Under the pieces are notes generated by a model. The model was not told the DNA's origin, did no database searches, and saw only the letters and a program-made list of their open reading frames with translations. A stretch of 64,000 bases of DNA, taken from positions 62,001-126,000 of the forward strand of contig CP053689.1 in the NCBI GenBank assembly GCA_013200995.1. Direction: 5' to 3'. Below are positions 1 through 64,000 of the stretch, piece after piece (position 1 is the first letter of the stretch; every line of letters starts with the position of its first letter). This stretch comes from Arthrobacter citreus. GTDB taxonomy: Bacteria; Bacillota; Bacilli; Bacillales; Bacillaceae_G. The translations under genes were made by a program, and so were the position numbers.

Positions 1-487
1 TTACGGCGCTTATTACCTCGTTATTAAATCCATCAATAATAGCTGATAAATATAAATGCTTTTCTCCAAATGTTAGTGTCGATACATCTGTATACCACTT
101 TTGGTTTGGAGCTTTAGCTTTAAACTTTCTTTTAATTAAATCTTACATTTTCACACTTTCAGAAGGTTTATAGTGCACAAACTTTCTTCTTCTGATTTTC
201 GCAAATAACCCAATTTCTCGCATTAATCTTCTAACTTTCTTCCGATTAATTCGCAAACCGTGAACTGTCTTTAATTCACCTGTAACTCGTCGGTAACCAT
301 ACCTTTTCTTATGTTTCTTATATATTTTTTTAATCAATTTAATTAATTTCTGATCATCATTTGAAAGCTTTTGTTTTTTCCAACGGTAATAACTACTTTT
401 TGGGATCTCAAGAAACTTTAACATTTCTCGAATAGGATATTTTGTCTTTAGTTCCTCTAATACCTTTACAATACCTGTCTTCGTTAA
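1..487 (-). pseudogene. IS3-family transposase OrfB, interrupted and cut by window edge
   Basis: Leftward reading frame for the DDE transposase subunit of an IS3-family element. The HTH_21-type start (KSSYYRWKK) and basic region are intact. The frame then meets a TAA at 143-145 directly after SESVKM and continues in the same frame into the DDE core, with the first catalytic Asp in YTDVSTLTFGEKHLYLSAII and DGFNNE, until the window ends. OrfB has no start of its own near the end of OrfA. Its frame runs back to an A6 run at the end of orfA, the usual place for the programmed -1 shift that makes OrfAB. The in-frame TAA should kill the transposase unless read through. The rest of the element is outside the window. 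Confidence 0.85.
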
Positions 488-789
488 TTTTTTGAGATCC
501 CTTTTAACTTTCCCAGTAATTCATTTTGCATCTCAAGTTGCCTAATCCTTAATTTAAGTGCTTCAACTTCCGAAAGTTCTTCTATCCCTTTATTAAAAGT
601 ATATTGTTTACCCACTGGCTGATTAAATCGATGTGTCTCTCCAGCACGATACCACTTCATCCATGTCTTAATTTGTGAAACATTTTTTATTCCTAACGTT
701 TCCATAATTTCTTTATTCGGGCAGCCATCCTCTTTCATTTTTACAGCTTTCCATTTTACAACTGGATCATAATGAACTCTTGTCCCCAT
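484..789 (-). CDS. IS3-family transposase OrfA (HTH protein)
   Basis: Small DNA-binding subunit of an IS3-family transposase. The protein starts MGTRVHYDPVVKWKAVKMKE, carries a helix-turn-helix (NKEIMETLGIKNVSQIKTWM) and ends in a leucine-zipper-like helix (EVEALKLRIRQLEMQNELL). I chose the ATG at 789 rather than an upstream in-frame start because AGAGGTG lies just upstream. The last codons overlap the A6 slippery run used to enter orfB. The gene itself looks intact, but its partner OrfB carries a stop, so the element is probably dead in cis. Confidence 0.85.
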   Translation of the reverse strand: MGTRVHYDPVVKWKAVKMKEDGCPNKEIMETLGIKNVSQIKTWMKWYRAGETHRFNQPVGKQYTFNKGIEELSEVEALKLRIRQLEMQNELLGKLKGISKN

Positions 790-847
790 AAAAAATACAC
801 CTCTTATGAAATATAGTTTAACTATACGACATAAAAGGTGTTTTTTC

Positions 848-870
848 TTGTGTCCCACTTAGAGGGTTCA
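848..870 (-). repeat. probable outer end (left inverted repeat) of the IS3 element
   Basis: Upstream of orfA the minus strand reads TGAACCCTCTAAGTGGGACA, beginning with the TGA common at IS3-family ends. It sits at a plausible distance from orfA. The other end is outside the window, so the boundary cannot be confirmed by pairing. Confidence 0.5.
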
Positions 871-1732
871 CTCTATAATCGGATATAGGGTTTTTGAGGT
901 TGGGGTTCCTATTCTTAGGAAACTTAGGAATGCTAAATAGGATGCAACTACAGGATTGCGACCTAATAATAGTATTAGCAAATATTTTATTTCTATTCAA
1001 AAAGCTTAATCATGTAGGTATATTAACTGTTTCATTAGAAGTGTATATTGATAATAAAATATTTTTTTAGTTATTGAAAGAGTCTCAGCTCTAGTGGTAG
1101 ACGTATTAAACATTAGTTGTATATTTTATTGATTTTTTTCGAGTTATCTTAAAATCAGTTTTATATTTATACTACTTAAATTTGCTACCCCTTCTGCGTT
1201 CAAACTGTTTTACAAGAGATACCTCAAATTTAGGCAATTTCTTTATAGGCTGAAAACTATGTCATCGTATAGATTAAGATATAATGAATTTATACATATC
1301 ATCATTTTTATCCTTATCGTCATAAAATACATCTAACTTTTTCTATCAATTTTATATTCTAAGAAATTATGTATCTCGTTACCCTAATTATAAATATATA
1401 TGATATTATATATGTCTAAATATAATTCAAAAATGAAATAGATATATAACATATTTTCAAATTCATCACTATTTATATCATATTATTATATTTCGTCACC
1501 ATTCACAAGCAGTTGACAAAGTTTCCTCGATATCAGCTAAAAAAAACTGGTTAGGCAATGTCTATCTAACTGCAGGTTCGGGTAGTGTCCTTTATGCTTT
1601 TTCATTAGAAGCTCTTCGATGGTATTGACTATTGATAGTTCAGTTACCTAATCTTGTACGAAGTTCGTGTTCCTTAGGTTGGAAACCTTAATCTACCCCT
1701 TACTACTGCCGTTATGGTTCAGAACTTGCACC
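871..1732. other. gene-poor AT-rich stretch with one short coding relic
   Basis: No complete gene. On the plus strand about 1480-1627 an open stretch ending at a TGA reads ...KKNWLGNVYLTAGSGSVL..., which looks protein-like but has no start and I do not recognise it. The rest is AT-rich with many stops on both strands. Confidence 0.4.
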
Positions 1733-2206
1733 TTATAGATTGTGTTCATGCTGGGTACACATAGAAAAAGAGAAGTCGATAAACAACTTCTCTTCATGCC
1801 TTGAGTATTGTAATCCTAATTGAGTTAATACGTTATCTAATGTAACTCCTTTATAAGCAGTTTTTGCTTTTGGCGCATTTGATACAGTCGGATTTTTTAG
1901 TCCAAAGTTTTCAATAATATAATCCATATCTTTTTTATCTACTACTTTATCAAAGTTAAAATCTGCAGTTGCTTTGTTTGTACCCCAATATGTTTGTACT
2001 GCTAATGCATCTAGAATATCGATCACATTATCTTTGTTTACATCTCCTGCTGCTGCAGTTGGTAAATTAAAGGCTAATCTTTTTCCAACTACTTCACCAC
2101 GTACATTATTTGATAATACAACTTGTTTGTTCATAGTGAAATGACCTGGTACATCAACAGTTAAGGTATAAGGAGTTACGTCAGCTTTTAGACCTTCAAT
2201 GATATA
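1733..2206 (-). pseudogene. 3' fragment of a dockerin-tailed subtilase gene
   Basis: Remnant of the C-terminal end of a secreted subtilase, closely similar to the tail of the full-length protein at 43527-47645. It contains the domain before the dockerin (YTLTVDVPGHF), a dockerin-like pair of calcium loops (GDVNKDNVIDILDAL and ADFNFDKVVDKKDM), and the terminal motif (YKGVTLDNVLTQLGLQ). In the two full paralogues the protein stops at or near this motif. Here the frame runs on for about 24 unrelated residues, so the native stop is lost. On the upstream side the match ends at 2206, exactly where the Tn3-type end GGGG begins. The protease domain is missing; the fragment is a scar of a transposon-mediated rearrangement. 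Confidence 0.8.
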
Positions 2207-2244
2207 GGGGTAAGTCCGAGATAAGTCCAAAAAGCGCCATACAG
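2207..2244. repeat. Tn3-family terminal inverted repeat (single end)
   Basis: Begins GGGGTAAGTCCGAGATAAGT, with the GGGG start typical of Tn3-family ends. It lies just past the 3' end of the tnpA fragment, where such an end belongs, and abuts the truncated dockerin-protein gene. No partner end was found on the other side of tnpA, so only one end of the transposon survives. Confidence 0.6.
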
Positions 2245-2280
2245 GTGTAAAAAAATGTAAAGAGGGCACAAAAGCCCTCG

Positions 2281-4102
2281 TTAAGCTGTTTTAAACTCTA
2301 ACCCAAGCTTTCCATCTAAAGGTTGAGGTGGTTCTTCTAAATCAATAACGTAGTCGCCAAATCTTTTAATATGTTCCGTAAGATAAGGACTAAGTACACT
2401 TAGATCTTCCGGGTCTACGTAATACCCTTCTCGCTTTAACTGGCGTATCACCACAGTCAAATCCACGACATTTTGAAAAATAACTGCATTTGCTACTAGG
2501 TCTCCGTACTTAATGGACTTTTCCTGTTGTTCAGGATCGTTGTCGGAAATAATACCATGCCCACCAAAGAATAACCATTTGGAAAATCCGTTATAGGCCT
2601 CTACTTTGTTAGTGGTAGCAGTGATTGTCCTGCGCAAATCGATATCAGAAATGTATTGGAGTAAGAAAACCGTGCGTACGACACGTCCCAACTCTCTGAA
2701 TGCCTGATAGAGCTTGTTTTTTTGACTGTAATTCCCAAGCTTTCTCAACAACATAGCAGAAGAGATTTTCCCATGCTTAATAGACAAGACCACCCGTAAT
2801 AGGTCTTTCCAATGTAATTCGATTAAATCCCAGTCGATCGTATCGCTAAAAAGAGAATCGATGTGCTTATATTTCATTTCAGTGCAAGGCCGGAAAAAAG
2901 TGAGCTTTTTGAAATTCCGAATTCTAGGCATCAGTTTGATACCCAGCAGATGAGATAAACCAAATACTAGCGTAGATTGGCCTTGTGTGTCGGCGTGAAT
3001 AGTGTCTGTTTGCACATCCGACTCGTTTTTCAGCAAACCATCAAGGATATAAACGGCTTCCCATACTCCGCAGGGGATGAAATGACTGAAAAGAGCAATG
3101 TAGTTGTCTGAAATGTGGTGGTACGCAATCCCACCATAGCCCCCATAGCGAATATGGTATTCGGCCAATAAGTTCTCTTCATAAATATCGTATTTGGTTC
3201 CATCGGCCGCAGCAGATTCACCTTTTCCCCAAAGCTTGGGTAAATCAAACTCATGATGATAATGGTTTATGATATCTTTCAAAGCTTGGTCAATTTTTCT
3301 TGACGTAATATGCCTTTGATTTGTATAAGATAGGACATTACCGGTCACATCCGTCCTCATATGCCGAGCTGCTTGAACCGGTCCTAAATTGCATCCATAA
3401 GCAAAAGTAGTTAAGATGTATCGTTCACGTGGATTTTTTAGCTTTGGATCGGACCCGGAAGATGGCCCGAAATGGCGTGTCCAATTAACCCAGTGTTCGA
3501 CATTGCATAAGACATCAATCAAATTTCTTTCGGGGAGACGTTCTTTAATCATCTCCTCTAATTCTTTCAATGACTTTTTGTATTCACGTTTCTTCACTTT
3601 TTTTAAAATAGGCTCACCAGCTTCGTTGATGCTCACATGCTCATTATCAGGGAAGTACTGGTCAATTTGTTTCGAAACCTCGATCATCCATGATTTCAAT
3701 CCTTTTACAAAGTCTACCTCATTTTCAGGGAAACCTAATTCGCGACAGTATTCCGGTATTAAAGGTTCACACTCTTCCCAAGGAAGCAATTGTTTTCGAT
3801 AGTCAGCATATGACTCGGACTCCGGGACACAAATATCGCCAGATTTTAGTTCTGTTGCAATACAAGAGAAGACACAAGCCTCTAAGTGCCGACGGTGAAC
3901 AAGCCAACCTCCAACTCTTTGTTTTACCCGAACCATCCTGCGCCATTGATCAGAGGCAAACGAGAGATCCACTTCATCGGGTAGCCAATCCGTGCGCTTG
4001 TTCCTGTTTTCTATAACAAATTCAAGCGCATGCATCAAGGATTGATCTTGAGAGGTAGATGTAAACTGCAACAGATCAGCAAGCCTGAAAAGAGTAGACC
4101 GA
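2281..4102 (-). pseudogene. tnpA: Tn3-family transposase, C-terminal fragment
   Basis: About 600 residues of the C-terminal part of a Tn3-family TnpA; the family is usually near 970-1000 residues. The DDE_Tnp_Tn3 domain is present, and all three catalytic acids can be placed: Asp in AADGTKYD, Asp in HADTQGQS and Glu in TNKVEAYNGFSKW. The N-terminal DNA-binding part is missing: upstream of about 4103 the sequence is topoisomerase III coding sequence in a different frame. The base composition looks richer in GC than the neighbouring conjugation genes. Without the N-terminal half it should not bind the terminal repeats. Loss of the 5' part and fusion to topB mark a deletion end point. Confidence 0.85.
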
Positions 4103-5715
4103 CTCAATATAACCATGTTTCTTGATTGTTTCGATGATCCCAGAACGAGTTGCTTCCGTTCCAAGCCCTTCCACTTCTTTTAAAATCTCCATTTCTTCTT
4201 TATTTTCAACTGATTTACCGCATGTTTTCATCACTGAAATCAATTGACCTTCTGTATAAGGTTTAGGTGCAGTTGTAGTTCCTTCTTTTAATTTCACAAC
4301 ACTTACTACTCTTTCATTTTTTTGAAGTACTGGTAAGGCTTGTGAGCCTTCATTATTGGTTTGATTCTCATTTTTTTCATCATTTTTAAATAATTCTTTC
4401 CAACCTTTACTTATTTTTGAGCTACCAGTTGTCTCAAATTCAAGACCTTTGACATCTGTCACGACTTTTGTCTCCTCATAAATGTAATCCGAATGGAACA
4501 TTGCAAGTGTTGTTCTTAATATTTCAAGGTAAATATTCTTTTCGTCTCCTGTTAAGCCCTGTAAAGTACTTTCAGAAGGAATAGTTTTAGTTGGAATAAT
4601 GGCGTAATGCTCCTGGACTTTCGAACCGTCAACATAACGTTTGTTTGGTACTTTTGAATAATCAAATTGTTGGCCAACAATCTTTTGATAGTTTTCTACA
4701 TTTGAGACCAGATAATTGTATTCATTCTCTGTGATGAATTGCGTATCTGTTCTAGGATAAGTGACTAATTTCTTCTCATATAAAGATTGCATTGTTTTTA
4801 GAACATTTGCAGGGCTTGTTTTCCACTTTTTATTCGCAGATGCTTGTAAAGTTGAAAGTGAATGTAATTTTGGTGACTTAGTACGCTTTTCATTTTTCGT
4901 GATAGACTTTACAAATCCTTCGTTTTGTCCTGAAATATGATGTTGATTTAATATTGCTTGTACTACTTCTTTTTTCTCACTTTTAATCTTTGCCTTTCCC
5001 CTATAATTACCGTTGGCAACGGTAAAATCTCCTTCAATCTCATAGAAAGGCTTTGGTTTGAAGTTATCAATTTCTAACTGTCGTTGATAGATTAGATATA
5101 CTGTTGGACTTTGAACCCGGCCAATCGAAAAGCTATCTTTTAAACCTTTTTGTTGAAGCAATAACGTATATAACCGGCTGCCATTCATGCCAACCAATCA
5201 GCAATTTGTCTGGTTATTGCTTCGTTGTATAGTAGTAGATCCTTTTGATTATCATGTAAATTCGCAAACCCTTTTCTTACTTCATCAACTTCTAATGAAT
5301 TGATCCATAACCGTTTGATTTGTTTGTTTTTAACACCTGTTAAGTTCAAAATTGAATTGAAAATGTTTGCTCCTTCGCGGTCTATGTCGCAAGAATTTAT
5401 GATAGTATCTGCTTCTTTAAATAACTTTTTAACGGCGTTGAATTGTTCTGATTTTCCGTAAACTATTTTAAATTCATATTGTCCTGGAAGAATCGGTAAG
5501 GAGGATAAACTCCACTTTTTCCACTCCTGGTTATATTCTTCAGGTTGTTTTAGCTCAACTAAATGTCCAATTCCCCATGTAATAGTTGCTCCGTTTGTAA
5601 ATGTGCTGCATGAATTTAATTCGATGGATGTTTTCGTTCTATTTTTTACTGAAAAGGCCTCGGCGTAGGCTTTTGCTTGTGATGGTTTTTCGGCTAAAAT
5701 GACCACTCTGCTCAT
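4103..5715 (-). pseudogene. topB: topoisomerase III, frameshifted and 3'-truncated
   Basis: Type IA topoisomerase of the plasmid TopB kind. The N-terminal half has the TOPRIM residues (AEKPSQ, CDIDREG) and reads to ADWLA then TGA at 5185-5187. The next part continues in another frame with LVGMNGSRLYT, active-site Tyr in TYPRTDTQF and GLGTEATRS. Family members read ADWLVGMN; losing four bases from a TTGG tandem repeat at about 5187-5197 would create exactly this shift. The C-terminus is missing: after KKHGYIE the sequence becomes the Tn3 tnpA fragment. So the gene has two independent lesions. It is the last member of the leftward conjugation module, where TopB-like proteins relax DNA during plasmid processing. 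Confidence 0.85.
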
Positions 5716-5775
5716 TTATATTACTCCTTTTTTTATTAACCCTTACGGTACGTGATATTTTCTTCTAATAAGATA

Positions 5776-5811
5776 AAGAAAGACTAATTATAAAATAAAA
5801 TCAGTCTTTCT
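5776..5811 (-). terminator. hairpin after the TOPRIM gene
   Basis: Inverted repeat AGAAAGACT ... AGTCTTTCT just downstream of the TOPRIM protein gene on the minus strand, followed by a T-rich stretch. Probable intrinsic terminator or mRNA end between the TOPRIM gene and topB. Confidence 0.5.
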
Positions 5812-5815
5812 ATTT

Positions 5816-6802
5816 TCATCTTTCTAATACTAATTCGGTATTATTTTTCATGTTTAATTGCTTCATATTGGCTATTTTCATTTGCTTTTTTAATTGGTCA
5901 TTCCAATCTTTCTCACTTGGAAGATCCACTTCAAGTACAGATGGCTTTATTAATTTCTTAATGGTTTCTATAAAGTTCAAACCAGCTTCATCATTATCAA
6001 CCGCAAGTACCCATTTCTCAATGACATGTCCTTCTTTTTTGGCATCAATATGCGATTGAATGATGGTTTTAGGCTTTAATCCATCCATACTCACTAATCG
6101 TACATTCGTTAAGTTGTTTTGTTTAATGGACCAATAGGACAAGAGGTCAATTGGGCTTTCAAACGCAATAACCTTTGTTGGTTTACCAATATCAATCGTA
6201 AATCCACTATGCTCTTTTCCATTCGGAAGTATTTGTTTGAAACTGCCTCTCTTATTATCCATTTTGATTGTCCCTTGACGGTTAGCCCCTACTACATCGC
6301 CTTTACCACCCTGTTTTTTCCACTTAAAGACGACATTTTTCCTTTGATCCTGGACGATAAATTCATTCGTTATTAACCAATCCACCAAGCGAGGATTGAT
6401 TTTACGTTCATTTACTAAGTAGTTTTGTATTGCGTCTGTCTCTTTGACATCTAAAAAAGCAGGATACCGAAATGGTCCCTGCTTTTTGTTTAGTTCAATT
6501 TGACGTTGTTCTCTATTTTTTTCGTTATATTTTAGGTTATTAATTTCTTTCACTGCTTCTGGAAAGGTTAATCGATAATACATCATCGCAAAAGAGATAG
6601 CTCCTACGCCCTTCTCTTGCTTACTATTCCAATAATAGAGATTATCCTTAAAGACAAGCGAATCATGTTCCTGGTGGCGATAATAACTGGCTCCACTCTC
6701 TTTCTTTAGATGTACGCCTTTTGCTTCTAAATAATCAATTAAATGAATCTGTTTTGCGCTTAAAATCTCGTCTGATGAGACATATTTTGACGTTGCCACC
6801 AA
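5816..6802 (-). CDS. DUF3991/TOPRIM-domain protein (primase-like)
   Basis: Protein of 328 residues with the DUF3991 then TOPRIM arrangement found on conjugative plasmids and ICEs of Firmicutes. An N-terminal part resembles the CHC2/DUF3991 region of primases (GASYYRHQEHDSLVFKDN, GAISFAMMYY). The C-terminal TOPRIM core has the acidic residues in IAFESPIDLL and VLAVDNDEAG. Such proteins are thought to act with single-stranded transferred DNA; that role is known for the family only by association. It starts at TTG (6802) or GTG (6799), 8 bases after the stop of the ArdC gene, so the two are cotranscribed. Confidence 0.75.
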   Translation of the reverse strand: MVATSKYVSSDEILSAKQIHLIDYLEAKGVHLKKESGASYYRHQEHDSLVFKDNLYYWNSKQEKGVGAISFAMMYYRLTFPEAVKEINNLKYNEKNREQRQIELNKKQGPFRYPAFLDVKETDAIQNYLVNERKINPRLVDWLITNEFIVQDQRKNVVFKWKKQGGKGDVVGANRQGTIKMDNKRGSFKQILPNGKEHSGFTIDIGKPTKVIAFESPIDLLSYWSIKQNNLTNVRLVSMDGLKPKTIIQSHIDAKKEGHVIEKWVLAVDNDEAGLNFIETIKKLIKPSVLEVDLPSEKDWNDQLKKQMKIANMKQLNMKNNTELVLER

Positions 6803-6810
6803 CTAATCCA

Positions 6811-9246
6811 CTACCTTTCCATTTCATGTGCGAATGGTTTCGCAAATGATGTTTGTAGGCTATGATCCTTTAAAAGAGCTGATACCTTTTCTTCCATCTT
6901 TCCAACTGTAGTTTTTGTCATGACACCAGTAGACAGTAACGTTTCTTTTGACTGATAGTACGCGTTTTCGGCATTTAAACGGTCAAGAATCACCTCTTCC
7001 GTCAAAGGGCCTTTTTTTTCTTTTTGAAGCAAGATAAGATACATAGTGTAGTCTGTTTCTAAGGTATAGATTTTCTCTTGATCTTTTTTGTGCAATTCAT
7101 TATAAAAATTAGAAGTTGTTCTTTCACGAATATCATTTACGTCTTCTTTCGTGTAAAATTCTTCTTTCATCGCAATATGAGTAAACTTATCAACAATCCA
7201 TTCATTTTCTTCAGAACGAGTACTTCCATATGTACGAAGTCCTCTATTTATCTCAGTTGTTGCTTGTAAACTTTCAACTACATACTGTTCAATTTGTTTT
7301 TTTACATGTTCTTTTGTTAAGACTGGACCAACTTCTCTATTTGCTTGTATATCCCATTTAGACTGCATATACTCAAGATCTTTTTTGTGTGAAGGATGGT
7401 TCTTTAACTCATCAACAATCGATTTGAAAGATCCATCTCCGAAATCAATTCTTTCCATTGCTCTTACAATCATTTCACCAGTTTCATTAGGGTATAGGTA
7501 ATGGACTCTCGTTTTTTCATACCCAAGATGATGTTTTGCTTCAAACTCAGCTTCTTGTAAGACCTTATCTAATTCTTTCAAAGGCATTAATTGCTTCGTA
7601 ATGGCTGCTTCACTCCAAACAACATATCCCATTGGCTCTGTGATGTGTTTATCAGTGATGATAACTTTATCAGAACCGAGCATTCTTCCATCAAACTGAT
7701 TAATTTGTTTAAGAATTTCCTTGTCATCTGTTAATTCGGACATACCTGGTTGATTAAAGAGATTGAGATAGTTTTGATCTGTAAACACTCGTTGGATCTG
7801 TTCATCCGTCATATCCTTAATAGGAACTAACTCTGCTTTGGACATGTTATTTTGAACATAATAAAAATGACCATAACGTTCTCGAATTTCTTCAAGAGAT
7901 AGGTCATTTTCATTTTGTACTTTATGGACTACTTTTTCTCCACCATACAGTAAGTAGGTTTCACAAAGCTCTTTATATAGTTTTGGTTCTTGCATGTAAA
8001 TTTGTTGTGCGATGGATGAAAACGTCTGGTTCTCTTCCATTTTTGACATCATAAACGTTTGAGGTGTATAGATATTTCCCTTAACGTCGATCACTTTATA
8101 TTTTACTGATACATCAAAACATTCATTATTTTTCAGTCTAAGAGTACCATCTTCATTAATCGTTTTCTGTAGCTCCTGGTTAAACAGAAATAAGAAGTCA
8201 TTCGCTTCTTTAAAGGTCATTTCTGTTCCTTGTTTTACTTCATTTATGTCTGAGTACTCAAAAACGACTTTCGGTTCTAGCGTTTCCTCTTTTTCCTGTC
8301 CTTGATTTCTTTCTTGTACTAACTTTGATTCAATTGTTTCAATAAACGAATGTGCAGTTTCCTTTACTTCATCTAACAAACGAATTTTATCTTCGAATTT
8401 TGATTCATCTTGTGTGTAGTAGTGAATGTATTTTAAGCTATATTCAGATGTATCTAGCCCTATGTATGAAGCTACTGTGAATGCAGTTAATTCTGCCTGG
8501 AATTCTCGTTCATGTTGATTATAGTCATTTCGCTTTTCCAAGGTATGAAGAACAGCATGAACTAGTTCATGTATCAAAGTCTTTACATTTTGTAGTTCAC
8601 TGTTTCTAGGATTTAAGGCGACTTGTTTTAATTCGGGATAACAAACTCCCTTTGCTGCACCTAACTCTTCAGATGGTGCTACAATTTTGATTCCGTTAGT
8701 TTCAGCAATTTTTTCTAATGCTTGATAGACTAAATCATAGTCCTTTACTTTGCCCTCTAACCATCTATTTGGAAAAAGCTTTGGTAAATCCTCAGCCCTC
8801 GCATTTGTTTGCGCGATATCGAATACATGCGTAATAGTATAATTTAATTCTGTATAAACTTTGATTTTATTTTCTTGAATCAATCGTTTTTCTTCTTCTG
8901 TTGCTTTACTAATTGGGATCTTCGGTCCATTTTTCTCACGTATGAAATAGTCAAATTTCATTGGTTTGAAAATCTTAATGCCTTTTTCACCTTTATTGAC
9001 TGTGAATCCCTTTTTCTTCCAAAATTGAAAATTCCCAACAGCTTCTGCCCCTGGGAATTGATTTTCGATTAACGCTGCATTTCGATTCGAAAAATTGTAG
9101 AATTTCGATTTAAATAGTAGGTATTCTTTTAATTGTTCAGATGAATGAAAATAGAAATCTATTTTTTGGTTCAATTGTTCTGTTAGATCATGTATCTCTT
9201 TTTTTCGTTCTTCAGAGGTTTTAGGTTGATACCCTTTTATCGCCAT
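6811..9246 (-). CDS. ArdC-like antirestriction / zincin metallopeptidase (LtrC-like)
   Basis: An 811-residue multidomain protein. Residues about 20-150 form an ArdC N-terminal ssDNA-binding domain (FSNRNAALIENQFPGA, GEKGIKIFKP). Residues 226-230 give the zinc-protease motif HELVH within LIHELVHAVLH, with a downstream Glu-containing helix (EFQAELTAFTVASYIG). The middle and end contain large-polyvalent-protein type domains (for example GYVVWSEAAITKQLMPLKEL). ArdC proteins enter the recipient with the DNA and blunt restriction; this is family knowledge. It starts with ATG at 9246 behind GGAAAGGATAG and lies between a small acidic gene and the TOPRIM gene in the transfer operon. Confidence 0.8.
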   Translation of the reverse strand: MAIKGYQPKTSEERKKEIHDLTEQLNQKIDFYFHSSEQLKEYLLFKSKFYNFSNRNAALIENQFPGAEAVGNFQFWKKKGFTVNKGEKGIKIFKPMKFDYFIREKNGPKIPISKATEEEKRLIQENKIKVYTELNYTITHVFDIAQTNARAEDLPKLFPNRWLEGKVKDYDLVYQALEKIAETNGIKIVAPSEELGAAKGVCYPELKQVALNPRNSELQNVKTLIHELVHAVLHTLEKRNDYNQHEREFQAELTAFTVASYIGLDTSEYSLKYIHYYTQDESKFEDKIRLLDEVKETAHSFIETIESKLVQERNQGQEKEETLEPKVVFEYSDINEVKQGTEMTFKEANDFLFLFNQELQKTINEDGTLRLKNNECFDVSVKYKVIDVKGNIYTPQTFMMSKMEENQTFSSIAQQIYMQEPKLYKELCETYLLYGGEKVVHKVQNENDLSLEEIRERYGHFYYVQNNMSKAELVPIKDMTDEQIQRVFTDQNYLNLFNQPGMSELTDDKEILKQINQFDGRMLGSDKVIITDKHITEPMGYVVWSEAAITKQLMPLKELDKVLQEAEFEAKHHLGYEKTRVHYLYPNETGEMIVRAMERIDFGDGSFKSIVDELKNHPSHKKDLEYMQSKWDIQANREVGPVLTKEHVKKQIEQYVVESLQATTEINRGLRTYGSTRSEENEWIVDKFTHIAMKEEFYTKEDVNDIRERTTSNFYNELHKKDQEKIYTLETDYTMYLILLQKEKKGPLTEEVILDRLNAENAYYQSKETLLSTGVMTKTTVGKMEEKVSALLKDHSLQTSFAKPFAHEMER

Positions 9247-9271
9247 TTTTAACTATCCTTTCCATCTATTT

Positions 9272-9538
9272 TTAGATTACGCTACCCTCTTCATCAACTT
9301 CATAACGATCGTCGCCCTGTAATTCTTCTAAGTTCCATTCAGAAGGTATTGGTAAATCCTCTACTAATGTTTTTGAATTTTCATCAAATGGAATAATTAA
9401 CTCATCTTCACTTAATAGTTTAAAATGTAACCATTTCACTTCATCTGGCATTAATGGAATCACAAAATCTTCCTTTCCATTTGATAAGATTACCTCAGTT
9501 TCCCCTACCATTTTGACAATTCCAAATGATATTGTCAT
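9272..9538 (-). CDS. small acidic hypothetical protein of the transfer operon
   Basis: 88 residues beginning MTISFGIVKMVGETEVILSN. I chose ATG 9538 because AAGGAGGGGC lies 6 bases upstream; a longer in-frame start overlaps the preceding gene and lacks such a site. The protein is acidic toward the C-terminus (EELQGDDRYEVDEEGSVI) and has no transmembrane segment. I do not recognise a family. It starts essentially at the stop of the gene upstream, so it is translationally linked to the mobilisation genes. Confidence 0.7.
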   Translation of the reverse strand: MTISFGIVKMVGETEVILSNGKEDFVIPLMPDEVKWLHFKLLSEDELIIPFDENSKTLVEDLPIPSEWNLEELQGDDRYEVDEEGSVI

Positions 9539-9539
9539 G

Positions 9540-9995
9540 TTATTGCCCCTCCTTTTTTTGATATTTTTCTTCCCAATCAATTTTTCTTTGTCGTTTATTT
9601 TCTATTCTCTCTTGAACGATATTTTCAGCTGTTTTAATTGCGGCCATTTTTATATCTTCAGTTGTGATAATGTCAGGAATATCCTGATGATAGATTAATC
9701 CATTGAATAGTTCGATTAAGATTTGAGTATTTCGATCTGTATTGTTTGTCCCTAGTCTCACTCGCTTTAACTCTTCTCGTATATTTTGATTAATCGAATC
9801 CGTTAATATCGTCATGACAGATTTAGAAATATGATTAAGTGACCATTGTTCTCTTATTAGCCGTTGATGATCTTTAATCAAAAATGCAACTGCATCTCCG
9901 TTAAATCCAATATTTTGTTCTCTTTTTATTTCTTCAATATAATCCATTGTATCTTCATTGAGTGATACTCTAAATTGTTTTTTTTCCTCTTTCAT
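9540..9995 (-). CDS. mobilisation accessory protein, possible RHH N-terminus
   Basis: 151 residues, charged and helical. The beginning (FRVSLNEDTMDYIEEIKRE) fits a ribbon-helix-helix strand followed by a helix, a fold common among relaxosome accessory proteins; the rest is predicted helix. It sits directly after the relaxase gene (10 bases apart) and its stop codon abuts the ribosome binding site of the next gene. A role in oriT processing is inferred from position only. Confidence 0.6.
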   Translation of the reverse strand: MKEEKKQFRVSLNEDTMDYIEEIKREQNIGFNGDAVAFLIKDHQRLIREQWSLNHISKSVMTILTDSINQNIREELKRVRLGTNNTDRNTQILIELFNGLIYHQDIPDIITTEDIKMAAIKTAENIVQERIENKRQRKIDWEEKYQKKEGQ

Positions 9996-10004
9996 TCAAT
10001 TACA

Positions 10005-11645
10005 CTACCTTTCAAATTCAATTTCTTGTTGTAGAAGTTGATATGCCATTTTATTCTTCCAATTTTTATATTCACTATTTAACATGCGATCAATGCCATA
10101 CTTCAATTGATTTAAACCAGCATTTCTTTTCAAATTCTCTCTCTTTGAAGAACCTTTTTTAAGCGATTCTTCTAATTTTTTTTGATCCCTATCATACTCT
10201 TTTATCTCTTGTAAAAAAGCATTTCCTAATCGTTTATATAGTTCATTTACCTTATTCTCCCTATAATTCTCATATCGTTTTGCATTTCCTTCTCCGTAAG
10301 TTTTTTTATAGACTTCAACTTCTTTATCTAATTTTTTGAGAAGACCTTGAAAGTCTTTCTTGTGATATTTTCGGATATATTCTTTTGATAATTTGTCTAA
10401 CATTGGTTTCACTTCTGATATCGATTGATAGCCATATGACCACTGTCTACGATCATTGGGAAGTCTTTTATAGATTGCGAGAAAATCTTTTTTAAAGGAA
10501 CGATTCTTAAATGAAAAAGTATTGTCTATCTTTTTTGAATCGACAATACTTTTTCGAATGATGTCATTAATTTTCGTTTGTTGACGAGAACGATCCATTA
10601 TATTGTTAATGACTTTTGATTTCATCGCGTCTAATGATTTTAATTTCCGTTTCCCTCTTTCTTTCGTAGGTTCAGGTTGAACTGTTGCTATATGAACATG
10701 AAGATTTTGCGTGTTGTAATGAATGGCTGCTGACCAATATGATTTATCTTCCATGTTCTCCTTTTTTAACATCTCATTCATCGCTAGCCGAACAACATCT
10801 TTCATTTTTTCTTCATCAACAACATGCGTCTTTGAATCATACAATCCATGTTCTTCTAACCATTTGTTGTCAAAACTAATAACATCTTGCCACATGATAC
10901 TTCCTTTATCATGAGCATTTTGAAAAATATTTTTAACTTCGAGTTTCTCTTTATCATCTAAATGATTTGTGTTACTCGTAAACAATGAAGACGTCTTTTC
11001 TGGGTTGCCCATATAGTCCATATAGGAATCAAAATGTTTTAAACGTTCGTTTGTTTGACCTACCACATTTACTTCTTTTTCAATTCGTTTTTCCAAGTAA
11101 AGAAGATAGTTTTGTTTCCGTTCGATTGTTTCATCTATTTTTACTTGTTTTGGTTTAACAAGCAGTCTAATTTGTTTTGTGGTTAACTCTAAAATTTTTT
11201 CTTCAATCGCAAAATCTTGTTCATACGATTTATGATTTTGAACTAATTGATTAAAGGTATCTTGTAGTTCTTTTTTCTCTCTAAAACTAAAAATTTCAGA
11301 CTGAAAAGCAAATAGTTTTTGTACCGAGTTTAGATCATCCAAGTAGTCTTGATACTCATTGTATTGTTCTTTTTTAGCTGACAGTTTATTGATTTTTTCT
11401 TTTTCACTTTTAACATTTTCTTTCAATCGCTCAATTAAAAGTTCTTTCTCTTGAATAAATTTTTTTTGATTAATTTTTTGAAGAACAAGACTCTTTTGAC
11501 TATAACTCGAATAGTCTTCATACATTTCATTTCGCTTTGCTTCATCACGATCTACGTAATCAATATAGGTTTGAAAGGTGGTATTACTAGGTAACACAAA
11601 TTTTGATTTCACGATTACACTTGCTGCACGATTCGTTGTTGCCAT
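10005..11645 (-). CDS. MobL-family relaxase
   Basis: 546 residues. The N-terminus (FQTYIDYVDRDEAKRNEMYE) and the histidine motif at about residues 309-324 (HYNTQNLHVHIATVQPEP) match MobL relaxases, the family of the pLS20 relaxase. These nick oriT, stay bound to the 5' end and pilot the strand to the coupling protein. A long charged coiled-coil segment (about residues 50-200) separates the N-terminal motif from FDSYMDYMGN. The start is ATG 11645 with GGAAGAGTGATG upstream, 7 bases after the stop of a small RHH gene. The candidate oriT lies just upstream of that gene, as in pLS20. Confidence 0.8.
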   Translation of the reverse strand: MATTNRAASVIVKSKFVLPSNTTFQTYIDYVDRDEAKRNEMYEDYSSYSQKSLVLQKINQKKFIQEKELLIERLKENVKSEKEKINKLSAKKEQYNEYQDYLDDLNSVQKLFAFQSEIFSFREKKELQDTFNQLVQNHKSYEQDFAIEEKILELTTKQIRLLVKPKQVKIDETIERKQNYLLYLEKRIEKEVNVVGQTNERLKHFDSYMDYMGNPEKTSSLFTSNTNHLDDKEKLEVKNIFQNAHDKGSIMWQDVISFDNKWLEEHGLYDSKTHVVDEEKMKDVVRLAMNEMLKKENMEDKSYWSAAIHYNTQNLHVHIATVQPEPTKERGKRKLKSLDAMKSKVINNIMDRSRQQTKINDIIRKSIVDSKKIDNTFSFKNRSFKKDFLAIYKRLPNDRRQWSYGYQSISEVKPMLDKLSKEYIRKYHKKDFQGLLKKLDKEVEVYKKTYGEGNAKRYENYRENKVNELYKRLGNAFLQEIKEYDRDQKKLEESLKKGSSKRENLKRNAGLNQLKYGIDRMLNSEYKNWKNKMAYQLLQQEIEFER

Positions 11646-11652
11646 GTAGTCA

Positions 11653-11901
11653 TCACTCTTCCATTAATTCTGTAATGATATTTCGTAAATGCCCAACTTC
11701 AAGACTCATCAATTCCATCATCTCAATATTTTTTACAATTAGTTGTTCATATCTTTTTTCACGTTCATCTACTTCAGGTGTTACTGCAATTTTTGTTAAG
11801 ATTGAACATAATAATTTATCTCGTGAAATTGAACTTTTCTTTGCCATCTCATCAAATTTTTTCACAATCACTGGATCTAGATTTCTAATTTTTATTTCCA
11901 T
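11653..11901 (-). CDS. small RHH-like relaxosome accessory protein
   Basis: 82 residues. The start MEIKIRNLDPVIVKKFDEMA with a following helix (ISRDKLLCSILTKI) has the shape of an Arc/MetJ-type ribbon-helix-helix DNA-binding domain, then a helical C-terminus that could oligomerise. In pLS20-type plasmids small auxiliary proteins of this kind are encoded beside the relaxase and bind oriT. Here it is the first gene after the repeat-rich candidate oriT at 11940-12130, so binding there is a natural inference. Confidence 0.65.
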   Translation of the reverse strand: MEIKIRNLDPVIVKKFDEMAKKSSISRDKLLCSILTKIAVTPEVDEREKRYEQLIVKNIEMMELMSLEVGHLRNIITELMEE

Positions 11902-11939
11902 TTCTATACTCCTTTTTTGTTAATGAACTGAATATGGCC

Positions 11940-12130
11940 AAACACTAAAACCGAAGAGAAAGAGCATAAGGAAAAACTGCCCCCAACATGGTTGTGGGAC
12001 TAGGCAAAGCCTAGTGTTTTCTTGGGTACTCAAAAAATCGCTAAATAGGCGCTTTGTAGGCGCATTTTTTTGCCCGATAGTCGCTTTATAGCCTCTTTCA
12101 AAATGCGAAATAGGCGCTTTATAGGCTTTT
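11940..12130. other. candidate origin of transfer (oriT)
   Basis: The only sizeable gap in the transfer operon, and it is full of structure. There is CCCCAAC/GTTGTGGG at 11981-11998, a perfect 7-bp stem ACTAGGC-aaa-GCCTAGT at 11999-12015, and three direct imperfect repeats: AATAGGCGCTTTGTAGGC (12044-12061), GATAGTCGCTTTATAGCC (12076-12093) and AATAGGCGCTTTATAGGC (12109-12126). Adjacent hairpins plus repeats upstream of an RHH gene and a MobL relaxase are what an oriT should look like. The nick site cannot be placed from sequence. Confidence 0.6.
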
Positions 12131-12154
12131 TTGAATTTTAGAAATTAAAAAGAA

Positions 12155-12176
12155 GAGAAGTAAAAAATCACTTCTC
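12155..12176 (-). terminator. hairpin after the coiled-coil protein gene
   Basis: GAGAAGT-aaaaaatc-ACTTCTC directly after the stop codon at 12180 (minus strand), followed by TTCTTTTT. It probably ends the T4SS transcript before the oriT region. Confidence 0.6.
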
Positions 12177-12179
12177 ATC

Positions 12180-13043
12180 TTACAATTTCCCACTTAAATT
12201 GCTCTCTCTTTTTTTCAATTCTAGCTTCTCAATTTTTTCATTTAATAACGTTATTTTTTCTTCAAACTGTTTCTTTTTTTCACTTGATTCATTGAGTAAT
12301 TGTTGGTATCCATCAATGATACTTTGTGTTTCTGCCTTCTCATCTTCTGTTTGATAGATGAGTTCCTCTTCATTGTTCTTGATTTCATTTTGAATCGTTT
12401 GTTGCTTTGTCTCTTCATTTTGGATATCATTTTTAGCCTTTTTAATTTGAAGTTTTGTTTCTTCAATGAGCACATCAGATAGATAAACTTCATACTCTTT
12501 ATCTGTTTTTACGTCAATTTTTTCTTGTTTTACTTTTCGTTGATCTGCGTAAAGTGTTGTTAAAACTTGTTTATGTTTCTCCGATTTTTGATGACTCGTT
12601 TGTTCTCTTTCACCAAACTCTTCATCCGTTTGTTTGATGACATCTAATGCTACTTGTTGAAATTCATTTGATAGTCCATAGATTTTTAAGACGTAAATTT
12701 CATCATCATTAAACACCGTTTTTACTTGTAAACCATTCGAATTTCCGTTTCGTTGGAAGACATTAAATAGCACATCGTTCTCCAGTTTTTTGATATCTTT
12801 CGTCAGAAGAGTGACTTCCATTTCGTTCTTCGACGGATCATACAACCATGATTGAATGATGACCGAACCACTACCTGGAATCGATAATTCTTCATTAATT
12901 GTTGTATTTCTAATTGGTATTTTTTCAGTAAAAATGAATTTTGAAGATAAAAAAAATGAAAATCCTAATGTCACAAAAAGTAGGATTCCCATAAAAAAAA
13001 TAGATGATTTTTTTCGCAAGTTCACTCGATCTCGTTTAAACAT
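12180..13043 (-). CDS. membrane-anchored coiled-coil protein of the T4SS cluster
   Basis: 287 residues with one N-terminal membrane segment (IFFMGILLFVTLGFSFFLSS). A soluble region follows (GSGSVIIQSWLYDPSKNEME), then a long C-terminal coiled coil rich in Lys and Glu from about residue 165. I do not recognise a named family. Position as the last gene of the secretion cluster, 20 bases after the VirB8-like gene, suggests a structural or adhesion role on the outer face of the membrane. The N-in, C-out topology is predicted only. Confidence 0.65.
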   Translation of the reverse strand: MFKRDRVNLRKKSSIFFMGILLFVTLGFSFFLSSKFIFTEKIPIRNTTINEELSIPGSGSVIIQSWLYDPSKNEMEVTLLTKDIKKLENDVLFNVFQRNGNSNGLQVKTVFNDDEIYVLKIYGLSNEFQQVALDVIKQTDEEFGEREQTSHQKSEKHKQVLTTLYADQRKVKQEKIDVKTDKEYEVYLSDVLIEETKLQIKKAKNDIQNEETKQQTIQNEIKNNEEELIYQTEDEKAETQSIIDGYQQLLNESSEKKKQFEEKITLLNEKIEKLELKKRESNLSGKL

Positions 13044-13062
13044 CTACCTCTTCCTTTTCAGT

Positions 13063-13638
13063 TTATTTTGTTGTATCACTGACATCTTTAATGTTTGTCG
13101 CTATCCACTTCTCACCCATTTTTTGAAAAGAAACAACAACAATTAAATTTGTTTTATCGACATTTCCAGTCGCAACATCTTTCAATTGATGCGTAAACGT
13201 GACCATCACATCGACTTGATTTTGATTCGGTTTTAGTTCTTGAACATAATATCGTTCGTTTGAAATGCTTGTCTGAATTTGGTCCTGGTACCTTGTATCT
13301 GCCGGGAAAAATCGTTTCCGTAATTCATTCGTCATAATATTTTTCGCAGCCATTCGGCGTTCAGAATACCCTTCTTTTTGTTGAATATAAGCCGAGTGAA
13401 CAAATAATTTTGCATCTTCGATCATCGCTTGATAATGCTTTTCTCGACTAGTAGGAGAAAATAAATTTACTTCTTCTTTCATTTTCATGTTTTTATTTTG
13501 AAGAGAAATATTCTGTTCTTTTAATTTAGATAGATTGCTATTGTCTTTCTGTTGATGAACAAAAAAGTATAAATTTATAGCTGTTAGAAAAATAAGTAAA
13601 TAGACTCCTAGCCATTTTATTAGTTTAATCGTATCCAT
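13063..13638 (-). CDS. VirB8-like conjugation protein
   Basis: 191 residues: a single N-terminal membrane anchor (LGVYLLIFLTAINLYFFVHQ), a short coiled linker, then a C-terminal alpha+beta domain (about 75-190, FTHQLKDVATG, IVVVSFQKMGEKWIATNIKD) with the look of the NTF2-like fold of VirB8/TcpC proteins. These are bitopic scaffolds of type IV secretion channels. The assignment rests on architecture and on its place between the cell-wall hydrolase and the last T4SS gene. Confidence 0.65.
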   Translation of the reverse strand: MDTIKLIKWLGVYLLIFLTAINLYFFVHQQKDNSNLSKLKEQNISLQNKNMKMKEEVNLFSPTSREKHYQAMIEDAKLFVHSAYIQQKEGYSERRMAAKNIMTNELRKRFFPADTRYQDQIQTSISNERYYVQELKPNQNQVDVMVTFTHQLKDVATGNVDKTNLIVVVSFQKMGEKWIATNIKDVSDTTK

Positions 13639-13648
13639 ATTTCACATC

Positions 13649-14755
13649 CTAATTATCAAAATTGGCTACTCGACCATAAGCATATAAATGTGATTTCCAG
13701 TACGAATTAGTTAAATCAGTTTCACCTACTCCTACGCTATGAGTATCATACATTTTTCCATTTCCAATATAAATGCCAACGTGTGTTACCGTTACACCAG
13801 CGTTATATGTTCCACTAAAAAAGACTAAGTCACCAGGTTTTAATTGATCTTGTGTGATCCTAGTTGAAGCTTTATATTGTTCATTTGCGGTACGTGGAAG
13901 ATTCACATCAGCTTCTTTAAAAATCCATTGCATAAGAGAAGAACAATCAAATCCTTCTTCCGGATTGTTACCTCCAAAGACATAGGGCATGCCTTCATAT
14001 TTGTATGCTTCTGTTAAGACTAGCTTTAATTTTCCACTCGCGTTTGCAAGTGCACTTCCATCATGTAAAGGTAAACTATCAAGTGCTGCAGCACTCTTTG
14101 GATGATAATATTTTAATACTGCATCTACATATAAGGGATCTCCATAACAGGCTCCTGTTGGGACTGAATCACCTCGAACACAAGAATAATTCCCAGTGTA
14201 TGCTAACTGACTATACATCTTTTGCGAGAAGTCAATCGCTAGTTCTTTCGAGTATTTACCACCGTTTTTTTCTTTTGCATAGTCAATAAAAGCTCCGCCA
14301 AAGTTGTAAGACTGAAGCCCTAGCAATACGTCTTGTCCTGCACTTTCCATTACATTTTTGAAATGTTTTACACCTTGTGTGATGGACGATTGTGGTGAAG
14401 TAATACAGCCAATATAACCACACAAGCTCTCTGAAGATTGCATTGGGTCACTTCCTCTACCAGCACTTTCTTGCATCATTAAGGCAAGAATTAGGTCTGT
14501 ATATTGAGAGATTCCGTTGGCCATTGCTTCTCGGTAAATATCATCGCGATAACCTTCTACTAATTCATTTAATGGCGCACTTCCAATCTCGAATCCTGTT
14601 GTATCGAATGTTATTCCGAAATCTGTTGCTTGTTGTGAAGTGTTGTTGACGAGTACAGAAAAAATCCCCATAATTAGCATGAGCAGGCTAACAATGAGGA
14701 TCGTAGCACCATATACATAAAACTTTTTAGGAATTAAATTTAATATAAAGTGCAT
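13649..14755 (-). CDS. bifunctional cell-wall hydrolase (lysozyme-like + NlpC/P60), VirB1/CwlT-like
   Basis: About 368 residues. One N-terminal membrane segment (IVSLLMLIMGIFSVLV) is followed by a lysozyme-like domain with the likely catalytic Glu in LALMMQESAGRG, then an NlpC/P60 domain with Cys in EEGFDCSSLMQW and His in VTHVGIYIG. This is the Tn916 CwlT arrangement: two activities that open peptidoglycan locally for the transfer channel. I prefer the ATG at 14755; an upstream TTG/GTG start overlapping virB4 would add a few residues. The start region overlaps or abuts the end of virB4, so the two are coupled. Confidence 0.85.
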   Translation of the reverse strand: MHFILNLIPKKFYVYGATILIVSLLMLIMGIFSVLVNNTSQQATDFGITFDTTGFEIGSAPLNELVEGYRDDIYREAMANGISQYTDLILALMMQESAGRGSDPMQSSESLCGYIGCITSPQSSITQGVKHFKNVMESAGQDVLLGLQSYNFGGAFIDYAKEKNGGKYSKELAIDFSQKMYSQLAYTGNYSCVRGDSVPTGACYGDPLYVDAVLKYYHPKSAAALDSLPLHDGSALANASGKLKLVLTEAYKYEGMPYVFGGNNPEEGFDCSSLMQWIFKEADVNLPRTANEQYKASTRITQDQLKPGDLVFFSGTYNAGVTVTHVGIYIGNGKMYDTHSVGVGETDLTNSYWKSHLYAYGRVANFDN

Positions 14756-14759
14756 AGCA

Positions 14760-16718
14760 TTATGCACCCCCACCAAACAAGTCTAATTCTTCTTTTGACA
14801 CATCTACTTTTAATTTGATGTTCTTTACACCTGAGATACTTAAGAAGATTTCTCCTCTATTTAAATAAGGAATTTGAGCTAATTCACTCTCTGTTAATTG
14901 GTTCACAAAGACTTCTTGTAGCTTCTTCAATGATTCAGAATCTTGTTCCGCAATGATTTTATATTGTGTTAACCGAAATAGATTTTTTACTTTTTCTGCT
15001 GCACCTATATCCGCATTTTCAGGTACAAAATCAGTGATTAAGTGACTCGCAAAGAAGATGCCACCGAAATATTTACGTGCTTCTCTCATAAATCGTTCAA
15101 TGTACTCCACACCATGTTCAGACCCTTTTCGAGTATTGATGATGTGATGTGATTCATCAATTAAGATCAAATAACGAATGGCATCTTCGAAGCGTAATTG
15201 CTTCTTATTAAATGCTCGAAACTGAGGAGAACCATTGTATAACATCCCTTCCCACAACATGTTCATGAGATTAAACAACTGCGCTTGAAAGATTTCCGGC
15301 TTCATCGCAGACAAGTGTCGAAGTGGAAATGAAGCGACTTTTTCTTTGTTCATATTTTCGATACTGGAATGACCATTAAATAGTTGGCCATAAGTCGTTA
15401 CCATGTTATCAATGTTTAATTCAATATCACCTAATCGCTTAATTCGATCTTCACTTAAGTTCGTTCGAAGGACTTTTTTATTAAAATCACTGTATAATTC
15501 GTCTCGTACATACGAAAGAAAATCTGAAAAAATCGGATACTCAATTGCTTTTTTCTTTGTAATGTCAATCGACCCATCTTTACTCCATAAATCTTTTAAC
15601 ACATATAAATTACGTAAAAGATTTTCATATTCTTTTAGCTCTGTATCAGGAGCATTTGGATTTAAAAAGCGATAAAAGACGTTTAATTTACTTAAATGCT
15701 GTCTAAAACTACCTTCTTCATTGACTTCACCATCTTCATCGATTGCAGTCGCATACACTTGAAGAGGATTAATTAACCCTTCACTACCATCTAATGCGAC
15801 TATTTTACCTCCTAATTGTTTAACTAGCCCTTCAAATTCACCAGTAATGTCTAAAATGCGTGTATAGTAGCCTTTAATCGCATTATCTAATGCAACTTTC
15901 TTTAGTAATGTCGATTTCCCAGAACCCATTTTACCAATCATTAACGCATTGTAATGCTTTCTTCGATTATCACTATGAAATAAATCCCAAATGACATTAC
16001 CTTTTGTAGCTGTTGTCCCGTAATGAGTGCCGTAAGGATCATCTAATGATGTGAAATGAAAAGGATATCCACCTGCAAGAGAAAGAGATGGAATCTCTTT
16101 TCCTTTTCGTTTATTCGTATACTTCAACTGTGTCGAGTAACTTGTAAAAAGTCCCTCCCATTCATATTCTTGTTCATTTAAGAAGATACTTCCACGGAAG
16201 TTCTGAGCTTCTAAGTTTTCAATAACATCCTTTGCGTTTCTCTCGATTTCATCGAGTGTTTTTGCGCTAATATAGAGACGTAGATGAATTCGTTTCATGA
16301 CTTCACCTTGTGTAATGGCATCATACATTTCACTTAACTCCTGGAAACTTTCCCTGGCATCGATGCGATCAATATTATCTTTTGCAGTGACGTGTCGAAC
16401 GTTTTGTTCAGCCATCGACTTATTAATCGAGTCGACAATTTCTTTTCGATTAGGTGTTGAAATATCAACGGTCGCAACAACATTTGGCATGTTTAAAATC
16501 GGTTCTAACCACATATCACTGACTAATGTATTGTAATCATATACATGGATGCATGTTTCATAACCATCACCTTTTCGAATGAACGCTTCTTCAAATTTGA
16601 TCCCACCTTGCGATTGTATTTCAGCTACTAGATACGGATTGTAACCATTCTTTTCTTTATCTGTCAGATTTGTTTCCCTTTGTTTAAACCGTGAAAACAC
16701 TGTTGTTAAAAGTTTCAT
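14760..16718 (-). CDS. virB4: VirB4-like T4SS ATPase (main part)
   Basis: 652 residues. Walker A is GKMGSGKSTLLKK and Walker B is YLILIDESHH, followed by MREARKYFGGIFFASHLITD typical of VirB4/TraE-type ATPases. It powers substrate transfer and pilus assembly at the inner face of the membrane. The N-terminal part begins in the middle of the usual VirB4 N-terminal region; the missing portion is encoded by the preceding gene (16732-17370). ATG 16718 has GGTGAGGATGAA upstream. Coupled to both neighbours. Confidence 0.85.
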   Translation of the reverse strand: MKLLTTVFSRFKQRETNLTDKEKNGYNPYLVAEIQSQGGIKFEEAFIRKGDGYETCIHVYDYNTLVSDMWLEPILNMPNVVATVDISTPNRKEIVDSINKSMAEQNVRHVTAKDNIDRIDARESFQELSEMYDAITQGEVMKRIHLRLYISAKTLDEIERNAKDVIENLEAQNFRGSIFLNEQEYEWEGLFTSYSTQLKYTNKRKGKEIPSLSLAGGYPFHFTSLDDPYGTHYGTTATKGNVIWDLFHSDNRRKHYNALMIGKMGSGKSTLLKKVALDNAIKGYYTRILDITGEFEGLVKQLGGKIVALDGSEGLINPLQVYATAIDEDGEVNEEGSFRQHLSKLNVFYRFLNPNAPDTELKEYENLLRNLYVLKDLWSKDGSIDITKKKAIEYPIFSDFLSYVRDELYSDFNKKVLRTNLSEDRIKRLGDIELNIDNMVTTYGQLFNGHSSIENMNKEKVASFPLRHLSAMKPEIFQAQLFNLMNMLWEGMLYNGSPQFRAFNKKQLRFEDAIRYLILIDESHHIINTRKGSEHGVEYIERFMREARKYFGGIFFASHLITDFVPENADIGAAEKVKNLFRLTQYKIIAEQDSESLKKLQEVFVNQLTESELAQIPYLNRGEIFLSISGVKNIKLKVDVSKEELDLFGGGA

Positions 16719-16731
16719 TTCATCCTCACCC

Positions 16732-17370
16732 TTACTTAGTCTTTGAATTTAAATTGTTCAGCTTGTACAAAATCGCTATCTTCTTCTCCTCACTTAAAAG
16801 ACTGATTGGTGTTGTCCGTTGTAACAATCGTTCAACTTGAATGGCTTTATTCCTTAAAGTAAATTCACTTTCTGAATAAAGAAACAAATAATATTCTCGA
16901 TTCGTGCGATTCTTTTCAATATATCGTAATTCCTCTAGCTTTTTCTTTAAAAAAGGAACATACAGTTGGTTATCTGTACGTTCTAGTTTTCGTTGGATAT
17001 GTTGTTGTTGAATGGTTGTGTCGACAGGAAAGTTTAACGGTACAATCTTCATATCTTCTAAATACGACTGTAAGAAAAAGGCAAATGAATAGATATTTAG
17101 ATTTTTATCTTCTTCATTTAGCGAATACACATCTTTTGTGGTTAACTGTAAAATCTCCATGAATTCGCCATTTCTCAGTTCAATAAATCCATTAGCTGTT
17201 AGATCAATCACTGGAATGATGTCTGCAATACTCTTTTTAATGATTGGTTTATCTTCTTTCTGTTCTTTCTTCATCATTATTTGACTTTCATCAAATATAG
17301 CTGGTGTACTCGTTACTGGATTATTTTTTTCAACGAGTGAAAGATTGAAGGTCTTTTCATTCAAACTCAC
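16732..17370 (-). CDS. VirB4 N-terminal-domain-like protein (split VirB4)
   Basis: 212 residues with no ATPase motif. The sequence IPVIDLTANGFIELRNGEFM, YSFAFFLQSYLEDMKIVPLN and ...EYYLFLYSE has the pattern of the N-terminal domain of VirB4/TraE proteins. The ATPase domain is in the next gene, 13 bases downstream. VirB4 thus appears as two polypeptides. The GTG start overlaps the stop of the PrgI-like gene (GTGA), showing tight translational coupling. I see no sign of a recent frameshift, so the split may be ancestral to this plasmid family. Confidence 0.65.
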   Translation of the reverse strand: MSLNEKTFNLSLVEKNNPVTSTPAIFDESQIMMKKEQKEDKPIIKKSIADIIPVIDLTANGFIELRNGEFMEILQLTTKDVYSLNEEDKNLNIYSFAFFLQSYLEDMKIVPLNFPVDTTIQQQHIQRKLERTDNQLYVPFLKKKLEELRYIEKNRTNREYYLFLYSESEFTLRNKAIQVERLLQRTTPISLLSEEKKIAILYKLNNLNSKTK

Positions 17371-17675
17371 TGGTTCTCATTCCTTTCGTTCGTAGGATCA
17401 TCGATCGCACAATACGTCTCTTTTTTTCTTGAAGCAGCGATTAACACAGCTTGATACATCCGTTTTTGAGGGTTTGTGTATGGACGTAGTATAAAAACAA
17501 GTCCGACAATACCAACAAAGACATAAAAAAATTGTTTTAAGGAAGTTATAACGAGATTCCCCAAAACCATTGCCCCTAGTAATAAACCCATGATGAAAAA
17601 TAGATCAAATAGGTAAATTGCTTTATTAATTTTTAATTCAGAAGTAACCTCTTTCGGAATCCGATAATTCGCCAT
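17367..17675 (-). CDS. PrgI/VirB3-like membrane protein
   Basis: 102 residues starting MANYRIPKEVTSELKINKAI, with two close membrane segments (FFIMGLLLGAMVLGNLVI, FFYVFVGIVGLVFIL) and the conserved-looking RPYTNPQKRMYQAVL after them. Small two-helix proteins immediately before VirB4 are VirB3/PrgI-like components that anchor VirB4 to the membrane. ATG 17675 is preceded by GAGGAGAGATAAT; an in-frame upstream extension lies in the preceding gene and is not needed. Confidence 0.7.
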   Translation of the reverse strand: MANYRIPKEVTSELKINKAIYLFDLFFIMGLLLGAMVLGNLVITSLKQFFYVFVGIVGLVFILRPYTNPQKRMYQAVLIAASRKKETYCAIDDPTNERNENQ

Positions 17676-17676
17676 A

Positions 17677-19665
17677 TTATCTCTCCTCATTTCGACTATT
17701 TCGATGTTTATCCCGATATTTTGCGATGCTATTACGAAGCGCTGATCCAGTATTTTCACCTATCTTATATGAACGTTGAACACTTTGAACTGGTTTCGCT
17801 TGAGTGAATCGATCTCTTATCACTTGGCCAACATGTCTAGTTTCTTGCATAGGTTTACGACTATTGGCACTACCTGGACTTATTTGTTGACCGTTTTGGT
17901 TTGATGAAACAGATGAATTTTTCATTGGCTCGTTTGTACGAACACTCGATGAAAGGTGATGACTTGTCGTTTGCGCTGGTTGACTATTATTCATTTCTTT
18001 CAGTAATCCACTTTGGACTTTATCCATTTCTTGATGTAGGCCATTAGTTGAGGCATTTTCAACCGACCATACTTGGCTTTCCATTTGAGAAGTTAAAGAA
18101 TTATCACCACTTGCATTCATTTCTTCGTGTAAGCCAGTTGGTGTAGATTCGCCTCCCAATTGTCCTGGTTCCTTCGCCATTTCTGAAGATAATGAATTTG
18201 CATCACTAGCATTCATTTCTTCATGTAGTCCGATTGGCTGATTTGGATTATCATGTGCCTGTTGTTGATCCATTTCTTGTTCGAGGGATGAAGCAACTTG
18301 TCCCATTCCTGCATTCGCTTCTAAGCTAGCCTGTTCGTTATTTGTTTTATTTATTTGTTTGTCCTCTTTACTATTTTGAGTTAAATCATTTTGATTGTTC
18401 ATCGTACCATTAGAATCTTGATTAGTTGATAAATTCATTTGATTTGATGATAGTCCTTTCGCAGCACCAGCCATACTTGCAACTGAATTAGCACCACCTT
18501 GTGCCAAAGACTTTGTTAAACTTGTAATACCATTAACTCCTTTACTCATACCTTTCGCAGCACCATATGCACCTGCGAGTGCTCCCCAACCTGATTTGAG
18601 ACCTGCATCAATTCCAAATAATCGCTCAACGATATTTGGCCCATCAACCACAGCTAAAGAGAATGAGAATAATGCAATTACACAAGCAATCCCACCAAGT
18701 TTTTGCGTAATAAAACCAGTTCCAATTGTATAAATCTTAAGCGACATAAATATCATGATGGTTGTAATAAAGATATTAAGGATATTTTGAATAACTTGTT
18801 TCGTCTTTTGGCCTGAATGGATATCGGCTGGCGCAATGATGGTAGCCAGTACATAATTGAATGTTAATTCAAAAAATAACTTAGCTAACTTAATCGCAAT
18901 TGTCACCATGGTAAACGCCATAACCCCTAACGTGATCGCAATCGTCCAAAAGTTCCAATCCCAACGGTAATAATTTTCATCGAACGTGAACAATCCTTTA
19001 TCTAATTCAACTTCTTTTGGTGTACCACTATCTCCGTAACTAAGTTTATTTTCAAAAACATACTGCCCGTTTTGACTCAATTCTTTATTATTATCAAATT
19101 GAAAATCTTTATCAATTGGTTCTGTTATCGAAATGTTTAATATAGTATCTTTTGGAATCTTATTTGGTTTATCTAAATTCACTGTTTCCCAATTAGTTAA
19201 ATCGTATTGTGAAACATCCGTTATGTTGTCCTTTACAATTTGTATCGCAATGGATTGAGTACCTGAAATTCCAAAACCTTCAATTGCCTGGTCTGTAAAT
19301 TTATTTGTCTTTTCCATCCCTGTTCCTAAAATTGTAAAAACAACAAGAGCCATAAAGATATTCACTACAATGGCTTCTCGATTCACTTTTTTTTGAAACA
19401 TTATTAAATAACCTAAATATAAAAGAGAAAAAGCCATTAGCGTAATCGATAATGGCTTTAATAGATCAATTAGATCGTGTATTTGATTGTCTGTGAAAAA
19501 TAATTTTAACTTTAAAATGGAATCCGTTACATTCGATAGTGAATCAACTAACCAAACTAAACCATTAATAATTAACCATCCAATAATTCTAAACATATAA
19601 TTAATTGGATTTGAAATTTCTAGATGGTCTGAGAATTTTAATAGAATTTGGACCGTTTCATTCAT
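17677..19665 (-). CDS. VirB6/TrbL-like polytopic protein (pLS20_p028-type)
   Basis: 662 residues. The N-terminal 380 or so contain several membrane helices (for example IIGWLIINGLVWLVDSL, LMAFSLLYLGYLIMF, FWTIAITLGVMAFTMVTIAI) and an extracellular loop of about 110 residues. It resembles the pLS20_p028-type conjugation transmembrane protein. The C-terminal 280 residues are soluble, Gln/Asn/Ser-rich, with three imperfect repeats beginning GLHEEMNAS, GLHEEMNAS and GLHQEMDKV. VirB6 proteins form part of the inner-membrane channel. It overlaps the lipoprotein gene by one base. Confidence 0.75.
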   Translation of the reverse strand: MNETVQILLKFSDHLEISNPINYMFRIIGWLIINGLVWLVDSLSNVTDSILKLKLFFTDNQIHDLIDLLKPLSITLMAFSLLYLGYLIMFQKKVNREAIVVNIFMALVVFTILGTGMEKTNKFTDQAIEGFGISGTQSIAIQIVKDNITDVSQYDLTNWETVNLDKPNKIPKDTILNISITEPIDKDFQFDNNKELSQNGQYVFENKLSYGDSGTPKEVELDKGLFTFDENYYRWDWNFWTIAITLGVMAFTMVTIAIKLAKLFFELTFNYVLATIIAPADIHSGQKTKQVIQNILNIFITTIMIFMSLKIYTIGTGFITQKLGGIACVIALFSFSLAVVDGPNIVERLFGIDAGLKSGWGALAGAYGAAKGMSKGVNGITSLTKSLAQGGANSVASMAGAAKGLSSNQMNLSTNQDSNGTMNNQNDLTQNSKEDKQINKTNNEQASLEANAGMGQVASSLEQEMDQQQAHDNPNQPIGLHEEMNASDANSLSSEMAKEPGQLGGESTPTGLHEEMNASGDNSLTSQMESQVWSVENASTNGLHQEMDKVQSGLLKEMNNSQPAQTTSHHLSSSVRTNEPMKNSSVSSNQNGQQISPGSANSRKPMQETRHVGQVIRDRFTQAKPVQSVQRSYKIGENTGSALRNSIAKYRDKHRNSRNEER

Positions 19666-20093
19666 TACTCATTCTCCTTCACATCTTGAAGAAATTGATT
19701 GATAGCTAAATCTACTTGTTCTTTTTCAAATTTCTCAAGATCTACAGTAGATTTTACGGTACCTTCTTTATAGTAAACAATCGTTCTAGATATTTGATGA
19801 ATATATTTGCTATAAAGATCTAAACCACCATCAATAACATAAATATTAAAATGTTTTTCCTTCCCCATTTTAGTTAATTGATCTAAATATCGTTTTTCTT
19901 GTTCAGGAAACGGACGCTTTACATAAACAAATCCGTCTTTTTTACCATCTACAAACTGTTGATACTCTTTTACATCAATATTAATGATTTTTCCCTCTCC
20001 ATTATAAGGGGTCTTCCCGCAAGCTGTTAAAATGATGGTTAGTAAACAGAGCCCTATCATCGCTGTTAGTAGCCTGCTAATCTTTTTTTTCAC
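19665..20093 (-). CDS. lipoprotein of the T4SS cluster
   Basis: 142 residues with a lipoprotein signal: positively charged start, hydrophobic core and lipobox LTACG at about residues 22-26. The mature part is a small alpha/beta domain (FVYVKRPFPEQEKRYLDQL, FNIYVIDGGLDL, RTIVYYKEGTVK) that may be thioredoxin-like, though no CxxC is present. It would sit on the outer face of the membrane. It lies between virD4 and the VirB6-like gene and ends on the start codon of the latter. Confidence 0.7.
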   Translation of the reverse strand: MKKKISRLLTAMIGLCLLTIILTACGKTPYNGEGKIINIDVKEYQQFVDGKKDGFVYVKRPFPEQEKRYLDQLTKMGKEKHFNIYVIDGGLDLYSKYIHQISRTIVYYKEGTVKSTVDLEKFEKEQVDLAINQFLQDVKENE

Positions 20094-20112
20094 TTTTCCT
20101 TACCTCCAGTAG

Positions 20113-22554
20113 TTAACTATTTTCATATTCATTAATTAAAGCTTTGTATTTATCAATCACTGCCGTATAGATATTCATCTTAATTTGATTCGTTTCTCGT
20201 AAATTGTCTAGTAAATCATTAAAATCAAGTATATTCATAGTCTGAATATCACTTTCATGTTTTTCAATGAAAGAAATTAAGCTATCACCTTTGAAAAACG
20301 TTTGAATATCCATTTGTCGCCAATCTGTTAGTTTAGGCTCTTCAGGATCTGACGTATCAGGTTGGTGGGGTTCTTCTTGGTTCGATTTAACATAATGGCC
20401 AAGTTTCTCATCTAAAGCTTGAAATACTTCCTCAACAGGGTTTCTATTACTTCCGTTAAAATTAATAATTAATTTCTTTAAATTCACATCTGCATGCAAG
20501 CAACGAATATCAATGTCATTGATTGATCTGTCCGTATCAAAGTCCTCAGATAGGTACTCCCATCTATACTTCATTGCCGTTTCTTTCGAATTAAAGATTG
20601 GATAAGGTGTAATACGTCTTCGATTTAAATCTTGACGTTTGATAATCCGAATAATAACGGTTTCAGCTTCTTGAAGTTGCATTAACTCTACTGATGTCAA
20701 TAATCTTCTTCCATCTACACTCTCTGTTTTACTTTTATCGAGCGATAACGTATGACCACTACGGCTCTTTGTAGTAATCGTTCTTTCTCCTAATTTTTTC
20801 GAGATCCGTTCTGCAGTCGTTTCGTCTGTTGTTAGAATATAGATGGTATTATTACAGTTACCATCAATTGTTTCCGAGGCATCTCCATATTTCGTTTTTA
20901 ATTGACTATATGCTTGTATAATTAAATTAAATCGAATACCACGACCTAAACAAACCGTTAAGTTCGTATCCATATTTGGAATTGTCGGCATATTACCGAA
21001 TTCGTCTAATATGAAAACTACTTCTCTCAAACATTTTCCACCCTTTGTGACAGAGGCATTAATGGATAACTCTGTATAAAGTTGCGTAACAAATAGAGAA
21101 GCAATGACATGAAGTGACGGATCTGAGTCGGGTGTTATCATAAATACAGCAATCGGTTTTTGATAGGAGTCGATTTTTTGAATTCGAATGACTTCACTCG
21201 CACCTTCACAAGTAAAATCTACTATTCCTTCTTTATCAATTGATGTAACCATTACATCTAATGAACGATCCTTTTCCTTTTCTCTAAATACAATTGTCTC
21301 TCCATTTTCGATAGTGTTCGTGTAGTTCAATTCAAAGTTACCATTTGCATCGGTCCGTATCGATTCGATTTCACCATTTGGAAACTCCATATTAATACGT
21401 GTTAATGGTTTTGAAGTTCCAACAACTGTTCGACCAAATCCCACCTTCTTTAAATCAAAGCTACTCTTAGATGTCATCTTTGCAACGTTATCAATTGTAA
21501 AGATACTTAATTTTGAGGATGTATTTGAGAAAATTCCTCCCCTTGTATTACCAGAAGCGAAATTTGATGTAGCATACTGCATTTTGGCAGCACTATCATC
21601 TGGTAAGTTTCTAAAATATAAATCTAGTGCATTGTCTTCTGAACCATCATTATATTTAATTGTTTTACCCCCTAACGTATTTAACATGTTCGCAACGGAA
21701 TACATTGTAATTTGATCTTCTCTTCCTTCTTTAATACATTTATCACAAATTGCTAGTATTAAGGAATTACAAAGTGAAATAGATGAATTTTGCCAGAATG
21801 GATCTTTCGAATTCGGATCATTAAACAACATAAAACTAACTGAGTTTGCACTTTGTTGTGCTTGAGCATAGTTACCTTGTTTATAGTGTTTAATCACTAA
21901 CTGAAGAATTTGGTAAGACATACTCTGTAGAGGATCTAATAGATTAAGTGCTTCGACATGATAACCTCGTTTTTCTAAAGTATCTTTTGAAGCTGCAAGC
22001 AATTCTCCTTTTGGATCATTTAGTATCATTGACGCCTGTTTTTCGGCACGGCTATATAGATCTATTGTTGAAAAAACAAAGGTCTCCCCTTTACCAGAAC
22101 GAGTTGTCCCGATTATTAAATTATTTACTGGTGAATCATCTATAAAAATTTTATCCTCGTACCGAGAAACTGGAATCCCTCCTCCACCTGGGAACTTTTC
22201 TTCTTTCTCAGGTACTGCTCGATACTGTTTTTGTAATTCACCCAATGTTGTAAACCGTGATGTCCCTTTCTGCCCTTTTTCTAACGAAGCAAAGTTCGAA
22301 CCAATCTTGTAAACTACAATACTTGCACAAAAAATTGCAAGACACATCAATAATAAATAGAAAAAGATATTTAACTGAAACGAAAAAAAGTCTTTTACTT
22401 CAAGATGAGGTGTATGGGGATGACTAAAGTCAGTTAAAGACTGTAAAAGTGAAACGACAGCATTACCAACCATTGTTGATAAAAATAAGACAATTAAACA
22501 TGACCCTATCCAAATACCAATTAATGTATTTTTTTTTTCAAAATATTTTAACAT
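20113..22554 (-). CDS. virD4: VirD4-type coupling protein with an inserted beta domain
   Basis: 813 residues from ATG 22554, which has GAAGGAGAGCCT just upstream; longer in-frame starts lack it. Two N-terminal membrane helices are followed by Walker A GTTRSGKGE (about residues 149-157) and Walker B VVFILDEFGNMP. It matches the VirD4-like conjugal transfer (CD1115-like) group. Between DLKKVGFG and KPIAVFMITPDSDP there is an extra segment of about 90 residues with beta-strand and Ig-like character (INMEFPNGEIESIRTDANG). The C-terminal part extends past the ATPase core and may bind substrate. It brings the relaxase-DNA complex to the VirB4/VirB6 channel. Confidence 0.85.
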   Translation of the reverse strand: MLKYFEKKNTLIGIWIGSCLIVLFLSTMVGNAVVSLLQSLTDFSHPHTPHLEVKDFFSFQLNIFFYLLLMCLAIFCASIVVYKIGSNFASLEKGQKGTSRFTTLGELQKQYRAVPEKEEKFPGGGGIPVSRYEDKIFIDDSPVNNLIIGTTRSGKGETFVFSTIDLYSRAEKQASMILNDPKGELLAASKDTLEKRGYHVEALNLLDPLQSMSYQILQLVIKHYKQGNYAQAQQSANSVSFMLFNDPNSKDPFWQNSSISLCNSLILAICDKCIKEGREDQITMYSVANMLNTLGGKTIKYNDGSEDNALDLYFRNLPDDSAAKMQYATSNFASGNTRGGIFSNTSSKLSIFTIDNVAKMTSKSSFDLKKVGFGRTVVGTSKPLTRINMEFPNGEIESIRTDANGNFELNYTNTIENGETIVFREKEKDRSLDVMVTSIDKEGIVDFTCEGASEVIRIQKIDSYQKPIAVFMITPDSDPSLHVIASLFVTQLYTELSINASVTKGGKCLREVVFILDEFGNMPTIPNMDTNLTVCLGRGIRFNLIIQAYSQLKTKYGDASETIDGNCNNTIYILTTDETTAERISKKLGERTITTKSRSGHTLSLDKSKTESVDGRRLLTSVELMQLQEAETVIIRIIKRQDLNRRRITPYPIFNSKETAMKYRWEYLSEDFDTDRSINDIDIRCLHADVNLKKLIINFNGSNRNPVEEVFQALDEKLGHYVKSNQEEPHQPDTSDPEEPKLTDWRQMDIQTFFKGDSLISFIEKHESDIQTMNILDFNDLLDNLRETNQIKMNIYTAVIDKYKALINEYENS

Positions 22555-22779
22555 AGGCTCTCCTTCTATAAATGTCAAAATGGAAACTATAATATCAAGT
22601 TTCCTAAGTTTCTGTTTTATACTGATAATACAATTCAATATAGAAATTGTTAGTAATAGCCAATACACAAAGAAAGGAGCAGTGCGATAACATTTGATTA
22701 CCCAGGACTTAACGACTATATAAATTTTAAAATCTTGAATTAAGAAAATTTATATTTCACTCAATAACCTTCGTATATT

Positions 22780-23025
22780 CTAAACGAGTTTATCTGCACT
22801 TTCTTTATTAATCAGCAGACCAAGGTTCGGGTTTGTGACATCAATTATCGCTACATGCGAAATTATTGGGTCTATGTAATTTGACGTAGTGTATCTACTT
22901 GCCTCGTCCACTGAATTTGCGTGAAATATGAATACTAAATTTTTACATATAACCATAAACACCTTGGCAGTCATTGCATATTCATCTTTAATAATTGATG
23001 TTGAGAAATTAAACGGAACTTTCAT
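22780..23025 (-). CDS. small hypothetical protein
   Basis: 81 residues, MKVPFNFSTSIIKDEYAMTA..., alternating strand-like and helix-like segments, no membrane helix or known motif. Placed between virD4 and the EssB/YukC-like gene in the same direction. The 225 bases upstream of virD4 that separate them hold no other gene. Function unknown. Confidence 0.5.
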   Translation of the reverse strand: MKVPFNFSTSIIKDEYAMTAKVFMVICKNLVFIFHANSVDEASRYTTSNYIDPIISHVAIIDVTNPNLGLLINKESADKLV

Positions 23026-23048
23026 ATAACAAGCACAATCTTTATTAC

Positions 23049-24161
23049 TTAAATTGACATTAATTGTTTTTGCAATCCATTTTTCCTATCTGTTAGTTTC
23101 TTGACGTCATCATTCTTTTTACTTTCCTTTGATATGGAAATTGCCTTATCTATATCTTTTAATTGCTTTGTTAAGTCTTCATATTTGGTAATTTTTTGTT
23201 TTAATTCTTCATTATTATTGTTCGATAACTCGTTTTTTGCTCCTTGAATGTTACCGGTTTTGAGATAAGCATATGTTTTCATCTCACTTCTTTTTACAGT
23301 CATTTCAACCTTTGTTAGTTTTAGTAAATCCGCATATTTCTTATCTGCAAACAATAAATCGAATTTCCCTTCATCTGTTGGAAAACTAGCATAATATTCT
23401 CTCAGTTGATCGATACTGCCTTTGGATGAGATCAATGTTTCTACGAAACCAACATCATTTTTATAGAGATCTACTACATCTTTGTATTTTTTTTGATCTA
23501 ACAGTAATTTGGCATACAACTGAGTTTGCTCTTTTGTTAAGTCTTTTTTATGTTTACCAAAATAATTTAGTATACTCGCATTATCACCGAGTAACGCATG
23601 TTCATACTGATTTATTATTTTCGTTTGTTCTTTTACTAAATTGGCTTGTTTCTGTACATCATGTTTACCATTGCTAATTACTAAACTCATAAACGTAGCT
23701 GTTCCAACTAAAGTTAGTGATACAATCCCTGCAATTGAATAGATTGTACGTCTTTGCCACTTTTTTAGTTTTGATATTCTACTTTGATCCAGAGCAATTA
23801 AATGAACATGCTCATTTTTTTCTTCTAATCTAAAAATATCTGGAAGACAATCTTCCATTTTAGACAAAAGGATTAACTTATCTTGTTCGTGCTGTTTATT
23901 GATTTTCATTTGTTCAAGATTTTCTTTAATATGTTGGTAAAGGTTTGGGGCTTTATATGATCCAAACTGAAACGTTCCCGTATAGATTGGCGAACCATCA
24001 CTATCTTTCTCAATTAAATAGAAATGGCCGGCTAATTCCTTTTTTTCTTCTCGACAGACTTTTTCGAGTTCTGCAGATTTCTGTACGGCTTCAATAAAAT
24101 CAATTTTCTCAGATTTTTGAAACATCTTATGATTCAATTGGGTAAATACTACTTGTAGCAT
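23049..24161 (-). CDS. EssB/YukC-like bitopic membrane protein
   Basis: 370 residues. A cytoplasmic N-terminal domain (1-133) is followed by one central membrane helix (IYSIAGIVSLTLVGTATFMS), then an outside helical repeat domain ending in a coiled coil. This layout, with TPR-like helices after the membrane (LYAKLLLDQKKYKDVVDLYK), resembles EssB/YukC of type VII secretion rather than a classical VirB protein. It lies between the pilin-like gene and virD4, so it is likely a scaffold of the transfer channel. The family assignment is by architecture only. Confidence 0.6.
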   Translation of the reverse strand: MLQVVFTQLNHKMFQKSEKIDFIEAVQKSAELEKVCREEKKELAGHFYLIEKDSDGSPIYTGTFQFGSYKAPNLYQHIKENLEQMKINKQHEQDKLILLSKMEDCLPDIFRLEEKNEHVHLIALDQSRISKLKKWQRRTIYSIAGIVSLTLVGTATFMSLVISNGKHDVQKQANLVKEQTKIINQYEHALLGDNASILNYFGKHKKDLTKEQTQLYAKLLLDQKKYKDVVDLYKNDVGFVETLISSKGSIDQLREYYASFPTDEGKFDLLFADKKYADLLKLTKVEMTVKRSEMKTYAYLKTGNIQGAKNELSNNNNEELKQKITKYEDLTKQLKDIDKAISISKESKKNDDVKKLTDRKNGLQKQLMSI

Positions 24162-24190
24162 TTAGTTCACATCCTTTTCATTAAAAAGAA

Positions 24191-24218
24191 TAGATACACA
24201 AAATTTTGTGTATCTATC
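24191..24218 (-). terminator. 28-bp perfect palindrome between pilin-like and EssB-like genes
   Basis: ATAGATACACAAAA followed at once by its exact reverse complement, then (minus strand) TCTTTTTAAT. It can form a 14-bp stem with almost no loop. It lies 23 bases after the pilin-like gene, so it may stop or stabilise that transcript and lower expression of the downstream T4SS genes. Confidence 0.6.
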
Positions 24219-24241
24219 GGTTTTGATTTTTACTTTTGATC

Positions 24242-24469
24242 TTAGAATCGAATGTTGCTGTTGATACCTTGTGCTAGTGCATAAGCACCCATAACAACAA
24301 TCAAACCAACCGTAGCACCAATAAACCAACCCTTGGCCTTCGGTCGTCCACTATCTCCACCTAACATAAAGTAATAACCACCGATACATAGTGCAATCGC
24401 AGCACATACGATTCCACCACCTTGTAACCATTTTAAAATTGCTAAACCAGTTGTATTTAATAAATCCAT
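24242..24469 (-). CDS. VirB2-like pilin candidate
   Basis: 75 residues with two membrane helices (GGGIVCAAIALCIGGYYFML and GWFIGATVGLIVVMGAYALA) joined by a short charged loop (GGDSGRPKAK). The Gly/Ala-rich two-helix design, small size and position at the head of the T4SS genes fit a VirB2/TrbC-type pilin or channel subunit. ATG 24469 follows GGAGGGTATTTGT. The 28-bp palindrome downstream would allow it to be made in excess of the other components. Confidence 0.7.
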   Translation of the reverse strand: MDLLNTTGLAILKWLQGGGIVCAAIALCIGGYYFMLGGDSGRPKAKGWFIGATVGLIVVMGAYALAQGINSNIRF

Positions 24470-24520
24470 ACAAATACCCTCCTACAAATAATCTTTTTGT
24501 CCCATTTGAATGACAAGTGG

Positions 24521-25000
24521 TTAATGGAATAATGGGGTCATCCTTCTTATCTTCTTAGCCTCAATATAATCTGACGAAATAACAGGTCTTTCAATTACTT
24601 GATAGATGAAAGTCTTTTCTTCATTTGAGAGATAAACAAAATCCCCTATTTTACCCGATCAAGTGGGCTAAATAAGAGATCTGGATATTTCATATGATGT
24701 AAACCTAAAGTATAGTTTCCTTTTCCCTTTGTTTAATTCGGTTTTAGGGTACCAGTTCCTGCCGAAACGCCTTTAATAACTGGCAGTCTCAACTTCACTC
24801 TCTGTATGTCAACTGCCCAATAACGGGTAAAGTCATTCTTAAGGCAGTTATAACATCTTTTGTTTTAATATTTTTTATTTCATCAAAATTATAGGTTACC
24901 TTAGCCTGATCATTTTTGGCTTTTACTTTAGTCTGAATGAATATAAGATTCCTATAATAATAATTAAATAGGAACCAAACCTACTTTCCTTTTTATCCAT
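24521..25000 (-). pseudogene. decayed class A sortase gene
   Basis: Reading the minus strand through frameshifts gives a class A sortase. It has a signal-anchor start (MDKKESRFGSYLIIIIGIL), VTYNFDEIKNIKTKDVI, LPVIGQL, LRLPVIKGVSAGTGTLKPN, the catalytic-His region GNYTLGLHHMKYPDLLFSPL, then GDFVYLSNEEKTFIYQVIE and RPVISSDYIEAKK. At least three frame changes (near 24935, 24795 and 24645) and one in-frame TAA break it. The frame ends at 24521 before the TLxTC motif, so the active-site Cys is missing. Its place between the pilin-like gene and small operon genes suggests the ancestral plasmid anchored LPXTG surface proteins for mating. Confidence 0.8.
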
Positions 25001-25016
25001 TTTCTCTTACTTCATA

Positions 25017-25232
25017 CTATTTATTTTCTAATACATCCACTTCTTGTTTAGTTGAAGAAAATTTTTCTTTTAACACCAATAATTGTTCAAATGCTTTTTC
25101 ACTATTTTCCACAATATAGTTTTGATGTTGCTGGTATAACCATTCGTTATATTCTTCCCCTAATACTGACATCAACTTTTCCATTTTTTCTTTTTGTTTC
25201 TTTAGTTCTTTTAAATTAATTGTTTCTGACAT
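25017..25232 (-). CDS. small coiled-coil protein
   Basis: 71 residues, almost entirely charged helix (LKELKKQKEKMEKLMSVLGE ... EKFSSTKQEVDVLENK), predicted coiled coil. ATG 25232 follows AAAGGAGAATTTTG. It is an early gene of the transfer operon, 17 bases before the sortase relic. No family recognised. Confidence 0.6.
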   Translation of the reverse strand: MSETINLKELKKQKEKMEKLMSVLGEEYNEWLYQQHQNYIVENSEKAFEQLLVLKEKFSSTKQEVDVLENK

Positions 25233-25309
25233 CAAAATTCTCCTTTCTAATTTAAATAGTAAAATAAATAAGCACCTATAAAACGCTGCTATAATTACAT
25301 TTGTTCAAT

Positions 25310-25651
25310 TTATGAAGTCATGAATTGTATTAAGCGACTTGTTTCTTGTTTCGATAATAACAAGATTCGATCATTGTTACCTTGTGTGCCATATGGTTTT
25401 ACATCAAGGTATTGAACTTGATCCGCAGTAAAGGCTGTAGCGTTGTCATCACTCGCATATGTTACAATGAAAGTCTTATTCGGTTCTCTTTTCATCCACT
25501 CAGAAAAGCCTATTAATAACTGTGTTGCTGTAAATTGACCATTCAGTTCGAGGACGACATTAAGTGGTTTTATCATTCCTTTCGCGGATGTCGCTTTTCG
25601 AATAAAACGTAATCGATATTTTTTATTTGTTAATTCTTTTGGTATTGTCAT
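25310..25651 (-). CDS. hypothetical protein, first gene of the transfer operon
   Basis: 113 residues, no signal peptide or membrane helix, mixed alpha/beta (LNVVLELNGQFTATQLLIGF, TFIVTYASDDNATAFTADQV). ATG 25651 follows AAAGGAGATATATAAA. It is the most upstream well-supported gene in the leftward cluster, so the operon promoter should lie in 25652-26020. Function unknown. Confidence 0.6.
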   Translation of the reverse strand: MTIPKELTNKKYRLRFIRKATSAKGMIKPLNVVLELNGQFTATQLLIGFSEWMKREPNKTFIVTYASDDNATAFTADQVQYLDVKPYGTQGNNDRILLLSKQETSRLIQFMTS

Positions 25652-25754
25652 TTTATATATCTCCTTTCATTTATTTTGTATTTGCGTGAAACTGTCTTTC
25701 AATTTCAATAAATGCACACTTTGTAAAACTTCCCATTGACCCAGAATCAATACC

Positions 25755-25949
25755 TCAGCCTCTTTTAGACAAAATAAATAGCCCTGCTGCTTTTTCAGTG
25801 GACTGAGTTTCATACTCATCTTCATAACGCCTTTCCTGTTTTGAAGTTTTTCTTGATGAATTAAATCTTTGTATTAATCCCCCGTAAAAGTATGGGAAAC
25901 TTATACAAAATCTAATAAATGGTTGTCTTTTAATCGCTCGAATGTGCAA
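25755..25949 (-). CDS. doubtful small ORF
   Basis: 64 codons from an ATG with no clear ribosome binding site. The product is basic and low in structure. It could be a relic or leader ORF ahead of the transfer operon; coding status is uncertain. Confidence 0.2.
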   Translation of the reverse strand: MHIRAIKRQPFIRFCISFPYFYGGLIQRFNSSRKTSKQERRYEDEYETQSTEKAAGLFILSKRG

Positions 25950-26023
25950 ACAGGTATTGTCATCGCGTTTCTAAGCAATCATTATCAAACAAAATCACGT
26001 TCAAATCATTGAAAATAAATGAA

Positions 26024-26070
26024 AAAACCTATAAAATTAAGTTTCCTACGTTTAATTTTATAGAGGTTTT
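26024..26070. terminator. hairpin with long stem
   Basis: AAAACCTATAAAATTAA pairs with TTAATTTTATAGAGGTTTT around a short loop, with T-rich sequence on the plus-strand side. Probable intrinsic terminator bordering the transfer operon. Confidence 0.55.
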
Positions 26071-26084
26071 GTTTAATCAATTAA

Positions 26085-26290
26085 TCACGTAACATAACCA
26101 TTCGTTATAGAATACTGGTTAATTGTGCGGGCATCTAACCCAACCTCACATCACGCCCTTGACGACTTGCGTCTAAGGTTAATTTTGAATTGTTGGTTTT
26201 CAGGGACCAACTCGTCAAAACAACCCACAGCGTAACCGAGTGCCTTCATTGATAAAGGTGAGAAGACATTACCTTTAACTCTTCTTATTC
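26085..26290 (-). other. unidentified coding-like relic
   Basis: The minus strand has an open stretch reading MKALGYAVGCFDELVPENQQ and a little further, ending at TGA, then a second stretch in the same direction that ends near the 26 kb hairpin. The local GC is above the surroundings. I do not recognise it; it could be a broken small gene or a structured RNA. Confidence 0.25.
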
Positions 26291-26316
26291 TTTTATGAAT
26301 GAACTGATGTGAAAAA

Positions 26317-26358
26317 AAGATAGCGCATTTTCCTATATCTAGGTAAATGCGCTATCTT
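26317..26358. terminator. strong bidirectional terminator hairpin
   Basis: AAGATAGCGCATTTTCCT pairs with AGGTAAATGCGCTATCTT with a 6-base loop (one internal mismatch), flanked by A-rich and T-containing sequence. It isolates the transfer operon from the two-component system region. The stretch 26359-26790 holds only short unsupported frames. Confidence 0.7.
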
Positions 26359-26790
26359 CATTCCTACTGAGTACACAAAAAGTATATGTTTCACAATAAA
26401 AAGAGTAATTATTTTTATGAAAAAATATACTACCTTCCCCCATAATCTAACTAAATAGACTATGAAAATCTAGGGTTTTCATGTGCAATTTTGGAATGAG
26501 ACAAAGTTACCTAGCAACCCTTATTTGCTATGGAAACTGTAAGATGAGTGCTTCCAACACGATTCTTACTGTCTCATTTTTTAATAGTTCTATAATTATT
26601 AGACATCCGTTTACAGTCCAGATAATTACAAAATTCAAATTTAAAATTTCATTTATAAATCGATTTATTTTCATGAAACAATCTTAAGGTTCATGCGGAA
26701 GTGAACATACTATAATTTTTTGTAACTACATATAATCAATCTTATACTTCTCCTCACTTCTATAAATAAAGTTAGCATGTAGAAAATAAT

Positions 26791-26822
26791 TTGGGGAGGG
26801 TTAAAAAATTAACCCTCCCCAA
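26791..26822 (-). terminator. terminator of the hydrolase-kinase-regulator operon
   Basis: Perfect 14-bp stem, TTGGGGAGGGTTAA and its reverse complement with a 4-base loop, 29 bases after the response regulator stop. GC-rich stem and a TTATTTT tail on the minus strand. Confidence 0.8.
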
Positions 26823-26851
26823 TCAGCTACAAATATTGTATAATAAAACGC

Positions 26852-27433
26852 TTATTTTTCTATTTTTTTTCTAATATTCTTAATTTGAATTTTTATCGTC
26901 TCCACTGATTTATATAAAATCGAAGCAATCTCATTTTTCTTTAAACCTTTTTCATGCAATTCGTACACTTCTCGTTCACTTTTAGTTAATTTCTTAATTT
27001 TTCTTTCTTTCAATAATTCAGATAAAACAATGTTTGTAGCGTCAGAATGAAGACTATGATTATTTTGATAAGCTTCTTTTATTGCGTTCGGTATATCTCG
27101 AAAAGACTTTTTTGCAACATAGTTCATTACACCTTTATCAAATGCATTGAGGATGGTATCTTTATCTTCCCACGAAGTTAACATAATGATTTTACAAAAA
27201 TTCTTGCTTCTTAAATAGTCAGCAATTTCAATTCCTTCGAATTTCTCAATATTATCTGTCAATGAAAGATCTAATAATGCCACATCAAATTTCGTACAAT
27301 CAACATTTAAGGCAGCTTTTTTAGTTGATACTTTCTCAACAACAACTATATCATTTTCTCTTTCTACTAATTTGCACAAACAATCCATCCAAACAGGATC
27401 ATCTTCTACAATTAACAATCCAATTTTATTCAT
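26852..27433 (-). CDS. NarL/LuxR-family response regulator
   Basis: 193 residues from ATG 27433 (GAGGTG upstream). The receiver domain begins MNKIGLLIVEDDPVW with the acidic pair, the phospho-acceptor Asp in DVALLDLSLTD, the conserved Ser/Thr region IIMLTSWEDKD and Lys in NYVAKKSF. The C-terminal HTH is LuxR-like (LTKSEREVYELHEKGLKKNE, VETIKIQIKNIRKK). It is phosphorylated by the kinase encoded immediately upstream in the same operon. It ends with a strong terminator. Confidence 0.85.
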   Translation of the reverse strand: MNKIGLLIVEDDPVWMDCLCKLVERENDIVVVEKVSTKKAALNVDCTKFDVALLDLSLTDNIEKFEGIEIADYLRSKNFCKIIMLTSWEDKDTILNAFDKGVMNYVAKKSFRDIPNAIKEAYQNNHSLHSDATNIVLSELLKERKIKKLTKSEREVYELHEKGLKKNEIASILYKSVETIKIQIKNIRKKIEK

Positions 27434-27444
27434 TACTAACACCT

Positions 27445-28797
27445 CTAGCCTTTGATACTCCGAAATTCAATTTTTCTGTTAATCGGAAATTTAAGCATTA
27501 CAGCAGTTCCATTGTGTAACTTACTTCTAATCAGTAGCTTTCCATTAAGGCGCTGCATTACATTAAAACAATATGTTAATCCTAGTCCATAATTATCAAC
27601 TTTTCCTTTTGTAGAGAAAAATGGATTTAACACAAGAGACATGTTTTCTTTCCTAATACCAGTTCCTGTGTCAATAATATCAACGTATATATATTTTCTA
27701 TCACGATAGACGTTAATTGTTATTTTTCCAGATCCTTTAATTGCTTCGATTGCATTTTTAAGGATATTTAACAGCATTTCTCTAATATGAACTGAATCAC
27801 CTTTCAATTTATAATCCAAATTGTAATCCTTATGAATATTTATTTCTCTTAACAACGGTGTCAAGAGTAAGATACTTTCTTCAATAACATCGTTTATCCA
27901 AAAGAAATCTATTTTAAAATCAACAACATCCAACTTAGATTGAACTCGTGTAGATAAATCCATAATATGATTAATTGATTTTTTCGTTAAATTCATATTA
28001 TTATGTGTTTCTTTATCGTTCTCTACTATTTTTCCTTCTAATTGTTCGATTAAAAAATCAATTTTGGCAATTTCATTTTTAATTGTATGATTGAATACTG
28101 CTGTACCAGAAACAGCGCTTTTAACCATTAATTCACTACGATCATTCTCGATTTTAATTTTAACACCTAGAATACCATAGCGTATGCCATAATAGACGAA
28201 TAATAGAAATTGGACTCCAATGATTAAAGGATTAAAAAAATCCCAAGTCCCTACAACACCGAATGCCTCCAAAATGAAATTTGTTATCATCGACATACTG
28301 ATCATCGGTATTACATATATACAAGTCAATATTCTTTTCTGCTTGATAATAGGGTTATTTTCTTTAAATGCTGTATAGGCCAATAAACTTATACATATAA
28401 ACATATATGGAACAGCCCATGTCGATATAACTTTAAAATTCACTTTAAAATCAGGATAGTATTCGATATGGAAATACATATATATTACTGGAAGAAGGCA
28501 TAAAACTTTACATATTCTTTTTAGTTTATTTTCTTTAATGATACCGGTATAAAGAAAACCAAATATCAAACTAGTATAGGGAACAAAAAAATGTGAAGTA
28601 GATGTAAAAAAAGCATCTGCAAATTTAATATATTCTGGACGATTCATCCCTCTGCCCATCAGAGTTCCTATTCCACCAAACATACCAACGAAAGCTAAAT
28701 AACTAGACCAACGAAGCGCTTCATTTTGATAATTCTTCCAAAATAAAGTGATCCCCATAATTCCTAGAACAATGACGAGCATGACCATAACTCTCAC
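27445..28797 (-). CDS. membrane sensor histidine kinase
   Basis: 450 residues. The N-terminal half has about seven or eight hydrophobic helices and no extracellular domain, so it probably senses a hydrophobic or membrane-embedded signal. The phospho-acceptor His is in TAVFNHTIKNEIAKIDFLI; the ATPase domain has N box NILKNAIEAI, G1 DIIDTGTGIRKEN, F box NPFFSTKG and G2 YGLGLTYC. The GTG start overlaps the hydrolase stop by 4 bases (GTGA). Pairs with the regulator 2-11 bases downstream. Confidence 0.85.
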   Translation of the reverse strand: MRVMVMLVIVLGIMGITLFWKNYQNEALRWSSYLAFVGMFGGIGTLMGRGMNRPEYIKFADAFFTSTSHFFVPYTSLIFGFLYTGIIKENKLKRICKVLCLLPVIYMYFHIEYYPDFKVNFKVISTWAVPYMFICISLLAYTAFKENNPIIKQKRILTCIYVIPMISMSMITNFILEAFGVVGTWDFFNPLIIGVQFLLFVYYGIRYGILGVKIKIENDRSELMVKSAVSGTAVFNHTIKNEIAKIDFLIEQLEGKIVENDKETHNNMNLTKKSINHIMDLSTRVQSKLDVVDFKIDFFWINDVIEESILLLTPLLREINIHKDYNLDYKLKGDSVHIREMLLNILKNAIEAIKGSGKITINVYRDRKYIYVDIIDTGTGIRKENMSLVLNPFFSTKGKVDNYGLGLTYCFNVMQRLNGKLLIRSKLHNGTAVMLKFPINRKIEFRSIKG

Positions 28798-29762
28798 CTC
28801 ATTGTTCTATTTTGCAAGAAAGTCATAACATCTTTCGCAATTTTATTTCGCTTAAGAACAATACCCGAATGACCACAATTGTAGATTATTCTTCTTGGTT
28901 TATTCCAAGCATTCCACAATACATCTGCATCTTCAATATCTACATATTGATCGTATTTAGCAGAAAGTAATAAAATGTGATCCTGTTTTATTTTCGGAGG
29001 AACTAAACTCGCTTCTAGAATTTTGAAGTGTTCAGATATTTCTTGATATCGAACTCCATTTTCTAACAGTTCTTTTTTGATAAATTTTCCTGGAGCAGTA
29101 TTCCATATCGTATGTGCAAGAGAGTTCACATAAAATATAGACACCATTGCATCTACCTGGTCCTCAACAGTAGCAAGCAAATTTGTAATAAATCCACCTA
29201 GACTAAGACCCACGACAAAAACTGGTCCTTGTTGTCTATTCTTGATTGATTGAATAAAAGACCTTAAATCCACAACTGCTTGTCTAACTGCTTGCACTGT
29301 GCGTTCAATATCTGCGCTCACCATATATTCACCACTAAATGTTGACTCAAATGGTTTTCTTTCAAAATGATAAGGTAAAGTATAATAATACATATTCCAT
29401 TCTTGTTTCTTCATGTGATGCTGAAACATTTTTATTAATCGATCATTCGATTTCATTCTCCATCCATGTACAAAAATAATATTTGGTTGTTCTTTATCAT
29501 CCTGTTGAACAAAATCCCCAGAAACATGATCATTGATGGTGTCCCCTATCGGAACAATACTCTGAAATTCAAAAATTCCAGAAGTATATCCATCCTCGAT
29601 ACTATGGGTAGTAAGAGATACATTTGGTACAGAATTAGTACTATAAAACTCGTCCCTATTCCTCTCATTGACATGCTCCTGAAAAGAAGTGTAATGTGCA
29701 GCATTGCTAATGTTTTTATGAAAATTTCGGAGTGCATATCGATCAATTAATTTTGAAAACAA
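28794..29762 (-). CDS. alpha/beta hydrolase coupled to the two-component system
   Basis: 322 residues, cytosolic. The oxyanion region is IIFVHGWRMKS, nucleophile Ser in VVGLSLGGF, acid Asp in LLLSAKYDQYVDI, and catalytic His in NCGHSGIVL; the triad is complete. TTG start at 29762 behind GAGGTGAGAAATT. The stop overlaps the kinase start, so all three genes are one translationally coupled operon. The enzyme may make, modify or destroy the signal sensed by the kinase; that is inference from position. Confidence 0.8.
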   Translation of the reverse strand: MFSKLIDRYALRNFHKNISNAAHYTSFQEHVNERNRDEFYSTNSVPNVSLTTHSIEDGYTSGIFEFQSIVPIGDTINDHVSGDFVQQDDKEQPNIIFVHGWRMKSNDRLIKMFQHHMKKQEWNMYYYTLPYHFERKPFESTFSGEYMVSADIERTVQAVRQAVVDLRSFIQSIKNRQQGPVFVVGLSLGGFITNLLATVEDQVDAMVSIFYVNSLAHTIWNTAPGKFIKKELLENGVRYQEISEHFKILEASLVPPKIKQDHILLLSAKYDQYVDIEDADVLWNAWNKPRRIIYNCGHSGIVLKRNKIAKDVMTFLQNRTMR

Positions 29763-29967
29763 AATTTCTCACCTCAAGACTATGTTTTTTGTATCTATCT
29801 AATGCTTTTTAAAGGTGCCGTAAAAAATATCGCTGAAAGGTATTGATATCTAGCTCAATTTATTGAACAGGTAGCTAATATTCCTTTGTGTAATTAATTT
29901 TCTAACCAGTTATACAGAATATTAATGTCAAACGCTTTAGGTTCATCTTTTAATTACTCTTTGTATT

Positions 29968-30720
29968 CTACTTTTGTTGATTTAATTCCATTTTCTCAAG
30001 AGACTTTGTGTAAGCATTATTTAGCATTACAAATAACATATTTGAAAAATTCGTATGTACTTCACCCTTAGATAGTTTGTCTTTTGCGATTCGTATTTTT
30101 GATCCGATCATTTGATGAGTGAGTTTCCCTTTGAACTCATCTTGTAATAATTACATATCTCGTTAATTTGAACTTCAGAAAGAGACTTTCTATCATCATC
30201 TATATTTCTATTCATATCTAAAGGTAAATTTTTATCTATTAAACTATTAATGTTAGTGTCACTATCTTTTGAAGCATTAAAAAGAATATTTGAAACATTA
30301 TTGCGTTTTATTTCTGATACGGTTTAATTTAACCGTTTGACTTTTAATACGGTAGGTATAAGTTCGATTGCCAGAACTCTGTTGTCCAAAATGTACATTT
30401 GGTGAATAATCTTTCCACTCTCTACACTTTTCAATTGGTTCGGTTGCTAGATTGCGTTTATTTTGTGGATATTCGTAAAGTATTATATTTTTGGGCTTTT
30501 GTGCTTTTCTAGTACTCTTTTCGTATTCAATAATATCAATTAGACCAAAGTCCCATAAAGGCTGTAATTGTCTATATAATGTACTTTTACTCATTCCTAA
30601 ATACTCTGCTAAAGATTCGATGGATCGTGGGATGATATCAAATGCACGATTTGCGTCTGAACGATCAGCTAGAGTATGCAACCTTATAGTGATGAAGGAA
30701 TGACAAGTGATGTACATCAC
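29968..30720 (-). pseudogene. plasmid HTH (replication/regulatory) protein, frameshifted
   Basis: The main open part (30298-30720) contains a winged HTH: FDIIPRSIESLAEYLGMSKS, TLYRQLQPLWDFGLIDIIEY, then KAQKPKNIILYEYP. This resembles HTH proteins found near replication genes of Bacillus plasmids. It stops at TAA after RIRNKTQ. Downstream the frame changes and the protein continues (NVSNILFNASKDSDTNINSL ... VQINEICNYY), shifts once more (QDEFKGKLTHQMIGSKIRIA ... SLEKMELNQQK) and ends at 29968. The N-terminus may also be incomplete. So it is a gene of about 250 codons with two frameshifts. Confidence 0.65.
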
Positions 30721-30904
30721 TCTCCGAGAGTGGGGTATTGACCGTTTTATGAAGCTGTAAACTTCTTAAAACACGTCATTCCTTTTTTCTCTTCCTTTCT
30801 GTTAACTTCTAAACAATGAATCTATCTATTTTGAATTAATTACTAGTTTCTGTTAGCTTAATCCTATCACTTTAATTAAATATGTAGTGTCCCAAAATAA
30901 AATT

Positions 30905-31575
30905 ATTACGTTACTTTGCAATTTTAAATCTTTATCGTCTTGTGATAAAGGCTTATTGCTGCAATGCTGCCTCCATTAAAGAAGCAATTAATGGAGTTTT
31001 ACCTGTACCAAGCATGTGGTAGTTTAATTCGTTGGAATTCAATAATATACGTTCTTTAAAATCTGTATACCCTATAAAAACACCTGTTGAAAGTTTTTCT
31101 CGATAGTTTTGCTGTTTCTTGTCCAAATATGTTACCCTATTTTTGCGAAACGCTTTATATTTTTGTTCAGATTTTTGCTTTAGTACTTCACCGGATTTTG
31201 TTTTCACTCGCTTTTTCCAAAGAAACGTTGCAAAAACGAAGTACCCGAATGAAAATAACAACGCCATTGCGACTAACATCACATACGATGAAGCATTAGC
31301 TTTAATAGTTTGACCTTCATTGAATAACCGTTCAAGTCCGGTTAGTAGATACGGGATATTCATTTCAGAAATGATGCCAAAATACGTAAGGATGTTTCCT
31401 AATTGAAATTGCCAGTAAAAGAAGCATAAATCCTATCAAAAGAGCAGCATATGATAGCCAAGTTCTATTGAATTAATGAATAATCGCAAAGATCCGCATT
31501 CCCAGTAATGCAGGAAAAAAGAATAGTAATACAACCATACCAATCAACCGGTCTGTTTCAGTTTGCTGATATTGC
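30905..31575 (-). pseudogene. broken coupling-type ATPase gene (TcpA/HerA-like N-terminus)
   Basis: Membrane-protein relic followed by an ATPase start. From 31575 the frame reads DRLIGMVVLLFFFPALLGMR, a stop, then YAALLIGFMLLLLAISIRKH and another stop. A second open part (30953-31363) has one membrane helix, then VFIGYTDFKERILLNSNELN YHM and GTGKTPLIASLMEAALQQ, where a P-loop ATPase begins. The P-loop is short: GTGKT follows HM directly, where G-x-x-G-x-G-K-T/S would be expected, so several codons appear to be deleted. It stops at LQQ and the rest is gone. It looks like a second, dead coupling or pumping ATPase next to the dead mobilisation gene at 31576. Confidence 0.6.
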
Positions 31576-32202
31576 TCATGGCTCCTCGCCATGTCCACAT
31601 GGCATCACCTCTTCCCAACGCTCTTCTAAAATTACCAATAGAATTTTGACATCATCCGCAAAATAAATCACTTGATCATACCCGTAAGGCTGATCTTCTA
31701 ATCGTTCACTTGAAAGTAGAGCATCTAAAAACTTAAACTTTTTATCATACCGTTTTCGTTCTTTCTTATTTAGTTCCAGTTCGACCCAGGTAGTTGTCAC
31801 TTTTCCTTCAGCTGACTTGAAAAAGAACACAGCGTCAGGTATTCGATCCCTGTTATCATTGTAAGCTTTTAATTTACTCTGATTATCCCCTTGTCCAATT
31901 ATTGAGTGACGAATTTCTCTTTCAGTACGATATTTAAATTCAACACCCTACTTCATAGCTTGAAACTCATAATATAGGTCCAAATCCGTTAAAAGCAGAT
32001 CATGCTGCATCGTATAGATGGAAGCTTTTGTTAGTACTGTTGCACTGACATTCGTTAAATTTCGGGCTTCAATTTTCCCCAAATAAACTCCAACTTTATG
32101 AGCAATCATTTCATGTTTTAAATAATTCTTACCCTCTAATTTTCTTAACCGTCGATAAACACGATGAATATTAGGCTCTTGAAATTTAAATATCGGAAAC
32201 AT
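31576..32202 (-). pseudogene. replication-relaxation-like protein with in-frame stop
   Basis: One reading frame of 209 codons broken by a TAG at 31948-31950. The first part (MFPIFKFQEPNIHRVYRRLR ... LLLTDLDLYYEFQAMK) is joined in the same frame to GVEFKYRTEREIRHSIIGQG, RIPDAVFFFKSAEGKV, TTWVELELNKKERKRYDKKF. The middle (xPDAvF...veiEL pattern) fits the Replic_Relax family of Gram-positive mobile plasmids. The N-terminal HTH of that family is short or absent. The single nonsense codon marks it as decayed, like its neighbours. Confidence 0.6.
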
Positions 32203-33108
32203 TCCCCTTTACCTAAAAAATAGGAACCACTCTCTTGTTTAACAGTTAACCATCCCATTACCGATTCCATTAACAAAAAAGTCAAATCACACCGCATTTA
32301 CTAAACAAGCTCACCTACATTAACTCTATCTTTTAAATTATTAAATAAACCATTCCTCTCATCCTAGGATTCGTTCCGGCTTTATAGAGTAGCATAAGAC
32401 CTCGGCTATGTTTACGTTGTGTAGAAGAGGTCTTATGCTGGTTACGAATATGAACAGGAGTCAATCCTGCCTTTGTATGAGTGGAAAAGATCGCAATACA
32501 CAACCATTCATTTTCTTTAGAATTACATATTGAAAGCTATATAAATTGCGAAAATTCTAATTTCCCAACATTTTACAATACGTTCAGCTGTTTGGCAATT
32601 CCAATCAAGTAAATTCGTTATGTATGGCTATATAATGAAAGTTAAAGTAAGAAGAGCCCCCTATAAAACTCCTTTTTTACTACATAATTGCCACAAAAGC
32701 TTAAATTATAACCCCACATAGTTTTAATTTATTTCTGATTTAATAACACTGGTCAATTTCTTTTACACTATTAAATTAATAATTATGAAAAATAACTATT
32801 TACCTCAAACAATCCATTGTCACTATGAATAAAATCATACATAACAATGACAAAAAATTATAATACAATCTTAAATTTTTTTCCTCTAAAATATTAACAA
32901 TTTCATTTACTGAACTGCCCCCATTTTAACTATAACAATAAACAGTGCCTTCGAAATATCTTTTAGAAAGTAACGCTACTACACTCTACGCTTTAAAATA
33001 GAAACAAACACACATTCTAAAACTAAGAGCCTTACCTAATAAAAACAAGCTATCAACACCAGACAAAAGGAGAGTATAGATATGTAATGGCAGACTGGCT
33101 TATTAATT
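32203..33108. other. long AT-rich non-coding stretch with one hairpin
   Basis: About 900 bases between the decayed mobilisation genes and the 3' end of rep. No gene is supported. At about 32389-32440 GCATAAGACCTC is repeated inverted as GAGGTCTTATGC around a 23-base loop. Since RepE/RepS-type origins lie downstream of rep, this stretch could include the replication origin, but I see no iterons here. Confidence 0.5.
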
Positions 33109-34659
33109 CTAACCGGTATTTTGTTTAGGTGGAGATGCTCCAGATCGATAAATCAGGTCTAGTTCAGCCCAAATCAGATCAGCCTCTACAGACGGGATGG
33201 CAAGTGAGTGTTTAAACAGTTTTAGTTCAGGAAATAACTCAGCAAATGTTAATTGTGCATTTTTAACTTGTTCCTTGCGTAGATGCAATAGTCTTCTAAA
33301 GAGAATAGATCGACTAGCCACTTTCGTGATCGCTCCACGCCCTTGACCAATTGTATATTTTTTAAGTTTACTAGAGCGCTTCAGAACTTCTTTTAGAGAT
33401 GATACTGCCATTCCAAAGGTTTCAGCAAGCATCTTTAAAGAGCCCTCTAAAAATGGTGTTTCGGGGCTTGTCCTAGCCTCTAAAAAGGCAATAATATCTT
33501 CTTCCCATTCGTTATAATGAGAACGAATTCTATCTTCACGAGATTTTTTAAACTTATACCAACCTTCTCTTCCTGAAAATTGAGCTTGTCCATCCGTCCA
33601 TAATTCAAGCAGTCCTTCAACATAAGAACGCTTTGCTCCTTTATACTTACCAGAATATGCACTATTTAAAGTACGTTCAAATTCAGTTTTTGATAAAGGT
33701 TGAGCTAAATTACTATTAAATTGGTCTAGTTCATCATATGCCTCTTCATACGATCTTTCACTAGCGTAATTGGCAATAGCCATCGTCAAAAGAGCGTTAT
33801 TACGGCTGGCTCCATGATGCCCTTTTTCAATATACGTTGCACGGATGAGTGCATGATACCAGTCAGAGGACGTTTGATCGAATGTTGATGTATACTTGTT
33901 GTAAACAACACGTAAGAAGGTCCTTTTTTCTTGTTCTTCATAATCTTTTGACCATGAAAGCAATTGATTTGTATTTGCAGGCACCTCGTAAAAATCAAGT
34001 GTATTATCTTCTCTTGGTATACGAAAAAAACCAAACGGTACACAAGCTGTATCAATTGGGACATACTTACTTAAAGCCTTTCGAATGTTTTCTGATAAAC
34101 GTTCTGCTACTCTGAGTGCCTTGTAATCTTTGTTATTATGTATATAAAACGGTGTGTCCAGAACAAAAAAAGATTGAAATCCCCTTGGGGTTTCCAAAAG
34201 GAGATTTGGACGAGGTAGGCCTAATTCTTCACATCCTAAATAAAGAGCATACAAATCCACGTTTTTTGTATCGATATCAAACCCAATGACATTGATCTGC
34301 TTAAGATTTTCACGTGTGTGCCCCTTAATCACTCGATTTTTGAAATCGTAATATGTACCACCTCGGTACGTGTTCGGTGTCCAGTGTGATAATTGCTGAT
34401 AACGGTCCTGTAACGCTTCATAAGAAGTAACAACATAACCTTTACCATTGATAAGGTCCTCTTTAGTAGGCGACACGAAAACTGCACCTTTGCGGTACGA
34501 ATCATTCTTTTCAACTTTCTCGTAAGCTACAACTCTATCAAATGGTGCACGAGATCCTTTTTTCTTATATAAAAGCAGGCTATTATGGGTCATGAATTGC
34601 ATAATATCAACCGGTGAAATGACACTTCTTATTTTGTGATCTAATTCATGCACTTCCAT
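33109..34659 (-). CDS. plasmid replication initiator, RepE/RepS (pAMbeta1/pXO2) family
   Basis: 516 residues. The pattern GKGYVVTSYEALQDR, LSHWTPNTYRGGTYYDFKNR, ENLKQINVIGFDID, GFQSFFVLDTPFYI, FGFFRIPREDNTLDF and WYKFKKSREDRIRSHYNEW matches the theta-replication initiators RepE (pAMbeta1), RepR (pIP501) and RepS (pXO2). The N-terminal region carries a primase-like fold, the C-terminus an HTH (FLEGSLKMLAETFGMAVSSL). I chose ATG 34659, 6 bases after AGGAGGTG; a GTG nine bases earlier is poorer. The leader contains a terminator-like hairpin, and a repeat field lies further upstream. Makes this window a replicon. Confidence 0.9.
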   Translation of the reverse strand: MEVHELDHKIRSVISPVDIMQFMTHNSLLLYKKKGSRAPFDRVVAYEKVEKNDSYRKGAVFVSPTKEDLINGKGYVVTSYEALQDRYQQLSHWTPNTYRGGTYYDFKNRVIKGHTRENLKQINVIGFDIDTKNVDLYALYLGCEELGLPRPNLLLETPRGFQSFFVLDTPFYIHNNKDYKALRVAERLSENIRKALSKYVPIDTACVPFGFFRIPREDNTLDFYEVPANTNQLLSWSKDYEEQEKRTFLRVVYNKYTSTFDQTSSDWYHALIRATYIEKGHHGASRNNALLTMAIANYASERSYEEAYDELDQFNSNLAQPLSKTEFERTLNSAYSGKYKGAKRSYVEGLLELWTDGQAQFSGREGWYKFKKSREDRIRSHYNEWEEDIIAFLEARTSPETPFLEGSLKMLAETFGMAVSSLKEVLKRSSKLKKYTIGQGRGAITKVASRSILFRRLLHLRKEQVKNAQLTFAELFPELKLFKHSLAIPSVEADLIWAELDLIYRSGASPPKQNTG

Positions 34660-34762
34660 TTCGTACACCTCCTTTATATGTATATAAGAATGCTAGAATA
34701 ATTTGTTGAAATAAGTATATCGAAATCGATTTTTGAAAAAGTGCGCTCTCTAAGCAAAATGC

Positions 34763-34807
34763 ACCAAAAAAAATAAACCCCTTGAGGCCAATAGCCACAA
34801 GGGGTTT
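34763..34807 (-). promoter_or_regulatory. terminator hairpin in the rep leader (probable attenuator)
   Basis: Perfect 10-bp stem, CAAGGGGTTT/AAACCCCTTG (34775-34807), followed on the minus strand by ATTTTTTTT. It lies about 105 bases upstream of the rep start. In pAMbeta1/pIP501 plasmids rep is controlled by an antisense-RNA-dependent attenuator in this place, so this may be the copy-number switch. It could instead terminate transcripts from further upstream. Confidence 0.65.
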
Positions 34808-34834
34808 AGAATAAGTTGAAATTTATTTTTCTAT

Positions 34835-35283
34835 GCAAGTTTCGCTGATATTTTGCACCAAATTAACAGAAAATGAACCATTTTTGATAAAAGGCAATTT
34901 TTATAAAAATGGAAGAAACCTTGTTCTATCAATCGTTTCAGAGATTCTATCCAATAAATTACTAAACAGGTTTCGCTGGTACACTCTTGCTTGTGGTGCA
35001 TTTTTCATACACAGGTTCCGCTGTTTTTTCAACAATACCATTGAGAGAACGATGTATTTTTTTATTAATTTTGCTCATGAAAAGTAAAAAACTGTCGAGA
35101 TAACAATGTTTTACTAGGTACACAGGTTCCGCCGACTTTTTTATAAATGCACCAAAAATGGAGCAATTCGATAAAGAATAGTACGCAGGTTCCGCTGAAC
35201 GTCTAAAAAATGCACCAAAAACGGGCCATTTTTTATAGAAATAATATACAGGTTCCGCTGATGTTTTATAATTGGTGCATTTT
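34835..35283. repeat. iteron-like repeat field upstream of rep
   Basis: Six copies of a motif near ACAGGTTCCGCTG: 34836 (diverged), 34966 (TTTCG variant), 35011, 35122 (GCCG variant), 35185 and 35248. The last three are spaced 63 bp apart, 35011 to 35122 is 111 bp. A second motif, TGCACCAAAAA or its reverse TTTTTGGTGCA, occurs about six times in between (for example 34760, 34853, 34994, 35148, 35211, 35273). Two interleaved repeat families next to rep fit an origin, incompatibility or partition site. Confidence 0.7.
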
Positions 35284-35372
35284 AAGAGGTTAATTGAATG
35301 ATAATGTACCAAATTTAGCATACTACCTAATCATACTATTTCTATTGATGCAAGACAGGAAATACTCTGTTT

Positions 35373-37367
35373 TTATTTTTCCCGCTTAAAGATATTTTTC
35401 ACTTTTTTCACTGAAACCTTTGAACCGCCTCTATCTAGTACATTTTCAACGACCATTGCGACCATCAAATTTGAGGATTTCGTATCATATGCGATGAACC
35501 ATCCATTTTCGATCCCTTTTTCACCTTGTTTTTGTTTGATTTCAGCTGTACCGGTTTTGCCTGAAAGTGGATAATCTGCCATTTCTGCAGCATGTGCTGT
35601 TCCTTTTTTGTCAGCGACGACTTTCCTTAGCATTGTTGAAATCATCTTCGCATTCTCACTTGTCATCGCTTGCTGCTTCAGCACCTGACTTTTTTGTTCA
35701 TCAAGTAAAAGAATGGGCCTAATCATATTTCCGTCATTCATTAGTGGCGTGTAGGCGGCCATTAAATGAACGATATTCATTTGAATTTGTCCCTGTCCAT
35801 AGCCAGAATCAGCGAGTGAAATGTCATTATCAAGACTACCAATCGTCGATGTTTGCAGTGGGAATGGATAAACGAGTTCCTCGTCAAAATTGAACCCCTT
35901 CAACCCTTGTGCAAATGAATCTTTGCCAATATTCAATGCGGTTTGAGCGAAGTAAATATTATCAGAGAGAACGAGTGCTTTTTCAAGGTTTACCGGATTT
36001 GCTTCGTGGACCCTCGTGACATAATAGCTACCCCAAGATGGATCCTTTTGCCATTTCAGCCCTTCAATTTCCACCGATTGTTCAGGAGTGATTGCTCCGT
36101 TTCTCAACCCAATAGAAGCAGTGATTGGTTTAAGAACAGAGCCAGGTGCATATTTCTGTTTAAAGCGCGTCATCAATGGCTGCCGTTTATCTTCCTGAAG
36201 AGTTTTCCATTCGTCAGCTGAAAATCCTAAAGTGGCTTGATTCGGGTCAAATGATGGACTACTAACAAGTGCGAGTGTTTCACCAGTTTTAGGATTCATT
36301 GCAGACGCTGCGCCCGCTTCCCCTTTTAACTCTTCATACACATTTACCTGTAAGTTGGCATCAATAGTAAGGCTTAGATCTTTCCCGTCCTCAACCTCTC
36401 GTTCAGCCAAGACCTTCTCGCTTCCGTCTTTCTTTTTAATTGTGATTTTCGCACCGCTTTTTCCTTTTAGTTGTTCATCAAACACCTGCTCAAGTCCTCT
36501 TTTACCGATAACATCAGTGCTTGTATAGCCTTTACCTTTCAGTTTCTCTAATTCTTCCGCGGTGATTGATCCAACATAGCCGATTAAATGGGCTGCGGCA
36601 TCTTTATACGGATAAATGCGTGCTTCAACCCTTTTCATTTGCACCGGTTCTAAAGCGACTAACTGCTCGATTAGCTTCTTATCGTCCATTGAGATTTTTT
36701 TCAATGGAACAAACAAGTCCGGCTTTACCCAGCTCGCACCCAGCTCTTTGTTGATTTGATCTGGTGTTATTTTAAGGAGACTGGATAATTGCTGAATAAC
36801 TGTTTCGTTTTGGTCGGCTAATTTTCCAGGTACCACGCCAACTTCGTACACTTCTCCATTCACGGCCAATCCTTTACCGCTACGATCGAATATTCCTCCT
36901 CGTTTCGGCGTAGTGGTGCTTAGCCCAATTTTGTCGCCTTCCTTCAACTCTGGAAAAATATATGTCGTGTTCCAGTCGACATACCAGTTTTTCTTTTTGT
37001 CTCTTTCCTCTTTTTTCAAATTGGCTTTTTGGGTAAATTCGATTTCGCCTGCGATACTTTCCATATTTGCAGAAAATGTATAATCAGCCTTTTCTCCCTT
37101 AGCTTGATTATCATCTTTTGGCTGTTTGAAAGTAATCTTAGGATCAGTGATTTGTAGGTCTTCGTATATTTTTTGATAGCGTTTCGTAAATTCCTCTTTG
37201 GTGATAGATTTTTTCGCATCACTCGTAAGGTAATCATACATCTTATCAAATTTTTGCTCATTCCATAAAGCTATGTATTTTGAGAATCGCTCTTGCGGGT
37301 TTGGTGATTTGCTGCATCCTGATGTAATAATCGCGACGATAAATAGCAACCCTAATAACTTTTTCAT
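35373..37367 (-). CDS. class B penicillin-binding protein, MecA/PBP3-like lipoprotein
   Basis: About 664 residues. It starts MKKLLGLLFIVAIITSGC, a lipoprotein signal with lipobox ITSGC. Next comes an NTF2-like MecA N-terminal domain (about 30-140), a PBP dimerisation domain (RGGIFDRSGKGLAVNG) and a transpeptidase domain with SVLK (YAPGSVLKPITA), SDN (LSDNIYFAQ) and KTG (LSGKTGTAEI). All three motifs are intact. This is the architecture of Bacillus PbpC/PBP3 and of MecA; some members have low beta-lactam affinity, which cannot be judged here. The start is ATG 37370 or 37367 behind GGAAGG. No regulator of the MecI/BlaI type is adjacent. Confidence 0.85.
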   Translation of the reverse strand: MKKLLGLLFIVAIITSGCSKSPNPQERFSKYIALWNEQKFDKMYDYLTSDAKKSITKEEFTKRYQKIYEDLQITDPKITFKQPKDDNQAKGEKADYTFSANMESIAGEIEFTQKANLKKEERDKKKNWYVDWNTTYIFPELKEGDKIGLSTTTPKRGGIFDRSGKGLAVNGEVYEVGVVPGKLADQNETVIQQLSSLLKITPDQINKELGASWVKPDLFVPLKKISMDDKKLIEQLVALEPVQMKRVEARIYPYKDAAAHLIGYVGSITAEELEKLKGKGYTSTDVIGKRGLEQVFDEQLKGKSGAKITIKKKDGSEKVLAEREVEDGKDLSLTIDANLQVNVYEELKGEAGAASAMNPKTGETLALVSSPSFDPNQATLGFSADEWKTLQEDKRQPLMTRFKQKYAPGSVLKPITASIGLRNGAITPEQSVEIEGLKWQKDPSWGSYYVTRVHEANPVNLEKALVLSDNIYFAQTALNIGKDSFAQGLKGFNFDEELVYPFPLQTSTIGSLDNDISLADSGYGQGQIQMNIVHLMAAYTPLMNDGNMIRPILLLDEQKSQVLKQQAMTSENAKMISTMLRKVVADKKGTAHAAEMADYPLSGKTGTAEIKQKQGEKGIENGWFIAYDTKSSNLMVAMVVENVLDRGGSKVSVKKVKNIFKREK

Positions 37368-37738
37368 CATTTCCTTCCTACCTTCCTCTAACAATCCAAA
37401 AATCCTCTAAAGTTGCCCCTTATCGCGTGTAACCAATCTAGATGATTATTATTGTATTCACTTGAAACTATGAAAATTATATTTCTTCACTCTTTAAAAC
37501 CAATAAACCTCCTCCTAATTTCTTTCAATCCATATTATTCGAATAACTGTCCTTCTGCTTATTACAATTATTTCAAAATTTGTAATATTCCACAATCCTA
37601 AATTCTTAATAAAAAAAAGCGTTTTCCTAGTTCTGGAAATGCGCCATTTAATTGAATAAGTTATTATGGGACTACTTAATAATTCTCTCAAAAGCTCTAA
37701 TACTATAAGGGTAAAATTTATTCGATGGTAAGAACCCT

Positions 37739-37970
37739 TTTATTTCAGCTCCTTGATAGTAACATTATCGTCAACAATTGAACTTATTTGGTCATTGGGT
37801 TTACTGAACAAAAGGGAAAGTTCATTTTCTTGCCCTTGAATTTTAGTTACTAATTTTAGTTCATTAATTTTCACATTGTCAGCATATTGACTATTACGAT
37901 TATGTTTGTTGGAGATCTATTTTAAATTCAGGGGTTGAGAGATATATCCTTCGATCTTCCTCTACCTTAA
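37739..37970 (-). pseudogene. unidentified broken gene fragment
   Basis: Minus-strand frame VKVEEDRRIYLSTPEFKIDL, then a frame change into NRNSQYADNVKINELKLVTK, LLFSKPNDQISSIVDDNVTI, ending KELK stop at 37739. The residue pattern is clearly protein-like, but no start is left and no family is recognised. The flanking intergenic DNA (37395-37738) holds only a weak hairpin near 37620. Confidence 0.4.
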
Positions 37971-38018
37971 CCTATACTTTTCCTAATTCACTTAGTCTGA
38001 CCAATCTTCCATCGCCCA

Positions 38019-38315
38019 TCATTCTGTCATTGGAAGTGGTCTATCAAATTGCTCTAGTATCTGAATAATTGCAAGTTCAACAATATCTTGATTCTGTAAT
38101 TTATAATGCTTTGTAAATCTGTTCAATCTTCCAATAGTGCTATTTGTTAAATTAAAACTACTTCTAGTCGTTTCCTCATTTTTATTTATAAATGTATCAA
38201 TTAAATCGGAAATCTTCTCTGTACGGTGTTCCGTTATCGTACGTTTTTCTGTTATTAACATTGCATTACTAATTTCTTCTCTAACAATTTGTCGTATCAT
38301 TTTCTCAATGTTCAT
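38019..38315 (-). CDS. RHH-like plasmid DNA-binding protein
   Basis: 98 residues. The C-terminal half (RSSFNLTNSTIGRLNRFTKH then NQDIVELAIIQILEQF) fits a ribbon-helix-helix fold; the N-terminal half is charged helix. AGGAGAATGTACAA precedes the ATG. Its orphan position between the PBP and the subtilases suggests a plasmid copy-control or partition protein, but no partner ATPase is beside it. Confidence 0.55.
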   Translation of the reverse strand: MNIEKMIRQIVREEISNAMLITEKRTITEHRTEKISDLIDTFINKNEETTRSSFNLTNSTIGRLNRFTKHYKLQNQDIVELAIIQILEQFDRPLPMTE

Positions 38316-38579
38316 TTGTACATTCTCCTAATAAATAAATACTTGATAGCATAATCAGCAAATACAGATACATTTTTTCATAATGAACTATTTAAATGAA
38401 TTAACCCATTTCTTTTATTGCTATGATAATAAATTCTTTGCATTTAGTAAGATCCATTTTTCAAACAGTCCTAACGATGTTCGGTCTGATCCATATTTCT
38501 TTAATTTTCCTTTGTTTCTATTTGTAGCTCTATAACTAATTCAGATATATAGATTCTATACTACATTCATCTAATTAAA

Positions 38580-38626
38580 GAGTCTGACTCAAAAGGCCGT
38601 TGAACAACGACATTTAAGCCAGACTT
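38580..38626 (-). terminator. terminator of the first dockerin subtilase gene
   Basis: AGTCTGACTCAAAA pairs with TTTAAGCCAGACT, with an inner CGTTG/CAACG stem, right after the stop at 38632. T-rich tail on the minus strand is weak. Confidence 0.5.
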
Positions 38627-38631
38627 CTTAC

Positions 38632-41600
38632 TTATTTTTTAATTCCTAGATCCCTCAATATGCTATCTAACGTCATACCGTTAAGCTCCAATTTCGGTTC
38701 AGGCGAATCCGCCACATTTGGATTTTTCCTCTTATAGTAATACGTAACAGAAGTCATGTCTTTTGCATCAACTGTTCCGTCAAAATTAATATCGGCATTA
38801 CGGTAAATCGTATTGTAATGATTTTTGATTTCAATTGCGTCTAGTACATCAACAACATCATCACCGTTTACATCGCCTGCCTGGATAAAATCTGTATTCA
38901 ATGTTTTCGATAGACCAATTTTTTTACCATTATACATTTCGTTCATTTCTTCCACATTCAATACTGAACGGAAGTGTCCTGGTATTTTAACTTCTACTTT
39001 ATATACATCATTTTGTACTGGTAAATCTTTTAATGTAAAACGGCCGTCACGAGGTATAACCCCAACGTATGCATGTCCTTTTTTGTCATAGGCAATTAAA
39101 GTTGCATTTAGTTTGCTGTAATTTTCGTCCGACACTTTATTCCAACTGAAACCTGATAAAAGTAAATCCCCAGAAATTTGTGATGTGACAGGTAGAATAT
39201 TAAAGTACTGTCCAAAACTTAGGATTTTTGTCGTGCTATCTTCGGATTCTTTTATGTTTACATTTTTCAGTGCGATTTCTTTTGGACCTTTCATGTATTT
39301 TTCATTGCTTACTGCAAAAGTCATATCCACTAATGAAGTATTCTTATTTAGGTTTACTTTCTTCCCATCATGGTTCACTTGAAGAGTTACAGTGTTAGTA
39401 CCATATTTTGTAGATAACTGATAATCTTTTGAAAGTTGTTTACTTAACTTTACATCTTTCAACACTAAACCAGCAGGATACGAAATGGTAAATTCTCCGC
39501 TTTGCATTTGTTTTACGTTATTTAACATGACTTGTGCTGTAAACAGTTTATCTGACTTAATTTCAGTTTCTTTAGCAGCAATGTTCGCATACTGAGTTCC
39601 TTTTTGGACAATGGTATAATTATAATCTGGTCGGCCGTATACATAGTTGTTGGCTTCATCCATTGGGAGTAGGAAGGCTTGTTTGTATGTTTCTCCTTCC
39701 GCCAAAGATAAAGTAGTAGAGAACAGGCCAAACTTATTAACTGGTATTGGTTGATATATTAACGTTCCAGGAGCATTCATATAGACAGATTTTTCTCTAT
39801 TAGGATTGTTTTCAATCGGTTCATCGTAGATCCAGCCAGCAATTTGCATTCCTTTTTTATCTACTTCATATACGCCACCTTTTTTTAGCATTTTAACAAT
39901 GGGCATTTTATTATCAACGTAAAACGGAACTTCTTCGGAAAAATTATTCCCATTCGTATCTCTGCCCACTACCTCCATACTGTATTTGCCGGAAGAAAGA
40001 GTAGTTGATTCTTGTATAATTAAATCCGGTTCAGACAACGACATCGGCATTGGAGTTCCATCAAATTGCATCCTTCCATCTACATTTTCTTCTTTACCAT
40101 ACGTTAGTACTGTTCCAGAATACCCTATACGTTTTCCCGTTTTCGGGTCTTTAATGAATAATTGTAAGTCAATAACGGTAGGTGACAATAGTCGGGTAAC
40201 AACATCAGTTGTGATTTTAGCACTCGAATGACTATTTGTCGTAATTGTATTTGATGTAAGGTTTAGTTTTGTAATACCTTGTCCCATTTTGCGTACACCA
40301 AATGGTATTTGATATTGTTCGTTACGATCTGCTTGATTCGTAAAGATTACATACCCTTCATACGTACCATATTCAGCAGATACGGGTACCATTAAGTCGG
40401 CATTTATACTTTGTTCTGAATCACCTTCAACTGATAGCAAGCTCGGTACTGACAACTTAACCCCATTAGCCTTTGCATCTTTGGCATTTCTAGTATCTTT
40501 TTGGTACATTACTTCAACTTGAAATTGCTTTTTAGAACTGCTATTATTTTTAATCGTTATTGGCATTGTTTTTGTAATCGGCTCGTCTTTAATAATATTA
40601 GCCCCAAAGCTTAAACTGCCCGTTAAATTGGGAATTTTGACAGGTTGTCCATCTACAATGTTGACCGTTTCTCCGTTCACTTGAAATTCCATATCCGTAT
40701 GTGCAGCCTCATATGCATCAATACGGCCAGCACCTACTTCATATACACTGTAATCCTTGCTTAGCTTATCAGCAGTATTCATCAATACGGTTTTTACATC
40801 TGCAGGTGTATAGTTTGGATGCTCTTGTAAAAGAAGCGCAGCAACGCCTGCAACATGTGGTGTAGCCATCGATGTTCCCGACATGCGCTGATACGCAGTT
40901 TGATAATCGTTTAGATTATCTGGGTTGGTAATATAAGAAGGTGCTGCTGAATAAACTGCTACCCCAGGTGCGGTTATCTCTGGTTTTATGTCAAATGTTT
41001 CTAGAGTCGGTCCCCGAGAGCTAAAAAAGGCAAGCTCATCTCCATTTGTTTTCATCTCACCTACAGTATCAAAAGAAAAGGTAATGGATTCCTTAGCGAT
41101 TTGATCTACCAATTTAGCAGCGTCTTCATTTGGTAAAATAAACGTAGGTAGAAACTTGTTGCTTTCTCCTTTATAAAAATCTGTATATAAATTACGACCA
41201 TTCGTAAAAAATACGGCTGCCGCACCTGCTTCCTTTGCAGATTTTAATACTAAATCGGGCGTATAATCCCCATAGTTAACTACCAATATTTTATCTTTGA
41301 AATCCTTTCCAACAAAATCACTCGGCATTCCTCTTCCTGCCTTTACTACAGGAAAATTTTTTCCTTCAAGCTTTTGAATATCATCGGTAAAATTCTTCGC
41401 AAACAATTGAAGATTAGGAGAAAATGAGCTTGAACTATGGATCGTGCCATCAACTTTTGGTAGCGTAATAGAAAAATTACTAGCTCCTACGGTCAGAGGT
41501 AATGCTGCTGCTCCTGGAGACCCAAGAGTATACATATCGCTTCCAGCATTGCCGGCTGCAATAACTGGTAATGTACCAGCAATTGTTGCATTATTTAGTG

Positions 41601-42636
41601 CAATGGAAAGTGGATCAAATGGATCATTTGTATCCGCTGCTAATGATAGATTAATAACATCCATCCCATCTTGGACTGCTTTATCGATAGCAGCTAAAAT
41701 ATCATTTGTACTACCCGATCCATATGGTCCTAACACACGATAGACGTATAAATCTACATTCGGTGCAACACCTTCTACACCATTTAGCTCATTTTTATTT
41801 TGTCCTGCGATCGTACCAGAGACATGTGTTCCATGCGAAGTATAATAGGTATTTCCAGATACTTCAGGCTTCCCAGAGGCTTTCCAATCGGCATAAGTAG
41901 TTTCCATTGGATCATCATCATTGTCTACAAAATCATATCCGCCTTTATAAACATTTTTTAAATCTGGATGATGATAGTCGATCCCTGTATCTAAGACACC
42001 GACTTTAATGCCCTCTCCTGTCACTCCCTCCTCATGCAGCTTATCTACCCCAATGTTCGGTAATGTTTCGCTAACTGTTCGAGATTGTGTACTTGAACTG
42101 GCATCTGTTTTATCCAGCGGATCAATATGTACTTCTTTATCCTTAGCAACGGCCTTTACTAAACCTGATTCTAACAATTCTGGAATTTGATTAGCCGGGA
42201 TTGTAATCGCGACGCCATTAAAAGCATGTTTATATTCATGATTAATTCGTACTGACGAGGTTAATTTTGACTTCTTATTCACAAACAGCGCTTTGAAATC
42301 CTGATGATTTTCTTCTACTTTTTCGTCTGCTTTTTGAATATTGAATGAGGTTCTTTGATTTGATTTTTTGTTTTTTGCAAGCTGTATCTTTGAAGGTTCT
42401 TCATTAAATTGAACAATAATATCCACAGGTTTACTACTTGTCACATCAATATCATTGGGAATACGTAAATCCGGAGATTGTTCTGACATTAGCATTTCTT
42501 CATTTGGTACAGTTGGTAAAACATCTAGCGAAGTTAGTTGAGTGCCAGTGGATGCATGAGCAGAAAAACCAATCGTTCCTAGTAAGCTTGAAGCAATAAA
42601 ACTCGTTGAGAGTACCTTAAACCATTTCTTATTCAA
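38632..42636 (-). CDS. secreted S8 subtilase with PA domain and dockerin-like C-terminus (1)
   Basis: 1334 residues, TTG start at 42636 behind AAAAGGGGA. Signal peptide MNKKWFKVLSTSFIASSLLG ... SAHAS. An I9-type propeptide follows (about 50-170). The S8 catalytic triad is Asp in VGVLDTGIDYHHPD, His in YTSHGTHVSGTIAG and Ser in MSGTSMATPHVAGVA, with a PA domain inserted between His and Ser (AAAVFFTNGRNL). After the protease come Fn3/beta-sandwich domains and a dockerin-like pair (GDVNGDDVVDVLDAIEIKNH and ADINFDGTVDAKDMTSV). No LPXTG or S-layer domain. Probably an exported protease that may attach to a partner through the dockerin; no cohesin is in the window. Confidence 0.85.
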   Translation of the reverse strand: MNKKWFKVLSTSFIASSLLGTIGFSAHASTGTQLTSLDVLPTVPNEEMLMSEQSPDLRIPNDIDVTSSKPVDIIVQFNEEPSKIQLAKNKKSNQRTSFNIQKADEKVEENHQDFKALFVNKKSKLTSSVRINHEYKHAFNGVAITIPANQIPELLESGLVKAVAKDKEVHIDPLDKTDASSSTQSRTVSETLPNIGVDKLHEEGVTGEGIKVGVLDTGIDYHHPDLKNVYKGGYDFVDNDDDPMETTYADWKASGKPEVSGNTYYTSHGTHVSGTIAGQNKNELNGVEGVAPNVDLYVYRVLGPYGSGSTNDILAAIDKAVQDGMDVINLSLAADTNDPFDPLSIALNNATIAGTLPVIAAGNAGSDMYTLGSPGAAALPLTVGASNFSITLPKVDGTIHSSSSFSPNLQLFAKNFTDDIQKLEGKNFPVVKAGRGMPSDFVGKDFKDKILVVNYGDYTPDLVLKSAKEAGAAAVFFTNGRNLYTDFYKGESNKFLPTFILPNEDAAKLVDQIAKESITFSFDTVGEMKTNGDELAFFSSRGPTLETFDIKPEITAPGVAVYSAAPSYITNPDNLNDYQTAYQRMSGTSMATPHVAGVAALLLQEHPNYTPADVKTVLMNTADKLSKDYSVYEVGAGRIDAYEAAHTDMEFQVNGETVNIVDGQPVKIPNLTGSLSFGANIIKDEPITKTMPITIKNNSSSKKQFQVEVMYQKDTRNAKDAKANGVKLSVPSLLSVEGDSEQSINADLMVPVSAEYGTYEGYVIFTNQADRNEQYQIPFGVRKMGQGITKLNLTSNTITTNSHSSAKITTDVVTRLLSPTVIDLQLFIKDPKTGKRIGYSGTVLTYGKEENVDGRMQFDGTPMPMSLSEPDLIIQESTTLSSGKYSMEVVGRDTNGNNFSEEVPFYVDNKMPIVKMLKKGGVYEVDKKGMQIAGWIYDEPIENNPNREKSVYMNAPGTLIYQPIPVNKFGLFSTTLSLAEGETYKQAFLLPMDEANNYVYGRPDYNYTIVQKGTQYANIAAKETEIKSDKLFTAQVMLNNVKQMQSGEFTISYPAGLVLKDVKLSKQLSKDYQLSTKYGTNTVTLQVNHDGKKVNLNKNTSLVDMTFAVSNEKYMKGPKEIALKNVNIKESEDSTTKILSFGQYFNILPVTSQISGDLLLSGFSWNKVSDENYSKLNATLIAYDKKGHAYVGVIPRDGRFTLKDLPVQNDVYKVEVKIPGHFRSVLNVEEMNEMYNGKKIGLSKTLNTDFIQAGDVNGDDVVDVLDAIEIKNHYNTIYRNADINFDGTVDAKDMTSVTYYYKRKNPNVADSPEPKLELNGMTLDSILRDLGIKK

Positions 42637-43401
42637 GTATATTCCCCTTTTCTCAATTCATTTTTGCTCATTAAATAAACAATTGTAATCTAAGAAAATA
42701 TCCTTTCTACCAAAGTCTAACTGTCCTCCTTTCTGTTGATATTTTCATTATATTAAGAGTTGATGTTATTTTAACTTTGAAAAAAACTATAAATATCAGA
42801 TTTTTCAAAAAATAAAAATGATATTAAGTTTCAGTTGATCCAATAATATTCTTTAATATTTAACTGTTGATGTAGCAGGTAACATCATATACACAAGTGA
42901 GTAGATATACAAAGCTACCTCACTGATAAACGTCTCCGATTGAAGAACCCTTTTGACGCAAATTGGACTACCGAATTAAATTTCTTAATTTATAAAAAAA
43001 AGTACCTCTAATTCTCGATCTTTTAATATAAGGTTTTTAAAATAGAATTTTGGAGATTCTCATTTCTAAAAACATTATTGTATAGGGGTTTTACTGTAAA
43101 TCAGAAATAATAAAAAGTTCTGTGGAGTCATATTGGAATGATTTGTTATTAGAATGCATTAAATTGGAATAATCCATAGGCTGTTCGAAACGCCCATTCC
43201 CTGCATTACAATCGGAATACTCACTTTGGAGAAGGGACATCTAGCTGGAGATACATTCAACGGGTAAGAGAACTTGGGATTACTCACTTACCTTACAGTC
43301 CTCTAGGTAGGGGGTTCATTTTTGGCAAACTACGATCTTTCAATTTACTATTATGCAACTTATTTAATAACACTAGCTAGAAAAATCTTTTGATTAATCA
43401 A
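42637..43401. other. intergenic region with an aldo/keto reductase relic
   Basis: No complete gene. AT-rich except for the relic at 43190-43345 described separately. The upstream region of the first subtilase should hold its promoter; no clear sigma-A site was assigned. Confidence 0.4.
43190..43345 (+). pseudogene. aldo/keto reductase gene fragment
   Basis: Plus strand, two frames. The first reads ALQSEYSLWRRDI then a stop; the second reads RELGITHLPYSPLGRGF and IFGKL. Together they match the family sequence around the end of the beta-barrel: LQSEYSLW..., RELGI..., AYSPLGRGFLTGK. Only about 50 codons remain. Probable relic of a chromosomal gene carried in and broken. Confidence 0.6.
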
Positions 43402-43462
43402 AAAAAATCTCCTCTACAATAAACAGTACCCTCATTTTTTTGACTGTCTATTATAGGGAGAT
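43402..43462 (-). terminator. long-stem hairpin after the second dockerin subtilase
   Basis: ATCTCCCTATAATAGACAGT on the minus strand pairs with ACTGTTTATTGTAGAGGAGA and is followed by TTTTTTTT. It is an efficient-looking intrinsic terminator 65 bases after the stop at 43527. One arm resembles an IS3-type end seen at 52827 (ACTGTCTACTATAAGGGG), so it could have come from an IS. Confidence 0.65.
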
Positions 43463-43526
43463 AGAATTACAGAGCTGTCCTCAGCTAAAATTCTGAAATG
43501 ACTTTTGGATATCGACTGCTAATTTC

Positions 43527-46500
43527 TTATTGAATGCTAAGCTCACTCTTAATTGTCTCTAACGTACTTCCTTTAAATTTTTTGACCGCCTTTGGTGCGA
43601 CTGTCACAAAAGGATTTTGCATTAAGTAGTTTTTCTCAACAAATGCTAAGTCTTTTGCATCGATAATTCCGTCATAGTTAATATCAGCGCTTCGTTTATT
43701 TGTACCCCAATATGTTTGTAGCATTAAAGCGTCCATGACATCTATTACATTGTCCTTATTAATATCACCTGGCTTCGCTCCAACAGTTGGATATGATACT
43801 GCTTCTCCAATGTTAATTCCTCTCTCTGTACGGCCGATTTCCAACGGTGAATAAGTTGTGAAATGGCCAGGAATATCCATAATTACTGTATATTTTTGTA
43901 CTGATGCAGGAAGTCCATTAAAGGTTACATTTCCATTTTTTTCAATTGCTCCATCATAAATAACACCATTAGTGCCTTTGAGTTTCATAGTAGCACCAAC
44001 TTTTGTATAATCAATACTGCTGTTGTAGTAACCTGCAGCAGTATACAAACCTACTCCATTTATTTTAGCTGTTGCTGTGGAGTAGATAGGATATCTTGGC
44101 AATGCTCCCATAATAATCTGTAGTCTATTCGTACTTTCGCTATTTACTTGTACAGTAGAAAAATTAAGGACTTGAGCATATGGGTTAAGGAATTCATTTG
44201 CATTTGTATCAACGTCTAAATCAAATAATGCCACATCTCCTGCAATACCTTCTCCTGGTACATTGATATTGACTGTTGTCCCTTTACTAGTTGTACCCGT
44301 AATAGTTGTTGTCAGTTCTGATCCTTCTGGTAATCCTTGTGCTTTTTTAAATTCAACACTATCAAAATATTTCGCTACATAGTCCAATCTGAAATTAAGT
44401 TTATTGGCTTTTCGTAAATTATGTGCATAGAACGTATAGGTAAGTTTGTCACCATTTTTCATTGCTTCTTTATTTGGTTTTGCATAAATATAAGTAGCGC
44501 CTGACTTCGTGTAATAAACCATTTTTGGTAAAGTACCGTTTCCTGCAAAATCTGCGCCTACATATTGAATTTGATTAATTGTTCCAGGCACATTAACTTC
44601 TGTCTTGAACTTTCCATTTTCATCAACACTTAAGGAATATGCAGATGTTGAACCAGGGCCATAAAACAATTTATTATTTGCTTGATTCAGAGGAATTCCT
44701 ACTTCTTGTGTTTTGTTTATTTCAGGATCCAACATTGTACCTGATACTGTTACTGTAGTTTGTCCTTCTGCCAATTCTACAATTTGGGTATCGTCTTTTG
44801 GCATCGCATTAGTATCATCGAACGTGATCGTCGGTGCATTATTATCAACGCTTACTTTCGATGTTTTCACAAACTGTTTACCCTCTCTATTTGTACCAAT
44901 CATTTTAATAGCATAAATTCCATCTGGAGCTAATTCAGATGCATAACCAATAGGATTTTTTTCATTTCCAGTAAACGGAAAATATCTACCGTAAAATCCA
45001 CCGTCTATCGTGTAAACTGTATCAACTGCTGCACCTGATCCGCTAACGGAAGTAATTAGTCCAAGATCTTTATTTGTTTTCGGATCAACTAATACCCAGT
45101 CTAACGTCTGCATCGATGAATTCAAACTAAAATCTAAGTCAGTATCTTTTCGGCTGAATAAATTAATGACTCTGTTCGATGATATGCTCTTAAAATATGG
45201 TTCAAAGTACGCCAAGCCTTCATCCGCTGCTTTTACACCAAATGGTATTCGATAGCTTTCTTCTGGATTGTTTTTGTCTTTAATATTAATATATCCTTCA
45301 TAATTACCTTTTTCTGCTGTTTTTGGAATATCTAGTTTAGCAGAAAGTCGTTTTGTGCTGTTTTTCTTCACTGTAATCGTACTTGGTACTTTTAGCGTTA
45401 CTCCATTTTTCTTCGCATCCAATGAACCCTTTGTACCTACATTGTATTCAACAGATAGTTCGTACCTTTCATCTTGATTCCCCAAGTTCTTGAATGATAG
45501 TTTTGTAGTATCTGTATAATCCTTATCTGACGAAACTGCAACGAATCCGTAGCTTAATCCACCTGTTTGTTCAGAAATAATTTTATCTACACCATTTTCA
45601 ATATAAGGTGTCTGATCATCAACACTAATGATACTATCCGAATGAATTGCTTGCATTGGATCGATTCTGCCAGCCCCTACCTCAAATACACTGTATGCAG
45701 TTTTTAGTGGATCTGCTGTATTCATTAACACAGTCTTTACATCACCCGGCGTATATTCTGGGTGAGCTTGTAGTAGTAACGCTGCAACTCCTGCTACATG
45801 TGGTGATGCCATAGATGTACCAGACATCCGTGCGTATGCTGAAGAATAATCAGAAGTATCCACTTTATTCTGCATGTACGAAGGGACTGTTGATAAGATA
45901 TCTACACCCGGTGCTGTTACTTCTGGTTTTATATCATATAGCGTTCCAGATGGCCCTCTAGAACTAAAGCTTGCTAATTCATCTCCTGAAAGTGCTTTTT
46001 CACTTTTTGCACCAAATGTAACGGCTGGCACACCATTTGCAAATAAATCATTAATAGCAAGTCCATCTTTATTTGTCATAGAAAACGTCGGAATATTATC
46101 ATTGCTTTCACCTAAGAATACCGGAATTTGTCCTTCATCTGGATTCGTATTATAGATGATGACTCCTGCAGCGCCGTGATCTCTTGCATACTCCATTTTC
46201 TCAATCAATGCATATGTACCACGTTGGACAAAAGCAATTTTGCCATTCACATCTTTTCCAGTGTAATCGTTTGGCCCACCTTGCCCTACATTCACTATGT
46301 CATATGTTTTACCTGATATACTGCTAAAATCATCTGTCCATTTTTTCGTCATCAACTGCATTGTCGCACCAGTATTATTGCTACCAGAAGCAAACTGACT
46401 CTCAAAGTTTGTTACATTACTCGGAACAGAGCTTGCTCCAACCGTTAATGCTAAAGCAGCTGCTCCAGGTGAACCTAATGTATACAATTCATCCCCAGAG

Positions 46501-47645
46501 TTTCCAGCTGCAACAACTGCAGTCACACCGCTTAATACAGCATTATCGATTGCAATACTTGTAGCATATAACGGATCATTGATGGATGCACCTAATGATA
46601 AGTTAATAACATCCATTCCATCTTTCACAGCTTTATCGATTCCTGCAAGGATCGCAGCAGTTGTCCCGCTTCCGTATGGGCCTAATACACGATAAACATA
46701 TAAATCTGATTCAGGAGCCACTCCTATGACTTTATAATCTGAATCGTTTTCTGCTCGACCTGCAATCGTTCCAGATACATGTGTACCATGATCTGTATAA
46801 TAGGCACTTCCATTCGAGTACTCTGCTTTATTCGACTTTTTCCAGTCACCATACGTAGTTTCCATCGGATCATTGTCATTGTCTACAAAGTCATAGCCAC
46901 CTTTATAAGCATGCTTCAAATCCGGGTGATTATAATCGACACCTGTATCAATCACACCAACCTTAACACCTTTTCCTGTGTACCCTTCATCATGCAGCTT
47001 ATCAAGATTTAAAAATGGGATACTATCAACCTTTGTTTGGTCTTTTGCTTCCTCCGTCTGTGTTTGAGTTGGCGGTTCTACTTGCACTGTGTAATCACTA
47101 AATACAGCTTTTACAACCTTCGAATCTAATAAAGATTTTACTTGATTTGCTGGCAGTGTTAATGCGACACCATTTAAGGAATTTTTATAAGTATGTTTTA
47201 CACGATATGCATCCTTACCTGATTTGGTCTTTTTTAGTTTTGTTTGCAAATCTTTTTTAAACTGTAATTGAGATTTTTCTACATTCGCATTTGCTTGTGT
47301 AAGAGAAATTTTTTCTCCTTTAACTGCTTTAGCAATTTGTGCTGTTTTCGCTGGTAGTTCATTTAATTCCACGATGACAGTCACATCTTTATCACTTGTC
47401 AAATCAATATTACGTGATAATTGTAATCCCGTTTTTAATTGATGATTATCTAATTTTTGTAATGCTTCTCGTTGCTCTTTTGTCAAATTCGCTAGAATAT
47501 TCTCGGCTTTTGTATTTGTTTGTGCATGTGCCACAGAAGTAAATGATAGGTTAGCGACTGGCCCTAGTAAAAGTCCAGTACTTAACACGACAACTGCTGC
47601 TTTTTTCGCCGTAGCGAAAGAGTTTCTCTTATTCAACTGTTTCAA
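43527..47645 (-). CDS. secreted S8 subtilase with PA domain and dockerin-like C-terminus (2)
   Basis: 1372 residues, TTG start at 47645 behind AGGAAGGAC. Signal peptide ends around SVAHAQT. I9-like propeptide, then S8 triad: Asp in VGVIDTGVDYNHPD, His in YTDHGTHVSGTIAG and Ser in MSGTSMASPHVAGVA, with an inserted PA domain (HGAAGVIIYNTNPDEG). C-terminal Fn3-like/beta domains then GDINKDNVIDVMDALMLQTY and ADINYDGIIDAKDLAFV. Close paralogue of the gene at 38632 and of the fragment at 1733; the last domains are most similar to the fragment. Tandem duplication followed by divergence is likely. Own terminator downstream. Confidence 0.85.
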   Translation of the reverse strand: MKQLNKRNSFATAKKAAVVVLSTGLLLGPVANLSFTSVAHAQTNTKAENILANLTKEQREALQKLDNHQLKTGLQLSRNIDLTSDKDVTVIVELNELPAKTAQIAKAVKGEKISLTQANANVEKSQLQFKKDLQTKLKKTKSGKDAYRVKHTYKNSLNGVALTLPANQVKSLLDSKVVKAVFSDYTVQVEPPTQTQTEEAKDQTKVDSIPFLNLDKLHDEGYTGKGVKVGVIDTGVDYNHPDLKHAYKGGYDFVDNDNDPMETTYGDWKKSNKAEYSNGSAYYTDHGTHVSGTIAGRAENDSDYKVIGVAPESDLYVYRVLGPYGSGTTAAILAGIDKAVKDGMDVINLSLGASINDPLYATSIAIDNAVLSGVTAVVAAGNSGDELYTLGSPGAAALALTVGASSVPSNVTNFESQFASGSNNTGATMQLMTKKWTDDFSSISGKTYDIVNVGQGGPNDYTGKDVNGKIAFVQRGTYALIEKMEYARDHGAAGVIIYNTNPDEGQIPVFLGESNDNIPTFSMTNKDGLAINDLFANGVPAVTFGAKSEKALSGDELASFSSRGPSGTLYDIKPEVTAPGVDILSTVPSYMQNKVDTSDYSSAYARMSGTSMASPHVAGVAALLLQAHPEYTPGDVKTVLMNTADPLKTAYSVFEVGAGRIDPMQAIHSDSIISVDDQTPYIENGVDKIISEQTGGLSYGFVAVSSDKDYTDTTKLSFKNLGNQDERYELSVEYNVGTKGSLDAKKNGVTLKVPSTITVKKNSTKRLSAKLDIPKTAEKGNYEGYINIKDKNNPEESYRIPFGVKAADEGLAYFEPYFKSISSNRVINLFSRKDTDLDFSLNSSMQTLDWVLVDPKTNKDLGLITSVSGSGAAVDTVYTIDGGFYGRYFPFTGNEKNPIGYASELAPDGIYAIKMIGTNREGKQFVKTSKVSVDNNAPTITFDDTNAMPKDDTQIVELAEGQTTVTVSGTMLDPEINKTQEVGIPLNQANNKLFYGPGSTSAYSLSVDENGKFKTEVNVPGTINQIQYVGADFAGNGTLPKMVYYTKSGATYIYAKPNKEAMKNGDKLTYTFYAHNLRKANKLNFRLDYVAKYFDSVEFKKAQGLPEGSELTTTITGTTSKGTTVNINVPGEGIAGDVALFDLDVDTNANEFLNPYAQVLNFSTVQVNSESTNRLQIIMGALPRYPIYSTATAKINGVGLYTAAGYYNSSIDYTKVGATMKLKGTNGVIYDGAIEKNGNVTFNGLPASVQKYTVIMDIPGHFTTYSPLEIGRTERGINIGEAVSYPTVGAKPGDINKDNVIDVMDALMLQTYWGTNKRSADINYDGIIDAKDLAFVEKNYLMQNPFVTVAPKAVKKFKGSTLETIKSELSIQ

Positions 47646-47950
47646 TCTTATCAGGTCCTTCCTTAATTAGATTTTGAATTTTCATAAAAATCTATTTATA
47701 TTATAAAGACAATTGATAAGTTTGCTTTTTTGACAAATTCTCACAACATACTAAATATTAAACGATATTTTTCTACATATTTTGAAGAACGACCAAAATA
47801 AATTAGCTGATTTTTAGCTAAAAAGTGCCATTACTCCTCTTTCCAATAAATTGACAACGATAATTATTTCTCTAAAAACGGAAATCTTTCGACATTTAAT
47901 AGTTTAGAGCATTATAAAATTTGAGATTAGTAAACTCATCATTTTAATAT

Positions 47951-47980
47951 AAAAAAACCGATCTCCCTATAGAAGATCGG
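47951..47980 (-). terminator. terminator of the third subtilase gene
   Basis: CCGATCT-ccctataga-AGATCGG just after the stop at 47991, followed by TTTTTTT on the minus strand. Confidence 0.8.
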
Positions 47981-47990
47981 CTCATCTACC

Positions 47991-50900
47991 TTATTTAACG
48001 ACTGTAACTGTAACTGTCTTAGTTGTTACTTTAAATCCTTCTTTATCAACTGCATCAGCAGAAATAGTATAGGTTCCGCTAGCTAAGTTTGCATCAGGTG
48101 TCCATTTAGTATTAATTTGATGTTCATTATTCACTTGCATACTGTCTACTATTTTCCCACTCGTGTCTTTTACGTAAATTGTCCAATTTACACGTGTTTG
48201 AGCAAATCCATATATTGAAGCTGGTTTGCTTGCATTGATATTTGTACTTGGACTTATACTAAATGTAGGTACAAGCATACTGTATTTAATATATGAAGGA
48301 TCACCCCAAACTTTATAACTTATATTCATTGCATTATCTATTCCCATTACAACAACACTCTTTGGTTCTTCATTTACTAAAACGGAAGTTTCTCCTGGTG
48401 ATACAGATTTTTGTATGCCATTATACCAAAGAATCGCTCCCAAATACCCTGAGCTACTATCAACTGCATCGAACGAAATTTCATATTGACCATCTTTTGG
48501 TGTCACATGAACATTCGATACTTTTGGTCCAACTGAGTCGACTTTAACTGGAAGCTTTACCTTCTGTGGTTTCGCACCCGGATAGTCAAACGTTGTTTTG
48601 ATGACAAAGTTATACGTATCATCACTTACTGTGTTACCGTTTTGATCTTTTGAATCCCAGTTATATCCCATGTACATCCTACTTGCAGAAAGAATATTCT
48701 TACGAAGCGGATAAGACTTCCCACCATTATATTCACTAAAGTCTCCAAGATATTTAATCATCTTACCTTTTTTATCTTCAATATACATCTCCGCTTTTGC
48801 TAAGTTTCTAAATGCTGTAAAGGTTGGGAATACCCCTTTAAGGATTGAATTTGGAGATGTTGCGATTGCATTCATGTTAAATTTGCCTGTTTTATTATCA
48901 TATCCCATAGGAACTGATGCACCTTCATCATTCCAAAGTGCTGTATAGCCTAAAAACGCATCTTTCCGATTCCAAGCTGCTGGATCAATATTATTAAGTT
49001 CAGTCCAATCGCCATTAAAGCCCATATATGGGACTGTTAAAGGAACAGCCGTATCACTATTTGTTCCAGTTGGTACAAGTCGTACAAAACCTTCAACAAA
49101 CTCATTTTTCTTTAATGTTCTAGGTAAGCGAATCTCTACATTTAGATTTTTCGTTTGTCCTCCTTTAATTTTTAATGTTGCACCTTCTGAACCAGTAAGT
49201 TTCTCTCCATTTACATAGATCGAAGCACCTTCAACTCGTGTGCTTTTTAATGATAGATAGTCTTTTGATTCTAAAGTTCCATCACCATCAAAGTCAAATT
49301 GTTTTGTATCAATCCCATCTGTTAATAAGTCCACATTAACAGTGTATTCGTAGTCTTTTTTTGTTCCCTTTGTTTCAAGTGATTCTACATTTAAATTGAA
49401 GATCGCTCGGTCATTTTTAATTTCTTTTAATGCAACGGCCCCTGCTTGCTCAAGTGGTGTATTCTTTCTTGTTACTATTACAGGTGTTTTAATTGCATTT
49501 TGAATTTGCATTAATCCAGATCCCTGAATACGTGGAGAATATGGAACCTTGTTATTCGTTTTAGGATCCATTACCATTTTAGCCGTATTCATTAAAGCAA
49601 TTTTTGCTTTTAAAGCTGTATCTTCTGAGTGAGTTAGTCCTTTTTCATACAACGATTGCATTATTAAGGCAGCACCACCTGCAACGTGTGGCGTCGCCAT
49701 TGAAGTACCGCTCATTACCTCATATTCGTTTCCAGGAGTAGTAGAATAGATTTTTCCACCTGGTGCAGAAATTTCAGGTTTAAAGTCCAATGTAGTTGGC
49801 GCACCATAAGAAGAGAAATAAGACATCGTATCTCGTTCAGGATTATCTATCCAAGTTCCTTTTGTTACTTTCATTTTAACAACTTGTCCGCTATTTAACT
49901 TATCAATTAAAGCATTTCCTGCTGACTTACTTGTTGTAGCTGCAGGGGTAAGATTACTACCGAAATTTACGTATGGATAATCAGACATATTAGTAGCTGG
50001 AACTAAAATGACAGCCTTGGCCCCTCGCTTTTTAGCTTGAGATTGCATTGAAGCATAAGTTGAATAAGATGTATTCGGTCTAAAAACTACAATTTTCCCA
50101 TTAACATCTTTTCCAGCATAATGCTCATCTTTAAATCCTTCACCAACATAAACTAACTCATAACTTTCATTAGGAGAAAGTACTCTAGAAAGTTTAAAAT
50201 CATATTGAGTTTGATCTTGATATGGGAGTTGTAAACCATTTTCTTCCCCCAATGTACTTAATTCGTAATTAGTATTTTCATAGGAAGCTACAGACAAAGC
50301 AAAAGGACTCACACCTGGCTCACCTACAGTCCCGATATCAGGATTCTCTGCATATGGTTGGGCAGAAGCTGTCATAATACTGTTCTTCGTACTATATGCT
50401 GCGTTTCCACCTGCAACTACAACTAATGTTCCATGTTCTGTCGCTTCACGTATTGCTTTTTGGATTGGATCTTTATCTTCTCCAACGAATCCTGAATCAG
50501 TTCCAAGACTCATATTAATAACATCTGCTCCCATTTCAACAGCATGGTTGATTCCTGCAATAATATCATCTTCATATGCGCCTACACTGCCATTGTCAGA
50601 AAAAACTTTTTCAGCTAACAACTGTACACCTGGTGCAATTCCTAGTACACCGTCATTTTCTTCATTCCCATTTGCTCCAATTGTGCCTGATACATGCGTA
50701 CCATGAGGATTTGCGTATTGACCACGTGGTATAACGTCTGTATCATTATCAGCCCAATCATAACCAGTTGGAACCTTGTCACTATACCACTTTTCATTAA
50801 CAGAAGTTTCAGTAAATTTACTTTGAATATTACTTTCTGTCAACTTTTCTTTCTGTTTTCCTTTTTCTGTTAAAGTCATGTCTTTATGAGTGTAGTCTAT

Positions 50901-51521
50901 ACCTGAATCGACTACACCAACAACTAAACCTTCACCTTCATAGCCGTATTTTTCCCATACACTTTGTGCCTGTACTAACTCTTTACTCGTTTTCATTGTT
51001 TGTTCGTAAGTTCTTGCGATATGTACATTTGTAACTCCTGGAGTTGCTTGTAATTCTTTAATATTTTTGTATTCGGTATCTAAGCTGAAACCATTAAACC
51101 CTTCATAAAAACGGTGCCTAATCTTCGGGCTCAGTTTCTGCTTCGACATTTTAGAAACAACATCATCCTGCTTTTGTTTCATTAATACTTTTTTACTTAC
51201 CTTGGATTTCGTTTGTGTAATTTGTGTAGCTTGTTCTGGTTCTTGAACTTCAACAATTACACGTACTTTCTCATTCGGACTAAAACCTTTTGAATTTTCT
51301 TCATTCATATTTTTATAAACTGAATTGGCAGAATCTTTAGCTGCTTCTTTGTTAAGATTATCTAAATAATCTTTTAGCCCACCTTTTGCTTTTTCATCTA
51401 CATTGAAACTTGTAGATTGATTTTCCTTTGTAATTTGTGCGTATCCTGGTGTAGTTAAAAACATTGCAGCTAATGTAGTTGCAGTAATTACTCGAAATGG
51501 TATTTTCTTGCTATTGCTCAT
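47991..51521 (-). CDS. secreted S8 subtilase with PA domain, no dockerin (3)
   Basis: 1176 residues, ATG 51521 behind AGGGGAGAG. Signal peptide MSNSKKIPFRVITATTLAAM ... PGYAQ. The propeptide is about 150 residues. S8 triad: Asp in VGVVDSGIDYTHKD, His in NPHGTHVSGTIGANG and Ser in MSGTSMATPHVAGGA; PA insert includes AKAVILVPATN. The C-terminal half has Fn3_5-like and other beta domains as in lactocepin/C5a-peptidase-type proteases and ends VTTKTVTVTVVK without anchor. It is more distant from the other two subtilases. A calcium-loop-like stretch (FDFDGDGTLESKDYL) lies in the middle. The three form a cluster, each with its own terminator. Confidence 0.85.
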   Translation of the reverse strand: MSNSKKIPFRVITATTLAAMFLTTPGYAQITKENQSTSFNVDEKAKGGLKDYLDNLNKEAAKDSANSVYKNMNEENSKGFSPNEKVRVIVEVQEPEQATQITQTKSKVSKKVLMKQKQDDVVSKMSKQKLSPKIRHRFYEGFNGFSLDTEYKNIKELQATPGVTNVHIARTYEQTMKTSKELVQAQSVWEKYGYEGEGLVVGVVDSGIDYTHKDMTLTEKGKQKEKLTESNIQSKFTETSVNEKWYSDKVPTGYDWADNDTDVIPRGQYANPHGTHVSGTIGANGNEENDGVLGIAPGVQLLAEKVFSDNGSVGAYEDDIIAGINHAVEMGADVINMSLGTDSGFVGEDKDPIQKAIREATEHGTLVVVAGGNAAYSTKNSIMTASAQPYAENPDIGTVGEPGVSPFALSVASYENTNYELSTLGEENGLQLPYQDQTQYDFKLSRVLSPNESYELVYVGEGFKDEHYAGKDVNGKIVVFRPNTSYSTYASMQSQAKKRGAKAVILVPATNMSDYPYVNFGSNLTPAATTSKSAGNALIDKLNSGQVVKMKVTKGTWIDNPERDTMSYFSSYGAPTTLDFKPEISAPGGKIYSTTPGNEYEVMSGTSMATPHVAGGAALIMQSLYEKGLTHSEDTALKAKIALMNTAKMVMDPKTNNKVPYSPRIQGSGLMQIQNAIKTPVIVTRKNTPLEQAGAVALKEIKNDRAIFNLNVESLETKGTKKDYEYTVNVDLLTDGIDTKQFDFDGDGTLESKDYLSLKSTRVEGASIYVNGEKLTGSEGATLKIKGGQTKNLNVEIRLPRTLKKNEFVEGFVRLVPTGTNSDTAVPLTVPYMGFNGDWTELNNIDPAAWNRKDAFLGYTALWNDEGASVPMGYDNKTGKFNMNAIATSPNSILKGVFPTFTAFRNLAKAEMYIEDKKGKMIKYLGDFSEYNGGKSYPLRKNILSASRMYMGYNWDSKDQNGNTVSDDTYNFVIKTTFDYPGAKPQKVKLPVKVDSVGPKVSNVHVTPKDGQYEISFDAVDSSSGYLGAILWYNGIQKSVSPGETSVLVNEEPKSVVVMGIDNAMNISYKVWGDPSYIKYSMLVPTFSISPSTNINASKPASIYGFAQTRVNWTIYVKDTSGKIVDSMQVNNEHQINTKWTPDANLASGTYTISADAVDKEGFKVTTKTVTVTVVK

Positions 51522-52016
51522 AAACTAAAACTCTCCCCTCGTATTCTTATAAGTTATTAATATATGTTAAGTCCAAGTCAAAAGTTTATAGATTTCAAAG
51601 AACTCCAACTTAAAACTTTAACTTCACATTAAAAAATCATAATTAATATCTAACTAACTAAAATATCTTATCGCTAATAGACTATTAATCTAATTTTGAT
51701 TTCGCTTTATGCGTTTAGGGCTGTTAGTAAAAGCAAGCAATTAAGTAAAGCTAGTTCTGTTTCAGTGAACTCGTAACATGTTTTCTTTTATTGTTTGCTT
51801 TTGCTTCATAGAATACTACTCTCCATCCTGAAATTAAAACGGCTTAAATATAATGAATATTCTTAAAATTCTAATCAAATTATAATTAGAATTGATTTAT
51901 TTGCTAATTTGAAAAAACATCCAAACACCTAAATATTAATCGTTAATTTTCAACAAAAATTAACATCTGAACTAGATATAAAACTAGTTAAAATAAATAT
52001 TCTTCATAGGATAAAC
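51522..52016. other. non-coding region upstream of the third subtilase
   Basis: About 500 bases of AT-rich DNA without a supported gene on either strand. Should contain the subtilase promoter. Confidence 0.5.
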
Positions 52017-52052
52017 AAACGCCAATCCCTGTCCTAACAGTGATTGGCGTTT
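52017..52052. terminator. bidirectional terminator hairpin
   Basis: AAACGCCAATC and GATTGGCGTTT, an 11-bp perfect stem with a 14-base loop. It separates the subtilase cluster from the small-gene array. The stretch 52053-52820 beyond it has only decayed, unassigned frames. Confidence 0.75.
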
Positions 52053-52629
52053 TCTATAAGAATACTTATGATGCTGTTTATAAATATGTAAAATTTTATC
52101 GAAAAACTTCTAATGATTCTTTTAATACTCCATTAAAAAACGTTATACTAATGGTAATGCGGCTGAATTGATTCAATTATCTCTCAAACTAGTTTTCCCA
52201 TCATTGTATTCGATAAGATAACAGGGAAGAACGTAAGTTTTGCTAAAGTCCAAATGGAACTAAGTATTCCAGGATCAAATATTTATTATGAAAAGTCTCG
52301 AATCAATTTTCCATATCTTACTAGAACATACTCCAATATCTTTAGCTCTTGGAGTATTTCTTTAGATGTTCTTCGATCGTTTCAAAATAAAAGATTGTGT
52401 TCTGAGCTCATTATCGATGAGCCAATCACATTTGCATTGATAATGTTATTACGTGCAATCCGCTTTGCTAAGGAAGGCATCGTAGGACCTCTTAAGTCAA
52501 CAGAAACCTCGTCAACTGTAAGTACAAAGCCCATGTGCCAATAGAGTTCAATTGAATAATTATTGCATATTTATTCCAAGTATAGGCCAACAGATAATTT
52601 CTTGTTTCACCTACTATTGAGATGAAGAA

Positions 52630-52655
52630 TAAGCTTAAGGAATTCCTTAAGCTTA
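52630..52655. repeat. 26-bp perfect palindrome
   Basis: TAAGCTTAAGGAA followed immediately by its reverse complement, no loop. No gene ends here and there is no T-tract, so not a normal terminator. It may be a protein-binding site or the joint of an inverted duplication. Confidence 0.6.
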
Positions 52656-52826
52656 AAGATCTTACTTCTAAAGTTTTACATTCACTTTTTGAGAGGATTA
52701 CTTGTAACAATCAAGGTAAAATTCGTGTCAATTTAACTTCGTAAATCCTTTTCAAGAAACTTAAAAAGACAACTCCCAATTGGTTTGATAATCCCCATAT
52801 GGTAAACATTTAAAAGAAAGGTGCTA

Positions 52827-52922
52827 TACTGTCTACTATAAGGGGAATTTTTTATGGGGAAAATTAGAAAGACATATACTAAAGAAAAAGAAATAACCAA
52901 TCTACTTAAATGGTACAACTGA
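52827..52922 (+). pseudogene. IS3-family orfA 5' remnant
   Basis: An IS-end-like ACTGTCTACTATAAGGGG followed by ATG (52854) reading MGKIRKTYTKEKEI and stopping after LLKWYN. MGKIRKTYTKE is a typical start of IS3-family OrfA proteins. Only about 22 codons survive; the element is otherwise gone. Confidence 0.6.
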
Positions 52923-52923
52923 A

Positions 52924-53578
52924 TTAATGAGCGATCCCATCCCACCAATATAAATTAGATACTTCACTGTAAACAAAAACACTTTCATTTATAGACTCGC
53001 GAGCTATATCGCTCTTGCTTTTTTGCCAAATGTAATTACTGTCATCAGATTTTTTGATTGTTTCAAAGTTACTAACATTTACATTTGTATATATAGTAGA
53101 ATTTTTTTTATTTATCGCCGTTAAAAGCTGCATATATTTTTCTTCTAATTCTTTATTAAAAAATCTTCGGTAATTCCAGATTGCTAAGAGACATTTTCGA
53201 AATTTCTCATAATCCTCAGCATTTTTCATCTTTAAAGCCACGTTTAATAATTCTTCTATTCCCAAATAGGTATTATTTGTTTCACATTTTAACAGTCCAA
53301 TCGCATAGCTATAATCTAAATAAAGATGTTGAATAAATAAATTAGAAGAGTTGCTCATTGCTTCAATTTGATTTTAATGTTTTTCAATAAAGGTTTCCGC
53401 ATCTTTAATTCTACCTAATTTTACATAGCATTCAATGATCCTTGGAATCCCAATAAAAACATCATCACGTTTAATTAGCCAATTATAATAGGAATCAACA
53501 ACGTGTAAATCCCCAGAATCCATGAGAGCTACATATCGATTACCTGCGGCACGATCCTTCGTTATTGAAGAATCGCAT
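52924..53578 (-). pseudogene. TPR-type regulator, 5'-truncated and with a nonsense codon
   Basis: The frame enters at the palindromic site at 53562-53593 and reads SITKDRAAGNRYVALMDSGD, WLIKRDDVFIGIPRIIECYV, KLGRIKDAETFIEKH, then TAA (around 53372) and on in the same frame with NQIEAMSNSSNLFIQHLYLD to the end at 52924. The helical repeats (A/L-x3-G-x-A patterns) look like the C-terminal TPR part of a peptide-sensing regulator such as AimR, Rap or PlcR families; which one I cannot tell. The N-terminal half, including any HTH, is missing exactly at the site. Confidence 0.55.
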
Positions 53579-53593
53579 TAGTTAGTTTAATAA
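53562..53593. repeat. 32-bp palindromic cassette-end site A
   Basis: TTATTGAAGAATCGCATT plus AGTTAGTTTAATAA. The right arm is nearly identical to sites C, D and H. The stop codon of the gene at 53587-53823 is inside it (site positions 26-28), the same place as in site D. Left arm is the most diverged of the set. Confidence 0.75.
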
Positions 53594-53823
53594 GTTGGCG
53601 AATAAATATAATCAGTATCAGTATCAATAACAAAATCAATTTCGATTTCATCATCGAAAGGCAACTGTTCAAAACGGTGTAATCGACAAAAAACATCTGG
53701 TAGATTCCTAATGTCATTTACCATACTTAGTGCCTGTAAATATTTTTGTTTCAATTCTTTTTTAGAACATTTCCTACCTGTAAGTAGTGCTTTTGTAAAG
53801 TATCCGTCAATTTCAATGTTCAT
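53587..53823 (-). CDS. small acidic array protein
   Basis: 78 residues (MNIEIDGYFTKALLTGRKCS ... EIEIDFVIDTDTDYIYSPTY), acidic C-terminus, no membrane helix. I chose ATG 53823; a GTG 9 bases earlier is possible and no strong ribosome binding site is seen for either. The last codons and the stop are made by the palindromic site A. It resembles small immunity or accessory proteins only in size. Function unknown. Confidence 0.55.
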   Translation of the reverse strand: MNIEIDGYFTKALLTGRKCSKKELKQKYLQALSMVNDIRNLPDVFCRLHRFEQLPFDDEIEIDFVIDTDTDYIYSPTY

Positions 53824-53870
53824 AATAGTCACGACTGATTGCTAACCAATCCATATAGCTTAAATTTTTA

Positions 53871-53883
53871 TTATGTAACTAAA
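53871..53883. repeat. left arm of palindromic site B (IS110-interrupted)
   Basis: TTATGTAACTAAA. Its exact reverse complement TTTAGTTACATAA is at 55511-55523, on the other side of the IS110 element. The two arms rebuild one site of the array family. Confidence 0.8.
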
Positions 53884-53904
53884 GCATCAGTTCGTATTAT
53901 AAGG

Positions 53905-54120
53905 TCATCCAGTTTAATTTACTGGTTGACCAATTTTTTTATGGTCTTATGATTAAAGTAGTCGGGGCAGAACGAAGCATCAGTGGGGCTTAGATCCCGT
54001 CAACTAAACAGTTCACCCCCTACTTATAGAAACATGATTTGGGCTGGTTGGGACAAATATCCCGCATAACAAGCGAACCTATGACACTATGAGGGAGTAT
54101 TAGGGGAACCGATAAATTTA
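53905..54120 (+). ncRNA. candidate bridge RNA of IS110 copy 1
   Basis: Conserved with copy 2 despite being non-coding and able to fold (CCAGT...ACTGG at its start; repeated GTGGG/CCCG blocks). Between GAACG and GTGGG it carries AAGCATCAGT (53975-53984), identical to the target flank at 53882-53891. Further on CAACTAAAC (54001-54009) can pair with GTTTAGT of the right flank at 55510-55516. These fit the left and right target guides of a bridge RNA as known for IS110/IS621. RNA ends are not determined. Confidence 0.6.
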
Positions 54121-54143
54121 ATAGCTTTAGGAGGAGATAGATT

Positions 54144-55378
54144 ATGAATCCAGTAGTTGGTCTGGATGTCGCAAAAGGAGAAAGTCAAGTTCAAGCTTTT
54201 TTAGATAAAAAGACTCCTATAAAAAAAGTTTTAAGATTTCGCATACAGTTGAGGGATTTGTGCAGCTTCTTCAATTCTTTCAGAATATCGAAGAAATAAC
54301 GAATACAAAACCAGTAATCATATTGGAATCGACAGGACATTACCATTCACCAGTTATCCAGTTCTTAGATAACTCAAATTATATTTACATCGTACTTAAT
54401 CCATTAATCTCTTATCGAGCTAAAAGCACGAGTTTAAGAAAGGTAAAAACTGATGCCATCGATGCGTTCCACCTCTGCGAGCTGTATTACAAAGAAGAGT
54501 TAGAGCCATATAAAAAGCGTGGTGTACAATTACTAAACCTTCGAAATTTAACAAGACAGCACGATCAATTAACAGGCATTAGTACTCAGTCAAAACTACA
54601 TTTCCAAGCGATTCTAGATCAAGTATTTCCTGAATATCGGGGTGTGTTTGGCGACTTGTACTCTAATGTTTCACTCTTAACTTTACTAGAGTTTCCTTCA
54701 TCTGAAGCTGTGTTACGAGCAGGTGAAGATCAACTAGCTAAACGTATTGCATCATTATGTACTAGTCGCTCTAAGCAATGGGCAAGCGAAAGGGCAAAAC
54801 TTTTAATTACCGCGGCTGAAAAAAATCCGTTTCAAGTCAATCTTTATAGAAGCCTTATTATTTCGCTTGAGATGCATATCAAAATGGTTCTTCAATACAA
54901 AGAACATCTATCCAATTTGAAAGCAGAGATAGATGTTCTCGTAAAAGAAGTTGAAGAATATACTATCATCCAATCAATTCCAGGTATCGGAGAAAAAATC
55001 GCGGCAACGATTATCTCTGAAATAGGTGAAATCAATCGGTTTGATAATCCTAAAAAGCTTGTGGCTTTCACTGGAGTAGATCCAAGTGTCTTTGAATCTG
55101 GCAAATTCACAGCCACTAGAAACCGTATTACAAAACGTGGTTCTAGTCGATTGAGGCATGCGCTATTCATGGCTGTTCGGTGTGCAATTCGTGATACTCG
55201 TAAGAGTAAGACAACTGACGAAATCATCCCAAGAAATAAACGAATGCGACAATATTATGATAAAAAGCGTGAAGAAGGAAAACCTTTTAGAGTAACAGTA
55301 ATAGCTTGTGTAAATAAACTATTACATTGGATTTATGCCCTGTTAAAAAGCAAGTCTACTTTCCAGGATCTAGCTTAA
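54144..55378 (+). pseudogene. IS110-family DEDD transposase, copy 1, frameshifted
   Basis: Starts MNPVVGLDVAKGESQVQAF (ATG 54144, AGGAGGAG upstream). After about 28 codons a missing base in the A7 run near 54220 shifts the frame; the rest runs as FKISHTVEGFVQLLQFFQN ... to 55378. The DEDD residues are in GLDVAKG, ILESTGHYH, and KTDAIDAFHL; the C-terminal Transposase_20 domain has IIQSIPGIGEKIAATII and FTGVDPSVFESGKF. About 75% similar to copy 2. A frameshift in a homopolymer may be real or a sequencing error. Confidence 0.85.
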
Positions 55379-55510
55379 AATCTAACTCAGCCACCATTAC
55401 CATAATATTCCAATTCCTATATGAGTGGAAGATTATTTGGCATGTCAAAAATAGTATAACATGAGTTACATATTTTTTTTATTGAAAATTATTGACAAAC
55501 TATTAGCTGG

Positions 55511-55523
55511 TTTAGTTACATAA
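55511..55523. repeat. right arm of palindromic site B
   Basis: TTTAGTTACATAA, exact reverse complement of 53871-53883. It also encodes the end and stop of the 49-codon gene at 55512-55661. Confidence 0.8.
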
Positions 55524-55661
55524 GAAAAGTGATTTATTTTTAATTTCTTCTAATAAAGTAATCATCTCTTTATTTTGTTTAATTAATTTGCTATTTTGCT
55601 TTCTAAGATTTGCAAATTGAACGATACACACTATTAATATTATGATTATTAATATATTCAT
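55512..55661 (-). CDS. 49-residue single-pass membrane protein of the array
   Basis: Short gene: ATG 55661 preceded by GGAGGTGTACG, product MNILIIIILIVCIVQFANLR then a charged helix (KQNSKLIKQNKEMITLLEEI) and LFLCN. One membrane helix with a cytoplasmic coiled tail. The stop TAA lies in the arm of palindromic site B, which was separated from its other arm by IS110 copy 1. Function unknown; a good ribosome binding site supports expression. Confidence 0.6.
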   Translation of the reverse strand: MNILIIIILIVCIVQFANLRKQNSKLIKQNKEMITLLEEIKNKSLFLCN

Positions 55662-55805
55662 CGTACACCTCCAATTTTTATAGGAAATATTTCAACAAAG
55701 TCACCTAAAAACCTTTGCATCGAAGGCGTTTATTTTACTCTTATTCTAAAGGTATTTTAAACAGAAGCAGGGAATAAGAATACGAGTTGTACCTAATAGC
55801 TCGTG

Positions 55806-55837
55806 ATGTGCAACTAAAGCATTCGTTAGTTCAATAA
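55806..55837. repeat. 32-bp palindromic cassette-end site C
   Basis: Core CAACTAAAGCATTCGTTAGT then TCAATAA (55811-55837). Same 32-bp length as the others. The 135 bases to its right hold at most a 50-codon leftward frame (ATG 55903) without ribosome binding site, which would read through the site, so this unit seems to have no clear gene. 55662-55805 also holds none. Confidence 0.75.
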
Positions 55838-55972
55838 TTTGTTTGTGATTAAAAAAATAGACTTTAACTTTATATTTGTATAAATTGAATTGTGTAATCT
55901 TCATTGATTAATGTTACATTTATATAGAGAGACTCCCTGTCTAGAGTTCTCTCTTATTTTATTTTTAAATTC

Positions 55973-56004
55973 TTATCTAACTTAAGCATGCATTAGTTGC
56001 ATAG
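55973..56004. repeat. 32-bp palindromic cassette-end site E
   Basis: TTATCTAACTTAAGCATGCA then TTAGTTGCATAG, centre GCATGC. It lies 13 bases downstream of the stop of the DUF3841 gene. Confidence 0.8.
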
Positions 56005-56017
56005 GGTTTATAACTTT

Positions 56018-56584
56018 TTAAGCCCAATCGAGTTTTACGGCTTCTCCATGAAGTAGCTCCCAGGAACGTGATGTTTCGTTAAAGCGATAGACCGAAAGAA
56101 GTTCGTCTTCAGTAAAGCCGTCAATGACGCCTTGCTTCGTTGCCCCAAAGCTATACTCATGTTCTATTAACCACTCAAAATCAAATACTCGTTCCCATCC
56201 ATATTGTTCAGGGAGAATGTCTTCGTGTGATTCTTCTTCCGCAGTAGTTAGTCTACCTTCGTTCAGTGGTACATGCCAAGCGTCAAAACAACTCCAAAGC
56301 ACGTCAATTTCGCTATGCTCGAAGACAAACAAATAATTTTCTTTATTCCCTTCTTCAATGTCCCAGTCCATTGCACCGTCGCGGTACCCTTCAGGAATTT
56401 CTTCCCATACCCATATCAGTGCTGATGCACTCGTATCACGGATGCGTTTCTTGTAAGATTCGAGCATCCAGATATACTGCGTTCTCATCGACTCATAGGG
56501 TATGAAAGACGGATCAGCAACGTAAGAGCCACGTTGACGACAGGCACCCCACCAAGCTGGCTTTTGAAATGTGTACATTTTCAT
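56018..56584 (-). CDS. DUF3841-like protein
   Basis: 188 residues from ATG 56584, chosen because AAAAGGAGGATCC lies 9 bases upstream. Begins MKMYTFQKPAWWGACRQRGS; the middle has WVWEEIPEGYRDGAMDWDIE and FVFEHSEIDVLWSCFDAWHV, typical of the DUF3841 family of unknown function. Soluble, Trp-rich, acidic. Flanked by palindromic site E on its 3' side and by a terminator on its 5' side, so it forms a self-contained unit of the array. Confidence 0.7.
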   Translation of the reverse strand: MKMYTFQKPAWWGACRQRGSYVADPSFIPYESMRTQYIWMLESYKKRIRDTSASALIWVWEEIPEGYRDGAMDWDIEEGNKENYLFVFEHSEIDVLWSCFDAWHVPLNEGRLTTAEEESHEDILPEQYGWERVFDFEWLIEHEYSFGATKQGVIDGFTEDELLSVYRFNETSRSWELLHGEAVKLDWA

Positions 56585-56628
56585 TCTAGGGATCCTCCTT
56601 TTGTTCGTCATTTCCTTTAGAATACAAA

Positions 56629-56663
56629 TATAAAGCTGATTAGAGTTTCTAATCAGCTTTATA
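56629..56663 (-). terminator. terminator between array units
   Basis: A 16-bp perfect stem (ATAAAGCTGATTAGA/TCTAATCAGCTTTAT) with a 3-base loop, lying after site F and before the DUF3841 gene on the minus strand. Shows that the 32-bp sites are not needed as terminators. Confidence 0.75.
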
Positions 56664-56693
56664 CTGCTTTAATAATGACTATCGAACTGTGCT

Positions 56694-56725
56694 TTATGCA
56701 ACTAACGCATCATATAGTTGAATAA
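56694..56725. repeat. 32-bp palindromic cassette-end site F
   Basis: TTATGCAACTAACGCATCAT then ATAGTTGAATAA. Lies 45 bases after the stop of the zinc-ribbon gene at 56771. Confidence 0.8.
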
Positions 56726-56770
56726 CTGTTAGATTCATTTTTTCTTCATATGGTCTTAGTCTTTTTTGAT

Positions 56771-57073
56771 CTATTGAAGTGAAATGTCTTTAAATCCTTT
56801 AAAAACTTCTAATTCCAGTGATAAGGTTTCTTTCATTTTCTTGTAGCATTTTTCACTACATAAAGCAAAAATACCATCAGTTCCTTCTGACTTGGCTTCA
56901 GAATCTTTCCCTGATACAATCATTGGAACACTTGTATTTCGAGTTCGGAGACCTATATGAATAATTTTCCCTTCACTTTCGGTAAAATCTTCATCTTCTA
57001 CAAACTTAACACTTAACGCAAATACTTGCTTGTCATTCTTAATTTTTTTCATACACCAGGCACACCTAAGCAT
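56771..57073 (-). CDS. small zinc-ribbon-like array protein
   Basis: 100 residues. A CxxC near the N-terminus (MLRCAWCMKKI) and CSEKC near the C-terminus (FALCSEKCYKKM) would bind one zinc ion; the segment between is strand-rich (FALSVKFVEDEDF, IIHIGLRT). ATG 57073 follows GGAAGGTGACTAA. A tetranucleotide repeat lies 34-59 bases upstream. No known family recognised. Followed by palindromic site F. Confidence 0.65.
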   Translation of the reverse strand: MLRCAWCMKKIKNDKQVFALSVKFVEDEDFTESEGKIIHIGLRTRNTSVPMIVSGKDSEAKSEGTDGIFALCSEKCYKKMKETLSLELEVFKGFKDISLQ

Positions 57074-57106
57074 TTAGTCACCTTCCATCACCAGAAAATT
57101 TTTATG

Positions 57107-57132
57107 TTATTTATTTATTTATTTATTTATTT
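57107..57132. repeat. tetranucleotide microsatellite (TTAT)6.5
   Basis: Six and a half perfect TTAT units in the leader of the zinc-ribbon gene at 56771-57073, upstream of its ribosome binding site. Slippage could change promoter spacing or leader length. Confidence 0.85.
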
Positions 57133-57256
57133 GATAGTTTCGAATGTTACTCTTATCAACCAGTATAAGGGTAGACATTCTCTATCCTGAAACAAATTCC
57201 TTCTTAAACTATTTTTTATTATTATAGACTAGGAACTGACTTTAAGATCCCGAGAG

Positions 57257-57288
57257 TTATTCAACTATCGCATGCGTTAGTTTAATAA
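57257..57288. repeat. 32-bp palindromic cassette-end site D
   Basis: TTATTCAACTATCGCATGCG then TTAGTTTAATAA, the most symmetrical copy, centre GCATGC. The stop of the gene at 57282-57617 is at site positions 26-28, as in site A. Confidence 0.85.
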
Positions 57289-57617
57289 ATATTAACTTCA
57301 ATAAGAAAACCTTTACTGCTGTTCATCTTTGATAATAATGTATATTGCACGCTTTCGAAATTTCTTTCACATACATAAAAAGTTGCGTTTGAGTATTCGA
57401 TAAAATTTACTAAAGAGGAAAACAATTTGCGTGCATTTTGAAAATCAAAATTTTTCATTTTTACGTTAACGTAATATATATTCTCTTTATAGTCTTTAGT
57501 ATAGGTATCCACAACTTTATCTTCATCCTCAAAAAAATCTACTATTTCAATAGCTATACCTTGTTCATATTCTAAATTTACATCTTTGGATAATTCATAT
57601 AATCTTTCTTTGTTCAT
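57282..57617 (-). CDS. small array protein, acidic
   Basis: 111 residues (MNKERLYELSKDVNLEYEQG ... MNSSKGFLIEVNIY), acidic, strand/helix mix, no membrane helix. ATG 57617 preceded by AAAAGGATGG. Its C-terminal Ile-Tyr-stop is encoded by site D, just as Thr-Tyr-stop of the gene at 53587 is encoded by site A, though the two proteins are not otherwise alike. No family recognised; size and context would suit an immunity protein. Confidence 0.6.
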   Translation of the reverse strand: MNKERLYELSKDVNLEYEQGIAIEIVDFFEDEDKVVDTYTKDYKENIYYVNVKMKNFDFQNARKLFSSLVNFIEYSNATFYVCERNFESVQYTLLSKMNSSKGFLIEVNIY

Positions 57618-57722
57618 AAATTTCCATCCTTTTTTTTCTATCTATTCTGCCAACTAAATAATAAAAAGTTCCATAGTTAGTTCTCTCCTGTTGACACTTT
57701 AGTGTAATTTTATCAAAATTCC

Positions 57723-57735
57723 TTATTCAACTAAA
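57723..57735. repeat. left arm of palindromic site G (IS110-interrupted)
   Basis: TTATTCAACTAAA; partner arm TTTAGTTGTATAA at 59318-59330 matches its reverse complement at 12 of 13 positions. Confidence 0.75.
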
Positions 57736-57754
57736 CTGCCATTCGTATTATATG

Positions 57755-57960
57755 GTTAGCCAGAATTTTCTGGTTGACCTATTTTTTATAGGTTATATGA
57801 TTACAGTAGCCAGGGTAGAACGTAACTGCCAGTGGGACAATGATCCCGTCGACTAAACTGTTCTCCCTCTACTTATAGAAACATGTTTGAGGCTGGTTGG
57901 GACTTGATCCCGAATAACAAGCGAAGCTATGAAACTATAAGAAGAGCTAGAGGTTACTGG
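57755..57960 (+). ncRNA. candidate bridge RNA of IS110 copy 2
   Basis: Homologous to the 5' non-coding part of copy 1. The variable stretch between GAACG and GTGGG contains AACTGCCA (57824-57831), identical to its own target flank at 57734-57741 and different from copy 1. GACTAAAC (57851-57858) can pair with GTTTAGT of the right flank (59317-59323). RNA ends undetermined. Confidence 0.6.
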
Positions 57961-57986
57961 TAAAAAAGAGTTAAGGAGAGATGTAA

Positions 57987-59188
57987 ATGAATCCAGTAGT
58001 TGGTCTGGATGTTTCAAAAGGAGAAAGTGAAGTACAAGCCTTTTTAAATAAGAGTATTCCTTACGGAAAAAGCTTCAAAATTTATCACACAAACGAAGGT
58101 TTAAATTTCTTTCTACAATTTTTAAAGGATTTAGAAAACAAGACATTAGTTAAACCTACTATCATTCTAGAAGCCACAGGACATTATCAAGCACCTGTCA
58201 TTCAATTCTTAGAGAAATACAATTACTTGTATATTATGATTAATCCTTTAGTGTCCCATCAGTCTAAAAAAACAAGCTTAAGAAAAGTAAAAACTGATGC
58301 CATGGATGCCTATAATCTTTGTAAATTGTTTTATAAAGAAGAATTAGAGCCCTATAAAAAGCGAGGAATTAATCTCTTAAACCTACGCCATTTAACGAGA
58401 CAACATGAAGCGATAACTGGTATGTATATCCAAGCAAAGCTACAATTTCACACCATGTTAGATCAAGTATTTCCTGAATATAGACGTGTATTTGGTGACT
58501 TATTTTCTAAAGTATCTTTAAATCTATTAAATGAATTTCCCACCTCTGAGAAAGTTTTAAAAGAATGTGAAGTAAATTTAGCTGAGAAGATCCGTTCACT
58601 ATGTAAAACACGTTCTTACCAATGGGCATTAAAAAAGCAGCTAAATTAAAAGAAGCTGCCATGAATAATCCTTTTGATAAAATTATTTACCAAAGTCATT
58701 TAATCAGTCTAAATATGTTTATTCAAATGCTTCTTCAATACCAAGAGCACCTATCTATCTTAGAGGAACAAATAGCTACTCTGACTAAAGATATCGAAGA
58801 ATATAAGATAATCCAATCTATTCCAGGTATCGGAGAAAAAATCGCTGCAACGATACTCTCTGAAATTGGTGAAATAGAACGGTTTAATCATCCAAAAAAA
58901 TTAGTAGCCTTCGCTGGAGTTGATCCTAGTGTATTTCAGTCTGGTAAGTTCAATGCCACAATAAATCGTATTACCAAAAGAGGTTCAACTAGGCTCCGTC
59001 ACGTTCTATATATGGCAGTCCTTTGTGGAATTAGGAGTTCCAGAAATAAACGATTAAAAGAATTTTATGATAGAAAACGTGTGGAAGGTAAACCCGCAAA
59101 AGTCGCAATAATTGCTTGTGTAAATAAATTATTACATTGGATATATACTCTTTTAAAAAGGAAAGAAACATTCCTTGATTTAAACTAA
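57987..59188 (+). pseudogene. IS110-family DEDD transposase, copy 2, frameshifted
   Basis: MNPVVGLDVSKGESEVQAFL ... intact to SYQWALKKQLN at 58649; a one-base loss near 58630 separates it from IKKAAKLKEAAMNNPFDKI ... to 59188. DEDD residues: GLDVSKG, ILEATGHYQ, KTDAMDAYNL. C-terminal part has IIQSIPGIGEKIAATILS and FAGVDPSVFQSGKF. Ribosome binding site AAGGAGAG upstream of ATG 57987. Like copy 1, it is interrupted once. Confidence 0.85.
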
Positions 59189-59317
59189 ATACCAATATTA
59201 TGAAGTAATAACAAAAACTTCCAATAAGGTAGTGGAAGGCTATTTGGCATGTCTATTTTTAGTATAACATGTGTTTTATAAGATTTTCATTGAAAAATAT
59301 TGACAACTATTAGCTGG

Positions 59318-59330
59318 TTTAGTTGTATAA
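59318..59330. repeat. right arm of palindromic site G
   Basis: TTTAGTTGTATAA; see left arm at 57723-57735. Confidence 0.75.
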
Positions 59331-59332
59331 GG

Positions 59333-59439
59333 AGATTCAATATCCTGCTAAGCCAGGTCCAGCAATCACTCTTAAAAAAGCTAGACTAAATAGGAGAATG
59401 GGTGATTATATATTAGTAGATAAAAAATTTGAATTTTAG
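59333..59439 (+). pseudogene. 3' end of an unidentified gene
   Basis: Plus-strand frame open from the IS110 flank: IQYPAKPGPAITLKKARLNR, RMGDYILVDKKFEF, stop at 59437-59439. It has no start; the 5' part was lost where site G and the IS110 now lie. The next gene follows 14 bases later, so it was probably the upstream member of an operon. No family recognised. Confidence 0.5.
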
Positions 59440-59453
59440 GAGCCTGGTTAATT

Positions 59454-60059
59454 ATGACTGATTTAGTTAAATTGCCGAAAGCTGCTGTCTTTGGAGCTGC
59501 AAACGGCGTGATGTTCATGACTTTTTTTGGAGCGCTTTGGGCTTCCATTGGTATTATTGGTTCACATGGACTTGGAGCTCCATGGTTACTTGTTCTTTCG
59601 TTTGTAGTGACATTAATCTTACTCATCGGAGCCATATCGCTTTTTGGTAAAGCCCGTAACATGAACAATGCTTTTATACCAGAAGTGAGTGAACATTGGA
59701 AAAAAATAAATCGAAAATTTGGTTTAATCTTCGGTCTAGAAGGTCTTGCGATATTTATTGCAGGTGTGATTTGTAACATAATCAACCATTTTGAGGTCTT
59801 TTTCCCTATTATGGCTATTATTGTCGGTATACATTTTTTTCCTTTAGCTAAATTGTTTCGAGAAAATTTTTATTATGGTACAGGTGGAGTGCTCTGCATT
59901 ATAGGCGTTATTACTTTCTTATTACCAACGAATGTCACTGTTAGCAATGTAAATCTAATTGCGACGTCTACTTTTATCGGTTTTGGCTCTGCTTTATCAC
60001 TATGGTTGACAGGTCTGAGAATCTGGATAACTATACTCAAACAATTGAAACAAATATAA
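59454..60059 (+). CDS. polytopic membrane protein
   Basis: 201 residues with about five or six hydrophobic helices (GVMFMTFFGALWASIGIIG, LVLSFVVTLILLIGAISLF, LAIFIAGVICNIINH, FFPIMAIIVGIHFFPL, GVLCIIGVITFLLP). ATG 59454 follows TAGGAGCC. It resembles DUF7010-like small membrane proteins of Bacillus; not certain. It is on the plus strand, opposite to the array genes, and looks like part of the older DNA into which the array or IS moved. Confidence 0.6.
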   Translation: MTDLVKLPKAAVFGAANGVMFMTFFGALWASIGIIGSHGLGAPWLLVLSFVVTLILLIGAISLFGKARNMNNAFIPEVSEHWKKINRKFGLIFGLEGLAIFIAGVICNIINHFEVFFPIMAIIVGIHFFPLAKLFRENFYYGTGGVLCIIGVITFLLPTNVTVSNVNLIATSTFIGFGSALSLWLTGLRIWITILKQLKQI

Positions 60060-60261
60060 AAAAGAGCGATGAGATGACGGGTTTAGTTCTAAGATGTTTT
60101 AGCATTGTTAACCCCCTTCTCGCGGATCAATCTAGTATCCGCTTAAGAAATAGCTTCTCTTTAGTTACTCAGTTCACGGATGACCCAAGTAGCACTATTT
60201 TTTCTTTGAAGAGATGAATTGAGGATAAACCAGTCAGCCTAAGCAATCTTAAAAACCACTC

Positions 60262-60300
60262 AACTTTTAACTAAACCAGCTAATAGTTTGAAAAAGTTGT
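60262..60300 (-). mobile_element. solitary IS110 right-end relic, inverted
   Basis: 60269-60290 is the exact reverse complement (22 nt) of the right end of IS110 copy 1 (CAAACTATTAGCTGG then TTTAGTT). No transposase is attached. It is either the remaining end of a third, deleted element or an alternative recombination product. Confidence 0.65.
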
Positions 60301-60325
60301 CTAGCTATATCTTGGAATAGTCTTG

Positions 60326-60552
60326 ATTTTTAGTTAGACATATATCCAATGTAAGAGCTAGTATCAACGGATCCATTGGCTGGATCATCTTCATTCCAAT
60401 TATTCTAACCATCGTTCTATACTTTTTTTTCGAATTAATAACTCATGACTATTAAGGTGTGCATTTATCTGCTTTATTTGGTATGCTTAACGGACAGTTA
60501 TGGACCGGGTCCACTAAACTGAATGAAGAAGAGGGTAAAACATGGGAAAATT
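60326..60552 (+). pseudogene. membrane protein C-terminal relic with in-frame stop
   Basis: Plus-strand frame: NVRASINGSIGWIIFIPIIL, TIVLYFFFELITHDY, TAA, then in the same frame GVHLSALFGMLNGQLWTGST, KLNEEEGKTWEN and TGA at 60550. One or two membrane helices. The end overlaps the start of the 58-residue gene at 60542, so the two were translationally coupled. No start found. Family unknown. Confidence 0.45.
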
Positions 60553-60718
60553 GAATGCAGTCGAAAAATTGCAAAAAGAATTAATGAAGACGCGCGAAGC
60601 GATCGATATCGTCAAGATCATCTTAGCGAAGAAACACGACCCTCATCTCGAAGAACAGTTGAAAAGATTAATCACCGAACACAATGAAATTGTGACACAA
60701 ATCAAGAGCATCCAGTAA
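60542..60718 (+). CDS. 58-residue helical protein
   Basis: MGKLNAVEKLQKELMKTREA then IDIVKIILAKKHDPHLEEQL and KRLITEHNEIVTQIKSIQ; a coiled-coil hairpin in appearance. ATG 60542 has AGAGGG at 5-10 bases upstream. The gene has a higher GC content than its surroundings and ends in its own terminator. It is similar in size and helix-turn-helix hairpin shape to Spo0E-type phosphatases but lacks their SQELD signature, so I leave it unnamed. Confidence 0.65.
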   Translation: MGKLNAVEKLQKELMKTREAIDIVKIILAKKHDPHLEEQLKRLITEHNEIVTQIKSIQ

Positions 60719-60732
60719 GGATGCTTTTTTTT
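60708..60732 (+). terminator. terminator of the 58-residue gene
   Basis: GCATCC-agtaa-GGATGC followed by TTTTTTTT, overlapping the stop codon. Confidence 0.9.
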
Positions 60733-60972
60733 CTTATCGCCCTCTACTCGTAACCACCCGGACGCTATCTATCTAGGTCAACCAGTCCATCCATATTTTA
60801 TGTCATGACTTTTTCATTTTTGAATGGTAACATTTTTACACATTCAACCAAACTAAAATGATATCTTTCTTTTTTACACAAACCAGAAATGACCGAACTT
60901 CAAAAATAAATTAATTTAGTCAACTAATTCATTGGAGATTTACACCAGTTTCTTCTATTATATATGTCTTTC

Positions 60973-61989
60973 TTATCGGGTATTTATATGATTAAGTATT
61001 TTCTCCTTTATGTAATCCACAATAGATAACTCCGATTCATTGGCAAGTTTATGCAATTGTTCTTTTACGTTTTTGGGAATATTAATTGTTATACTCTCAA
61101 AATCTGTGCCTATATAAAGACCATTGTGTCGTAACTGAATACTTCCTTCAATTAAAAGAGTTTCTAAAATTTTAAATGTCTCATTGTAATTATCAATTGA
61201 TTCTTTATCCAGTTGAATAAATAATGGTTTAATTTTAATATGGACTTTATTCTTCCCTTGCTCTATATCTATATTTTCAGTACCAATGAAGTTATAAATA
61301 AAATCAAAAATTCGATAATCTTTACTTTTAATATTATTTAGTATTATAAATTCAAAAGTTGCGTAATGTTTCTTTGTAACTCGTTTGAATGTCCCTACTT
61401 TATAGATAGGTTCATAACCACTAGCCATAATAGCAGCTCCTACTAATTCTTTACCATGAGCAGTCATCAGAGTAGGTATATTATTTTCAATTCGAATAAT
61501 ACGGCCATAATCATTCGTTAATTCATTTCTAAAAGATTGGTACAAATAAAATTCTTTATTCTTTGTAAAGAATGATTTTCGTTTCGATTTACTCTTATTA
61601 ACATAATCTGATTCTTTTAAACTAGTTAACGATTCGTTAGAAACAAAATATGTAGGTTTACCTTTAAAATCAAATTTCGATGCAGCTAATGAGCCATCTT
61701 TTATATATTTTTGAAGAGTAGTTACATGTAATCCAACGATTATCGAGACTTCTGATAAAGTATATCCTTCTGGTCGCTTATATTCCGAAGCAAATGCTTC
61801 TACAACAGTTTTATCAAACTGCATTGTACCTTCTATTCGCCAGTTATCTTCATACTTTTGTTTCAACTTTCCATTACGAACATAATAATAAATTGTAGAA
61901 GTTGAAGGTTGTTCACCCCACTCTTTACCTAAATATTCAATAACTTCTTTTGTAGTTAAGACCTGTTCGCTTTTTTGATATTCTATCAA
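60973..61989 (-). CDS. HTH DNA-binding protein divergent from the recombinase
   Basis: 338 residues, TTG start at 61989 behind GAAGG. Two helix-turn-helix motifs of the MerR/excisionase (HTH_17) kind are visible: VLTTKEVIEYLGKEWGEQPS with TIYYYVRNGKLKQK, and YTLSEVSIIVGLHVTTLQKY IKDG. The rest includes a basic linker (NKSKSKRKSFF), a mixed domain, and a C-terminal RHH-like tail (ITINIPKNVKEQLHKLANES). It may regulate or direct the tyrosine recombinase transcribed away from it 419 bases off. Family not recognised. Confidence 0.65.
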   Translation of the reverse strand: MIEYQKSEQVLTTKEVIEYLGKEWGEQPSTSTIYYYVRNGKLKQKYEDNWRIEGTMQFDKTVVEAFASEYKRPEGYTLSEVSIIVGLHVTTLQKYIKDGSLAASKFDFKGKPTYFVSNESLTSLKESDYVNKSKSKRKSFFTKNKEFYLYQSFRNELTNDYGRIIRIENNIPTLMTAHGKELVGAAIMASGYEPIYKVGTFKRVTKKHYATFEFIILNNIKSKDYRIFDFIYNFIGTENIDIEQGKNKVHIKIKPLFIQLDKESIDNYNETFKILETLLIEGSIQLRHNGLYIGTDFESITINIPKNVKEQLHKLANESELSIVDYIKEKILNHINTR

Positions 61990-62407
61990 TGTTGTAACCT
62001 TCCTTCTAAAAATTTTTATTAAGTATATCTCCGCTTTTTACAATATAGTGGATCTATTCTATAATCCTTTTCATGTTTTTTTATTAAATTTTATAAATAG
62101 TATTATTAGTAAAAATTGGAATTATAATTATTATACTTAAGATTCATTTTTATGTCTAACACTACTAAAACTTTAAAGATAAAGTTTAAATACGTAATAT
62201 TCAATATCAATATAGTGTAAAAGAATGGACGATTATTTTACACTTATATAATTTAGCATATATATTAATTTCTTTAACTTTAATCTTTAACTCGATGGAC
62301 ATTCCTATAAAGTATATGTATAGAAAATAAGATTTAAATAGTTTAATATAGTAAGAAATAGTTAATTTTCTATTATTTGGTTATGAGTTGAAAGGATGTG
62401 TTTATAA
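61990..62407. promoter_or_regulatory. divergent promoter region between HTH gene and recombinase
   Basis: About 420 bases of very AT-rich DNA without genes. Must contain the start signals of both divergent genes and is a candidate for the HTH protein's operator and, by analogy with integrons, for a recombinase attachment site. No copy of the 32-bp site is found here. Confidence 0.45.
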
Positions 62408-63574
62408 ATGAGGGTTCAAAGTTTATTTCCAGCTAATTATAATCAAGAAGTAATAGTTAATATAAATGATTACCCACTTTCACTAACTAATGAACAAATT
62501 CAAGTATTAGATCACACACATGAATTTGCAGAAAAGTATAAGGTAGATATTCATGAGGCATTTTCTGATATTGACATGATTTATCGTTTTGTTTACCAGA
62601 GGAAAGAAATTGGAGATTTATATGAAGATGATGAAATTAGTGGGAGTAAAAATAAACAAACGCGTAAAACTTACATAAAAGAACTTTTAACGTTTTATAA
62701 TCATTTATTTGAGAATAAACAAATCTTATTAGAAGATACGTTTCAAACTGAAAGTCAAAGTATTTTACGTATCCTAGAACCTCGACATGTTCTTAATTAT
62801 CAAAAGTGGTTAGTGGCGGCTCCATTTGGCCGATATAACAAACCTTATAAAAAGACAACAATCGCTAAAAAGACAGTTGTACTGAAAGGATTTTTCAAAT
62901 ACTTATATGAACAAAAATATATCGAACGTCCTCTCCATTATTCACTTGTTTCAGCTAATGTAACACGGAATGATCTGCCAAACCGTGATGTGACATATGA
63001 GGAAGTTAAACAAATACTGGACTACTACAAAAGCTCTCCACTTCATTACACAATATTAATTACACTAGCAACAACTGGTTTAAGGTTAGCAGAACTTGCG
63101 ACTGCAAAATGGAAAGATATTTCAAAAGATCATCGAGGTTATTGGTTAAAGATTATGGGAAAAGGTCGTAAAGAACGAGAGGTTTATCTAATGGATTATG
63201 TGTTTGATGAAATAGTAAAGCTTAGAAAAAGAAAAGGATTAGTTATAGATTTAGATTCATTAGATGATTCACATTTAATTTTAACTAGCAATATGAAACC
63301 ATATAGTCCAAATTATTTATCTAAATTCGTTTCAGAAATGATCAGTCGGACAATGTTCCCCTTCCTGCAACACCATTCTCGCAATGGGAAAATCTCTGCA
63401 CATTTTTTCCGTCATTTTTATGCTATATTCAGTCGGGAAAATGGGGCTGATATATACTCTATTTCTACTTCACTCGGCCATGAAAGTATAAAAACAACTC
63501 AGATTTACCTAGCAAAACATGAAAAACGAGATACAAATGTGGGATTGGTATGGAAGAATAAAACTACATTCTAA
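62408..63574 (+). CDS. tyrosine recombinase/integrase
   Basis: 388 residues; ATG 62408 with GAAAGGATG upstream. An N-terminal SAM-like core-binding domain (about 80-190, TYIKELLTFYNHLFE, VVLKGFFKYLYEQKYI) precedes the catalytic domain with Arg in LATTGLRLAELATAKW, Lys in MGKGRKEREVYL, HxxR in SAHFFRHFYAIFSR, His in TSLGHESIKTTQ and Tyr in QIYLAKH. The set is complete, so it should be active. It is the only recombinase in the window with a full active site and it lies between the two ends of the palindromic-site array. Whether it acts on those sites is untested. Confidence 0.85.
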   Translation: MRVQSLFPANYNQEVIVNINDYPLSLTNEQIQVLDHTHEFAEKYKVDIHEAFSDIDMIYRFVYQRKEIGDLYEDDEISGSKNKQTRKTYIKELLTFYNHLFENKQILLEDTFQTESQSILRILEPRHVLNYQKWLVAAPFGRYNKPYKKTTIAKKTVVLKGFFKYLYEQKYIERPLHYSLVSANVTRNDLPNRDVTYEEVKQILDYYKSSPLHYTILITLATTGLRLAELATAKWKDISKDHRGYWLKIMGKGRKEREVYLMDYVFDEIVKLRKRKGLVIDLDSLDDSHLILTSNMKPYSPNYLSKFVSEMISRTMFPFLQHHSRNGKISAHFFRHFYAIFSRENGADIYSISTSLGHESIKTTQIYLAKHEKRDTNVGLVWKNKTTF

Positions 63575-63631
63575 CTTTATATAAAATCATATCATATATA
63601 ATAGAAGAAACTGAGTAACATATTTATAAAA

Positions 63632-63655
63632 AAGCATCCTAAAAAGGATGTTTTT
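63632..63655 (+). terminator. terminator of the recombinase gene
   Basis: GCATCCT-aaaa-AGGATG followed by TTTTT, about 60 bases after the stop. Confidence 0.8.
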
Positions 63656-63714
63656 AAATTTATTCAGAATCGAAATATAGTATTTTGCTTAACTTTAACT
63701 GTAATCTTCTTGTA

Positions 63715-63838
63715 GATACTAGGAATGTAAAGACAGGAAAATCTTTAGAGAGAGAACTTTCTCTCGAAGAGAAATATAAAAACTTCAAGCACAAAACAAA
63801 CTTTTAATAGTAGAGAATGAATTGTTAAAAAAATCGAA
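63715..63838 (+). pseudogene. IS3-family orfA 3' remnant
   Basis: Frame GKSLERELSLEEKYKN, a shift, then QAQNKLLIVENELLKK and stop. The leucine-zipper-like end is typical of IS3 OrfA. Only about 40 codons left, with a frameshift. Confidence 0.5.
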
Positions 63839-63869
63839 ATGATGGAAATGGACCACACAGCCGATCTTG

Positions 63870-63901
63870 TTGTTCAACTAAAGTATGCGTTAGCTTAATA
63901 A
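63870..63901. repeat. 32-bp palindromic cassette-end site H
   Basis: TTGTTCAACTAAAGTATGCG then TTAGCTTAATAA. Same orientation and length as sites A, C, D, E and F; lies 300 bases beyond the recombinase gene. The stop codon of the partial leftward gene is inside it. Confidence 0.8.
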
Positions 63902-64000
63902 GACTTTATCTTTTATGATGGTGTTTTTATAGATGACTTCTTTTATTGAGTTATTGATATAATTGGAATGAGTTGGAACCTAGATTACATTAATCATTTT
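63890..64000 (-). CDS. partial array gene running off the window
   Basis: Leftward frame ending ...PTHSNYINNSIKEVIYKNTI, IKDKVLLS and TAA at 63890-63892 inside site H. Only about 30 codons are clearly open within the window (a TAG is present further upstream near 63980), so it may be short, start within the window, or be broken. Unknown function. Confidence 0.35.

Follow-up and report, generated by a model that had tools for sequence, protein, structure and literature searches.

Arrays of small genes and palindromic 32-bp sites in Bacillales: evidence for an integron-like cassette system, probably independent of IntI and attC

The window, a stretch of 64,000 nucleotides, is part of a 250-kb contig and carries conjugation genes, including those for a MobL relaxase and a VirD4-type coupling protein. 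Towards its end small genes alternate with palindromic sites of 32 bp, and the question is whether genes and sites together form a cassette system comparable to that of integrons. Integrons are known mainly from Gram-negative bacteria. In Firmicutes they are extremely rare according to the portion of the IntegronFinder 2.0 survey consulted (PMC9024848), which gives one complete integron (Limnochorda pilosa) and a few CALIN. In the counts below, the host genus is Gottfriedia (the closest named relatives) and the genome that carries the window is G000.

The sites fall into two classes that share their arms and differ in their cores. The approximate gene-strand sequences are TTATNCAACTAAC TGATGC RTTAGTTGMANAA for class I and TTATTCAACAAAA TGGCAG TTTAGTTGCATAA for class II. 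The six intact 32-bp sites reported in the initial annotation (A, C, E, F, D and H) are all present, and the two further sites that it saw split by IS110 (B and G) are real, with both halves located. B belongs to class I and G to class II, a distinction absent from that annotation. The features are as follows.

53562..53593, minus strand (the gene strand): site A, class I; 32-bp match, six-site matrix and outside-genus matrices
53587..53832, minus strand: cassette gene, 81 aa; almost the same cassette recurs at G000:C2:130689-130966 and in a different species (L191)
53871..53892, minus strand: first half of site B, class I, cut by IS110; half-site match
53893..55510, plus strand: IS110-family element that splits site B; its transposase frame is broken
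55511..55523, minus strand: second half of site B; half-site match
55512..55661, minus strand: possible cassette gene, 49 aa; product resembles a membrane protein
55806..55837, minus strand: site C, class I; 32-bp match, six-site matrix and outside-genus matrices
55973..56004, orientation insecure: site E, class I; six-site matrix
56018..56611, minus strand: cassette gene for a DUF3841 protein, 197 aa; open reading frame and family match
56694..56725, minus strand: site F, class I; 32-bp match, six-site matrix and outside-genus matrices
56771..57073, minus strand: cassette gene, 100 aa; no Pfam match, CxxC-like motifs by eye
57257..57288, minus strand: site D, class I; 32-bp match, six-site matrix and outside-genus matrices
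57282..57617, minus strand: cassette gene, 111 aa; no Pfam match
57723..57743, minus strand: first half of site G, class II, cut by a second IS110 copy; half-site match
57744..59317, plus strand: second IS110-family element, splitting site G; transposase reading frame broken
59318..59330, minus strand: second half of site G; half-site match
62408..63574, plus strand: 388-aa tyrosine recombinase, unlikely to be the cassette enzyme
63870..63901, minus strand: site H, class I; the array runs past the window to about G000:C2:184.9 kb

With a weight matrix built from the same six sites that it scores, these sites reach 32.6–41.5 bits, compared to 17.7 bits for the best hit in 50 Markov shuffles of the window. 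The site pattern has 10 matches in the window on both strands together, some of them the two strands of one site, where 0.01 are expected. When the training set consists solely of loci outside Gottfriedia, the matrices pick up A, C, F, D and H at 24–30 bits on the plus strand and miss E, B and G; two further places in the window score 18.1 and 21.2 bits, and the second of these falls within a gene. Generic matrices mark 2 places in positions 1–52000 of the window and none in two array-free stretches of genome G008. All sites had been described as sharing one orientation. This holds as a uniform strand overall, except that the orientation of E is insecure because its core is nearly palindromic and its score is higher on the other strand. 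At the Rfam gathering threshold the sites have no match in the window or in loci L020, L022 and L140; the Rfam matches in these stretches are two group II introns and one epsC.

That such sites come in arrays is borne out both in the host's own genome and around recombinase genes of other genera. An iterated matrix applied to 20 fetched stretches of G000 finds 196 sites (172 at 25 bits or more) in arrays on the plasmid and the chromosome, 189 of them on the strand that predominates in their stretch. The largest of these arrays lie at 115–185 kb on the plasmid and at 758–816 kb on the chromosome. Across G000 the two strands carry 80 and 70 pattern matches, as against 1 and 1 for the reversed pattern. 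All 13 genomes of the genus among the 119 searched have pattern matches (7–152 each); a further genus in the family reaches 38, and the other 105 genomes have 0–6 each. A blind repeat search recovers a repeat of at least 7 copies in 26 of 51 loci and in none of 51 shuffles; this threshold was used because six real stretches of G000 with few sites reached 4–6 copies. A matrix trained on Neobacillus finds 231 sites in 18 loci of other genera, 228 of them on one strand, a test that is only partly independent because its training sites were picked with the all-genera matrices. Two Peribacillus plasmids carry 7 generic sites each and only a partial recombinase. A 7-kb insert holding a chromosomal array of G000 is missing at that locus in the relatives G012 and G011, a comparison that speaks to presence or absence of the array only, because the insert edges do not lie at sites.

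Within the arrays, sites of the two classes often form close pairs with the layout gene, site I, about 26 bp, site II, next gene, and a terminator-like hairpin lies between the two sites in most. The order is the same in 46 of 46 close pairs of G000, which account for 92 of its 196 sites; the others are single. Read as a whole, the pair forms an imperfect palindrome; its centres are non-complementary and it contains a hairpin loop. The spacer looks like an intrinsic terminator, because it folds better than shuffles (mean energy −10.2 versus −4.9) and carries a T-run (33 of 35 spacers tested in the own genome, 128 of 167 outside the genus). One stretch contains 13 terminator-like sites where 4.0 are expected, and promoter-like sites in a scan of one stretch are not above shuffles.

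The intervals between sites typically hold one small gene. In G000 the longest open reading frame lies on the gene strand in 96 of 102 intervals of 200–1300 bp (on the opposite strand in 6), with a median length of 132 aa and a stop codon at a median of 15 bp before the next site. Outside the genus the corresponding numbers are 410 on the gene strand and 79 on the other, from 489 intervals. The description of unrelated genes between conserved sites mostly stands, as 95 proteins from the intervals of G000 form 77 clusters. Six cassette proteins match GNAT models and four match NUDIX, with single matches to SUKH or WapI-type immunity families.

By sequence comparison, units consisting of a gene plus its site are gained, lost and copied at the sites. 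Precise gain or loss of such units had been expected between strains; it is seen at the levels that the comparison covered, between arrays, between species and between genera. Cassettes recur across arrays, between plasmid and chromosome and among species, and their identity stops in the site core, beyond which the sequences part. One example is the 81-aa cassette at 53587-53832, which appears again at C2:130.7 kb and in G009. Once repeated blocks that stem from IS110, introns or other IS elements are set aside, which leaves 73 of 155 blocks, 24 of 144 block ends coincide with a site in each of the two copies where about 0.08 are expected, and seven blocks have a site at either end. Outside the genus 42 of 330 ends do so (168 of 457 blocks used) where 0.5 are expected. 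Many of the comparisons share a partner, and the events counted are not independent. With IS110 ends included the first count becomes 29 of 179 (91 of 155 blocks); removal of the IS blocks leaves fewer block ends at sites and does not lower the ratio to chance. Class II accounts for 5 of the 24 ends, and in 11 of the 42 outside the genus one copy is called class I and the other class II.

The position of the break within the site can be followed at 11 class I 3' ends, which remain of 16 compared once five that belong to IS110 copies inserted in sites are subtracted. Differences are found at 6 of 143 positions in the left arm, in 3 of the 11 ends at core position 1 and 4 of the 11 at core position 2, at 41 of 143 positions in the right arm and at 224 of 330 in the flank. 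Sites of unlike cores (TGATGC, TAATGC, GCATGC) also appear to have undergone exchange, which simple core-identity rules would disfavour.

A screen for presence and absence returned 66 indel-like cases, 6 of which have all breaks near sites; three of the six were inspected. In the first, from two Psychrobacillus species (L149/L166), a 1.8-kb unit between two class II sites in one corresponds to a single class II site in the other, composed of the left part of one flanking site and the right part of the other. In the second, from two genera (L129/L179), a 1.4-kb unit with a 355-aa gene is present or absent at the class I site behind the recombinase. The third, from two arrays of one genome (L140/L142), is similar and involves a 0.9-kb unit with a 169-aa gene. 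Each of these units is a gene plus a site, and never a site alone. As for insertions, the six readable left ends of IS110 copies in arrays all lie at site cores (five class I, one class II), and group II introns also sit within arrays. IS110 elements and group II introns at arrays recall the parasites of attC sites.

The best candidate for the cassette recombinase is a 292-aa Xer-like tyrosine recombinase encoded at G000:C2:127788-128663, 1.8 kb beyond the window. The 388-aa tyrosine recombinase inside the window probably does not have this role. The 292-aa protein has the Pfam domain (PF00589), the fold and the catalytic residue pattern of tyrosine recombinases. Among short loci around recombinase genes, sites are present in 9 of 11 for the 292-aa family, in 1 of 12 for the 388-aa family and in 0 of 11 others. 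These last 11 loci, of XerD-like or other recombinases, have no sites nearby, an observation still compatible with action in trans. Around homologues of the 292-aa protein in 73 loci outside Gottfriedia there are 1010 related sites (0 in shuffles), of which 987 lie on one strand relative to the recombinase, and 67 of the 73 loci have at least 5. The recombinase gene sits in the middle of the array, with 294 sites on one side and 301 on the other in the 34 loci that extend 10 kb both ways. It usually has class II before it and class I behind it and stands opposite to the cassettes.

At the level of whole genomes, a recombinase at E <= 1e-75 is found in 16 of 38 genomes of the order with at least 6 generic site matches and in 36 of 261 others (Fisher p 0.0001), as counted by hand and with only 8 candidates scored in most genomes. 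G006 and G010 have 50 and 7 pattern matches and yet no close relative of the 292-aa protein, and the gene copies in G003, G009, G011 and G012 are broken. Phage records hold four relatives (E <= 1e-40), at 38% identity or less. The 388-aa recombinase of the window was considered for the same role and rejected. G003 and G006, with 63 and 50 pattern matches, have no close relative of it; G014, G017 and G018 have relatives and yet no match to the site pattern; and the one locus of the family with sites is the window's own.

We consider it highly likely that a site-specific recombination system builds and shuffles these arrays of gene cassettes, much as in integrons, with an enzyme that most likely belongs to the 292-aa Xer-like family. 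The initial suggestion of an analogous cassette system of Bacillales gains support from the arrays, the unrelated genes and the copying, gain and loss of units at sites. Strand bias, the layout of one gene per interval, identities that end in the core and the association with the recombinase can likewise be read directly from the DNA, from which we infer the recombination itself. A cassette would usually consist of one small gene and its own 3' site. The 292-aa recombinase would bind the inverted arms, each some 13 bp long, that flank a core of about 6–7 bp, and catalyse exchange between like sites (I–I or II–II), excising the intervening unit as a circle, and in the reverse reaction such a circle would be inserted at a resident site. 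The unlike cores of classes I and II should block recombination between them. The hairpin in most close pairs may insulate each gene, which presumably brings its own promoter along.

Among the closest known systems are the XerA, XerC and XerD recombinases and the pdif modules of Acinetobacter, which likewise have genes flanked by short sites, inverted arms, a short core and Xer-type enzymes. The host XerC and XerD might act on the sites, with the 292-aa gene as mere cargo. However, pdif modules as presented in the consulted portion of PMC7399989 have mostly opposite sites and use the host XerCD, whereas the sites here are direct, in one orientation, of two classes and in arrays of tens, and the system has a candidate recombinase of its own. 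This family lies among sites in most of the 73 loci, as the XerD-like and other recombinases do not in their 11, and in a tree it forms one group apart from the housekeeping Xer proteins, with support of 91/94, below the tool's mark, and long branches. Action of the host enzymes is considered unlikely.

A true integron, in which the ~90-bp element of site II, terminator and site I is an attC that folds as single-stranded DNA, appears quite unlikely. The resemblance to integrons extends to long arrays in one orientation, small and mostly unrelated cassettes that appear to be gained, lost and duplicated at palindromic sites, a cargo of acetyltransferase, NUDIX and immunity-type genes, arrays without an intact recombinase, and IS110 and group II intron parasites lodged in the arrays. 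The imperfect palindrome of the I–II pair, with its non-complementary centres and hairpin loop, is itself attC-like. GTTRRRY is the partner motif of attC. Some of the arms fit RYYYAAC, which is given as a mark of attC in the part of PMC8632094 consulted. However, the recombinase is not an IntI by the family model, scoring 93 bits on TIGR02249 against a cut-off of 265, and no IntI above this cut-off is found in any of the 13 genomes of the genus, in a search without positive control that also returns 0 of 14 control genomes. Two site classes, with a terminator-like hairpin between most close pairs, are a further difference, as are the recurrence of cassettes with class I sites alone in different places and the mid-array recombinase, in place of an integrase and attI at one end. 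Single-strand folding of the site gains no support from covariation, which the outer arms lack both in 35 integrated elements (p 0.82) and in 29 reconstructed circles (p 0.33), and only the inner arms reach p 0.02–0.04. By these comparisons the system would work like an integron and yet appears to lack two of its defining features, an IntI-family integrase and an integrase with attI at the end of the array. The reading with the best support is a cassette system of Bacillales that has a Xer-like recombinase to itself.

The initial annotation had offered as its alternative a REP-like repeat, and REP- or MITE-like repeats that multiply alone and come to lie after genes by chance appear very unlikely. 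As the recombinase gene often lies between class II and class I, the ~90-bp element could be a stripped-down mobile element of the form II–recombinase–I. The idea fails on the arrays, on the uniform strand (987 of 1010) and on the gene-sized units: there is one gene per interval, the copies include the gene and end in the core, and the three inspected units are genes plus sites. Homologous recombination between repeats might also have spread the cassettes in the absence of a dedicated enzyme, and the many similar sites and the several broken recombinase copies might speak for it. This is extremely improbable, as junction partners share little beyond the 32-bp site, and even that is mismatched; 32 bp is short for ordinary homologous recombination.

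No description of a system of this kind was found in the open-licence PMC literature; other print and preprints may hold one. For the proposed cassette system in its widest form, we judge it fairly probable that cassette capture occurs throughout the Bacillales and has an independent, Xer-type origin, with two site classes that exclude each other, elements in a set order (I, gene, II, terminator or recombinase), insulated genes, and arrays both on the chromosome and on a plasmid that has conjugation genes, so that cassettes could cross species and genera. If this is true, the Bacillales would possess their own cassette system, one that escapes searches for IntI and attC, and cassette capture would have a second origin that can be compared with integrons. 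The recombinase with its two site classes might be usable as a tool. Such a system would also help explain how soil bacilli store and exchange their many small accessory genes.

Several mobile elements are lodged in the cassette arrays, and the plasmid carries further features (window coordinates, except for the first line):

G000:C2 (the plasmid contig), 134.1-136.0 kb, equivalent to 4142-6047 of the fetched plasmid locus L020: group II intron inside an array
53893-55510: IS110-family copy, inserted in a site
57744-59317: second IS110-family copy, also inserted in a site
60973-61989 and 62408-63574: HTH protein and 388-aa tyrosine recombinase, a divergent pair
38632-42636, 43527-47645 and 47991-51521: three very large proteins encoded consecutively
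26128-26274: match to the epsC RNA family (RF01735, 106.6 bits)

Copies of the group II intron are also present in chromosomal arrays, and the intron-bearing block of ~1.98 kb is found in three arrays with 99.7-99.8% identity. The transposase reading frame is broken in both IS110-family copies in the window.

The divergent HTH/recombinase pair occurs twice in the source genome, the second copy lying at position 1165666 of another contig (G000:C1), and the two recombinases are 43% identical. Relatives of the 388-aa recombinase are common on plasmids, including those of Priestia. The pair is perhaps a plasmid maintenance module. Among the large proteins, the third matches the subtilase family, and the first two resemble each other by eye. 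In a Sporosarcina psychrophila plasmid (L183), the mercury resistance genes merA and merR appear near that locus's candidate cassette recombinase, among the cassette-strand genes.

Three loci labelled Chryseobacterium and Paenibacillus (L114, L122 and L146) resemble other Bacillales; their source genomes are possibly mislabelled or mixed.

The outermost sites at the array edge in two Psychrobacillus species (L149 and L166) have one canonical arm, while the other arm is unrelated. These half-canonical sites may mark the sequence where the array first entered. In a genome from another family (G092, loci L088 and L089), a different repeat surrounds relatives of the 292-aa Xer-like recombinase gene, the candidate cassette enzyme; in L088 it is present in 11-12 copies of about 63-74 bp and contains ATCTCGAATTCAAGTCTTCC. 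This difference in repeat sequence suggests that the site sequence may have diverged along with the 292-aa-type recombinase.
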